The notes beneath the pieces are model-generated. The model had not been told where the DNA came from and searched no databases. It saw only the letters and a list, made by a program, of their open reading frames with translations. This document shows positions 1 through 64,000 of a stretch of 64,000 nt of DNA, piece by piece; the first letter of the stretch is position 1, and every line of letters starts with the position of its first letter. The DNA comes from Wuchereria bancrofti (lineage: Eukaryota; Nematoda; Chromadorea; Rhabditida; Onchocercidae), in NCBI GenBank assembly GCA_005281725.1, contig SSBO01000009.1, positions 7,874,303 through 7,938,302 on the forward strand. The letters run 5' to 3'. Both the position numbers and the translations under genes were made by a program.

Positions 1-3000
1 ACCAAGTGTATGTAAATTGCTTCTTCCAACATCTTTACTGACACATGGCGACAGCTTTCGAAGCAAGCCAGACGTAGTTGCCACTGCACACAACAAACAA
101 CAGTTATTAGAGTCATTAAGAAGCGAATAAAAGTTAAAAAAGGGAACGAAAATACAACACTGGAACAAATAAAAATCAGTTCGTTTTAATCCTTACAAAA
201 AAGTTCTTAAATTATTGATGGAAAAATAGTTAAGTTCTACGATGGAACTTTATGACTTAAGTCACCATCAGAATCTCGTATTTGCAATTCAACACTGGAG
301 TTTTTTATTTAAGCAATTGAGTCTGTTGTCGTACTTTATACGGTACCTATATTCCTTACTTCTTTATCACAGTTAGATCACATGGGGATGATCGCTAGTT
401 AATTTGCTTGAAAAAATGTCCCATTGCACTTTTAACAAATTAATTTCCTTATTTGCACTCTATTAGGAGAATTCATATTTCAAAACTTCTCACCTATTTA
501 AGCCATATAAAATTGCATCACAAAAACCGACAACATTTCACTCAACAAACACTAATATCAAAACAGAACGTAGTAAAACCGTTTAACCTGTTTTTCTTTT
601 AGAAATTAAACAAACCTGCCGGAGACTGATGGGCCGTTGTTGGTGCACTACCACCAATTATTACTGTTGCACCATCGGAAACGGCATCGTTCATTAAGCG
701 TCGAGCTTCCTCTCGATGTCGTCTAAAAAAAAACAAATGATACTACCATTTTGTCCATTCTAATTCAGAATTTATCGCATGCTACAACGTTTATTATCTA
801 TAATGAAAGTAGAGACTCCAGCCTAATGGATTAAAGCAGGGAAACTGTCATGAAGTTGCGGAAATATCATATTTATGATTGAAATCCTAATCAGAAAATT
901 AGAAAAGGACAAAGTCAAAACTCAAAAAAAGAAAAAAAACAATCTTCCAGAAAGATCCCTCATTATTTCTAAGAACTAACTCTAAATCTGTGAACAGTAG
1001 TAATATATAACGAATGGAAAAAAATATAAATTCGACTTAAAAATAGCTTCCAATTTTGTTTACCTCTCACGTGCAGCTGAATCCGTAGAATCAGTAATTA
1101 CAGACGGAACAGAAGATATCTGTTGACGTTTTTTCATCAACTCTTCATGACGAGTTGTAACAACCGATGAAATCGGAACTGTGTTAATATTTACATTAAC
1201 ATCTGCATTTGTATTAATTTTTGACTGATGTGCCACCGGTATATACGTCGCGGGATTGCTAAACAAGTGCAAATTTCCACATGAAGAAAGTACATGCAAA
1301 TGAGAGAATAAAAGCGTTTTTCCACTTCAAGTGAAAATAACAATCAAATAGCCTCGACAAAAAATTTATACCTGTTGAAAAAATAACCTAAAATATAATA
1401 CTCTTTTCTAGAGTAAGCTACCTGACATCCAATGTGTTGCTCTTGACTATATTGAAACACTAATAATGTACAATGAGAATTAATTCATGTTAATATCTAT
1501 GCTTTTTTAAATTATTTTGTAAGGAACAACAGTAATATCATCAGCGATGTTACGATCCTCATAATAAATTCAAGCTATTTTTTAAGGACGATTCAAGTCG
1601 TAAACTTTTTTTCATCATTAACAAAAATGATTAAAAATGAGAAAAAAACATCTGCTTACTTCGCAGTGTCGGAATCAGAATCAGAATCAAACGGATCATT
1701 CAGTTTTCCTGATCTTTTTCCGGCTTCCATATTTCTTATATCTTCCACTTTCTGGAAGCCAGGTACAACGGCGCTGAATTTTGTGCGGTCCTCATCCTGA
1801 AATTTAAGCTGAACAAATTTCCGGATAAAATTTATTTGTAATTAAGGCAAAACGAAATAACCTCATTTCATGGAAGTAAAGCCGAAAATAGAGAAAAAGA
1901 GGAATACAACAACAATAGCACAGTATAACTGTAAGAAACATAAACTCGCATATTTCGTACAATTGCACATGTAAAAATGCTTTTTTCCAGGGGATGACGT
2001 GTAGAAACAGTTGAAAAATCCTTCTTCTTGGTCAGAAAAGTAAAAAAAGGAAGTGTCAAAATGTGAAAATCATTGTTTCGCTTTTAAAAATTAACCGCTT
2101 ATAAAGACAAGAAAATATTAAGCTTCCAATGAGTAAGCTTATAAATAGTTGGTAACTCACAATGACATTGGTTAGATCGATGGCTTCGTCGCGTTCACGT
2201 TGTCTACGTAAAATTTCAAGCTCTCTCATAACCTGAACAGTTTTTAATATGTGTTCCGCGAAAAAAAATTTTGGACAAGGAAACAATTTAAAACTTTTTA
2301 AGTCAAAGGAAAAGCTCACAAGACTAGAACATTATAAAAAACTTAAGATTAAAAATATTTCTGAACACTGCTTTAATGTCCTTTCTATCAAAACTTTAAA
2401 TTCTACTTATAAGACTAATATTTCGTCACTTCTAAGACTTCGTCCATAGGAAATACTTACACTTGTTTCCGATTCTGACAGATTGAAAAGTGAGGATATT
2501 CGATAGTCCGATTCATTCACACTCGATTCACGCTTAATAGCTGGAACATCCACAAGAAGCATGCGTAATTCAGACAAGAAACATCGAATATCATGTCGAT
2601 CTGGTAATGTTACAGTTATACCAGGGTCCAGTTTCCTAGACAAAGAAATAAAACATGAAAGAACATAGCAAAAGTGAAGTAGCAAGAACTGTGAAGATTA
2701 AAGAAATATTCCCCAACGATAAGGAGTATATATGTACTTTACAAGATCAAGAGCAATTTATGCGGTTCAAATAAATGACTTTAGCAGATAAACAAATGAT
2801 TACTTTTCAACGCCAATCAAAGCAGCAGCATCCAGTGCTTTGCGACAATTCTCAAGGTGGTTGCTGTGTGAATCTGTAAAATTCAGTTTGCTAAACGGTC
2901 CAAGCAAATCTGGGCGATAACGATGAATAATTGCACAGAATGCAAGACCTGAACGAAAGCTTTTCCTGCAAAAAAAGTAGATACAATTTTAATTTCACAA

Positions 3001-6000
3001 TTAAGACTAAACATTGAAAAGGGACGACAATAAATCCAACCTCATCTACTGTATTAAGTCCTACTGCAAAAATAAAAACATACGCAAAATCGGTTATTTT
3101 GATTGAAGGATAATCACTGGTCACCCTCTGACACCATGTAAGAAGATCTTCGCCCTCCACGACAGCAGGTAATACTTTAGGTTCTTTTTCCAGATTTAAA
3201 TTCGGTTCTTTCTTCGTTTGAAAGGCCACGTCGGCAACTTCAGTTTCCATTCGTTCACTAGAAATGAATTAGTGTGAAAAATGAAAAGCAACTTAAGTTA
3301 GCTGGAACATAACGAAAGTTTAAATATGCTAAATACTTATTCCCGTTGGCGAAAAAATATTTCGTTAATTTTGTATAAGTAATTTCATGAAACACAAAAA
3401 AATTTACTGTTACCATGCAGCAATATAAATGTTATCGACTAAACACATTATCACTTGATATGCAATGTGTAACATCTGGACATGAACTAAAATAACTGTC
3501 GAAATCGGAGGACAGATATCGTTGAGCAGAATCTAAACTTCAACAAAATTACAAACCTGAATTTTGATACATGTTGGGATATGTGATCATTTACTACCGA
3601 TTGGGATGCATTCTGTTCCCCAGCTTCAGATTCATTAACATCCGCGTGTACTGAAATGTTCAAATATTTCACAATACGGAAACCAAGAAATTTCAAGCAT
3701 CCCCAAAATATCGAAATCTTTATGATAGAAGCAGAAAATCTGCACTATGTTTTCTTAATTTTTAGCATCGTTTCGACGCGTCAGCAACAGCCGGGAAATG
3801 TAGTTGTGGAAGACTATCGAAAGCAAAATGCTCCATAATCGCACAATAAACTGATTCGAATATAATGATTCGAATTTATTAATATATCACATCATATCCA
3901 CAATAAAATGTTCTAAAAGTTCATCAGCATTCCCACATATGGCAAATTGCGTGTGCAGCTCACCACCTCCTCGAGATTTAAATGAAAATTACCGACTCAT
4001 TGATCATTTGAAATGAGACAAAATAGCGAATACATGAAATGTTATTATGCAAAAATTTTTTTACCAACTAAAAAGAATTCACTGTGCATTTCCTGAGGGA
4101 CACAGAGTTAACAATATGTTTCAGAAAGTAGTCTTCAACAGTTTTAAATGTATTGCTCCAGAAAGTCTGTTTACTTTAAATCATGCAAAATGGATATACC
4201 CGATTTTTTTCTTTCAGCAACATTTGTAATCCTAGAATCTCGAATTGTAGAACGGCTTTGATTGTGATCAAGGAACTTTCCAAGCATATCAGCAACACCA
4301 TTACTTTTATAAGCATCTTCAGTTTGAGAAAACAGATCTACCTTCTTTTCTTCTTTGCTCATTTTTTGCCTCTCGATGTCATTTAAATTCATTGAATAAC
4401 TAGTAACAACTGTACCGTCTGAAAATATTGTTATATTGTATTCCCCACAAACGTAAGTAAACGCTCAAAAACCATAAATTTTAGTAAATTTTCTACCCCT
4501 CTCATTTATACTTAATTGCAAAAGACAATAATAAAGATCCAAACGATTCTGAGATCATCGTTTCTCAATCAAAGTCTCAGTTCACTGAACAGATATTTTT
4601 TTACCATAAAAATTTGTGTTTTCAATTTAACTTAATCATAATCGGACATGAAATGCATTTGAGGGCACAAGTGACATTAAATACCATTTCTAATCCAATG
4701 TATGCCTCACCTTTTATATTGCTGGCTCGCTGTTCCGTTTCTGCAGTATCACTTGCTATGCTAGCTCTGTGCCCACCGTTAACACTTGATACTTCTCTTT
4801 TCGTATCGAAATCGCTATAAACAATAATTTGGAATGAAAAAGAAACAAAATGCTCATACGTCAAAGTTCTAATGAACTTTTCCAAGACTACAGCAGTATG
4901 AAACTTTAGGACACTGAATGAAACATCCCTCGACTATAATGGCCTCTGATAATCAAACATCAGTACTAGGTTTCAGATGTTAGTTTTAGTATGCATCGAT
5001 ACTTATCGCTTATATAATAGTATATAGGGATATTGTATAGCATATTACTAATATCATAAGGAACAGTTAGCTTACTTCGTTTCTTCATCACCAATAAGCA
5101 CTGATGATATCAAAATTTGCATTGAACAGTGAGATAATTCTGGCCAAAGTGGTCGTAATTTTAATTTCAGTTCGATTACTGTTTCTGGATCCTGAAAAAA
5201 GTCTCTAAAAGTACTACGGAAGGACCTCACATATCAAAATTTAATCTCTTTACAAAAGAGAAATGGTCCGTCCCGAAAGATAGTTTGAATGCTTATATAA
5301 AAGGTATATAAAGCGATATTCCAAAGTATACAAAAGGTAGTAGTCAAATGAGCTCAAGAACAAATTGTAAGCAATAAACACCTAATCTCAAATCCTATAC
5401 GTAGCAAGGAACAAATCACTCATGAATATCGCACCAAAGTATCCATCCTACGAAGGTGCGTGACGACAAACCTGGACGAAAAGAGGCATATTTAAATTTA
5501 CAGCAGCGATAGCTTTTCGTTTGCCTTTCCGTGTGCATTCCTCCACCAACAAAGTCCATTCTTTATCGCTGTAATGATGGGATGAATCGTCGCAATACAG
5601 AGTTGTGTCGAAGAACAATGGATCCGGTGTCTGTGACGGCCATACAATTAAGCCACGACAAGGATCTATCATGCTACTCTCCCATCGTCGTACTCGTCCT
5701 TCCACTTTTCGTCTCCTGCAAGTACTGATAACTTTTGTTTCTTTAAGCACTGAATCCAAGTAAAATCAAAGAATCTAATATCAGAACATCTGCATAGAAT
5801 ACTGCAATAGTGCAACAGTGTACAGTTATCTGATGTCGCAGCATCCGATAACTACGTGCTTTACTTATTCACTTCACATTACAGCATTACTCAAAATTTC
5901 AGTGTATTAATCGAGATACATGATGAAATATGCCTCTTACTACCAATGGATCCATAGCAATCAAAAGAGAATAAATTCGGTTCCAGATCTTCTGTATTAT

Positions 6001-6184
6001 TTTTGAAGTGTGAAATGCAACTGAAATCTGAGTGTACCATTGACCTGTGCATGCAAGTTACGACCACAGTTTGCGGATGCCATTTTGTTGAGCAAATAAT
6101 TAATAATTCCTGCGGCGTAATTGTAAAACGATATTTGACAGATTTTTTGTTCGACTTTTGTATTCGCCGCCAGACACTTGTCAT
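1..6184 (-). CDS. ehbp-1: EH domain-binding protein 1 (EHBP-1) orthologue, 3' end beyond window
   Basis: Endocytic-recycling adaptor; in animals EHBP1 links Rab8/Rab10-family GTPases and EHD proteins to actin. Fourteen exons keep frame at every junction: 6184-6045, 5715-5472, 5191-5076, 4814-4711, 4418-4200, 3650-3557, 3257-3084, 2965-2804, 2635-2461, 2232-2161, 1796-1660, 1258-1064, 722-616, 83-1 (674 codons so far). The start is the ATG at 6184 (MTSVWRRIQK), which matches the EHBP1 N-terminus; the GTG two codons upstream is not needed. Exons 1-3 give the NT-C2 domain (about residues 1-165; landmarks GLIVWP, DKEWTLLVEE, RKAIAAVNLNM). Exons 7-9 give a single CH domain (about 340-450; LLTWCQRVT, RSGLAFCAIIHRYRPDLL). 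A DPF followed by alternating Asp/Ser lies at about 534-543. I saw no NPF tripeptide in the translated part. The C-terminal bMERB Rab-binding domain should lie left of the window. Identification is firm; individual exon edges are inferred from splice consensus and phase. Confidence 0.95.
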
Positions 6185-9059
6185 CCCCACGTTGACGTAA
6201 CTTCTTCACTCAACTCACCAAGGAACTACCTAAAATGAAAACAACCGAAGTTGAAGAAACCCAAATTAAAAGCTCTAAAGAACGCGGATATTTCCAACAT
6301 TTTACTTATCAAAGTGTTTCAGGCAAATGAAAATGATTGGAAAATCAGTTTCACTTATAAGAATATCCAAAAGAGAAAAGATGATTTTAATTTTATTTTG
6401 GAAAAAAAAAACAGTGAGTAACAACATTATAATATCTACTTAACCAAGTATGTTAGGTGAAAACAAGTCAACACTTCGGATTGTAACAAACTCGACATAC
6501 ACCAATGTTACAGCGGCAGAAATTCATTTATAAAGGCAACCTATTAATTTATATAAAGCTATAAATTTATTAATTTATGTATGCTGATAAAGTGACTTAT
6601 GGACTGCAATTTAATGACTCACATGGGAAGAAAATTCCTATAGCTTCATCGTCAAATTTTTGTGCTCCAGTAAATATGAAATTCAAAAATTCTTTCAATT
6701 TTTGAACTTAATTTGAAAAATTGATGTCAAAAATCTGCAAGTAATTCTTCAAAGTCAGTAGCTTAAAGTATTTGAATTTTTTCAAGAACATTTCTTGTTA
6801 AAATTTGATGATGATGATCAAGAACACATGATGATTTCTTAAAATTTGGTGAAAAAAGTTCTATAAGATATAATAAGAAAATACTTCAATGCTTCATTTT
6901 TATATCTGAGCTTAAAGATCATAATACTCTCCCTCAGTTCCCCGTAGTTTAGAAAAGAGATCGGTAGCTTAGTAATCTTTGCCTTGCTGATTAACATAAA
7001 TCACTTCAAAGACTACTACGAAATGTTACCATTTGAATCAAACTGCTTTCTTTCGCTACTCTTCTCGCCAAAATGAGACTTCAAAGCTGGATTCTCGAAA
7101 ACGCAAAATCACTTCTTCCCTTTTCTGTTTGCTCTCAAATTCATTTCTGACACAGAAATTCAAAATGTACTTGCATGTTCACACTACTGACAGCATCAGA
7201 ACAAATTATAAAATCACCGGACTTCCAGAATTTCAAATCATTGACGGAACTATGACTCGATCATTTCCTTCTAACGAAACCTATATCTCCTTCTTTCCTT
7301 CATTTCCTAAATCAGAAAACCGGAAGCTCTCCTCCTCCCCTTCTTCTCCCTAAACAACCACAACCCGAAAAAGTAAAAAGCAAATGCGAAAACAGTTTAC
7401 CGTAAACCTTTTGCGTTGTACTATCACTAATGAAAAGTGGAGGCGATGTGAAAATTTCTTATCCCACTAACCATTAAATTAAGGATAACATTGGCTCCTT
7501 CCTGACAATCGGAAAATATCAAAAAATGAAGATGATAAGGCTACAAAGATGAAATTCTAAAGTTTTTACAAATATTTTATGTTACGTCTTACGACATTTT
7601 TCGTAATATGTTATGTCACAATGGACATAATTAATTTTCCAAATATAATTAAGGTGATTTTTTGGTGTGCATTAGCTTATTAAAATTAATTAAGATCAGA
7701 AACAACTCGTTTTCCAAATAGGACATTCATAAAACTTTATAGAATTGTTGAATAAAATTTTCCGAAAGTGACAAAGATAATTTTAGACTGAATTTTTTTT
7801 CTTATTTACCTATTTTTAACCAAGTTTTATTTGTTTATTTTATCTTCATTTCCAATTTATTTGATATTGCTTCACTGTATATGGTTTAATGTGATAAGGT
7901 AATCCAAAAATTTGTTTCTTATTTTATTTACCACTGGTCAATTTTGAATTGAATTTCAATCAGGTCAATCAGTTTCGCAAATGATATTAGTATATCGTTA
8001 CCTAATTTCATGCCAACTTATTATAATAAGCATTAGTTAATGTTTTCTAAAAGGTGGATTTTTTCTTTATCTACACATTAGCTCATTAGAATTAAAAAGC
8101 AAAATTAAAAAATCAAAGGGAATCGTCGGAAGGGAATGAAAAAAAAACAAATTATATTATTAAAGATTTCGATTATTGTTTGAATTTATTTATGAAGTGA
8201 ATTTCATCAATTATTATATTTCTGATGAACATCATTTTATTATTTAAATTAATTTTATTAATAAACATGATAATGCGCTTTTTGTTATTTTATTTTCAAC
8301 CTTTATATCTCCCTTTATATTTATTATTATTCATTTAAATTCTTTTATCTGTCTGATAAAATGTTTGATAACCCTTTTGGTTGTCATATTTATTCACCAC
8401 TTTTCTGATATTTTTCTTCATTACCTACCATTCGTTTTTTCCCCCTTTTTCTTCTTGTTTCTTCTTTTTCGTCCAATTAAACACCTGTCTAACTATATTT
8501 CAAGAAGTACAACCGACATTTGATAGTTCGATCGTGCAATGTGTAATCCAATCGCATAGCTATAATATCTTTGATACAATTACTAATACAATTTACAAGA
8601 AAGGTATGCCGCAGGTGTGATTCGAATTTCCAATTTCCATAATGAACAACTGATCAACCAATAGTCACGCGATAAGCCGAACTACATAAAGTAAAATGAT
8701 CCTCAAATATTGTATGTCTCAGTTGTGATAAAAAAAACGCCATACGATTTAGGACATTGAAGTGAAGTAGGAAAGCAATGGCGCAATAATTATTATTATC
8801 TTTGCCTCCTTCTTTAGTCTTACTTTATTCCAATACTGAAAGTTATAACTGTAAAGAAGACATTAATGCAAACCGCTTGTTTTCTTTTCAATAACCTTTA
8901 CCTGTATTCCTCGGAATTCTCTTATCATTTAGATATCAGGAAGCCTGAACTCATTTAATTTACTATTTCATAGATAAATATGACAGAAGGATGAATACTA
9001 TGGGAAATGAAAAACCATCATTACAAATTTGAAAGTGAAAGGAACAGTCATACTGAAAA

Positions 9060-9091
9060 AGTGATCTAATCAGAGATTTGATCAGATCACT
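9060..9091. repeat. short perfect-stem hairpin
   Basis: AGTGATCT pairs with AGATCACT (8 bp); after one mismatch, ATCA pairs with TGAT, leaving a 6-nt loop. It stands alone in intergenic DNA. It is too short for a miRNA precursor and no function is assigned. Confidence 0.5.
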
Positions 9092-12000
9092 CTTACCAAT
9101 ATACAAAGAGAAATGGAACAGAAATTAAGGAACGAGTTAATAAAAGCAATAGAAATACAATAATATATTTTGTTAACGATCTCTACCACCTCTTTTACAT
9201 CACACTATAGTTTCAACATTAGAATATTAAACCACGCGAAAAACAAAAAAGTCAATAAAAGAAAATCTCGAGAATATCTCGAGAATATTCAAATTTCACT
9301 GAGATAATAAGCTATAAAATATAAAAAAAATGACTATAAAAGAAATTGAACATTCATTCCAAACAGATTCCAACAGTTATTTCACCAAACAATTTTTATA
9401 TATCGTTGTTTTCTCCTCTATTACAATTAAATAGCATTTAATAAGAAAACATAATTTTAATGAAGCAAATAGATTGGAATAAGCAAATTACAATCTGCTT
9501 ATTATTTCCAATTCATTCTTAATGATTATTATTAACATTTATGAACTGTGAATAAAAACAGCAGAAAAAAAATTGGTTTGCAAAATAGACCATAATCTTA
9601 TCTTAATTTTCTTTTTTTTTTCATTGGTTAGCGTATCAATGATATGAATAAGATTGGAAAAATATCATCATATACTTATATATTTCACTAGGTCAAAAGG
9701 TTAGGCGGTAATCATCAAAGTTTGGCTTATTTATTTAGAACTATCTTATAGTACTCAGCAGTAGTGTTGCAACAAGTGGAAATACTCTGTGTGACCCTTT
9801 TTTATCGGTAAAATATTTGCTGACACAGTTAAGTGACTTTTGGGGTACCAAAAATGCGAATCAAATAGTCATCACATCAAAAGTCGGCACGATTAATACG
9901 GAAAGTAAGTGTTGCGGCACGCAATGATAATACTAACGAAACTGAACAGAGCCACTTAAACGAATTCCTGAAGTGTTGACCTTCCGTGCGTGAAAGGTCA
10001 TAATGCACGAGTGAATAAACAACAGTAGGCAAAGAGAAAATACTTCCTACCGTATTACAAAAATAATCATTTCAATTACTCTTATCCACTTAGCATATTC
10101 CTAAAGTTAGTTTGCATATCAATCGCTTGCACATTTTTATTAAACTCCTAAAAAAAATTTTTCATAATTTAAAATAAGCTATACATGCAATGAAAATGAT
10201 CACTTCTTTTAAAATGCTAAGTTAATCTGATAACAAGAATAATGAGCATTTTAATAATAAAATATGAATCGAATAATATATTAAATCGATAAATGACTGA
10301 AAATAAAGCCAATAAAGTGAGTATTAAAGCTTAAACTTAAAAGTAACACATTTCGGAATAAAAAAAAGAGTTAAAAAAGATCGCTGTCTTTTGAATTTCA
10401 TTACCATTACTTTGACAGTAATCTAAGCTTGTGTGAACAGACTATAAGACTACAATATAGAAGGTAGACTGTATCGAGTTATCCATATTATTGTTCCCCT
10501 TAAAAAGGTCTGTAGAAAGCAGTGTGACATGTGCTGCTGTATCGAATTACAAATCGTTCTAGCAAACTGCATGCAGTCACCTGCATCTCAATCTTGTCAA
10601 CCCAGCTAATCGCCCAAATACTATGCAAATAATCATTCATCCATATATTAAAATACATTCATTCAACTAACTCAACAATTTTTCAATTTATCATAGTAAT
10701 AAAGTCTTTTTGATCATAAGATATTTACCTAAAACAATAAATAAATAAGCTTTATTTAGATGAAACAAAAAGCATTCTACTGAAATGACTTTTTATGTGA
10801 ACCTTTAGAGTTGAGCGTAGATGTCACTCTTATATTATATGACAATCTCATCAATCATTTCCATAAACCTTTTCACATTTGTACTAAAAAAAAATTTTAT
10901 TTTATTTTGGAATTTCTCACCCATAATTTCTTGTTCTATGCAAGTTAATTATGCATGCATAAATTGCACATATTAGATGATTTTAGCCAATGCATAATGA
11001 AATATAACAAAATAACTTTGATAATTTAAGCAATGGTATAGTTTGACAGATAGTATCGATAAACATTTTTTCTATTTGTTCAACTTACACGTAGTCGTAC
11101 GTGGTCGTATGAGACAATTCATACTTTTCACTTTAATAAATTATAGTAAATATTTAGAAATTGTTGAAATGATAATATCAGTAAGAAATGTTATATTGTT
11201 GTATGAGTAATACTGCTTCATATGCATGTGAAAGTGAATAAATTAAACAAGTATAGGTTAATAAATAAATAAAATATGTATATGAGAATATAAAATGTGT
11301 GTAATAAAAAGAAATTATATGGCACAATTATTATTGCGTTCAATTATTTCTTGTTTTGTTATCAGTTAACAACTATACACAATTGTAGCAATAAAGATGT
11401 TTTATCTATTTTGGTATATCATAAATTATGCGATAATATTGATAATAATAACGCAACATCTCTAAACAATCGGATATTTATTTCGAAGTATTTTATCAAA
11501 ATAGTTTTATTAACTTATTTAATTTGAGTAATTCTTGAATTTGCCAAAATGCAATCTTTTGCTTTTTACCAAAATGTTTTTGGTTTGCTCATAATTCAAA
11601 TTGTATATATATATATTTTTTTCATAATAGCAATTATGGAAACTGTATAAAATTCTACAGTAAATAATTCAATAAAGATGAAACATGGAAAATTAATCCA
11701 ATTAGAAGTCTAGAATTATTGCCCAAAACTGGAAAATAACATCAAAAATTCAACAACCGAAAATTACGAGTTAATATTTGCAAGCTATTTAATATGCATT
11801 AATTTTTATTGCGACAAAGTTAATATCTGAAAAAAATTAATGCTAAATATTATACTTTCATCCTAAACGCTACTAATGAATACTTGTAAATTTTTTCCGA
11901 ATCAAAAAAGAAAAAAAAAAAACACAGGCAACTAATTTAATTTAGAGTGATTTGGTTCATCCATCCATAAGTAATTAGCCAATTAATTGGTTTATTGATT

Positions 12001-12117
12001 TTATTAATGATTTTATAAATCTCATTTTTATAATGATTAGTTTTCATTTAATACCAATGAAATAAGATGATAGACTATATAAACAACCAATGAACCATTC
12101 ATTAAAGTAGTTGTAAA

Positions 12118-12246
12118 ATGTACATCGTAAAATTTAATCAGCTCAAACCTAAGTACCACTATGGAAATGAAGTGCTAATAGCGCCTGGTGGTGTGTGGAA
12201 AATTTGCAGATTAACTGCTCTGGAAGATGAGCTATACATTGTGTAA
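12118..12246 (+). CDS. small ORF, 42 codons, doubtful
   Basis: An ATG-initiated frame begins MYIVKFNQLK and ends at TAA. The stretch is visibly richer in G+C than its flanks and contains balanced residues (APGGVWK, ALEDELY), which is unusual for random frames in this AT-rich DNA. I see no splice sites joining it to other exons, no signal peptide and no recognised family. It could be a real micropeptide, an isolated exon, or a decayed fragment of a gene or element. Chance remains the most likely explanation for an ORF of this size. Confidence 0.12.
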   Translation: MYIVKFNQLKPKYHYGNEVLIAPGGVWKICRLTALEDELYIV

Positions 12247-15200
12247 TAAATAACTATTCTAATAGATCAATTAATTACACGAATAATCAATCCTTCACTC
12301 AATGGGTCAATGTCATAAATCAACTAAAGGACATGTCACAACTCAATCCATTTTAAATTATTTTATAGCACTTTATTGAAGTTTGCACTTTTTTTCTATT
12401 CCTTACAATAAAATATTTCAATTCTGTTGTCACATTTATACTAAATCAAATACTTAACAGTAATTAATACCAATTTGATGTTAACACTTTAATTTCACTC
12501 ATTATAAATTTATTCATTTCAATATTAAAATTTCTTGTTGGCTTTTCGATTTCATTTGCATTATTTCAGTTTAACTTTTGACGTTTAGCATTGAAATGCT
12601 TTTCACACATTTTAATTTATATAATTTTGTTTATTATCTGACAAATTAAAAATCATTACAATATTTGTTTGCCTCACAGTTTCCCCTCTTTATACTAAAA
12701 TGAAAGAAATCATTCAAAAAGACAATCGCTATTCATTTCAAAGATAGCGAAATGAGTCAGTGAATTGTTCATAGTCATTTAACACTTCAAGTTTTTGTTG
12801 TATCAAATGAATGACTTCTTTTTTCTTCTCCTTTTTCCTTTTTTTTTAGCGACACAAAAAGCGCTTCAAATCAAACCCGCAACCATATTGATTTGCAGAT
12901 AAATAAACATAGCAAAAATATGATGAGTGAATAACAAAACATACTTAAACAAAATGAAAAAGGTGACAAATGAGGACATGCCCTCATATGACAAGACATT
13001 TGACACCTATTGCAATAGCTACTAGATAGCTCCTTAGATTATTCACCGCCTTGTGATTATCCTTTTCAAGGATGTGCTTGTAAAATCATTTCTCTTTGCA
13101 TCCTCACCCTGAATACATATTTTCGTTTCAAATTACTATTAGTCGGTGTCTTTTGACAATAAAATATTTTCATTGTTTGAAACATTATTTATCTTCCTAT
13201 TCAGTTAATTAAATCATTAATTGGAAACAATTTAATGTTATTAAATTACTTTTTTTTAAATGAATAGTAATTATAATTCTACCGTAATCATTTAACATAT
13301 TCTAGTAACAATAATGTTATGTTTGCTATCAGTAAGTCAAAAGATGGAAATACATTTTTAATGCTTTCACTCTTTTTATCTCTTCCTATTCTTCATTAAT
13401 ACTACAAACATCAATTCAATTTTTTACCAAAGATTAAATTTTTAATTTAATATTTTATTAAAACCTTAAAATTAAAATTTTTGTTATATCAGGTAATGTG
13501 GTACTTCATTGGTTTGAAAACAATGTTTGAAAATCATTCAAATATTGTTAGTAATTTTAAGCGAGTCAAATAGCTCTGCTAATTTTATAATTCGATGAGT
13601 GACAAGTTTCTATTTCAGCATTTCATTATCTTATCATTATTAATAAAATTTGAAGGAATTCATAAAAAGTCCATGAAATTTTTAATTACTACTGAACTTT
13701 TCGTCCTTTCCTTGCTGATTTCCAACTTTGGATGAGTCTTACCTGTGGAATATATGCAAGTTCCAATTTCATCTTGTTCTATGGTTAATTATAATCTTGC
13801 TATCTTCTATCTTTACGATTATATATTGTTAATTTATTTTCTCTTTGCTTAATATAAGTTACTATTAAATTGAAATGTGTTAAAATATGAAGTTACATTT
13901 GCTTATTATTCTATTATACTGTTTTTTATCAAATAATATTTGCTGATGCATTGTCAAATGTGTGAATTTTATTTAAAAATAGACTAATTATATGGAAAAA
14001 GATAAATGATGCTTTAGCTTAGGCCGGAAAGTCAACAATTTTGTGCAATAATTCTTGTGTACTTTCATTTCATATCTCTTCGTCCCTCGGACAAAAAATT
14101 AGTTATTTCTGAAATAGTCTGAAAATTTGTAAAATAGCAAAAGAACTGTATACATTTCCAAAAGCTATTATATGACAACAAAAGGAACAACAAAGTTCAT
14201 TAAAGTTCAAGTAGATTATTGAAGGAAATATGGTAATAGTAGTTATTCGAAGAATCAAATTTTCAGACGAACTTTGTTGTTACCCATCAACAGATTTCCC
14301 AACTATGAATTAATGTAAACTGAATCCAACCAATTACCCAAATCTTATCCATACGAACAATGAATGGTCAACACAATATAACAGGAAGAAGTAGTAGCCA
14401 ACATTATGAAAGGTCATCATTAGACAAAATACATTTCTGAACAATTAGTTCTTTACACCTCTAACTCTACAGTAGTCTTCAATTTGATAAATGCAGGAAA
14501 TTGTATGTTATGAGATCTGAACCTGATTGATGACCTAATTAAGTTTCATGTGGATAAGATAATTAGCTGAGAAAATGACGAACTACTGGATTGCTTAATT
14601 AGTACATCAATCCTAATATCAAATTACGAATAAAAATAAAATTTGATTCCTGAAAAATCTAATAAAATATGAAAAATTTAATTATCAAATAAGCATTATT
14701 ATTAAAATGCATAAAATTTGACGCACCATAATTGTCACTTCTTCCCTTTTGTTTTTTTTTATTTTTTTTTTCTTTTCAGTCTATTCAAAGAATCACAGAG
14801 AAAAGGATGAAAAAATCTCGACTTTGTTAATTAAAAATGACCTGAAAATGGATTTGCTCTTCATATGGTATTAGTTATGCAAATGAGGATAAGAACAGAT
14901 AATCTGTTGAAGAAATTAAGATATTTGCTATGATTAGGATACTCTTCATCTCTTTTGACCTCTTTTCTATTATCTTTAAGGATGTGAGGAGTGGTGAGAA
15001 AGAATCATGAAGTGATCCCACCTGCTCATTTCCACTTTTAATATTTGTTCAGTTTCACTTTCACTATTTATTCCGTTACACTTTTCCAACAAGTACCATC
15101 TATCAGTAAGTATCTGAGGTATTGGTTAAAGTATACAAAAATATTCATTTCTTACTTTTAATAAATGTCCACACAGCCTACTACGTCATCTTCTAAATAA

Positions 15201-15349
15201 TTGCTAAGGAAGCGTATGCTAATAAGTTCATTCTCCGGAAGTCTGAAATTCTGAAAACCCCGAAATAAACATGCAATATGAAATAAATCTGTATCTCAGT
15301 TCTTTTTTTTTTTTTTTTTTTGTTGTTCTGGAAAATAAATTCAGCATGG

Positions 15350-15440
15350 AATATGTTCAATTGCGGGAAATCATTCCTTCTGATGAGTACTGATGTGAAA
15401 TGTGTTTAATTACGGGAAATCATCCTCCCTGACAGATACT
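15350..15440. repeat. diverged two-copy tandem repeat, about 48-bp period
   Basis: Two related blocks (15350-15391 and 15398-15440) share CGGGAAATCAT with matching flanks (TATGTTCAATT against TGTGTTTAATT). Non-coding. Confidence 0.45.
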
Positions 15441-18400
15441 ACTGGATTATTTATAAAGTATCTGATATTTGATGTAAATGAAACGGATCAATTATAACCA
15501 ATAAATAAACCATTGACTTATTCTAAAATTCTCGAATATGGCCTTGAAGATAGTCTTTAAATCAAATTTTATTGCTACATATGAAATTAGTAATCGAATT
15601 ATACTCATTGCTAAAAAGATGAAGTTCAACCAATAAGTCCATCATTAAAGTAATCAGGAAAGGAAGAAGTACGAATTTGCTACTTAATTTTATTGCACTA
15701 CAGTAATCAGTGAAGCATACCGTTCATTACTTACTGGAGTACCACATCATCAGTTTTGGTTGCTTCAAATCGGAAGAAGCAGGTGCAGTAGAAGTGGTAG
15801 CATTAACTCGATGCATTGTTTATGGATCTTAAACAAGACTAATTGGTTGACACGAACATTGTACATACAATTCACCAAATGTCATCCATCCAGCAATAGT
15901 AATAATGGAACTAATTGAAATGAGTCTACTTCTCTTATTATGTAATAAAACAAAAGAAAATAAAAAATACATCAAAATCGAAATAAAATAAATTAGTTAA
16001 AATGACAATTGAATTCTTATAGAATTTTGTAGACAAGCAACAAATGTATATTTCAAAAGCAGAATTTCTCAGTTAAATATGTTTTATAATATTTCAAGCT
16101 TATTTATATTTACTAATCTCAATACTAATTGATTAACTGATTTATGCAAAAAATAAAAAATAAAAAAATATGCAGAAAGAAACTTCAAAAAAAGATGAAA
16201 GTTCTAAAAAAATTCACTTAATAAAGGAATTTGCACTCTTTTTTTGAAGTTTAATTTTTCTTCTAAATTCATTCGCAGTTTATAAATCTACAAAATTTCA
16301 TGATCTATTTAAGTATGACAATTAAATTTAATCTAACTGATATCAAAATACGAATATAATCAAGAAATTAATATTTAAAATTTTAAAATATTTAATTACT
16401 TTTCAAAAATTTAAAAAACATAATTACTATATAATATATGATTTACTATTTATTTATATATATTATTATTTATTCTATATAAATATTTATTCTATCTATA
16501 TAAATATAATATATGATTTACTATTTAAAGTATAATGAATTAAACCAACGAACGATCAGTGATTTATTTTTCTTCAGTATTTCTAATAATTCTTATTACC
16601 ATAAAACTATATTAGAGTCTTCGAAATTTAAATTGTACTGTTTTAAATTTGAAAATTTTTAATAAATATAAGTAACTCTCAAATATTACTTTAAAGTTTC
16701 ATTCTTTTATTACACCAAATTTCAATTATTTCTACATTAGATTATCACATTTAACAATTATAAAAACGTTTTTGTCTTTTCATAAACGATATACCGGGTA
16801 AAGGATTGATCCGTGCCAATTAACTTTTGAGTATAATCCATGTGACGGATGATGCGATAATAATACAATTAACCTTCCTTTACCTTCAGGAAATACCAGT
16901 CGGATTATTTCCTGTCGGCTCCTTTGAAAAGATATTATTTTTACTATCTTATTGTATAATAATCTTATTCAGTTGGACCTTCATTTGACAATAATTATCA
17001 CATTTTGATACTAATTATCAACTTTTAAACACTTGTAAAGAAAATAAGCTGTGGTTCAAATTTTTTGAAATTTAATTTAATTTTTTAAGTATAATTTTCA
17101 ATTTATTTTCTTTGGAAGTATTTAAAAGTTGCTAATTAATATTAAGGTGCGATAATTAACGAAAAATGAATATGCTATTGTTATGTAAGTCTTTACACCC
17201 ATTATCAATGTTAATTTCTCTTTGATAAGAAACTGATGCAGTAGTTGAGAATGCTACTTAACTTCGTGTTACCAACACATTACGGTACACGTCGTAACAT
17301 TACGTTGTACGTTTGCAACATTCAAAAATTTCCTTTTTTTTTAATAATATTCACTGATACGTTGTTGTTCTAAATGTAAAAAAAAAATATTTTGTCAAAC
17401 TGAAGTGAGATACTTGATAACATGTTTTAATTTAATTTCACTACATTACAATATTTTGTTTCAGGAGCGTTGATGATGACAAACACTTTTTTTGAGAAAA
17501 GTTTTGTCGAATTTTTCAAATATATTTAGTAATCACAGTGATTAAGCGTCAAATATTTGTCTATAAGTCAAGTCATTTGATGTTAGTAACAAAAAAAAAA
17601 AAAACTATAAAAGACAAATAATAAGAAAATATTTCGGTATAGAGCAGCAACAAATAAGAAAAATGGAAGTGATTAGAGATTAGTTCGTGTAATGAAATCA
17701 AGACTTTGTTTTTAAAGCTAAGTTATGATGAGAAATTATAAACAACATTGAATTCACTAATTAATTCAATCCAAATATCAATTTTAAATTACTTCCTCAA
17801 TTAAATTCTAAATCAGTGCATATAACTTCCATCAACAATACATTACGGTACATCCGGAGTGCATATATTCCATTCAATGTAATTACTTCCTTCCAACTCC
17901 AGAAAAATAATCAGCCTTTCCGGTTTGTAACCAACTGCCAGGTGCATAATTGTTAGCCTCTCAATTAGTATTGCATTGTGAGGGAGGAGAGCCAAGAATG
18001 GGGAGGAATCTGAGTTAGTATGTCCATCCAATCTCCACTAATAATGAACAACAATTTGGCGCAATACACACTCAGTCCCGTATCACAATGGGTGGAGCTT
18101 GCGGTGATGCGGTAGTCCATCCCACATTTATCCGACACATCAGGTTGCAGTTGCCGGTGCTGTGATTGCTTCTGCTGTTGCTTGCTCGTTCCGCACAAGG
18201 CTATTCGTACTGGTTGTCATCTCCCAGTGATACGGTAGCTAATCTCTCTCTCTCTCTTATCAGTGATAATCAGCAAATTCCACCGTGTCGCAAATTCCTT
18301 ACTTACCAAGCAGTTAAAACAATAATGTACTTAGTTATACAGAGATTACAGAAGTACTTACTTTTATGAGTAAGTACGAAGGGTTATTTGGACAGGTAAA

Positions 18401-18442
18401 TTCGATGCGTCAACTGCTGAACGTGTTTAAACGTCTTGAAAT

Positions 18443-19393
18443 ATGCGCTTTCAGATGTTATGCGTTGCGTTACTCATCGATAGATTTCCTTCACCGATAG
18501 GGTATATTCCGTGTTCGGCAACGATACTTTCAAGCTTTATCGAATCAGTTGTAACGGATACTGCACGAATTGTTCCTATAGGCAATCACATTTCCGTATT
18601 TATCCCTGCGACAGAAGACGAACAGAAGGTGAAATTTATGGATGCCGCAATGCAAACATCGCCTGGTTTGTTGCTTTCCTCGAAGGATTTCAAATTTTGC
18701 TTTATGTTTCATAAAATGAATTGAATTTTAGTAACGCAACTTAGCATGTCAATGATAGCTCGACAATTGCGTGATATGGCTGACAGGTTCGAGTACCACT
18801 ACAGTGAGGAAGAACGGCACTCTGCATGCACACCTGCGCCATCATCGCCGCAGTCGCAGGTTAGAATTCGTCACATAATCTCTCGGGAGAACTGACTGCT
18901 CTATGAAGAAAAAATATGAGTCACTCGAAATTAAATAAATCCCACATTAGATTTTGTGTAAACAAAGCAAATCTAATGCATTGTAATAAAGTCCCAATCA
19001 CTCTTAAAGGTTTACGGTTACAATTATTGCGCAAATTGCCAAAAAATATACCATTTGACGCACGTTTCTGACCAATCTACAATGACGCATCATTGAAAAT
19101 TTCTAAATTCTTCACTTTTTCGTCCTGAAAAGATCATTTCAAATGATTATATTTCAAATAATAAACATTTCGTCTTTTAACTCTCAAATTGCGAACTTTG
19201 AGTGGTTCAATACGTCAGGAAGTTTTGATTTGAATTTTGCCCAATATTATGCACTTATCATTTAGGTCAAAACTGAAGTAAATTTCAGCTGCGAAGTCTA
19301 TCGTTTTCAACTTTCGTCCAATTCATTACGAAAAATTTCATCAACGTTTTGCTGGAACGAATATTTGAGCGATTCTATTTGAGGAAAAAGTGA
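18443..19393 (+). CDS. candidate BH3-only apoptosis activator, left-arm copy
   Basis: Predicted exons are 18443-18665, 18732-18859 and 19289-19393, giving 151 residues; phases agree at both junctions (1, then 0). Residues 83-98 (18755-18802) form a BH3 helix, I-A-R-Q-L-R-D-M-A-D-R-F-E-Y-H-Y, with the four hydrophobic positions I, L, M, F, a small residue (A) and the invariant D. It resembles the BH3 of Bim, Bmf and nematode EGL-1. Exon 3 encodes a hydrophobic/amphipathic C-terminus (FVQFITKNFINVLLERIF) ending in basic LRKK, as in membrane-targeted BH3-only proteins. Such proteins bind Bcl-2/CED-9 to release the death machinery. The N-terminal frame is supported by weak similarity to the spacer paralogue (an aromatic/aliphatic-P-C-x-A/T motif, then I-G). 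The ATG at 18443 is the first in frame; a start at 18455 just after a TTTCAG is also possible. No multi-domain Bcl-2 fold is present. Confidence 0.62.
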
Positions 19394-19646
19394 ATTGCGT
19401 GTCTACTTTGTACCTATTTGCGTGATATTTCCGTGTTACACTAACCGTAATAGAGAAGGTTTGGCGATAACACTCAGCGCTATTGTCCCACAGATAATGT
19501 CTACTGGCGGAATGGTAGAAGGCTGTATGATAGAATGAGTCGGCCATCTAATATCACATTTTAATTATCGAATATAATACTAATTATTAATCAATTTATT
19601 TTTGTATTTATTTTGTGTATTAATTGGTGCTATGCAATTTTGTTTG

Positions 19647-19652
19647 AATAAA
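19647..19652 (+). terminator. poly(A) signal AATAAA for left-arm BH3 gene
   Basis: AATAAA lies about 250 nt past the predicted stop at 19393 and is followed by an A run. Its mirror is at 33425-33430. Confidence 0.4.
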
Positions 19653-19861
19653 AAAATATTTAAAATTTTCCTTTACAGCTGTAGAAAGAGCTTTTAAGTT
19701 AACAAAGTGTCGTTAAAATTGAAGCATTTGTTTAGTTCCGAGTTTTGCCGGAGTAAGACAACAGCGCGCAACAGTAGTAACTTGAAGACTACGGTATTAA
19801 TAGCCGAAAGGTTCAATTGTACGGTTAGTGGTTCTATAAATGACGTAATGTGGAGTGACAC

Positions 19862-20016
19862 CTGGTCATTCAACTTTGGCACTTTAATTAATTCAACTGC
19901 AAAGAATTCAATAATCTTAAGCCGAAAGCATTTTTTACTATCATTTACAAGTGCCCAGCAAGTGCTTCCACATACTGACCACTCTTTAGAGTCATTACTT
20001 TGTCCACATTTTTCCA
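19862..20016 (-). other. Cys-rich exon-like frame resembling the start of a TIL inhibitor domain, left-arm copy
   Basis: Read on the minus strand after a TAG acceptor-like site, the frame contains EKCGQSND, KEWSVCGSTCW and KKCF, ending at CAG before GTGTCAC. The spacing W-S-x-C-G-S-x-C resembles the first half of trypsin-inhibitor-like (TIL) cysteine-rich domains of nematode secreted protease inhibitors. The later cysteines of a TIL domain are not present in the following sequence. I found no signal-peptide exon and no ATG in this frame before a stop. It may be one exon of a gene I could not assemble, a decayed fragment, or chance. It is antisense to, and downstream of, the BH3 gene in the same arm. 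Confidence 0.25.
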
Positions 20017-20779
20017 CTATGCAATGATTAATTCGATGAAACTATTTGTTGCGCCACGTGGCAATCATCACAAAAGTATAAAAAAAAGAGAGAGAGAGAG
20101 AGGGAGAGAGGGAGTGAGGGCGAGAAAAAGAGAAAGTGCGGTTGAAAAAAAGATTAGAATTGGAAGTTGTGGAATATGCAAAATTTTGCAAAAAAAAAAA
20201 AAAATCTTAAAAGCCATTTAAGTATTTGTTTACCATTAAATCTAATCTATGCTCCTTTGCTGGCTGACCCATTTGACCTTTCATAATTATGTGAAAGGAT
20301 GATAAAGCATATGGTATTCTGTGCAAGTGGTTAATGGCAGAAATTTTTTTGCACTAAGCTGTAGACTTATGTAAACTAAGCTAACGGTGGACAATAACCT
20401 TGGGACTGGACAATTATCCAGGAAGTCCTTCTAGCTTGTTGTTTTCTCAATTAAATTCACACCTGCGCAAACGTTCAGTGAAAAATGATGGATGAGCAAT
20501 TAAGAGAGATGCATTCACATTTGCGCACTCATATCGAATTACATATTGTTAGGTAAGATTTAGTAGCTCACACTTCTAAATAACATCGTTTAAAGCAAAT
20601 CATTTATCATCTGTGTGTCTTATTTGTTTCAAAGTTAATTAATTTATATGAAAAATTTATAGAAATATAAGGAGTCAATGTAAATGAGTCTTATTCCGAT
20701 ATCTATTTATAATCATGAAGTTAAACTAAGTTTAAAGTCCGAAAGTGATTCACAATAAAGATTATTTCATAACTTTTTT

Positions 20780-21870
20780 TCGATATTAATCATTCTAAGA
20801 AAGAGGTCAAGGAAAATCTGACACAATTAAATTGACAAAGTATTGGGAAATCGATATCCTCTACTAATGATTGAATTTAATGGTGAAGAAATTGTGGACA
20901 GTCAGTAAAACAACTTGACAAATGAAAATCACCACTTTTTCTTTTTTCCTTTCACTCTGTTAATTTGTTCATCCCTTTTATAAAATGATTGTTAATTGAA
21001 GTTTGTTAAATTACTGCCTTCCAGGAGGTCTCATATGAAAAGTTTACCTGTTACTCTTGCTGATGATGCTGTTATTGTCATTTCGGTCTACCTCGCATTC
21101 ATAATCGAACTGGCCATTATTCGACTCATAACTCTCATTCAGCCATTTTGAATGAAATTAGAATGAATAGGGTCTGAATTAAAAATTCATCAAATCGAAA
21201 TGTTTCAGTTTAAATGAGTTGTATTCCCACATCTATTCCACATTAGCTATTCCTTCAATTATAATATCTTTTATTTCATGCATCACTTCTCATGTTAATT
21301 CTTAAAGTTATACATTCGAAATCTTCGGAGGTATTTTTTTCGTAAAGTTAAAAAATATTTGATTGAAATCTAGAAAGAAGATACAGTATTGAGCTGTAAT
21401 ATTTATTCGATAGCTATCAATCAATCTAAGAAAAGGGTCAAAAAAAGCTGTCATTAGTAAGATTCCAATGATATTATGAAATTCGTACGAATCGTTGATG
21501 ATTAAGTTTAATCCAAGAAAAAAAAATTCAACGATCGGCAAAACAATACGGCGAGTGAAAAATCTTTCTCTCACTTTTTCCTCCTCCACTCCGACAACCT
21601 ATCAGATCACAAATGATTCCATTTCGTAATGAATGGAAATGAATCATTATTTGTTTATTGGGTGATCTTATCTGAGAATTTCACCTGAAGAGATCTCATA
21701 CGATAAATTTACTTGTTACTTTTACAATTGTTGTTGTTGTTATATTCCAGTCTATGTCTCTTTCATAATCGGATCGTACCATTTAGGGAATAGGCCATTT
21801 ATTCGCTTCATATATCTCATTCAGCCATTTGAAATGAAAATTCGAATGAATAGAGTTGAAATGCAGCAAA
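20780..21870. repeat. diverged tandem duplication, about 400-bp units
   Basis: About 20780-21180 and about 21400-21870 align in the same order: a CTAAGAAA-GTCAA block, then a purine-rich stretch, CACTTTTTC, a CTCATA block, CTTGTTACT, TTCATAATCG, and finally CTCATTCAGCCATTT-GAATGAA. Indels and many substitutions show it is old. On the minus strand both copies show a similar short frame (K-W-L-N-E then Y-E-x-N), but copy 2 has a stop, so coding is not supported. Confidence 0.6.
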
Positions 21871-22001
21871 GTGATGCAAAATGACAACATCTATACTAAT
21901 TACAAATTAGAATGATCTGTCAAATCTGTAATTTCTTCCTCTAAACTGAGAAAAATTAACGAAATTATTCATCAGAGTTTCTATGATAATTGCTAACAAT
22001 A

Positions 22002-22499
22002 ATGTTAATCCATTTTGAAAGTGAAATAAGTTTTATTTTAAATAATAAATTAACAATGATTAAATCTTCTAATTATTATAATTGTTCCCTCACACTTTCT
22101 TTAAATTCTAATTCCTGTTTCTTTTTAGTCGTTTATATTCATTATATTTACAATTCCTCTAAAATGAAATGGAACACTTTTTACAGTTCACAACAATTAT
22201 CTCAAAAAATTAAATTAATCATTGTTTGCCCTTTTTTTTGGTTAGTTAGAAAAGTGATGAAATTTCGAACTAAATCAAATCAAATAAATTTTTACAAAAA
22301 CTTCATTAGAAATCGTAATAGTAAGCTGATTACGATCAAAAAAAGAAGGAAAAAAGAAAAAGGAAAAAAAGTTATTTATTTTAATGTTTGCTGCGAAAGC
22401 CGCCGTTTCTTTTTGATAGGCAATCACTTCACACTGTTCTTTGTGTCCATAATTTTTAACTTTTTTCTGATATATTACAACGAACGAACGATCAACTAA
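22002..22499 (+). CDS. long AT-biased ORF, 165 codons, doubtful
   Basis: An ATG-started frame without stops for 165 codons in very AT-rich DNA. Composition is dominated by N, K, I, F, S and L, with a lysine run (KKRRKKEKGKK) near the middle and hydrophobic stretches at both ends. I recognise no domain, and the composition is what the base bias alone would produce. A stop-free run this long is unusual here, so it is recorded. It could also be part of a retained or unspliced transcript. Confidence 0.13.
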   Translation: MLIHFESEISFILNNKLTMIKSSNYYNCSLTLSLNSNSCFFLVVYIHYIYNSSKMKWNTFYSSQQLSQKIKLIIVCPFFWLVRKVMKFRTKSNQINFYKNFIRNRNSKLITIKKRRKKEKGKKVIYFNVCCESRRFFLIGNHFTLFFVSIIFNFFLIYYNERTIN

Positions 22500-22550
22500 T
22501 AATCATTCCTTCTCACTTTGTCGCTATAATCAACCAAATATACCGCAAAA

Positions 22551-22603
22551 ACACACACATACACACATACACAGGCATAGACGCTCAGACACACACACAC
22601 ACT
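22551..22603. repeat. interrupted CA microsatellite
   Basis: A run of (CA)n with TA, GGCATAG and GCTCAG interruptions. Confidence 0.8.
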
Positions 22604-24777
22604 TACTAAAAGTATTATTCAGTGGAGCATTAACGATTTCTTTTTGTTGGTAGTCATTTAAGAAATAATTTTTTTAACACAACTTGAAAATATTGGGTAA
22701 TAAAAGAAAGATGCAAATCTTTTTCAAGTTTATTTCATTTTTTTTTAAAGGTTTCTAATATTTTACTTATTTTTTAGAGTTAACGGAATAATATTTCGTA
22801 CGTGAATGATTACGTTGCACTATCTCGTATTCACTTCCTATATCATTTATATATTATTGGCTGCATAATAGCCAATTTATAAAATATTGAAAAATATTAT
22901 ATGAACTTACTATGAGTAGATTTAATGAATTCTTAGTTAATGAAATAATTTAATTCAGCATAAATTACAAATGAAAATATAACAAAGATTAATCATGCTT
23001 GAAATATTCTTTTTCAAATGCAAATTAAATGTCAATGCAATAATATTTGTTCAAGAAGAGAAAGATTAATTTGTAAAAATAATCTAAATCAAATTTCGAT
23101 TACAATTATTCAATCATTGAACATATTCATCTCCATCATTTATCTTTTCATTTATCTTTTTCATATTCATTTATTTTTTTAAAAAATGTCACATCAAATT
23201 AAAGCTTATACTTTGCTGCATAATGAGAACATTCGAATATTGTTCGAAATAAGAATAAATTAACTGATACACTTGCTTTTTTTTCTGATTAATTATAAGA
23301 TAATTTTCGGTTGTAAGATAATTCAAATCACTTTTAGAAATTTCACAAATAATTGCTGAATAAAAAAAAAATTCGAAAAGAGATAGAAAAGACAATAAAA
23401 TTTACAAATAAATCGAAATGGAAAGAGTAATAACTGATAGCATTTGCATGATCATTTCTAAATATTCCTTCCTATTGTATTACTGTTCTTTTACACCTAA
23501 TTTTGAAGTAATCTGAGCAGTAACTATTCCTGCAAGCATAAAAGAAATTTTAAAAATTATAGATTGCAAGAATGATTCAAATCAATTTTACTAACTATTT
23601 TTCTGTTCCATTGTGCAGAGCAAAGAATAATTCATAAATGGAAAAAAGTATGTTTTTCTAAAAACTCGCAGCATCTTCCCAGATTACATCTTTTGATCTA
23701 GCACTGAACATTGAAGTTTCATCAAACAGTTCATTATTTTTAAAATGGAAAGTTCCAAGTTTAATGAATTTTCGCTTCATAAAATGTCAAAAATACAAAT
23801 GAACTTTACCCTTCATGCTCATTAATCTCATTATAAACACCTGCTACAGTTTGCTGTAAGTATGATAAAGTAAGCTTTGAAGTAATCCGATAATTGTATG
23901 AATAATTTGGAATGTATTGTTCTCAAAGTAACACTAAGCTTATAGGTCTCGTATAATTTACTTCCATACAATGAAGTATTAATTGTTCAGGAAATAGAGG
24001 TTACCGGTTATAACTATATCACAATTGAATTGTTTTTCTTTTCATCTCATAAATTATAACAATTCAGTGTTCCTTTCACCTTCCTCATCCCAAAGTCCAG
24101 ATGACCTTTAGTGGTGCTAAAATGAGTGACCAAATTAATAAGCAAAGTTTATAGTACTATTTAACTAGTAGTTAATGGAATTAATAACTGTTGCTCAGAA
24201 TGACATTCCATCGAATGTGCCAAATTGCTATTTAGCATATGTTCAAATACATTTGATCTATTAGTCTAAATAAAGAAGGAAACAGCTTGTGCTACATAGG
24301 ATCATTTTACAGTAAATGTAGTAAGTGAATGGTAATAAGCTTTTCTATTCAATTATAATCAGATTGTTATTTGAACTATGACATAGCCTTAAATCGTTTT
24401 TTTACAACCTTTCAATTAACTGATGTAAATTTAATTATGATTTCCATATTAAATTTTAATCCCGAAAATTATTGACAGATTATTTTCATCCATTATAAAA
24501 TGAAATGGCAACCGGCAGTTACATAATTCGAAAAAGTGCATTAGATTAAGAGAGTAAAATTACGTAGAAACGAATATTAAAGCTAATCTTTTTATCTCTC
24601 TTACTAACAATTTTTTTACATTTATGCAATTTCACTTTTCTAGATTGTACTAAAAAGCAATCAATTTTTTCTTATTAAAATACGTTTTTTTTTCATGTTC
24701 TTTAAAATAAGTAAAAATTGTGAACTATCATTCATCTAGCAAATTACCAATATTCAGTTGTCACAACTGTCGTCACA

Positions 24778-24866
24778 ATTCATCCGTCCAGTTGATGCCG
24801 TTTGCGCATTTTATCCATCAGTGGCAATTTGTTATTCTCTTGGAGTGGAAAATAGGACGGATGAAT
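24778..24866. repeat. 12-bp inverted repeat with 65-nt loop
   Basis: ATTCATCCGTCC (24778-24789) is the exact reverse complement of GGACGGATGAAT (24855-24866). GTCAC-like and GTGAC-like blocks flank it outside. It could be the termini of a tiny decayed element or a structured RNA. No coding. Confidence 0.5.
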
Positions 24867-25498
24867 CATCAGCTACCGTGACAAAACTCAGATATGTCTG
24901 TGTTTAAAATAGCTGATAGTCTGTCCATTTCCTTCCATGCTGGAAAATATTCTTAATGGGTGCAAAGGGGATAAAAATGTCATTTATGCAAAATTTAAGA
25001 TAAAGAAGAAAAAGACATGAAGACGCAACAAGCTACATTCTTGCTGCTAATGTATCGATGACATCACTCATAACGGCAAAACAATCAACTCATCCATATA
25101 TATTATTAAAAGCAGCAATTACAATCTATTCACAGAACACATTCTTTCCTGAAGCACCGGACACTACCATTGTTATCATAAAAAGTGTGCTAAACTCATA
25201 AAAATATGCATACAAATTGACGAACATACAAAAAGATAAATTGATGAAGTACAACAAATTAGTCAACATATACAGATGAAAAAATATATGCATAAACCTT
25301 CAATGTACGATAAGTATCCCTAAAAAATTTGATAACAATTGAGGAAACACGATTATGATAATAAGAAGTAAAACTGTGGTAGAATGAGAACGTTGCTTTC
25401 GTATATAATTAATTTATTAAACAATACCGGCCAACTAGCAACTATTATCAACAATGTGATTCCCCCACATTCAACATGTCAATTCAAAGAGAACTTAC

Positions 25499-26217
25499 AA
25501 CAAAAGCACCTCTTTTTCCCCGATCTTTGTAAGCTTTCTGAAATTTAACTTCAAAATTATCAGCTAAGCGTTGAAGCTGCTCAGCAATCGCTCGCGCACT
25601 CCATTCTTTTTGTTTTCCTGCACAAAAAAACTGTTAAAAAACAACCAATAAAACAAAGATCTAATGAAAATATGATCTATTACACTTCAGTAAGAGAAAC
25701 AAAAAATTAGATATTGAAAAATGAGAAAAAAAAGGGAAAAAGCCAGGTACTACCTTCAAAATTCCTTGTATCCAACTTGCTGATGATCTTCGCCGACTTA
25801 GCTTCATTGCTTCCAAAGCTTATGCCAAGAAAAAAATTTTTCCCAATAACCAACTCATTCTCTTCTTCCATACAATTTCCTTGTCCCATTCTTATGCAGC
25901 CCTAAAATGAGTGAGACTTATTTGATCAAAATGAAGAAAAAAAGTAGAATAAGTAATATCATAATGAATGAAACTCAATCACTTTCTTTGTTACCTTTCC
26001 CCTCTTATTTTTGAATCAGATGAAGAGAAATAAGGATGTAAGTAGTTCATTTGCAACAATCAAGATAAATTAAAAATAAATTGACCTGATAATGTTTTAT
26101 CTCTAAGCAGCATTCTGCATGATCACCAAGAGACATAGCAGTATCACAGGGGTAAACTGCTAGAATATGCGAATAGCTCAAATAAGTATTGTCAATAATA
26201 CCACCAGTGTAATGCAT
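25499..26217 (-). CDS. candidate BH3-only gene in the spacer, 3' exon not identified
   Basis: Three exons join in frame: 26217-26086 (44 codons, ATG directly after a TTTTTCAG acceptor), 25901-25754 and 25617-25499. Residues 104-119 (25588-25541) read I-A-E-Q-L-Q-R-L-A-D-N-F-E-V-K-F, a complete BH3 consensus with I, L, L, F at the hydrophobic positions, then A-D. The exon is entered in phase 1 and left in phase 0 at a perfect GTAAGT, exactly as in the arm genes, which argues for common descent. Without splicing the frame stops within six codons of the donor. By analogy a short C-terminal tail exon is expected lower in the spacer; I could not identify it, so the listed end is the last supported exon. 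The intron between exons 1 and 2 has no counterpart in the arm genes, and its donor (GTCAAT) is weak. Confidence 0.6.
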
Positions 26218-27399
26218 CTGAAAAATAATTCAAAATACAATAAATTCAAAATTACGTCATCGACGAAGAATATTTGAGAAAAAAAAAGAAAACATGAGAA
26301 AACAAAAAATCATTATCTAAACATTCTTTCTATTAAACTCTACATTCTAATTAAAAAAGAAATACAGCAGAATAAATAAGGCTGCCAATATGGTTCATAT
26401 ATCATTTTCTCGCTTACATGAACTGTCTAAACTATGATTAAACAGTCATACTATTTCATGTATTTTTTATTAGCTAATTCAAATCATATTTTAAATTGAA
26501 TTTTAGGAACTATCTACTAACTTTTTTTAAGAACTTTTTTTGTTCTACATGTTAAACTCTTAATGATACATCATAAAGCTTCTTTGTCATTTTTGACACA
26601 GACATGTTCGAGACTAAATCACTACACATTTGTTACCAACTGATTAGTCGAAACAAAAAATAAAAAACTTTTAATGATGTATTGCAACGTATCTATTCCC
26701 AAGGAAGTTTATCCATTTATCAGCAAACCTAAATAAATAAATTAATATATACATGCAAGTGTGTGTATGTGCGTATGTTTCTGTATTGTATGAAGGGATA
26801 TCTTTGTTAATAATTAAATTATTGTTTACCAACGAATATTGTTTTATGGCAAATCTCATATACCTATAAACCCATTAATTGCTAGGCTAAACTACACTTT
26901 CTTGGCTTTCAACTGTTAATATTTACCATATATAAAAAAGAGGAAAATTTAAAGTGAATTTTGAAGCTGCCCCTATACAAATACCCTGAAATGCTAACTC
27001 AAAAATAACACTTTGTGAAATTATTAGAAAGCACAAAATAGAAAAATTAACTAAATTTAATATCGGCACAAACAGAACAACACGTGGTGTGGTACAAAAT
27101 ATAGAACAAAATTTGCACAGTACAAAATACTGTCGGGGAAACAGAATAGTACAGCATAGCATAGAGTATAAGTAACTCTGAATAATTCAAATACTTCTTG
27201 TTTTTTGTTATTAAAATTTTTAGAAAAAAGTCTTGCATTCATTAACACTATGAAAATTTTTTCTAAAGCATCTTTTTTTCTAAAATTTCTGAAACATTTC
27301 TTAATTCTAAAACATTTCAATTCAAATCGTTATTTGCACTATTTTGAAATACTTTTTATAGTTTGATAAACTCCCAGATTTCCCTGCAAATATTAGCAC

Positions 27400-27640
27400 T
27401 TAGCAGTTGACAATGAGACAACGGGAAATCTCGGTAGAATGATTCCAAGCACCAAATCCATACAAATAACTTGTACAATCACGCTAAATCGTTGACAATG
27501 CACGCATACATGCATGGGGGCGGGCTTGTTTTTTCGCGCAATTTCACGCTCGTGAGATTAATTCAGTGCTGATTTCACTACGGTATGCAAATTGCTCGTC
27601 TCACACCTCAAGGAAGCAAGAGCTTTGATGATTTATCATT
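27400..27640. promoter_or_regulatory. GC-richer block with GC box and octamer, possible control region of spacer BH3 gene
   Basis: It stands out from its AT-rich surroundings. It contains a GGGGGCGGGC box (27516-27525), an exact POU octamer ATGCAAAT (27585-27592) and two copies of GTTGACAATG (near 27405 and 27491). It lies about 1.2-1.4 kb upstream of the first recognised exon of the minus-strand spacer BH3 gene, so it could be its promoter or enhancer. Motif presence alone does not prove function. Confidence 0.3.
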
Positions 27641-29290
27641 AACAATCAAATTACTCGCTATTAAATTGACTTTATTTAGAAAATCCATTATATATTATCT
27701 GTTTATTGGTCATAGAATGAACTATCTTTCTTTCCTGACTGGTTGAATTGCAAGCTAAGGCACTAAAATTACTTGTTCTTAAGCGATAGAGATTTATCGA
27801 TAATCTTTTTCTTACAAAAAAAAATATTTGACATTTGCTTACAATGCTGGCAGCTCAATTGTTCCATTGGTTTTCTTTCTTTTTTTCTTTTAGTAACTTT
27901 ATTTTCCTATCATGAAGTCAACGATCATTTTTGGAATGAAATAATTCCAAAATCTTTAATCTTTACCTATTCGAAAACACTGAACACTACAGTTCATCAC
28001 AATTGATTCTCTTGGATGTTTAATTTTCATTAACAAAAATGATTTATTAGCAGATGTTATTATAATCAATATGTATGTAATTTGATATTTAAGAAAATAG
28101 GAATGCTTGGTACTTGCAAAAATGTTTTCAGAATAAATGTTTCTTCACAAAGGATGGATGATTTGATGCTATTTATAGTTCCAGGAAAAATGAAGCTTCT
28201 CTCATCTTTCCATTGCAATACTCCCAGGTAATTTCCCTAATTACTGAAATAATAGAAACATAAAGTCATTGGATTGGGTCGGTCGGTATCTGAGAAAGCT
28301 GTGTCCTCTGTTGTCCTTCTACCCATCTGTCTACCAATTAACAATTAACTGTTCTCTGCTAGATGAGATTTCTCCGATAAAGAATGGATTCTCTCACGCT
28401 AAATAATGACAAAGATAGCGCTGATCAGCTGACCAACCTGATTTACCTGAGGTTAGAGTTAATCAATTTGTTTCCTTAACCACATGTAATTCGAGCTATT
28501 TCTAAAGTTTTAAAATTATTAATTATACTGTCCCTTTTTTAAATGACATCAAATGAATTATATTATATCGAATTTTGATAAATAGTTGTTGGCACTGTAA
28601 AATAGTTGATAAATTCTTTTTTTTAAACATTTCCTTTTCAATCATCTCGCGCAAATTTATTCCTTCTTCAATCAAGCGCTAATATAAGTGACAAATTTTC
28701 AAAGTAACGATATCATTTTCAAATAATTTCGAAATTTTATGACAACAATTAGCTTATAGCATTTTGTGAATTAATTCTTTCTTTTTTTTTCAGTTAGTAA
28801 GGAAACAAAACCAATAACTGTTCAGATAGCTGTTTCATGAGCTTTGAAAAAAGGCACTATTACATCAATGATGCAAACGAATGGTCATTGGATGAAACGA
28901 TGATAGCAATGACACTAGGAGATGGCAATTAAATATTTGGAAATTCACTAAATGATCGACATTCGGTCATTTTAATTGAGGACAAACAAAGAAATTATAT
29001 TTTGCTAACCCACCGAAAAAAACCGATGGGCATATCCGTTAGTCATCACTACTAAAGCATTTAAAAAAAATCACATTTGCATAAAATTGCAACAATTTCT
29101 TTTTTTTTGATTGAGAAAGAAAGGGTTTGTTTTTGGAAAAAGGACAGAAAGGAAAACTGAAAAGATACACTTTAAATTTTTTCCCTTTTTTTCCGAAATC
29201 TAATCGATGTTTATAACAGAAAAAAAAAGTGAAATGTAAATTGTATTAAATTTGTGAAAAAGAGAAAAAAATTAAATTGTAAAAGGGCAA

Positions 29291-29460
29291 ATATTAGCAT
29301 TTAATGAGAAATTGCTGGCCAAATATAAATGATTTTAGTGCTTCTAAATGACATTATATTAATATTTAATTAGAACTTATTGGCAAAATATAAAGGATTT
29401 TAGTGCTTCTAAAAGATCGTATATTAGCATCTAATAAGAATTTATTGACCAAATATATTT
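29291..29460. repeat. 65-bp tandem repeat, about 2.6 copies
   Basis: Units start at 29291, 29356 and 29421, each beginning ATATTA-[GA]-[CA]-AT and containing CCAAATATAAA-like and GATTTTAGTGCTTCTAAA blocks. Diverged; no open frame. Confidence 0.7.
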
Positions 29461-32400
29461 TACAGGAGCCTAAATTATCTTAAATTTTCTAATCTTTTAC
29501 TTTTCTTCTTGTTTTTTTTTTGTTATATTAGGAATAGAGTTAGTTCATTTCAGTTAAACTGTATTTGTGCATATTTAAACTACCTCAGTGTGTCAATGCT
29601 GTATTGAAAAAGCAAAAAACAAGTGAAAGAAAATATAATTATATAACAAATAATTATATAATTGTGAAGAAATTTCTGACTTTAACAAACTTTTCCCTTA
29701 CACTATAAAATTTATTACCGAATGAAACTTTAAAATTTTTTAATTTTCAAAAGTTTTTTCCTTTTTCCAGAACAAATATCTACTAAAACAAAAATTTATT
29801 TAGCAGTTTTTCGTTATTGGTTTGTAAAAATTGAATTCGAATTTATTTTTCAACTTTTTCACAAAAGCTTTTATAGCAAAAAACATTTAAAAAAGCCGAA
29901 TTTGTTCATTTCTTTGGAAATTTATTCTTAGTCAATAAATTTTATAATAAATTCAAAATAGTTTGATCGATGTATTAGAACTTCAGCTTCATCCAAAAAA
30001 TGTCAATTCAATTTATGGCCAATGACAATTTTTATAGAAGAAAGGATTGTGATTGGCATGATATGGCTCGTGTAGCTTTTCTGTCATAATTTCATTTGCT
30101 CTAAAAAAAAAAGAAAAAAACCCAAAAACACATTAGATTCAAATTAAGTGAGAGAAATTTTGAAATTTATATTCATCTTGTATTTCATTGTTTTTGTAAA
30201 AAACTAAACAAGAATAAATGGATGAGAAATTTAATTGAATTCATAAACAATTAGATTAGTTAAAGCAAAAATCAGTGGATGTTCCGACCAATGAAACTAT
30301 AAATAATTCGAAATCAATACTATAATACCTCAAAATTCATAAGTTTTTAGTTTAGGAATCTAAAGCTAACTGTAAATATATCACAATAACATTGATATGA
30401 AATTATTTTATTGTTGATACTCTCTGAGACACTGTGACATTACTCGAATGAGCATGTAAACTGTTGAAGGTCATCGGAGCAGAGATGGGATAAGGCAAGG
30501 AGGCGTCAAATTGTTATAATTCGATGTAGTGGAAAGGAAACAACTCAATTATGGATCGTTGAATCAATTGTTTCGTCGTATTTAGAAGGGTTTGTGCTAT
30601 TCTTATCTTCTAAATAACTACTTTATTGTACGGAGATAAATTATATGAGATACAATTGAGTACGTCCTCAAAACAACACAATCTACAATTATCTATTCGA
30701 TAATCGCCTTACTTCAAAGCTTACTTTACCATACTTTGCAAGTACTGTAACAGGTGCTGCACATAGCACAGTATCGTTGCAATAAGGATTAGAGATATTT
30801 CTTGCCATTTTATCCAGCATAAATCTCTGAAATTTGGAAATCTGTTTTCCAACAAATTCATTGATCACTTGATTTAATTTAGCTTTAATTTTGCCATTCC
30901 CCTCACCTATTTATTATTTATTTATTATTATTAATTATTTTTATTGTTATCATTATTTTTATTATTTCATTATTACTGTACTGTCATTGTTTTTATTAAT
31001 ATTTTTGTTGTTAATATTATTACTACAGCAATAACAAAATTAGTACAAACACTACCTTTACTTCAAGTATTGAAGTTATTCAAATGATCAGTGAAATTAT
31101 CATTCAAAACTAATTTGTGCGAAGCATGGATAAGAATAAGATGGCACATTGATAATAATATCGGAATTATTTTATTGTTGAAATACTTAAATACTTTGAA
31201 GTATAATGGATATTCTCCATTAAGTATATTTCAAATATGTCTTAGCTTTGAAACATTCCATCCTCTATTTTTCACTTCTTTATTCTTTTTTTCTCATTTT
31301 TGTTTTATCTTGTAACATCCAATGATTTCATATTAATGTTCCGCTTCGAATATGAAATATTAAAGAAATTGTTTTGAAACTATCATTGTCCTATCGTAAT
31401 CAAATAAAATAACATTTCTGAAGAGATCCTTTCTATTGTTGTCCAATCCACACTACTCTTTGTCCTATTGTCACCTTGTGAATTCAAAGAGTACCAATGA
31501 TTATACCAATTGCTATCTATCATTTCATATGTTTCCTAATTAATTTAATTTTGAGATTTGTTCAATTTTATATTCTTTTCATTCATTTAACCCTAACAAA
31601 GATAGTTATTAGAAATAAGCAAATTAATGAGTAGCAATATTCATTCAATTGCTTATTGAATATTGCTTCTTCATTAAAGGATAATAATTTAATATCAAAA
31701 AGCAAATTTGTAATTCGAAAGAAAATCCATGCATTTGCTGAACTATAACAAAAGTAAAAATTAAGATAAAGATTTGAAGGTACTGAATTGAAGAATTTTT
31801 TTATAATAATTTGTAAGTGAATCTCAATAAATATATTTGGATGTATTAGAGGATTGAAATATATTGAACAATAAGAAATATTACTAAATTTATTAGTGAC
31901 CAATAGAAGTGCGTTGGTAATTCGGACGATGCTAACACTGAATTATTTTTTGCTGTAATAATGTATTCCGATAAATTATTATTCATCAAAGGCAATCGTT
32001 AATGGTTGAAGGAGTATTGATATTGAAAATTGTACGTATGCCTTATATCGATAAAAAATGTACGAAGTTCGACATAGCAAAAAAGAAAAAACCGCCTGAG
32101 AAGTTTTTTGAATATAATCATTTATTAGTTGTATGTCATTATGGCCTTGAATGGAGTTTTTCGCTTCGCAAATTTACTTAATTTGTTTTATAAATGATCA
32201 AAATATTGGGTGAAATTAGATAGAATAGTTATGCTATTATAAACATTCTTTGCAAGAGAAATTTATATTTAACAGTTCTATTTAGTTTCATCGCACTATT
32301 AAAGCACCCCACTGAATCTTCGAAAGACCACTTATATTATGATTGATAGTTTCAGTATTCCTGAAACCATAACAGAGTATTTTGAAATCCTAACTGATAT

Positions 32401-33060
32401 GACATAGATTAACAACAAATATTATATATAGAGATTTTCACATTAGAGAACTATTTCGAGTTTTAATTGATAAATGATTTGCTTTAAACGATGTTATTTA
32501 GAAGTGTGAGCTACTAAATCTTACCTAACAATATGTAATTCGATATGAGTGCGCAAATGTGAATGCATCTCTCTTAATTGCTCATCCATCATTTTTCACT
32601 GAACGTTTGCGCAGGTGTGAATTTAATTGAGAAAACAACAAGCTAGAAGGACTTCCTGGATAATTGTCCAGTCCCAAGGTTATTGTCCACCGTTAGCTTA
32701 GTTTACATAAGTCTACAGCTTAGTGCAAAAAAATTTCTGCCATTAACCACTTGCACAGAATACCATATGCTTTATCATCCTTTCACATAATTATGAAAGG
32801 TCAAATGGGTCAGCCAGCAAAGGAGCATAGATTAGATTTAATGGTAAACAAATACTTAAATGGCTTTTAAGATTTTTTTTTTTTTTTGCAAAATTTTGCA
32901 TATTCCACAACTTCCAATTCTAATCTTTTTTTCAACCGCACTTTCTCTTTTTCTCGCCCTCACTCCCTCTCTCCCTCTCTCTCTCTCTCTTTTTTTTATA
33001 CTTTTGTGATGATTGCCACGTGGCGCAACAAATAGTTTCATCGAATTAATCATTGCATAG

Positions 33061-33215
33061 TGGAAAAATGTGGACAAAGTAATGACTCTAAAGAGTGGTC
33101 AGTATGTGGAAGCACTTGCTGGGCACTTGTAAATGATAGTAAAAAATGCTTTCGGCTTAAGATTATTGAATTCTTTGCAGTTGAATTAATTAAAGTGCCA
33201 AAGTTGAATGACCAG
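33061..33215 (+). other. Cys-rich exon-like frame resembling the start of a TIL domain, right-arm copy
   Basis: Mirror of 19862-20016 with identical translation. It follows an ATAG acceptor-like site and ends at CAG before GTGTCAC; the entry phase would be 1. The upstream frame is open only from 33036 and has no ATG. The same caveats apply as for the left copy. Confidence 0.25.
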
Positions 33216-33424
33216 GTGTCACTCCACATTACGTCATTTATAGAACCACTAACCGTACAATTGAACCTTTCGGCTATTAATACCGTAGTCTTCAAGTTAC
33301 TACTGTTGCGCGCTGTTGTCTTACTCCGGCAAAACTCGGAACTAAACAAATGCTTCAATTTTAACGACACTTTGTTAACTTAAAAGCTCTTTCTACAGCT
33401 GTAAAGGAAAATTTTAAATATTTT

Positions 33425-33430
33425 TTTATT
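33425..33430 (-). terminator. poly(A) signal AATAAA for right-arm BH3 gene
   Basis: Mirror of 19647-19652, about 250 nt past the stop at 33684. Confidence 0.4.
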
Positions 33431-33683
33431 CAAACAAAATTGCATAGCACCAATTAATACACAAAATAAATACAAAAATAAATTGATTAATAATTAGTAT
33501 TATATTCGATAATTAAAATGTGATATTAGATGGCCGACTCATTCTATCATACAGCCTTCTACCATTCCGCCAGTAGACATTATCTGTGGGACAATAGCGC
33601 TGAGTGTTATCGCCAAACCTTCTCTATTACGGTTAGTGTAACACGGAAATATCACGCAAATAGGTACAAAGTAGACACGCAAT

Positions 33684-34634
33684 TCACTTTTTCCTCAAAT
33701 AGAATCGCTCAAATATTCGTTCCAGCAAAACGTTGATGAAATTTTTCGTAATGAATTGGACGAAAGTTGAAAACGATAGACTTCGCAGCTGAAATTTACT
33801 TCAGTTTTGACCTAAATGATAAGTGCATAATATTGGGCAAAATTCAAATCAAAACTTCCTGACGTATTGAACCACTCAAAGTTCGCAATTTGAGAGTTAA
33901 AAGACGAAATGTTTATTATTTGAAATATAATCATTTGAAATGATCTTTTCAGGACGAAAAAGTGAAGAATTTAGAAATTTTCAATGATGCGTCATTGTAG
34001 ATTGGTCAGAAACGTGCGTCAAATGGTATATTTTTTGGCAATTTGCGCAATAATTGTAACCGTAAACCTTTAAGAGTGATTGGGACTTTATTACAATGCA
34101 TTAGATTTGCTTTGTTTACACAAAATCTAATGTGGGATTTATTTAATTTCGAGTGACTCATATTTTTTCTTCATAGAGCAGTCAGTTCTCCCGAGAGATT
34201 ATGTGACGAATTCTAACCTGCGACTGCGGCGATGATGGCGCAGGTGTGCATGCAGAGTGCCGTTCTTCCTCACTGTAGTGGTACTCGAACCTGTCAGCCA
34301 TATCACGCAATTGTCGAGCTATCATTGACATGCTAAGTTGCGTTACTAAAATTCAATTCATTTTATGAAACATAAAGCAAAATTTGAAATCCTTCGAGGA
34401 AAGCAACAAACCAGGCGATGTTTGCATTGCGGCATCCATAAATTTCACCTTCTGTTCGTCTTCTGTCGCAGGGATAAATACGGAAATGTGATTGCCTATA
34501 GGAACAATTCGTGCAGTATCCGTTACAACTGATTCGATAAAGCTTGAAAGTATCGTTGCCGAACACGGAATATACCCTATCGGTGAAGGAAATCTATCGA
34601 TGAGTAACGCAACGCATAACATCTGAAAGCGCAT
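33684..34634 (-). CDS. candidate BH3-only apoptosis activator, right-arm copy
   Basis: Mirror of the left-arm gene: exons 34634-34412, 34345-34218 and 33788-33684, with the BH3 core at 34322-34275. The predicted 151-residue product is identical to the left copy as far as I compared. Both arm genes are transcribed towards the spacer, so they are convergent with respect to each other. Only about 350 bp upstream of the ATG is shared; beyond 34983 the 5' flank is unique to this copy, so the two genes could have different expression if distal elements matter. An in-frame ATG lies at 34622. Family reasoning and uncertainty are as for the left copy. If the palindrome is an assembly error, only one of these two genes is real. 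Confidence 0.6.
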
Positions 34635-34983
34635 ATTTCAAGACGTTTAAACACGTTCAGCAGTTGACGCATCGAATTTACCTGTCCAAATAACCCTTCG
34701 TACTTACTCATAAAAGTAAGTACTTCTGTAATCTCTGTATAACTAAGTACATTATTGTTTTAACTGCTTGGTAAGTAAGGAATTTGCGACACGGTGGAAT
34801 TTGCTGATTATCACTGATAAGAGAGAGAGAGAGATTAGCTACCGTATCACTGGGAGATGACAACCAGTACGAATAGCCTTGTGCGGAACGAGCAAGCAAC
34901 AGCAGAAGCAATCACAGCACCGGCAACTGCAACCTGATGTGTCGGATAAATGTGGGATGGACTACCGCATCACCGCAAGCTCC

Positions 34984-37900
34984 TCCTTCCATTATAGCGA
35001 GCTAAAAACGATTGAAGTAGAAAGATAGAAAAGAATGAAAATGATTTATTATCCAAATATTTAATGTTATTTGCGAAGCGGAATTATTATTCCATTTCGT
35101 CTGCACTTGGCTGTTTCGATAATATAAAGCAGTTAGTAAGCGCTGTTTATGTAATATTGACTTGTTTATACTTCGATCACTGCAATCTTCAGCATTTCCA
35201 ATTTTTTGAAAATGATTAGAATAGAATAATTAAAGCACCGATTTAGAGCTAATTTACAGAATTGATCCGATTTTATGTCAAGGAACTCAGTGATTTTATC
35301 TACTATTCGTCCTAATCAGATTGTCAATCTGATTACAGCTTGTCCTTTCTGAGTTTGCATGCAAATTATTTGAGTTTATTGATAGTAAAAGTATTACTTG
35401 TTATTCTTCTTTCTATATTTGTAAGAATTAGAAATCTTTGAAGACCTATTTTTGAGAATATCGTTTATTGTTCATGTGCTTCAAGCATCATTGCCGCATT
35501 TTCACCTTAGCATAGATTAGATTCTGTCAAGCGTTAAATACCAATCTCTTTGATTCAGTTGAATAATTTCCTTTCCGGAATATTTCCCGGATCAGGATGA
35601 GAATGCAATTAAAGGTAGCAAAATGCGATAATTGTTTGCAAATAAATGTATAACGGGGAAGTGTAGCATAGATGGATTATCCGTAATAGACCATTTATGG
35701 CGGTTAAATAAAAAATGATGACATTTTTGAAGAAAAAGCCGACAATTTGGTTGATAAAAAGTAATTAACTTTAATTTGATAGATAAGGGTCATATTACGG
35801 TTTCAATTACGTTGATGATATTATATTACGGTGTCAATAAGGTAGTATGTATAATGATTGGCGCATCGATCAAAACAGCTCATTAAAGTATTAATATATA
35901 TAAATATTACAGATAAAATGAAGGTTCTTAAGCCATTCTCGCTTTTTCCTAATTACTCTTCAATGGTTGTTATTATATCAGGTAAACAATTCGAAGATTT
36001 GAAATAATCAAATGTAAATATGAGTCATACAATCAGTTATCATAACTGTAACAGTTAAGTAAGCAAAATTGCCATGATGAACAGTCTTACATAATTAAAT
36101 GCAATTAAATCTCTGTCACTACTCCATTAACCAACTTATCCGATATAATTACTTTTGTGTTAATTTCGCTAATTATTCATAGTGTGACAAAATTTATTTG
36201 AAATTTCTTTTGGTATCTCTTCAGCGGATGCCATTATCATTTCGCTTAACTTTTTTCATTTTAAATATTATCATCATTAAATGGCATGTTTATCGATAAC
36301 TATATCACTTAACACTTTCATGATTTACTTAGTATTTCCCAGCTTTACAGATCTTTTAATTGATTGTAGATTAATTATTTGTTAATTATGAGGTGACTCG
36401 ATCAGTCCTTCTATGTACCATTTAATCTCATGAAGCCAATTATATCATTGTAATAGTATCGAATCTACAATTTCATCTTTTACTATGAGCGACTACTGCG
36501 CCTCTTTCATAGTGCGACATATTTCACGGTGCTCTACAGTGCACAGAATTAGCACCTCAAGGATTACTGTAGTGCATCCATTTCTTTTTTTTAAAAAAAT
36601 TATTCAACATTGTATCTGATGAATGAGAAGTCAGGAAATCTGGCTCAAGAAAAGTATTAAACCAAAAGTTAATAGAAAATCTGACTCAAGAAAAACATTA
36701 AATCCAAAATTAAAAAAAAGCAATTCTGATTATTATTTCCGTATATAAAACTGAAACAATTCATAGAAAATGGTTACTATCGCAATAGGAACATGAAGTA
36801 AAATCTTTCTTATTATTCTTAGAAAGATAAAAGAGCCTAGCAGTTTAATACAAGTGGGGAAAAGGCGATGTTGTCATTACAAACAACTTAAGCCTCTAAT
36901 AAATTAGCCTGCCTCTTTTAATCTGATTAGGTTAGCCAATTTTAGACTGTCTCACAAACAAATTCCTTCTTGGCTCATCCTATCGTCCACTTATTGCCAA
37001 ATGATGATGATAAATATTTCATCTAATATGCCTCAGACATGTAGCAAATGTCCACTTCGTATTAATTCAGTTTTTGAGTCCAAATTAAAATTAATTTATT
37101 CCCAATTTAATTCTAAAATATTGACAAGACTCACGATAAAATAATTTGAAGATTGATTTAAAATAAATAATTAGCTAATAATTTAATTTGCTACATAAAA
37201 TTTTTTTTTCAAGATCATAGTTTGAAAGTGAATCATCCAAGATTACGCGGTTTGGATTAAAAGCGTAATTAAAATAGAAACTTGCAAAAAAATATTTCAA
37301 AAATAAGCAAAAGTTTTTTACTTTTTCTTCGAAATTTTAGCAATTGTTAAGTAATTATTTAATAAATAGATTTATAATACTGTCAATTTTTAGTGGATTA
37401 TTCATGATAAGCAATTGATATGTTTGAGTGAAAAAATGTACTGTAAGAATACGAGTAGTTGATGCAAAAATTTAATTTTGGAAGAATAACAAATCAATGC
37501 AATATCTCTAAGAAGCAAATAAGGTAAGCCTATTTGTTAGTATTAATAATATGATGTGGAATATTTGAGATAATTACTTTAGACGCTTAATTATCGAAAC
37601 AAAAAAAGCATTTGGTTTTTTTCGTCATTATTTAGGATGGAAATATAAAGAATAGAAATGATTTAGAGCAATTAAAATATTTCAAAAGATACCGAAATGT
37701 GGTAATTTGAAGCGGTAACATACATGAATATATGAGTGAAAAAAGAAAAGAGAAGAAGGTTAACAAGACTATCTTACGAAAGAGATAATCATAGAGCGGT
37801 GAACAATCTGTAGAAGCTCTCGATTAGCAGAAGATGTCAAATGTCATGTCATGTCATATCATCCGAGGACACATCTCCACATCATCTTTTTACCTTTTCC

Positions 37901-40900
37901 TATTTTCTTAATCATATCTTTCCATAAAAACCGTCTTTGTTATGTTTATTTAACCGAAATAGGAATAAGTTTACCCGGGAAGCTGTTATTATATATGGTA
38001 AAATAGTAGAACAAAAAGGAAATATCCAATATCTTAAGTGGTTATCTCCATTGAATAGCTTATAATGATTCAATGAACATATGACGACAGTGTTTATGCC
38101 TATTTCAATGTAGTAATTGTACAAGAAATGATGCGCAAAAGGATGCAAAAGAGATTGAAGAGTTGACAAGGTCATCTTAGTATCACAACAATTACAATTA
38201 CCGTATCACGCAAGAATAATGACGAAAGTCAAAAAATAATAAGAATAATTGTTAATCATTATTATTGTTTGGGTAAAAATTGCAATGAAAATATCATTCA
38301 AGTTCAGTTTTTTCCTTTTTTTTCACAATTTTAATAAAATTTCAAAAGTTATAATAAATAAAATTAATTTCACTGAAGTATTTTGCAGTATAGATTTTAC
38401 ATTTAAAGCTTTTTTTTAAATATCATTTCATTTCTTCTATCCTATTCGTATCGTTTTCTTAAAGATCGCTTATATTTACATTAATGATAAAATATTCTTA
38501 GAAATAAAATTTTTAAATGACAAATTATAAAGCAATCAAAAAAGATCAAAAAAATCTATGTAATCAACAAATCAAATTACCTAATACATAAATCATTATG
38601 GAAATCAACAACACTTGAGCAGACTGTTAGCTGAACTATTTTAGTATAGTATTAAAGCTTATCACCTAGACTTATCAGCTTTATTATTTCTACAAAATGC
38701 TTTGACGTTTTATCAACCGAAACATTAATGAAAGCGTATGATGTTTTACTTTATAAAAATTTCCAGCAGGTTATCAGTGAGGATTATAAGCTGATGAAGT
38801 TGACACATAGCTAAACAATAACCCTTTGATATACACCTTGCGTCATTGTATTGACATAAGGATTGTTATTCAAACTAATTGAGGCATCGAGCATTTACTA
38901 TTAATAAACAAGATTTAAATCATTGAAAGTTCATTAACTCATTAAGTTATTTTTTTGCTGCTTGAATAACTTACTATTTACTTGTAAAAATCTATTTTCT
39001 TCTAAATTTGAAATATTTAGAAAAAGAAATTTTATAGTTGATAGGATAATTTTGATACTAAACATTATTAATCAAAAATTGAAATGTAATTAAACTATTC
39101 CACTTGCTAATTTCTAACCGTTACAATAATAATATAAAAGTTACTGCAACTACATTATGTCAATATGCTGACAATTAATGATACTATTATTCTTTTAAGT
39201 ATTTTAATATTTATTCCTTCGAGTATTCTACAAAATGCACTATCAAATATTTTAGATTGATTAATTGAGCTCAATTATCAATCATTATCAGTGATTCTGT
39301 TCCACACAGCTTTGTGTTTTATCTGAAAATCAGTTATATTTCTCTTGATTAGTTTGATCTGTTTTGACTTTTGCTCTTATCATTTGAAGTGATCAAAACA
39401 ATGGTAAGTATCAAAATTAGGATTAAATTGGAATTTAATTTTGATGATTATATTTGACAAAAAAAAAACATATAATGTTTACTGTCATTCATTTATTGAT
39501 ATATTATTTATGACATAAGTAGCTTTGATAACTGCAATCATTTCATGCTGTGATATGCTTGCATTCATGTCATTTCACCTTCTTATCTCATTAGCGGTTT
39601 CATCTTTTGATCTTCATTTGTATTTTTCATATCACAGAGACGATAATAGTTATGAACAATTTTCTATTCGTTATCATAACATGATTATATTGATGAAAGA
39701 TAATGATGAACACACCGAATATTTTTTGCTGTCACAATATCTTCCATCTATCTTGTCATCCCCGCCGAGTATCGTTATATTATCAAGAAATCATTTTCTT
39801 AAGCAACTGCCGCAATATATCCTTTCATATTTAAGATGTACCATCAGTCTACTTCAAAGGTAAAAGAAAAAGGAAAGATTAATCAAGAAAGATAGAAATG
39901 GGAAAAAATCCATCATAAAATTTGGCAAATTTAAAGTTTTCTCAAAATTTTATTTTTAATCATTCAGTTATCAAATGAACAATGACAACATATTAGTTAT
40001 TGTAACAGAATGAATTTGATCTCATTCTGAAGTATTTGAGAAATTTTTAATAAAATTTAAAAAATATTAATATCGTTCTCAATATCAATAGGAAACATCA
40101 AAATTTTTGCGCTTATCTCATGGTTTCACAAAGTGAAAAGAAGAAAGGAGAAATGTAAATTATAAACATTGAAGGAACTTCAAAGTCTACAAGTAATTAG
40201 CCAAATTATTATTATAAACAGATAAAAGAAATTGATTGATTTCAGTTCAAAAATGTATATCGAAAACGTTTTTTTCTTCAAATAATTATTTCCGGTTTAG
40301 TTTAATGAAAATAAAATTTTAAAAAAATTGAAAAAATTTTTAGTAAAAAACTGAGATTTGTATAATTTTTAACAATGTCCAAAATGTTCAAATTATGCTG
40401 CAGCTGAAGAAGAAATACCTTAAATTTTCTTACAAATTAATTTATTCAAGTATTACACTTGAAAAAATAAAAAAAGCAAATTACTAATGTGATTTTTTCT
40501 TTGTTTTTAGTTAATGATCGATTGCATTTGGTAATTTGCAAAATTTATAATTTGTTTTTGTAGATAATCGTAATATTTAAAAAATGTGGAATTCGCATGA
40601 TTTTAAATCAAAAAATGATAACTTCTAAAAAAATAAATTGTTTGTAATAAAAGTTTTTTTTTGCACTGAAAGTTTTATATAACAAACGGAAATATAATTT
40701 GGCTGATATGAATTTCACTGATTCATAGGCTATAAGTAATCAAATTTTCCAAATACATAACGATATGTTTAAGTGTAAATAGAATTTCGGAAGTTATTTC
40801 GCGATCAAACAATATTCTAAAAATCTAAAATGTTAAATATGATGAGAAGATATTATTAGAAAAAAATGTTATATAATTATATTACACAAACTATTGCTTA

Positions 40901-41690
40901 TTAATCTCTTATCAGATAATAATAGCATAAATCATTACATAAACTTTTCCAAATTTTTCATGTAACACTTACAAATGAATAAATTATAATTTTCGATATT
41001 TCGTGCAAAATGTAATCAATTTATCACATAGAATTATATAATGTAACCTGATAAGAGATGATAAGACGTGAAATTGATATATTTAATTCCTATTGCATTA
41101 TGACTTCGATACCAGTATTTTAACCAATAAAAATTCATCAATTTCTTGTTTACAACACAACTCACTGAGCAATCATTTCGATTATATAAATGAATTCATT
41201 CCGGTTGTGTAAACGAATTCTAATCATTAACAATGATCACGATTAATCGTATAAGAATATATTTCTGTTTATGTTCAAAATACCAAATACCATCAAACCT
41301 GCAGAAGAAAAATGAAAGTTATAAAAATGAAATTCAGAATAGTAGCTAATTTAATTGTTCTTCAAAGTTTAGTCAACAAATATTTAAGCAAGTTGGGTTA
41401 AATATGCTGTTTTAGACTTTTTGGAAACTTCTGAACAAACATTCTAATCTTTTTTAGACTTCTTGAAAAGTTCTAAACAAACATTTCAATGTACACTCTA
41501 ATTCTCTTTTTAAATGTTAACATTTCGGATGTTTAAAAATTAATTGATAAAGTCTTGCAAACGAAAATTTCATATGTTTTTGAAAAAAAAAATGAATTAA
41601 AATTCATACCTGTTTATGGTAAAGTTTTGATTGTGATGTTAAATTATTGTTTTTGTCATACGAAAAAAAATTGTCGTAGCAGTATTGATG
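34984..41690. other. intergenic region
   Basis: AT-rich DNA between the right arm and the large minus-strand gene. Apart from the secreted-protein candidate at 39555-39863 and a short ATGTC repeat near 37833-37862, I saw no exon-like structure. The frame at 37912-38175 lacks support. Confidence 0.55.
39555..39863 (+). CDS. possible small secreted protein, 102 residues
   Basis: From the ATG at 39555 the frame begins MLAFMSFHLLISLAVSSFD, which looks like a cleavable signal peptide. A polar segment follows (HRDDNSYEQFSIRYHN, KDNDEHTEY), then a hydrophobic C-terminal third, and the frame ends Q-R-stop at AGGTAA. The same AGGTAA could instead be a splice donor, and a CACAG acceptor-like site lies at about 39640, so the middle could be an exon. 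Codons use G+C more evenly than neighbouring random frames. No family is recognised and no cysteine framework is present. It may be a spurious ORF. Confidence 0.25.
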   Translation: MLAFMSFHLLISLAVSSFDLHLYFSYHRDDNSYEQFSIRYHNMIILMKDNDEHTEYFLLSQYLPSILSSPPSIVILSRNHFLKQLPQYILSYLRCTISLLQR

Positions 41691-44600
41691 TCACCAATTA
41701 CGTGGTTTCTTGTTTCGTTTGTTTCGTTTCCTGTGCCCCTGTTGACCGGAATAGTTCTGATTGCATCCGCTATTGGTGTCACCCGGTTGTTGCTGCTGCT
41801 GCTTCCGTGAATGATTCTGATTTTCACTTTGTTGTTGCTGATAATTATCTTTTAATTCGATGTTATCAGAAAACTTGCCGTAAACTTGATGTGAATAATT
41901 TTGTTGTCCACCAGTTTCCTGTTGCTTACGTGAATTATCTTTTCCGGCAGTATTATGCATATATTCTTCCGGTACATCTGAATACATTGCACCAAACTGT
42001 CCTTTCCATTGATAATTTTTGCTATGAGATTTCTCACCATGATGTCTACGTCCATCATTTATTTCTAGCTCCGGTTGTGTCTGTTGCTCAGAACCTGATC
42101 CTGCTAATGCTAACTCTTTTTTTCCAGTTCGGCTTGATTCTTCACCATTATTATTTCTCGCAACTTTTACTTCCAATTTTTCTTTTTCCGATGGTATCAT
42201 TTCTTCTTTTCCGTCAATAATCATTTCACCGGTTCCATCCTTAGCATCAGCTTCTATCTCATTTTGTATTCCTGATAGATTAAGTTTCTGTCCCATCATT
42301 GTATCGGAAGTTTTTTGCTCTAGCGGAATTTTTGAGTTCATTTTCAATGATAGTTCGGTTGCTTCGGAAGATTTAATTGCTACTGTGCTAGAAATTTCAA
42401 TTTCATGCTTTTCGCTACTACTGTCTTTTACCACTATTTCTTCTTCAATAACAACATTTTCATTCTGTTCGCTTATTTTTAAACAATCCGAGGAATCCTC
42501 AATGATTTCTTCCTCATTATTATTTGATAAAGCAAAACATTGTGGAGCATTGATTTCATTTCTCTCTGACAAAATAATTGATTTCGTAACTTCAATTTCG
42601 ACAAATTCTGAATTTTTCTTCAGTTGCCACATTGATTCCATATTATTACTTTCTACATCTGCAACCATCGCATCAGTTTTCAATTCTTTTTCGATTTCAT
42701 TTTCTATCTTTTCTTCAAATCCTATATTAGTTTTATTATCGATGATCTGATTTACTGATTCACAATTTTCCCAAATTTGCTCATATGCAGGCATTAAAGT
42801 TTCTGTCCAAACTAATGGCTCTAAATCAATAATTCCAATTTTTTTTACCTTTCCAATAAGTGCTTTTTCATTATTTTCCATTTCTTTTGTAATTTTTCGA
42901 TAGTCTTTGATAATATCTTTTGGTTTATTTTTCATATTCACTTTAGCATTGTTATTTAGCTGTATTTTTCCGAAATTTACACTTTCGTGAAGTTTTTTCT
43001 GAGTTATTTTTGACGTTACTGTTGACGTAATATTTGACTTTAATATCTTAGCATTACCATTTTTTGTATGCTTTAATTCAGCTTCGCAATTTTTTTTCTC
43101 CTTCAATTTTATATTTCTCGCAATAGAAACTGAAGGTAAAGTGACAGCTAATTTTGTCACCGATTTTCTATCAGTCATCATACGATTAGTTTTCTTTACA
43201 TCTTTTGATATAGGTGACATAGCATCTGTCATTGTTGACACCTTCTTAGTGCCAGTTGCTGGTATTGTTTTTTTAGTTGTTTTTATGGTTGGTTTAAGTG
43301 ATGTGGTGACATCTTTATTGACGTTTTTCAATTCATTTTGCAGAGAACCATTGTTTTTCTCTTCCCGCATGTTCGCGGATCCAAAAGATTCGATTGACTT
43401 TCTTATAATTATGGCATTATCTACTGCAATGTTTTCATTGCCTTCTTGATTATATATTTCACATTTATTATCCGAAATATTTGATGTAAGATCAGACTTT
43501 CTCTCTTCTTCTGATACTCGCGCACTTTCATAAACCAAAGTATTAGCTTCAGAAACTTCCGTTTCTCTCTCATCCGGAATCAGTCCCAGAAGTTTACTCG
43601 GATTTTTGATATTCTTTTCAATTTCGACATTTGCTATCTTTTTTTGCTGTCTTTCACAAAGTAACTGTTCCTGAAGTTTTTCACATTCAACCGATTGTTT
43701 ATGTTCATTTTGAATTTTGCTTATATCTTCAAAATTTTTCATAACTTGCACTGATTTCATATTGTCAGATCTTTCCTCAACAGTAGATGGTAGAAATTCT
43801 TTTCCTCGCTCAACTTCTTCTCTCAAAATCTCCTGTCTTGCATTTTCCGGATCACATTCCGATATCAACAATTCCGTTGGTTCATTTATGTAATTAGTTT
43901 GCTTTTGTTCTATAACAAATCCCTCATTTTCGGAACAGTTTTCTCCGAGAAATGTTCTTTCAGGTTTGTTTTGCACTAAAGGAATTTCCTCTGTGATATG
44001 ATGGATTACTTTAATATTTTCTATCTCAGGTATAATTCCTGGCATAGAATATTCTAATTCTGCATGGATTTCTTTTGCAGTGAGCTCTTCGGAATGATCC
44101 GTTTCACAAAATTCCGCATTAAATGGAGTTTCTTGAAGCTGTTCATTACTTTCCGGTACTAGATGTAGAATTTCATCAAGAATTCCTGTTGATTGCAGTT
44201 TCTGGTATCTTGCTATTGGAAGATGAAACCGTTGTTTACAATCATTGGCAAGATTACTTAAACCACCAATTACGTTAAATAATTTTCCATCGATATACTG
44301 AAGCCCGATGAAAACAGTATTTGCTGTAAAATCTTCCGGAACAACATTTTCGTTAACTGAATGTTGTTGCTCAGTAGATGTTACTTCACACTTCTCAAGC
44401 TGCTGATGTCCGGAATCACGATTTTCCGAATTTTTATCCGTGTTATCATTCAATTCATTTTCGTTCATTTTTGTTTCGTTTCTTGTCGAGCTTTCGTTAT
44501 CACATAGAGTCCAAAGTTTTTCTTGTTTCTCAATTTGCAATTGTTGATGGAAGTTTTCGACCGACTTCGAAATGCCATCATCACTTATTGCCGCTTGTTG

Positions 44601-45143
44601 ATCATCCGAATTACTGGCAGTCTGAGAAAACACAAAAGCATCAACCATTTGATCTTTGTTTGTTTCTGCTGCACTATTATTAGACGCAACAAGCGGTTGT
44701 ATCAATTTCTGTCCCAAAATTTGATTTGCATAATTTTCAAATTCGAATAGAACCGATTGTTGAGCTCCAGTTTCAGAAGCTGTTTTACAATTTGGCGTAA
44801 CGCACGGTTGTTGAGCGTAGAAATTATTTTCTTGTTGAAATATATTCTGACTTCCCAAAATTGAATTTGTATGTATGCTTGCCGTTTCTGCAACATCAAT
44901 AAACGGAAATCCTAGTTGGAAGCATGTAGTATTAGTATTAGATATTTTTTCCGGTACATTCTGGCGTTCGTCATGATACATCAGATCTTCTTCAAGCATC
45001 AAACTGCATGGATTTATTGCTTCCTGAATTTGTCTATTACCGTATCCGGATGTAAGCTGTTGCAATTCTGAATTACCAGATGATTTCCCATCGCATAAGT
45101 CAACATTACCTTCTGATCTTTCATCATTCATCTGATCCGCCAT
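41691..45143 (-). CDS. large intronless, largely disordered protein of unknown function (1,150 residues)
   Basis: A single uninterrupted frame of 1,151 codons in this stop-rich DNA is certainly coding. I chose the ATG at 45143 (MADQMNDERS) because a TTTGTTTCAG acceptor ends 2 nt upstream of it; the five extra upstream codons would lie inside that acceptor. There is no signal peptide and no obvious membrane segment. The N-terminal half is rich in N, Q, E and S. A fairly ordered-looking segment lies near residues 270-330 (VFIGLQYIDGKLFNVIGG). About 610-770 is basic and K/T/S-rich (KTTKKTIPATGTKK), followed by an acidic region. The C-terminal ~110 residues are Q/N/G/S-rich with QWKGQFGAMYSDVPEEY, a short poly-Q near 1114 and a basic tail (GHRKRNKRNKKPRNW). 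The basic, Q-rich tail suggests nucleic-acid or RNP association, but that is inference. I do not recognise the family. Confidence 0.9.
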   Translation of the reverse strand: MADQMNDERSEGNVDLCDGKSSGNSELQQLTSGYGNRQIQEAINPCSLMLEEDLMYHDERQNVPEKISNTNTTCFQLGFPFIDVAETASIHTNSILGSQNIFQQENNFYAQQPCVTPNCKTASETGAQQSVLFEFENYANQILGQKLIQPLVASNNSAAETNKDQMVDAFVFSQTASNSDDQQAAISDDGISKSVENFHQQLQIEKQEKLWTLCDNESSTRNETKMNENELNDNTDKNSENRDSGHQQLEKCEVTSTEQQHSVNENVVPEDFTANTVFIGLQYIDGKLFNVIGGLSNLANDCKQRFHLPIARYQKLQSTGILDEILHLVPESNEQLQETPFNAEFCETDHSEELTAKEIHAELEYSMPGIIPEIENIKVIHHITEEIPLVQNKPERTFLGENCSENEGFVIEQKQTNYINEPTELLISECDPENARQEILREEVERGKEFLPSTVEERSDNMKSVQVMKNFEDISKIQNEHKQSVECEKLQEQLLCERQQKKIANVEIEKNIKNPSKLLGLIPDERETEVSEANTLVYESARVSEEERKSDLTSNISDNKCEIYNQEGNENIAVDNAIIIRKSIESFGSANMREEKNNGSLQNELKNVNKDVTTSLKPTIKTTKKTIPATGTKKVSTMTDAMSPISKDVKKTNRMMTDRKSVTKLAVTLPSVSIARNIKLKEKKNCEAELKHTKNGNAKILKSNITSTVTSKITQKKLHESVNFGKIQLNNNAKVNMKNKPKDIIKDYRKITKEMENNEKALIGKVKKIGIIDLEPLVWTETLMPAYEQIWENCESVNQIIDNKTNIGFEEKIENEIEKELKTDAMVADVESNNMESMWQLKKNSEFVEIEVTKSIILSERNEINAPQCFALSNNNEEEIIEDSSDCLKISEQNENVVIEEEIVVKDSSSEKHEIEISSTVAIKSSEATELSLKMNSKIPLEQKTSDTMMGQKLNLSGIQNEIEADAKDGTGEMIIDGKEEMIPSEKEKLEVKVARNNNGEESSRTGKKELALAGSGSEQQTQPELEINDGRRHHGEKSHSKNYQWKGQFGAMYSDVPEEYMHNTAGKDNSRKQQETGGQQNYSHQVYGKFSDNIELKDNYQQQQSENQNHSRKQQQQQPGDTNSGCNQNYSGQQGHRKRNKRNKKPRNW

Positions 45144-45153
45144 TACTGAAACA
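45144..45153 (-). promoter_or_regulatory. splice or trans-splice acceptor just before the start codon
   Basis: TTTGTTTCAG on the minus strand has its AG at 45147-45146, leaving two nucleotides before the ATG at 45143. This fits spliced-leader addition or a spliced 5' UTR exon. Confidence 0.6.
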
Positions 45154-45291
45154 AACAAATATTATTTAAATTTGCATAAATTACGCCTAGAAAACTATAG
45201 CAAGAATTTTTTATTTGGTAACTCAGAATTCATTCCAATTTTAATATGTCCTATAAGTTCCTATAAAGGTATATTTCTGTCAGAAATGCAC

Positions 45292-45345
45292 AAGTGTGGG
45301 CAGGTAAGACAAATATATAAGTATGGGTAGGTAAGACAAATGAAA
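45292..45345. repeat. 27-bp tandem duplication upstream of the large minus-strand gene
   Basis: Two copies of AAGT-[GA]-TGGG-[CT]-AGGTAAGACAAAT with short AT tails, about 150 bp upstream of the acceptor at 45146. Confidence 0.6.
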
Positions 45346-48300
45346 AAAAAAATGATTGTTTCATGGTGAAGCGGAATGATTAAATGAAAGCAATTGAAAC
45401 AGTGAATAAAAATTACATTCACCAACTGGAATCATTTCATATTATCACCCAAGGAATATAAATTCCTAATTTTACTCACTTAATTTATTTTCAAACTTTA
45501 AAATATAATGAAATGTAGAATATGACATAATATTTATAATTATTCATTATCAAATGACAACGGATGTGTATCAATCGTGTACATTTAATTTATTGATAAT
45601 TAATAGAAATTAATTTGAATTTAAATGAAATTGTTAATAAATAAGACCAGACAATATAGAGTGACAATTTGTTGAATGTCTTTGGCTCATTTTGACGAAG
45701 TTAACTACCAATCTAGGTTAACGGAACTGTAATTAATTATGATCACAAGATTCTTTCTTATCTTAAAATTAGAATCAAAAGATGTTTGCATAAAAGAAGT
45801 GAATATTTTCTCTTTTTTTGTAGGCGACTGCAATACTTCCTAAAATTTCAATGTTAGCTTTTCTTTTTTCAGAAAAATAAAAATAAATTACTTTTGATGC
45901 TAAGCATTAATCGATATATTTTCGTTTAAACTTTTTCTTCTAAGCTATGATATGAGCAAAAATATGTTTTTTTGATGGTTTAGAAGTTGAACTTAAAAGT
46001 AGCATATGCTGCCAATCATTAAATATTAACTTTTAAAAATTGTATGTAACGATAGAAGCATTTCTCTCTAAATAATATGCTCAAACTTATCAAATTTCGA
46101 AAATTCTATTAAAATCTCATTTATATTTTGCCCTTTAAATAATTTATAAATTGCAGAATTTAAAGTAATAGCAATTTATTCAACAATTATACTAAATATT
46201 CGCTGTTTTATGATTCCCATTATCTTCATTCCGAGTATTAATAAATGCAAAAAATCAATTGCATATTTTCAGTTAAAATTCGATACTGAATTAATTAGAT
46301 TCAAAAATAATCCTTTCCAAAATTTTGATTATTAATTTTTGCAAAAAATAACTTACAAATTCTTCAAAATATTTTATTATTTCAAAAAATTATTACTATC
46401 ATAACATATGCCAACGAGAATAAGGTGACATTAAGATAAATACTGAAAAAACGGAAGTTACAAATATTAGCAGTAAAGTAAACTAAATATCATTTCGTCC
46501 CTTTCATTTTTGATTTTTTTTACAATTATTTCCTCCATAATAATTTTTTTTAATTTATCGAAATTAAATAACAACAGAAAAGACTAAGTAACAAGTATGA
46601 TGAAAAAGGAAAAAAAAAGGAAATGGTTTAAGCCAAGTGAAACTAAGGCTTACTTCAATGGGAAGCATAAAAAAAGGTAAATTGCTATAAATAAAATTTT
46701 GAAGTTAGAAGAGAATAAATAAATTAAATTAAAGGAGCAAATCAGTGAATCAAATTGTTATCCGTTCATCTAACATTTCACTTCTAATGTCACTCTGTAA
46801 CGATGCGATCAAAAATCAACAAATAGCTTTATAGCTTCTCTCTCTCTCATTTTCTGCATCTAACAAAATTTTTCGATAATGAAAAGAAAAGAAGCATTTC
46901 ATAAATTTCAAATAACCATTGCTCTAAAAGAAAATGTAAAAAATGAAAAGACTTATAAAATTTACGAAAAATAAGACGATTGTTAATATTTCGCATTTTT
47001 GAAATCAATCAATAACCTATATTTTCCATGATATTATAATCTACAGGCAGGTAGTTTTAAAGTAAAATGGAATTAATTTGTAAAAGATTGAAAAAAAGGA
47101 TAAATAACGTTATTGCATGATGTTACCTTTAATAAAACTGAATAATTCCAAAGTTATTAATAATTTATCACAATATTAATTATGAAAGCAAATATCACAA
47201 ATAAGCATATCATAGGTTTAAGTAATAACAAAAATAAAAACAAACTATTTTTATCTAAAAATGAGCAAAATTTTTGATTTTTAAATTAATAATGAAAATT
47301 ATCTTAATGTTTCTGTTATGAAATTAGAAAATAATGAGAATAAAAGAAGAAATAGAATTTAAAAAAAAAATATTTTAGTTGAGATTGCTGATTGTATGGA
47401 ATGATTAAAGAAATGGTAGTGAAGAGAGTTTAAGCAAACAGAACAACTGTGATGTGTATTTCCTCGAAATAAAACAGTCACTAAATGGTGTCTACTGGTT
47501 TTTATCGGTGATATTGATGTGTTGTTGAACACATTTCCATCCCATCCTTATCACTAAATTCACTTTGTTAAACACATGAATAGCCTTCTTTTTCTTTTTT
47601 TTAATTGACGAAAAAGCCAGATGTAAACGATTTATTTGTACGAAAAAAACATTTATAATAACGTTAGAAATGAATAGTTTGACTGAATAGTGATTGGCTT
47701 TTATCATAGTGATAACGATAAGAATTATGCATGAAAACAATGAAAACATTTACTAGAATTCTAGAAATCTTAGGAGTAAATTTTTAAGCTTTAAATAATA
47801 GGAGATAAAAGTTAGGATAAGATATGTTGCAAATTGATAAATAAACAAATGATAAATTTAAGATACCAATATGACATTATAATTTATTATAACTTGTTTT
47901 AAAAAGCCTGAAATATCCTAGAATTACAGCTATATCTAAGTTTAGTAATAAATGATGTTTAAAGAATAAACAATTTACGCTGATCTTAATGTGACACAAA
48001 TTTTCGATCCGTCTTAAATATTAAACAAGAAGATAATCTTATAATTAGCTGATAAGAAATTTCATTCTGATAAATATGCCGGGGACAAATTTTTGGATAT
48101 GTTTTGGTACAATTAAACAGTTTAATATTGGATGCGTCGACATCAATGAACAAACCATTTCAACAACCATGAATAAATGAGGACAATGACCTTTAATACT
48201 TCATTTCAAGAATTTTTTCACCTTCTTGATCTCCTACCTTTCTTCTCGTCCCTAAACTTATTTCAACCTGTGCAGCATTACGTTATTTCATATTTTTAAT

Positions 48301-48426
48301 TTTCGGTGCTTTAATAGTAAATTTACAAGTTAACCATTTGTTTTTATGTAATTTTCTGTATTTTTCCTCATCTACCTGGCATAATAATTAACGAGGATTC
48401 CTTACCTAATTTTTAGTTTTGAGAGC

Positions 48427-48494
48427 GAAATTTCTAAACGTTACACTGGGTCGATTTACCTATTAATTCGGTCAATGTAAAGTTTAGAAATTTC
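48427..48494. repeat. 68-nt imperfect hairpin of miRNA-precursor size
   Basis: The 5' arm GAAATTTCTAAAC pairs perfectly with the 3' arm GTTTAGAAATTTC (13 bp). After one mismatch come 5 more pairs, another mismatch, 2 pairs and a small internal loop before a TCGA/TCGG-flanked loop. Stem length and size fit a pre-miRNA fold. The seed matches no miRNA I know, so it is kept as a structural repeat. Either strand could be transcribed. Confidence 0.4.
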
Positions 48495-50329
48495 TTCAAA
48501 TCAATTTCTTCGAGTAATGTGATTTGTTCTCACAGCGATATCAGGTTATGCTTATTTGAAATTTCAGTTTCTTAATAATTCCTGTCACCTTTTTTTAACG
48601 TAATAGTAACGCAGCATTTACTAAACAGGAAACTAAAAAATTAAGAGTAACAAAGGGAGCAAAAGATAAAATACAAAAATAATTAGTTTTTGAAAAATAT
48701 TTGTATTTTGCAAGCAGAAAGGAATTAGTCAATAATTTGAAAAGTGTATTAAAAATGAGATGTATAAAATTTTCTAAACAGACTTTCAAATTTTATGTTT
48801 TATTAATAAGCTATTTAAACTTCCGAGGAATGTTTTTTTATCTGAATTTTTATTTGAACTTTCTGAATGTGAGAAATAACTATTAATATAATTAATCGTA
48901 ATATGAGCAATGCCAATTTTTATATAAAAAGTAAAAAAGTAAAATAAAAGTAGGAAAAAGTGTGAAAAATTTTTTCTAAAAAATTCTCAAATTTCCTTTT
49001 TAAATTTGAATATTTCACAAATAAATTTGTTAAGTGTAAAAATGTCGCTGAAAGCAAATTTTATCGCTAAAAATATATTATGTGCTTTAGATATATTTCA
49101 AAAATTAAATAAATTCTAAAGACGATTCATTTGATTTCAGCAAAATAATAAATGGCACTTTTTTTATGCATAATTAATTTCATGAATTTTGGTGATAATT
49201 TGATTTGGTGATAATGTAGTACGATGTGAAAGTATCGGAATGGGATGATTGTTAAAATGTTAGAAGTTCAAAAGTCGTTAATTAAGCCATCCTGGAAAAA
49301 AGATTTGAAAAGTTAGCATTAATTAGCATTATGCATAGTTAGCTTATCGAAGTTATCAACCTAATATATTTACAGGCAATTTCAAATATTCCACAAATTA
49401 TATTGGTTATTATTCAAATATGAAAAATCTGAAAATTGAACAAATTGGCTTCTGTGCAACTTATTTAGTTGATATCAGGTATCAGTTGCTCTTAGATTCC
49501 ATAAATTTCGATGATACCAGACAATCTAAGAGAAATATTTGTTAGCTGTTTGCTAAATAATTATGAAAATTCAGCAGAGCATTTTAATTTAACTCATTGC
49601 AGCCTATCAAATCGCCCTGAAAGAAAACATAGGAAGAAATGATGACAAAGATGCATAATTTTGAGAAAGAGAAATGTCAACTGACTGCTCTTTTCGGTAT
49701 TTTTTTCATTATCATCCAAAACCATCGAATGTCAATGAAATTTGTTATCATGATTCTAATCTCAAATTAATAACTAAAAGTGTCACATACATTTTAGGAT
49801 TCGTTCTTGCCATTCTTTTTATTAGTACATAAATAAATTCTTAGCACTTATCATTCCTCAATTTTTTACCTTTACACTATCAGTGATTAAATCCCGTGAT
49901 AGACAAGAAGAATTAATACAAAAAAGAAAATGTTGCCATCATTTTAAGAAAATAGGCTAATCTTTTAAAGCTAGCAAAAAAAAAAAAATTTGTTTATTCA
50001 ATTTCTTTTGAGCATTTTTCAGAAAGAAGTTTATGATGCTAAGACTGCATAATGCCACTTTTTTGCTTATTCTAGCATATTATCTCTCCTGTTTGCTAAC
50101 AATTCTTTCTTGCTTAAATGTAATTTTCGGAAAAGTAAAGTGGATTATGAAGAAGCTCAAAGAATAGAGTGAGATTTCAATTGACAGTTTATATAGCCTT
50201 AAGCATTTTTGATAAGTGATGAATCGGTAAGAAAGAAGTCGCAAAATCATTGACAATTTTCTTCTGCCCTTCTCTCTTATTTTGTCATCCAATTTCATTG
50301 TTATAGTCAAATGCGCAACTAAGTGAAGA

Positions 50330-50592
50330 ATGATTAGCTATTTGTTATCACAGGAAGATATGATTAGCTATATGTTATCATAGGAAAATATGATTAGCTA
50401 TGTGTTATCATAGGAAAATATGATTAGCTATGTGTTATCATAGGAAAATATGATTAGCTATGTGTTATCATAGGAAAATATGATTAGCTATGTGTTATCA
50501 TAGGAAAATATGATTAGCTATGTGTTATCATAGGAAAATATGATTAGCTATGTGTTATCATAGGAAAATATGATTAGCTATGTGTTATCACA
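50330..50592. repeat. 30-bp minisatellite, nearly 9 copies
   Basis: The unit is 30 bp, with core ATGATTAGCTATGTGTTATC followed by ATAGGAAAAT. Copies 1 and 2 differ (TTTGTTATCACAGGAAGAT, then TATGTTATC); copies 3-8 appear identical and the last is partial. Stops occur in every frame tested, so it is non-coding. It has no spacers, so it is not CRISPR-like. Confidence 0.97.
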
Positions 50593-51385
50593 TCTTAGTG
50601 TGTGTGATTGCAGTTTTTTTCTATTTGTAGGTAGCAGATTTTTCAGAAGAATTTTTGCTTTCTACAGCAGTTTTGAATACAATTTCATTGCTTTTCTTAG
50701 TTTTCATCTTACTAATTAAAATTAAATAGAAAATGAAAATATCTGAGAGTAGCGCAATTGAACAGAATTAGTTGCGTCAACTGCTGATTTTTTTACTGGT
50801 CTTTCTGTCTCAGTTCATCTATGATTGTGCAGTACATAACTATGCACTTTCTGTCTAACAATGTAAGTTTTAAATTTGCAATTATGCTTCAGAGATAATT
50901 TCCAAACAGCTTTTAAAAGACTGAGTAAGATTGAAAAACAAGAAATTGAAATGAATATTAATGCAATTCTTTTAAAATATGTCAAATTAATTTTAGAATT
51001 TTCCAATTAGTACTTATTAATTCCCACATTTGCTAAATAAATTCGACATTTGGTGTTCTTCAGGATTCGGATAATGTGAACAATACAGATTTTATCTACC
51101 TGACAACAATTGCTGATCAGCACCATCGAGATTCATTAACTTTTCAACTAAAAAGAATTGTAAGACAAATACGTATTTAATCTGGAATACTCTGCAAAAT
51201 ACTTTGAGTAACCTATAAAAGGCTGTTGTTTTGAATAATTGCAAAATTACTTTAACTTTTCATCCTTTACTCTATCCGTTATTTTTCTAGTTCTTCATAA
51301 AGATTTTCATCTTTAAAAATTTATAACCAAATTAGATTACTTAATTTTTGCTATGATTTTCTAGTGCTTTTACTTTCAGAATAAG

Positions 51386-54322
51386 ATGTTATCAGGAGCT
51401 GTAATACTATGTGATATATTGGGTTGTCTATGTATTATATTAAATTTGTTTATAATCAGTATTATAATTAAACATCGAAAAAAGATTCTCAAGAATATCT
51501 TTTACATTTTGGTTTTTCACTGTTCTATCGTGGATTTGTTGCGAGGTTGTTGCCTGATTATTTGGGGCTTACCTCATACTCTCATCAGTAACTATACTAC
51601 TATATATGATCGTCTGTTAATTTTAAAGGTAAATGATTTGATATCATTGAGAGAGAAACTCAGAACAAAATACCTAAATTAGTATAATACTAATAATGAT
51701 CAATTAGCTCGCATTTTCACATAATTTTAACATTTTCAGATAAGCAAATTCACAACTATGATATTGCGTTCCTGCAATTTACTTACAATTTTCAATTTAC
51801 TGATATTCACTTTTAATGAATTTACGGTGGTACATTACCCATTATTTTATAGACATCGCTTCAGGCGACGTATTGTCCTCATTTATTTGCTTTTAAGGTA
51901 AAATATTTTTGAAATTTTTTAACAAGTAATTGTAGCTCTAGATGTTAGCTTTTAGAAGATCCACTTTCTAGAATTTTTGATTAAAGCTACGGAAAGCTAT
52001 TTAAAGTGTTAAATTATTCAAGTATAACTTTTAGCAATCATATAGAAAAGAAATGGAAATATTTATTTGATTACAATATTTCTCAAATCAATAGTACCAA
52101 TTTTTCTTTTCACTTCATGGAAACTAATTTATTATATAATTCTAAATCTTAAGCTAAATGCAAATGAAGTGTTTCCTTCATTTACTCATCATTTCTAATT
52201 ATTGCAGTTGGTTAATAAGCTTCATACCTGGTATTGTTTCGCTACTGCTTTCGAATTTTTTCAAATCTTCTCAAGCAACTACCATAAGTAACGATAATGG
52301 TTATCAAAGCAACGGAACTTTCTACAGCAGTGGCATGCGCAGTACATTTTTATGGGAAATTAAAGCTTGTTAATCCCAAAACTTTGAAAATATTATATTT
52401 ACGGATGAATATAATACTTTAAATACAGTTAGAAAATTTTTCGTTTTGATTACGAAAAAAAGAAATGAATTATTTGTTCGGTTGTGGTATTTCTCAAATT
52501 AATTCTGTCAATTTTTTTCTTCACTTTAGGAGCATTGATTTTTGCTATAATCCCAAATCATAATGGGAAATGATAATCCATTTAAGAAGGATAAAGCGTC
52601 TTGAAATCTTGAAATTAAGTTATTGTGATTATGATAAGTAATTCTAGCAATACTTACTAAATGACTCCACGTAATTTTGAAAAAAATTGCATCAAATCCT
52701 TCAGAAATTAAATTCACGTAGGCATTATTTTATAAAAAACATCTACTTGATGTAATATATTTCATATAATTGAAGTAACAAGTAAATTAAATACTGAAAC
52801 AATTATAAAGATAATTTGTTCTAATTTCATTTGATAAATAGGTATGTTTCTAGGGCACATAATGAATCATCGAACAGCGCTAATGTTTGTCAACATTGCA
52901 TCAATGTTCGTGACCTTTTTTCTCTGCTATTTAAGCTTACTTATTGTGCTGGTAATTTTCTTTCACTTTTTTTACGCATTTGAAATTCAAAATTGAGCTT
53001 TTCTAGCTGCCATGCTTCGACTGACATCTTCTGTTGGACTATATTCTTTTAATAGACACAGTAAGTAGCAAAGTAAACAAAAAAAAAAAAACAAAAAAAC
53101 ACACACAGTAAACGGTAAACTTAATCTCTTTTCCATAGAAGAATCAATTCTAGTATTCTATTTTTTAATTGCAAAAATAGCAAAGATTCTCTAGAATTCA
53201 ATTGTTAAAATTCTATTGCCAAAAGGATACAACAAAGTTATTATATTTCATTTGTGGGAGGACACTACAAGCATAAAAAATATTTCGATATTGGATTGAT
53301 GTAAAAGGACAAACGCTTGGAGCTTTAAACTGTGTTTAAAATTAACTTAACCTGGAAATTTGAATCTAACCAATTACAGAATAAATTTCTCAGATGTTTG
53401 TAATATTCCTTTTTCTAAAGTTTGTCGGAAACTTTTTTTAGTTTTCCTATGGTTCAATAATGTGTACGATACGACGCCTTCGTAAAGAAAACTCTATAAA
53501 TGAAGGTAAGTTACCTTATCGCAAGCTATTAATTAAATCAAAAAATAAAAAAAAAACTAAATCGAAATTCTGTATCGTTTTCGTTTTTTTTTCTTACATT
53601 GCAGATGAATTCTAAAATGTTAAACAATAACATTTGCTATAATACAAACTATGATACTTATTTCAGATTTATCTCTTCCACTCCGTTTAAAACGAAATGT
53701 TTCAGTTTCTAAACTAACTTCGGACAAAACCAATTCATTGCAATCTGTTTTAAGCAGAAACAACAGGTATTCACTATTTGAGATCTACTCATTAAACTTC
53801 ATTTTAAAACGGTTACATTACAGCGAGAAAAGTCGTCGTCATTGGAAAAGTCATCTGATGTGCAAATATAAACACCTGGTTGTTATTGGTACCGTTCTAT
53901 TCGTCTATATATTATTCCTGCTTCCTTATTCGGGAATTCAATTGGTAACAATTCTTCATGTCACTAATGTTATAGTTGTACCATCCCATTTTGCCCTTAT
54001 CAAATGGAGTCTTCAGGTAAGAAATAATAGTGTCGTCGAAACTGAAACAGGTTTAACAGTAATATACCATTCTTTTCCACTTTTACGGTTTCTGAAAAAC
54101 AAAATCATCATCGATCATTATAAGCATCTTCATTATCAGTTCACTTTTTCTTTAAAATTTATAAATTTTCAATCAAAAAGAAAATTAAACTTACAGATTC
54201 TCACTGGTTTGCATGCTATATGCCAACCAGTATGTTATTTTCGGATGGTGGAATTTCGTCTGTTAGCTTGTCCCGGCAGAAAAATCAAACAGCAACAAAG
54301 CTTCAGTTCTAACACAATTTAG
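51386..54322 (+). CDS. divergent rhodopsin-like seven-transmembrane receptor
   Basis: Eight exons join in frame: 51386-51628, 51740-51897, 52208-52341 (donor uncertain), 52854-52951 (acceptor uncertain), 53442-53505, 53667-53766, 53824-54016 and 54197-54322; about 371 residues. The ATG lies 6 nt after a TTTCAG acceptor. Seven hydrophobic helices are visible. TM1 has N20 (1.50) and TM2 has SIVDLL with D50 (2.50). The TM3 end reads N-E-F in place of D-R-Y, followed by TVVHYPLFYR. TM4 has W135 (4.50). TM5 runs into a basic loop (TIRRLRK), TM6 has FLLPYSG and TM7 has CQPVCYF in place of NPxxY. An N-G-T glycosylation site lies in extracellular loop 2. That loop has no cysteine, so the usual TM3-loop disulfide seems absent. 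Probably a nematode chemosensory or neuropeptide-type receptor; ligand and subfamily are unknown. Confidence 0.85.
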
Positions 54323-55959
54323 TAAGAACTTGTAAAAGTTCATATATCTCTTTGCTTGAATTGAAATGAGGACTGTAGTATAATTTTTTAAGGAGAATCT
54401 CGTCCTAAATGTATTGTTGATGCCTAAAATTTTATATAGATTTAATAGTGTCTTAAAATTTGCATCATAGTTTACCTCACCGTGAAAAAAATTTCAGTTA
54501 AACCATATCAGTGCAATTCATCATTGAAATGAGAAGAATTATTTTCGATGGTATTATCAGTATTAAGTACGAAAGAAATTGACTTATGCTATGCTTTACG
54601 CAAATAAATATTATTTTATCAAATGTGATTATTCCTTATGCAGCATAAACTAACTAAAATGAAAGCAACATTTATTACACATTGAAAATAAGCAAACTTA
54701 AAGATATTAGCAAATGATTCTTTTCAAATGAGAATTTCAAAAGTTCATTTTAATTTGTCTGCTGAATTGCTATTTTAGCTAATCTTCAATTGTTTAATTA
54801 TCATTCCAATTAACAGTTCAGGTCAACTTTCAATGTAATTATGATAGAATATATATTTTGCTAAATGTTCTTCAAACAGTTTCTCTATAGGTTCCTATCA
54901 TTACTATTTGAATGTGCACAAGTTTGAGTATATAGCTGATTAAACTGTAAATCGCAGTCGAATGAAATATTCGAAATGTTGAAATAATGGTTGAAGAAAA
55001 TACTTGGATTGACGAAATGATGACTGAATGATAACTCGGATTGACAAATTGATTGAGAAGGATAGATCTTCCAATAAATAGAAGCCACAAATTAAGGTCG
55101 AAATAATTTAAAATTAACTTGAAAATGATGCATATAATTATGGTCTAATTACAGATCCTATAAATGTCATATATCGAGATATCCATAAGTTGACACGATA
55201 AGGTTGACGACTAAATAGTGACTGGCGAGAATATTGGGTTGACGAAGTGATGATGACTGACAAGAATATATGGGATGACAGAATGACTGAGAGGGACACA
55301 TCAATGATAGGTAAATAGAACCCATAAATTAAGATTAAAGTGATTCGAAATTGACTTGAAAATGATACATATAATTAGTGCATGGTTACAAGTCAAATGA
55401 ATGTCATATATTGATGAAATCCGTAAGGTAACACAACAAATTCAGGGAGCAACTTTGCATGCAATTAAGTTTTCTATTATATTTGATATCTTCTGGCTTA
55501 GCACATTCCATCTTGAAACATGTGATACTCTTTAAATTTACCTGAAAAAGAATGATAGTAAAGGTACAGAGTAACCTATAGCTGCACTACACTTAAACCT
55601 GAATAGCTAAAATTAGCTTAGAGCTTTTCTTGTTGATTTTCCGATAGAACAATAGTAAAAGATAGGATAGAGATGTGACATATACGGCACAAGGGCAATT
55701 CAGCTTGTATTGTCATCCACGCCTCACTACTTCACGTTTTGTACGCATAAATGGATATTTTGAAAGACGTTAATTATATGTATTTCACGTGCTAAAATGA
55801 TGTCTTCAATTCATAGCTTGCATATACTATCGTCTTGCATTCCAAGAAGTGTGGTAATTAAGCGCCCGCAAAATCCTTTCCTGAGATGTTCGTTTGCGCG
55901 GTTTTTTCTTTGGTTAGAATAAATTTAAATATTTGATTGCATGAAGTGATTCAATAAAG
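54323..55959. other. intergenic region between GPCR and condensin genes
   Basis: Contains a likely GPCR poly(A) signal (AATAAA at 54603-54608), a diverged 230-bp tandem duplication (listed) and, near 55880-55917, a pyrimidine-rich stretch ending in TTGGTTAG that could be the acceptor for the capg-1 5' UTR. No coding seen. Confidence 0.5.
55003..55445. repeat. diverged two-copy tandem duplication, about 230-bp period
   Basis: The copies start near 55003 (CTTGGATTGACGAA) and 55233 (ATTGGGTTGACGAA). They share, in order, GATGACTGA, AATAGAA-CC-A-AAATTAAG, GAAAATGAT-CATATAATTA and ATGTCATATAT. Old and non-coding. Confidence 0.6.
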
Positions 55960-58900
55960 ATGAGTGTAACGAAGATACATCCAATGAAAGAGTTACCCTG
56001 TGGTGAGATTCCCGCGGAACTACCACTTATACGGGAATTATTACTTGTGGTCCGTGAGAAAGATGATAACAGTGAAATGGACGACTGCATTGAAAAGCTT
56101 TGTGAAGCGTTTCGTAAGGTAACGATTTGTTTCATTTCATATCAAATAATTTATTTCTGAAAAAGAGGATGAAACAATTCTAGTATCTTCGTGAAGGAGG
56201 AAGCAATATGAACAATTCATTAGTCCTATAACTGTAGCTTAATGGTTTTTCAATTGAGAAAGTAATTGTTAATTTGCTCTTATGTAAATAATTTTGCAGA
56301 AAATTCTACGATACGATATTTCTTCATGTTTTTACAAAAAATTTGAATCTTCTCATATTAATTTATTAATTATGTTCAAACTTCACTTTTCTTCTTTTTT
56401 TGAAAAAAAATAAAGTTTTGGGGGATTTAGGAGGAATTGGAAATAAGTGCTGTATTGGGTGAAATAGAGTTGTGGCTTTGGTATTTCACTGGCCAGTCTC
56501 AAACCGACAAAAGCGCTGATCGATGTCTTTTGTTTTTTGTGAAATGTAGTTTAAGAATGTTTTTGGAGGATACAGTTACCCCTCCACTTTTCACTCTTCT
56601 CCTGCAACATATCGAAAATGTAAGAGTATCATGTTTTATAACATTACATATCACAAACAAAGCATCAAGTAATTGTAATGCAGTTTAAGTAAATAAATTA
56701 TGAAACAAATCTAAGTTAGACTTTTTTCAATATCATCACTTATCTACTCAGCAAATTCTGGCCAATTGATTCACGACTATTACCAACTAGTATTATAGCA
56801 GATTTGGTTAAAATAAAATTAAAGAGTTTGAATTTTGACTAACTGATCATTTAAACTGTTTCAGATTCAGTTCTCAGTCTGCGACATTTCACGATATAGG
56901 TGTTGCCGAATGATAACGTCAATTTTTGAAGATATTGAAGAGATAGAGGCGGACTATGAACCCACCAGCTGTAAAGAGGAATCAAGTTTGCCTAGAGAAG
57001 TGATCGATAATTTGGTCAGAATTTTGCAAGGAAGGATGTATGATAAGGTGGAGTTGATTTTTTCGTGAGGTGACGCTAGTAGCTATATGTTAGCAGGTGT
57101 TATGATTCGTTAGAGAATGAAAAATCATCCAATTGTCACTTAGATCATATAATATAACTGACTGACTCAAAAGATTTTACAACGAGTTCATATATAGAGT
57201 TCATATAACAACTTCAGAATCCATTTGTACGAGCCGAGGTGATTCGTTCTTTGTGCATTTTTAGCAGAATTAATGACAGGAATGAAGGTGAAAATGGATT
57301 TGATTACACTAAATGTAAGTCAAGTTTTGTCTATTAATTAACAGTTAGGATAATTTCACACGAATTTTTCTATGAACACATTTTACCAGAATTTAAGTGG
57401 GAATCTAAAAATTGGAATACGTTTCCGAACAAGAAAGTGATATCTTACTTCTGAAAGAGTTATATTACAAATATAAACTGCAATACTGGAAAATCCTCCA
57501 TTACTTTTGAGATCTCTGACATCCTGGCTCCAAATGTCTGTAAGTTGAACAAGGAACATATTTCTTTGACCATTGTTCGCAGTAGTGCCTTTGCAGTATC
57601 AATGGTGTTTCATTTTTCTGAAGGATATCATGACTACAAATTGTCTTCCTAAACTTACTTTTAGACATCATTGACGCTTTGAAGGATATTTCACGTGATG
57701 TACGCATAGAGGCAGTTCATTGTGTACCACTCTTTTCTGAAAGCGATATTCAAACATTCATTTCAACGATTTTGATGGAAAGTGATAACAATGTTCGTCG
57801 CCTTGCTTTTAGTCGAATTGCATGCAGTTTGCATGTACGTTCACTTAGCGTTCAACAACGAATGCAGCTACTCAAAACTGCGTTTACGAGCGACGATGGT
57901 AATATTTAATAATAAATTACGATTATGAACTGAGTGCGCTAGAAATTAATGGATCTTCGAGTAACTACTGCTTACTGCTTGTTTTAAATTCGTAAAATTC
58001 ATATACTTTGAGATAGATTCTTCTACTCTATTTCTCTACTTTTATAACCTTGAGAAACAAATTTTCAGCAATGCTACGGAAAATAACTGAACGAATGATT
58101 ATGAACTGGTCTGGAAATGATGCAGTACCACTGCTTAGTCTTCTAGATCATCTCGATTTTCTCTCTGATTCCCAGACAAGCCAGCAAGTAAGCAGATAAT
58201 TTTTCTAGAACTTTATTCTTCCAAATTTCTTCATTATTGAGTTAGATTTTGTCTGTTTACAAACCACTCATGATCGTACCAGTTTTGATTCTTTTTAATT
58301 GAATTTTTTCAAATGATTAACATTGCTGCGATTGAGCTTTCAGGCATAAGAAAACTCTTTTCCGTAATTCTGTTGCATTTTCAACAGTAGAATTTATGAG
58401 AAGGATCGCTTTTTTTTCTCCTACAGACAATTTTTTATGCTTATAGTATGGCATTGGAAATAAATCGCAGACATCACACAGTTATTCAGCTTGTTTTTTT
58501 CAGACTTACATTTTTTACAGGCTTTAATGATATTTCTCAAAAATTACCAGCGGAGAATAGGAAGTGCACGAACCAGTGTAATGTTAATGAATCTGCGTGA
58601 GTTGTGTAATGCAGCACAGGCTAAGTCAGTCGTAACGGGTATGACACGTACAGCACAATGTGCCGATTTCGTGAGCTATGATATACTTGATCGACGAAAT
58701 TATGCCGAAATGCGCCACAGGTTTTGTTTTGATTCTATAATGCTTCTACGGGATTCATATTATTGACAAATTCAGAGATTGTTTGTTTTAAATTTTATCG
58801 TTTGTCACCCAAGTCGTTGGTAACTGCTTCTGAAAGTGGTTTCGACTTAATTAGCTTTAATATGGCATTGATATAGGAGCTAACAACTCATATTACTTAG

Positions 58901-61900
58901 TAGAGAAATTGAAGCCATGTTAAATTGTTCTTATCTAATGATAGCCTAGTTCGTTATCATTCAGTGAATTTTTTTCTTTATATTTCAATTTATATCAAAT
59001 GAAAATGAAATCGTTTGCTAAATCTCGTTTTATATTGAAGTGCATTGCAATTAACATGTTAAAGAAATGGTTTAGCATAGCTACAAAAAGGACGTCAAAT
59101 TGAAGAAATTTGAAATCCATAGTAGTTAAGTCACTGTAAAAGAAGAGTATAGCACTGAAACAAACGGGAAACGATGTATTTTTAGTTCTAATAACAATCT
59201 GTATGTGATAGCCGGTCGTATATATCTTTGGCGAAGTTTGTGTGAATACTGTCAGTTGAATGCTGTTGACGAAGCAGATCGCTTTGATTCTTTGCATGTT
59301 TTGCTTCCAAATATGGTTGATTTCGTCGACTTCCTTTACAGGTAAAATGTCTTTTAAAATAATCTCAAACAAATAGGTTGGTGGTTTTTTGAATTCTCAG
59401 AGTCAGAACTGGTTAAAAATAATTCCTTAAATTATAATTGATTATTTGGTTCTAGTAAGTTTCACATAAGTGCGGAAGATTTCGGAAGCTTTTTAGTTTT
59501 TAATTTTTAAGTTGTTATGATTGTTTAGAATAAAATTTTCCATTCTATAGTATTGAACGTCTTTCCCTCTCTCCCTCTCTCTTTGTATTTACTTCTTAAA
59601 TTCTGTACTGCATCTAAGCTCATGACTTGATAGAAAGTTGGTTATTTTCTGGCTTTGTTCTCTTTATCTGTTTGCATCTTAGAATTTCAGTAGTTTGGCT
59701 ACATGGACTGCCTCTGCAAATTCAGTGCAAGGAGTTCTCGAGGAGTGCATTATCTTTCAGTTATGTTTGCTGACACGGTCATTTGATCAAACGGATCGAG
59801 TTGGAATGTAAATGAAAAAATTTTTTTATGTTTTCCTTTAACGATCCGTGTTAACAATAATTGAAAGAAGCTTACATTAATGTAAGCTTTTTTCAATTAC
59901 TAGTCGAAATTCAGGAAAAAATGGCAAATCACGCTGGAAACAATCATCTCCACAAGAGATTTACCAAATTCGGAAAAAGTTCTGGAGTTCGCTGTGTATG
60001 AATTGTTTGATTTATTCTATGCAAAGGAAGAGAACGTAGAGGTTAGTTCGAAGGATTTTTCAGCAACACTTTGAAATTTTCTGTCATTTATTATTCTCAA
60101 CTTGTTTTTTACAAACTTTTATTAATGTAATCCTTTTTTCTTAAAAAAATATCTTTCTTATTGTCTTCACTGATGTAAATTTCTGTCATCCTAATCAGTG
60201 ATGTCATGTTCTGCAAATCTCGGCAGTTGTATTTTTTTGACTTGCTGACAAAAATCGTTTCGTTATCATTATGTATTATAGCGAATCGAGTAATCATAAA
60301 GCTTAAAGTAGTTTCCGAACATATCATTCGTTATTTGTCATTGATGTAATAGGTGGATTTCCGAAATTATAAGTAATTTGTATTATGAGTTGCAGGAATT
60401 CCTTGAATGGTGCTGTTATCGTATAAATAGTTTTTTCACGCCTGATCTGAATGAAACTGAAGAATTGCCACTTACCAGAGCTTTGCTGGCTAAGCTTGGC
60501 ATGGAATACGCCATGTCATGTGGGCCAGTTATAGAGAACGATAACAATTATGAGGTATTAGCTATTTTAAAGTTCGATGGCAAATAGTGATGAGAATTCA
60601 TGAATAATCTTTCCACTTTAAGCCAAAAAGTCACAACATACAACGTGCTTTGCTGTTGCTCCGTGCTATAATGCGAAATTCTTCTACTGCCAAAGTTACT
60701 ACCTTTTTGCGAACTGCATTTGATCAAGTGGTTTGCCTTATCAATATTGTTTAAACAGTTTTTTTTTCACATCTTTTTAGTTCCTGTATTCTTATAATCG
60801 AATCCTATTAAATAATAAAGAGAAAACTTTCTTAGAAATCTTTCGCAAAATTACAATTCTTTTGTCCTTTTGTTTTTATCTATTTTTGTAATTTGCATCT
60901 TGTTTAATAAAAATATGACTTCACTGGTTGCATGAAATTAATGCACAACCATTAATCCCGAGCATTATGCTAAATTACGTGCACTTACTTTTTATGATCC
61001 TATCTTTAGTGTTTTAAATCGAAATTTTGGAATAACTATTCATTTTCAATGACATCATTTTTCAGCCAGCACCTTGCAGGTAGACACGTACTGCACAACT
61101 CTGGATCCAATGATTTGGACTTCGCTTTCTGAAGTAATTGGTATTGGTGTAACAATTGATGGACAGATTGCCCGTGAACGAATTCACGTGCTACGTTCTG
61201 CCATTGAAGTCGAAGGAGCACCTACACGTGTTAAGGTTCTAATTAAATATCATTTAATCTTACGAAAAAGATATTGTGATATGATGTGATGCACTATAAC
61301 TTAGTGTAATTGTAGTCTTTAATTCATGTAATTTCAAGGTAATAAGCGGTGAATTAATGGTTAAAAAATGCAGGCATTGGCTCTTACATCCATAGCTGCA
61401 TGCGCGATTTTGAGAAGTTATGCAACAACTGCTCAGCTGTATTATCCGGAAATTGTAGACAATTGTGTTGTGAAGGGGCAAATGCTTTTACAAGTTTTTG
61501 AAGGATTTATATTCAGTGAGGTAAATTGTAGAGTTTATGTACTGGTAGTCGACAATTAACAATTATATTTAGAAGATATTAGAATTAGATTTCCGCAAAC
61601 CTTGACCTAAAAATTCTTATTATAAAATAAACTAGTTGTAGCCTAACCTTTAAAGAAACAAATTTTTTTCTGAAAATGCGAACCTTCTGTATTTGCCTTT
61701 TATAAGTAAAATCCAGATGCAATGAATTGCAAAGAATGACTCTCTAAAATATAATGGTATGAAATAGATCAATAGATCGAAAATACCTGTTTTAGAGCTA
61801 GCAGACTGATAGTTTTGCCAAAGCATTTTATGATTTAAATTGCATTTTTGTTGAGGATAGATTTTGATACTATAAAGGACCAACTTATAATCATTGTTTA

Positions 61901-63812
61901 CAGTACTGAAAAGTAAATTTGCTTTCGAAAGTAAGTTTGCTTCTTTTTAGGATGCTGAACTCTCTTTTGCGGCGGTTGAAAGTATTGGCAAAATACTTTA
62001 TTATAGATGCCTTTGCTTCCCATCTGCATTGGCTGGCCTACTTTTACGATATTTCGATAGCTCATGCCAACCATATCCATATACTTTCCTGAATTATTTT
62101 TTCAGTTTCTATCCCGCATCGAGCAGGTAAACATTTCCACTTTCTACTTGACTTCATTTGTTTTCTTTTTTTTTTTACTTTCACGTTCTACTTTTTCAGC
62201 TGAATTTTCTCTTTCTTTGCTACGAATAATTTATTTTTGTTTAAAATATTTTCATATGAATTCAGATCAGTATCGGAAGGTTATAAGTTCTGGTAATGAG
62301 TCGGAGTTTCAACGTTTTAACTATGCTGATTGTATATTAATATTTCATCATCAGTTTCGAGAGAAAAATTAATTGGATGTGATAGTCTCGTAAGCTGTCA
62401 GCGATAAATAATTATCCTCTTGTATTAAATGAATGTTGAGTAACGTGTCAATAATGTAATTTTAATAATTAATGAGAATATTACGCAAGTGTTATTTCTG
62501 TTAAAGTGTCAACCAGCACAAGCTAATCGGCGCATTAAGACATGCACTAAAAGTATTAGATGAAGCGCAAGATGATGGCAAACTATCAGTGAATGTTGAT
62601 GCAAATGGAATGATCAACTTTGTGGCTAAGACAGTCAAAAAATCAATGCTTTCAAATTCTGCTAAGAAAGAAAATTTGGAGCGGGTAGGAATGGTTGTGT
62701 TAGAATAAATAATTTTTAAAGAGAAAGAGGAAGCTTTACTGTTGTGTTATATTTCCATAGATATAATATAAAGCTTGAATATTTAATGTTACTACTTTTA
62801 TGTGTTATTTTCAGGAAGATTAAATTCCTGCGAATATTTTATAAAGAATGAAAAAAAATGAGTCATAAAGCCATTTTTCCTATTTTGGGACATAGGCTGT
62901 TGTAATTATTTCAAAACTAATTGTTGTGTAGTGGATAAAATAGTTTTTGAGTAGTTATATATAAGACAAGTAACCAATCAAGAATAATTAGATGTTGTTT
63001 TCGCTGGTTACAATGTAATTTTAGACTTATCCTCCGCAATTCTTTCTAATCAGTTGCTTGCTAGATTGGACTATCAATAATGCCGAAGGTAATTTAAGTG
63101 TAGCTTGTGTAGGAGCACTCGCATACACTTCACCAGAGGAATTTAGCCACAACAACAAAGCATATTCTCATCTACTCAAGCTGACCACCCGATGTATCAA
63201 TGTAATATTTGCAAAAATTTATTTAGCTGTTGACTTTTTTTTTTAAGAATACGAGATAATACCTGTAATTATTTTGTTTACTTCAAGCATTTTCAAATAT
63301 GCAGAAATTTCATCTATTTCTTTATTCTTCTTTTCAAATTATTTCTTTCTTTTTTGGTTATTTCATCTATATAATGTGGAAATATTACTGTTTTGGTCCG
63401 TAAAGTGGTACTGATTCAAACTTTAATCATTTCATTGTCAAAAAGCTGACCTTGTTTATTTAATTTATTTTTGGAATAAGGATTGTCTTAATAATTTAGT
63501 TAATAATATTCATAATTCCTTGCAATATAAGCCAATTTTTTCGAGAAGTTTCGACTTTTTCAAACATTCCTGACTTCTTACAGGTATTATTTACACTTGA
63601 ACTTGATAAACTGATACCAATAATTCGACGATTTGAAAGACGGCTTAAGCATATGGAAAGAAATGAAGGCGATTACATGGATGATGCCAAAAGTAATTCT
63701 TTAAGAAAAATTTTCCTTTCCCGTTGAATGTTTCATTGTGGCAGAAGGAAATATCTGTGAGTCTATAGGACGAATACAATGTGAATTACAGAGATTTAAT
63801 GAATTCTATTAG
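55960..63812 (+). CDS. capg-1: condensin complex subunit G (NCAPG/CAPG-1 orthologue)
   Basis: HEAT-repeat subunit of condensin I, which compacts and resolves mitotic chromosomes. Twenty exons join in frame to 961 residues, close to the family length: 55960-56118, 56431-56619, 56865-57047, 57218-57314, 57665-57898, 58069-58187, 58521-58720, 59186-59341, 59691-59807, 59915-60041, 60396-60554, 60623-60730, 61080-61235, 61374-61520, 61951-62126, 62266-62292, 62507-62684, 63025-63201, 63584-63692, 63745-63812. Landmarks shared with NCAPG are DISRDVRIEAVHC, VRRLAFSRIACSLHVRSLS, RMQLLKTAF, IYLWRSLCEY, PTRVKALALTSIAAC and the FFSFYPASSR region. Exon 16 is a 27-nt microexon. Skipping it would keep frame, but its residues align with the vertebrate protein. 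If the last intron is retained, the protein would instead end at the stop at 63727. The acceptor choice at 61080 rests on phase. Confidence 0.95.
59859..59898. repeat. 40-bp near-perfect palindrome in a capg-1 intron
   Basis: The centre AAGCTTACAT/ATGTAAGCTT region (59868-59889) is a perfect 22-bp palindrome. It extends by AATTGAAAG against TTTTCAATT with one mismatch. It ends 16 nt before the 3' splice site at 59914, so a hairpin in the pre-mRNA would sit over the branch-point region. Confidence 0.85.
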
Positions 63813-64000
63813 CGAAGTCTGAACCATTCCATAAATATGGTAATTCAGCATATATGAATAAACCTTTTACTAATGAAATCATTAGCATAGAGTTGAGATT
63901 AGCACAGAGTTGAGTTTGAAATTTTTATTTCAAGGCTTCAATTAACAACCCGGATGTTCAGCTGATTAGGCATAATTGGTCTGTATCCAGACTCCAATAG
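63813..64000. other. 3' flank of capg-1
   Basis: Holds the capg-1 3' UTR and poly(A) signal. Nothing else is recognisable before the window ends. Confidence 0.5.
63857..63862 (+). terminator. capg-1: poly(A) signal AATAAA of capg-1
   Basis: AATAAA lies 45 nt past the TAG at 63810-63812, a typical short nematode 3' UTR. It supports the last exon chosen over earlier stops. Confidence 0.6.

Follow-up and report, generated by a model that had tools for sequence, protein, structure and literature searches.

The window analysed here, a stretch of 64,000 nt of Wuchereria bancrofti DNA (GCA_005281725.1, contig SSBO01000009.1, positions 7,874,303-7,938,302, forward strand), contains three occurrences of the BH3 motif IAxxLxx[ML]ADxF, one in each arm of a palindrome and one in its spacer (Table 1). 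This palindrome is an inverted repeat of 2516 bp with zero mismatches, whose arms surround a spacer of 11.9 kb. The repeat search of the window placed the arms at 18091-20609 and 32468-34986, and by base-by-base comparison the sole difference was located at position 18093, the 2516 bp of 18094-20609 being the same as those of 32468-34983; the outer coordinates of the exact match, 18094-34983, coincide with the extent that had been given in an earlier note on this DNA. In 150 dinucleotide shuffles of the window the motif never appeared, and a stricter generic BH3 pattern, also present three times, had a shuffle mean of 0.2 (maximum 2), only two of the three motif occurrences being independent since the arms are copies. 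A loose BH3 pattern was not enriched in the window (7 occurrences vs a shuffle mean of 3.8 and a maximum of 9). Of the three separate loci announced in the earlier note, the three positions of the motif thus stand, but they represent two distinct genes, one of which is present twice and identically.

As judged from sequence comparisons, the motif belongs to real, conserved and spliced genes. The arm gene, identical in both arms, has three coding exons encoding 147 aa, and the spacer gene three coding exons encoding 137 aa. The motif had been described as lying in small exons that keep the frame, and this description holds for both genes: their introns have GT/AG borders and preserve the frame, and the exon joins are matched in annotated relatives. 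Moreover, in the arm gene and the spacer gene alike the BH3 exon is preceded by a phase-1 intron, and the two BH3 12-mers are identical at 7 of 12 positions.

Table 1. Features of the palindrome and of the BH3-encoding genes (positions in the window).
Feature	Position	Strand	Remarks
Palindrome arm A	18094..20609	+	2516 bp, sharp edges; probably original copy
Palindrome arm B	32468..34983	-	without mismatch to arm A; probably derived copy
BH3 motif, arm A	18755-18790	+	IARQLRDMADRF
BH3 motif, arm B	34287-34322	-	identical to arm A
BH3 motif, spacer	25553-25588	-	IAEQLQRLADNF
Arm-A gene, coding exon 1	18455..18665	+	acceptor TTTCAG abuts ATG
Arm-A gene, coding exon 2	18732..18859	+	contains BH3 motif 18755-18790
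Arm-A gene, coding exon 3	19289..19393	+	conserved hydrophobic and basic C-terminal tail, stop
Arm-B gene, coding exon 1	34412..34622	-	identical to arm A
Arm-B gene, coding exon 2	34218..34345	-	contains BH3 motif 34287-34322
Arm-B gene, coding exon 3	33684..33788	-	ends in stop
Spacer gene, coding exon 1	26086..26217	-	acceptor TTTCAG abuts ATG
Spacer gene, coding exon 2	25754..25901	-	
Spacer gene, coding exon 3	25484..25617	-	BH3 motif 25553-25588; 3' end uncertain, GTAAGT donor just 5' of stop

A protein database search retrieved 17 relatives of the arm gene, in which eight filarial genera are represented, Brugia malayi Bm10621 sharing 97% identity; the arm gene is hence not special to W. 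bancrofti. For the spacer gene, the relatives come from Brugia pahangi and Loa loa. The BH3-only-like reading had been made dependent on the BH3 frame being preserved in related species, and it is kept in 15 of the 17 arm-type and in 3 of 3 spacer-type relatives, the two arm-type exceptions (P0017 and P0020) being models that have exon 1 and lack the BH3 exon. Among six arm-type proteins (that of the window and five others), the mean column identity of the BH3 12-mer reaches 0.99 vs 0.82 elsewhere, and among three spacer-type proteins 10 of 12 BH3 positions are invariant vs 64 of 125 elsewhere. Each gene has a second block whose conservation equals that of the BH3: the arm gene ARIVPIGNHISV, the spacer gene KNFFLGI-FGS. 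Some relatives have been given unrelated names by automatic annotation (MACPF, DUF1768, COesterase, RNA helicase, viroplasmin), although they have no recorded Pfam domain.

Regarding the gene borders, B. malayi isoform a includes an upstream coding exon; an equivalent in the arm gene was rejected because of an in-frame stop in both arms and because the upstream part of D. immitis P0015 is different. For the spacer gene, three acceptors located 3' of the GTAAGT donor were considered for a C-terminal exon, with the tails GYLSYIEGLCIYFFICIC, ERMCSVNRL and HGRKWTDYQLF, none of them backed by relatives. At the end of exon 1, the arm gene encodes D-x-x-M-Q-T-S, found in the window and in 13 of 17 relatives and absent from the three Dirofilaria models and P0018. 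Compared with the LC8 motif consensus as given in the accessible part of its source, [D/S]K x [T/V/I] Q [T/V] [D/E] (PMC3078936), D-4, Q0 and T+1 fit and K-3, T/V/I-1 and D/E+2 do not, and the consensus is therefore not matched.

In searches against PDB sequences, mammalian BH3 peptides are the nearest matches of known function for the spacer gene, the Loa relative and the joint profile, a weak but recurrent likeness that favors the BH3-only-like reading of the earlier note. Of the seven matches of the spacer peptide, PUMA BH3 accounts for the best four, and the remaining three comprise two chains under the label Bcl-2-like protein 1 and one cilia protein. For the joint profile, six of eight matches are PUMA or BMF, with an ESAT-6-like protein ranking second, and for the Loa relative six of twelve, including the top two, are PUMA, with SH3BP5 third and fourth; a reversed-peptide control gave a single match, to a ribosomal protein, and neither PUMA nor BMF. 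Used alone, the arm peptide had no PDB match at E<=10, and the recognisability of its BH3 consequently comes from the joint profile. No single PDB or Pfam match is strong (E 0.07-1.2), and the matches are interspersed with unrelated proteins. With Pfam at E<=1, the Loa relative matched a single family, PUMA, with an alignment covering the BH3 and an E-value of 0.066 that does not reach the curated cut-off, and both window proteins matched unrelated families only, all below cut-off. Such sub-threshold matches include DC-STAMP for the arm peptide (E 0.077) and P0006 (E 0.021), a peptidase domain for the spacer protein (E 0.038) and a sorting-nexin domain for P0001 (E 0.046). The Pfam scans of the two proteins (137 and 147 aa) gave no PF00452 match, in line with the absence of a Bcl-2 fold and of any BH domain besides the BH3. 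In the two structure predictions, which are of low confidence (mean pLDDT 42 and 37), the BH3 falls within a long helix spanning residues 76-101 and 95-129.

In C. elegans, EGL-1 and CED-13 act as BH3-only activators of CED-9. In the direct comparison, made with EGL-1, the filarial genes show the same motif spacing (h1-x3-h2-x2-h3-small-D-x-h4), and as for EGL-1 and CED-13 there are two genes, each coding for a short protein with one BH3, and a CED-9-type partner in the genome. Yet EGL-1, which is part of the PDB set (1ty4_C), was matched by none of the arm, spacer, Loa or joint-profile queries. Protein searches with the filarial genes returned no named Caenorhabditis match, but they required exact 5-residue words and could have missed one. 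The filarial genes are not assigned as orthologues of EGL-1 or CED-13, for want of any match in the protein and PDB searches. Since an EGL-1 control peptide matched only itself in the PDB set, mammalian PUMA and BMF are closer to the spacer motif and to the joint profile than they are to EGL-1. PUMA (BBC3) and BMF provide the closest solved BH3 sequences to the filarial motif, but the likeness is confined to the BH3 region, with weak E-values of 0.1-1.2, and common descent is unproven. BMF and BIM pair their BH3 with a C-terminal hydrophobic segment, and so does the filarial arm protein. From the accessible text on Sayonara, a coiled-coil BH3-only protein of Drosophila (family PTHR21974) whose BH3 was acquired (PMC10107002), a further parallel can be drawn: it too is a BH3-only protein specific to one lineage and was discovered from sequence, in a group of ecdysozoans formerly believed to have none, whereas the filarial proteins are short and without recognised domain.

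The same genome carries two tandem CED-9-like genes, which have kept SYGR and whose E-values against CED-9 structures are 6.8e-19 and 2.2e-16, together with a caspase domain. An exon-by-exon search for NB-ARC (CED-4) gave none at E<=0.001, perhaps because the exons are short. An SDHC-like exon adjoins one of the CED-9-like genes. We consider it probable, on sequence grounds, that the locus holds two paralogous filarial BH3-only genes, the arm gene being present twice in the assembly, which would act as activators binding CED-9-like proteins; the two CED-9-like proteins are their likely partners. Each gene encodes a short protein, probably disordered over most of its length, with a single predicted amphipathic helix formed by the BH3. 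We infer for both products CED-9 binding and a cell-death function: the BH3 helix would fill the groove of a CED-9-like protein, its invariant Asp pairing with the Arg of SYGR, and occupancy of the groove would release CED-4 and lead to caspase activation, as with EGL-1 in C. elegans, while the hydrophobic and basic C-terminal segment of the arm protein may aid membrane localisation.

The BH3 evidence fits equally well proteins that bind CED-9-like partners through their BH3 in a non-apoptotic or modulating role (e.g., in mitochondrial dynamics), or of which one paralogue is a decoy; the second conserved block of both genes and the divided roles possible with two CED-9 paralogues are in line with such functions. 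However, the nearest solved sequences are the BH3 peptides of PUMA and BMF, which are killers, and a short protein without recognised domain has the architecture of a BH3-only activator, making these roles distinctly unlikely. That the BH3 likeness is due to chance, the genes encoding conserved proteins peculiar to filariae whose amphipathic helix is unrelated to BH3, appears very improbable: the motif is short and degenerate, its loose form is not enriched, and database matches are individually weak or, for the arm peptide alone, lacking, but two neighbouring genes have the full motif in an exon following a phase-1 intron, the motif is among the best-conserved stretches of both, and PUMA and BMF recur among the PDB matches and are missing from the reversed control.

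Regarding the number of copies, the frame upstream of the arm gene reads M-G-G-A in arm A and M-E-G-G-A in arm B, and as M-G-G-A is common to B. malayi P0019 and D. immitis P0014, arm A is probably the original copy; arm B would then probably be the derived one. The identical third gene copy in arm B is possibly not real and the inverted repeat an assembly error, as might be suspected from the absence of mismatches, introns and flanks included, and from the abrupt edges. Nevertheless, a recent duplication or gene conversion is expected to give the same picture, and the arms adjoin different sequence at both outer and inner edges (within 3 kb, only short matches of <=46 bp between sides); we regard such an error as rather unlikely. 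With the two BH3-only genes as the preferred reading, a bolder and doubtful extension is that filariae have an older Bim/Bmf/PUMA-like death switch than C. elegans, in which a pair of BH3-only paralogues corresponds to a pair of CED-9 paralogues, one BH3-only protein having a motif-BH3-hydrophobic-tail layout (possibly LC8-tethered), and that in this lineage the arm gene is being maintained or multiplied in a palindrome undergoing gene conversion, with a rise in BH3 dosage.

In the available portions of two surveys, BH3-only proteins are known from C. elegans and not from other nematode branches (2022; PMC8998228), and EGL-1 and CED-13 are the only nematode ones named, while filariae have two BCL-2 paralogues (2020; PMC7456325). 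Our literature search found no published filarial BH3-only gene. Filarial BH3-only genes, if true, would be the missing death trigger of filariae, and whether CED-9 and BH3-only paralogues pair two by two would become directly testable. They would also offer a handle on filarial cell death, including after Wolbachia loss, a situation in which extensive apoptosis is reported in the accessible part of one study (PMC3207916).

For the ORFs in the neighbourhood, Pfam gave a single match above cut-off, a CH domain located at the left end of the window. No 7-mer seed site for miR-35, bantam or miR-2 was present in the four regions examined, both 3' regions included; the 6-mer CCGGTG occurs once in the 3' region of the spacer gene and once in the arm 5' region (raw counts).

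The two genes make up an apparently new family of BH3-only-like genes conserved in filariae: two neighbouring paralogues, one of which is duplicated in the assembly. The BH3-like pattern reported in the earlier note, I-A-x-x-L-x-x-[ML]-A-D-x-F, is present at the three loci and fits the BH3 positions without a gap. The accompanying proposal of three genes holds for the motif loci but not for the genes themselves, since the relatives define only two: the arm gene, carried by both arms of the palindrome, and the spacer gene. The window lies on contig C9 (7874303-7938302) of an 86.5 Mb assembly. The likelihood of a chance occurrence was evaluated by dinucleotide shuffling of the window, and the full motif was found in none of 150 shuffles. 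As a looser version of the BH3 pattern shows no enrichment in the window (7 observed versus a shuffle mean of 3.8 and a maximum of 9), the case depends on the full pattern and most of all on conservation.

Motifs located by pattern search and neighbouring features of the window
Feature	Position	Strand	Remark
BH3 motif	18755-18790	+	arm A
BH3 motif	34287-34322	-	arm B
BH3 motif	25553-25588	-	spacer gene
Calponin-homology domain exon	2803-2988	-	near left end of window
1156-residue open frame	41694-45161	-	no Pfam match at E<=0.01

Three coding exons make up the arm gene, whose translation can be aligned with 17 database relatives in all, including proteins from Loa, Onchocerca (two species), Elaeophora, Litomosoides, Cercopithifilaria, Acanthocheilonema, Dirofilaria and Brugia, Brugia malayi Bm10621 being the nearest named one (97% identity). 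For the spacer gene, also made of three coding exons, three relatives were obtained (two Brugia pahangi models and one from Loa loa), with B. pahangi the nearest named at 80% identity. These nearest relatives suggest a filarial source near Brugia for the window. The motif is kept by 15 of the 17 arm-type and by all three spacer-type relatives. Some relatives carry unrelated automatic names (MACPF, DUF1768, COesterase, RNA helicase, viroplasmin), and their records list no Pfam domain. An identical third exon ends seven of the 17 arm-type models (P0006, P0010, P0011, P0012, P0015, P0016 and P0019), and the different ends of the others are attributed to donor read-through or to models that are incomplete.

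Across six arm proteins, column identity averages 0.99 in the BH3 12-mer versus 0.82 elsewhere, ARIVPIGNHISV of arm exon 1 being fully conserved too. ARIVPIGNHISVFIP, at 18563-18607 in exon 1 of arm A with a copy in arm B, is near-invariant among the arm-gene relatives, conserved like the BH3, and matched no known domain. In the three spacer-type proteins, 10 of the 12 BH3 positions are invariant, a level equalled by the KNFFLGI-FGS block (25859-26026 region, exon 2, 25754-25901). These conserved non-BH3 blocks are unexplained. At the end of arm exon 1 (18641-18661), D-x-x-M-Q-T-S is shared by the window protein and 13 of the 17 relatives, and is absent from the three Dirofilaria models and P0018; it resembles the LC8/DYNLL consensus without satisfying it. 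Bim and Bmf are known for LC8 tethering.

Regarding known BH3 peptides, a sequence search of solved structures with the spacer peptide returned PUMA BH3 peptides as the best four of 7 matches (E 0.35-0.92). PUMA also accounted for 6 of the 12 matches of the Loa relative of the spacer gene, SH3BP5 and kinesin chains being among the others, while PUMA or BMF represented 6 of 8 with a joint profile, for which an ESAT-6-like protein ranked second. The arm peptide alone gave no match in this search; among the controls, the reversed spacer peptide matched one ribosomal protein and the C. elegans EGL-1 peptide EGL-1 alone. With Pfam, the Loa relative matched PUMA alone at E<=1, at the BH3 and below the cut-off (E 0.066); in that scan three further relatives gave nothing or unrelated families below cut-off, as did the window proteins. 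Hydrophobic moments of both proteins peak in segments overlapping the BH3, which lies inside a long helix in low-confidence AlphaFold models, that of the arm protein having an additional C-terminal helix.

Candidate partners are encoded in the same genome. Contig C1 carries two tandem Bcl-2 family genes. When their exons are put together by eye, both align with C. elegans CED-9 structures over the length of the joined sequence and retain the SYGR motif. An SDHC-like (PF01127) exon adjoins one of them (L002:2849-3223, another locus of this genome), an arrangement reminiscent of the C. elegans cyt-1/ced-9 operon. A caspase domain was found, and CED-4 was not detected by an exon-by-exon search of the genome. 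By analogy, the filarial genes may act through an EGL-1-like mechanism. Two BCL-2 paralogues have been reported earlier in filariae (PMC7456325), and PMC8998228 states that BH3-only proteins have been identified in C. elegans and not in other nematode branches. Among the matches listed from open-licence PMC (without bioRxiv), no paper describes filarial BH3-only genes, and no open-licence PMC paper names Bm10621, LOAG_14077 or LOAG_13087. BH3-only proteins are a known kind; the members of this filarial family appear new.

A phase-1 intron precedes the BH3 exon in both window genes and their 12-residue BH3 cores share 7 identical positions, which favours an old tandem duplication as their origin. 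Their linkage is probably conserved in Loa loa, since the arm- and spacer-type genes are each on a contig of 226,058 bases. Immediately 5' of both start codons lies a TTTCAG acceptor, consistent with trans-splicing of a leader or with a first exon that is non-coding. Protein searches of the genome (E<=10, few candidates scored) gave no further copies beyond the window's own exons; as neither protein retrieved the other gene, a third and more distant BH3-only gene elsewhere in the genome would be missed.

The palindrome itself is borne out in the assembly as a 2516-bp inverted repeat without mismatch, its arms 11,858 bp apart. The duplicated copy includes the entire coding region together with 361 bp 5' of the start codon; the 3-kb flanks on either side of the arms share short matches only, and an own-genome search skipping simple repeats gave, besides the arms, one match of 55 bp on contig C8 (84% identity). 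Such identity, even across introns, implies that the event was very recent, that gene conversion is ongoing or that the assembly is in error. The upstream portion of B. malayi isoform a (P0019) that corresponds to window positions 18088-18454 resembles a signal peptide; in both arms its frame is interrupted by a stop and is therefore probably non-coding here. This upstream frame starts with M-G-G-A in P0019, D. immitis P0014 and arm A, and with M-E-G-G-A in arm B; judged by this one codon, arm A is the likely original and arm B a copy that begins close to 34983. Between the arms, a 65-bp AT-rich unit occurs in three tandem copies (29291-29485), the third more divergent.
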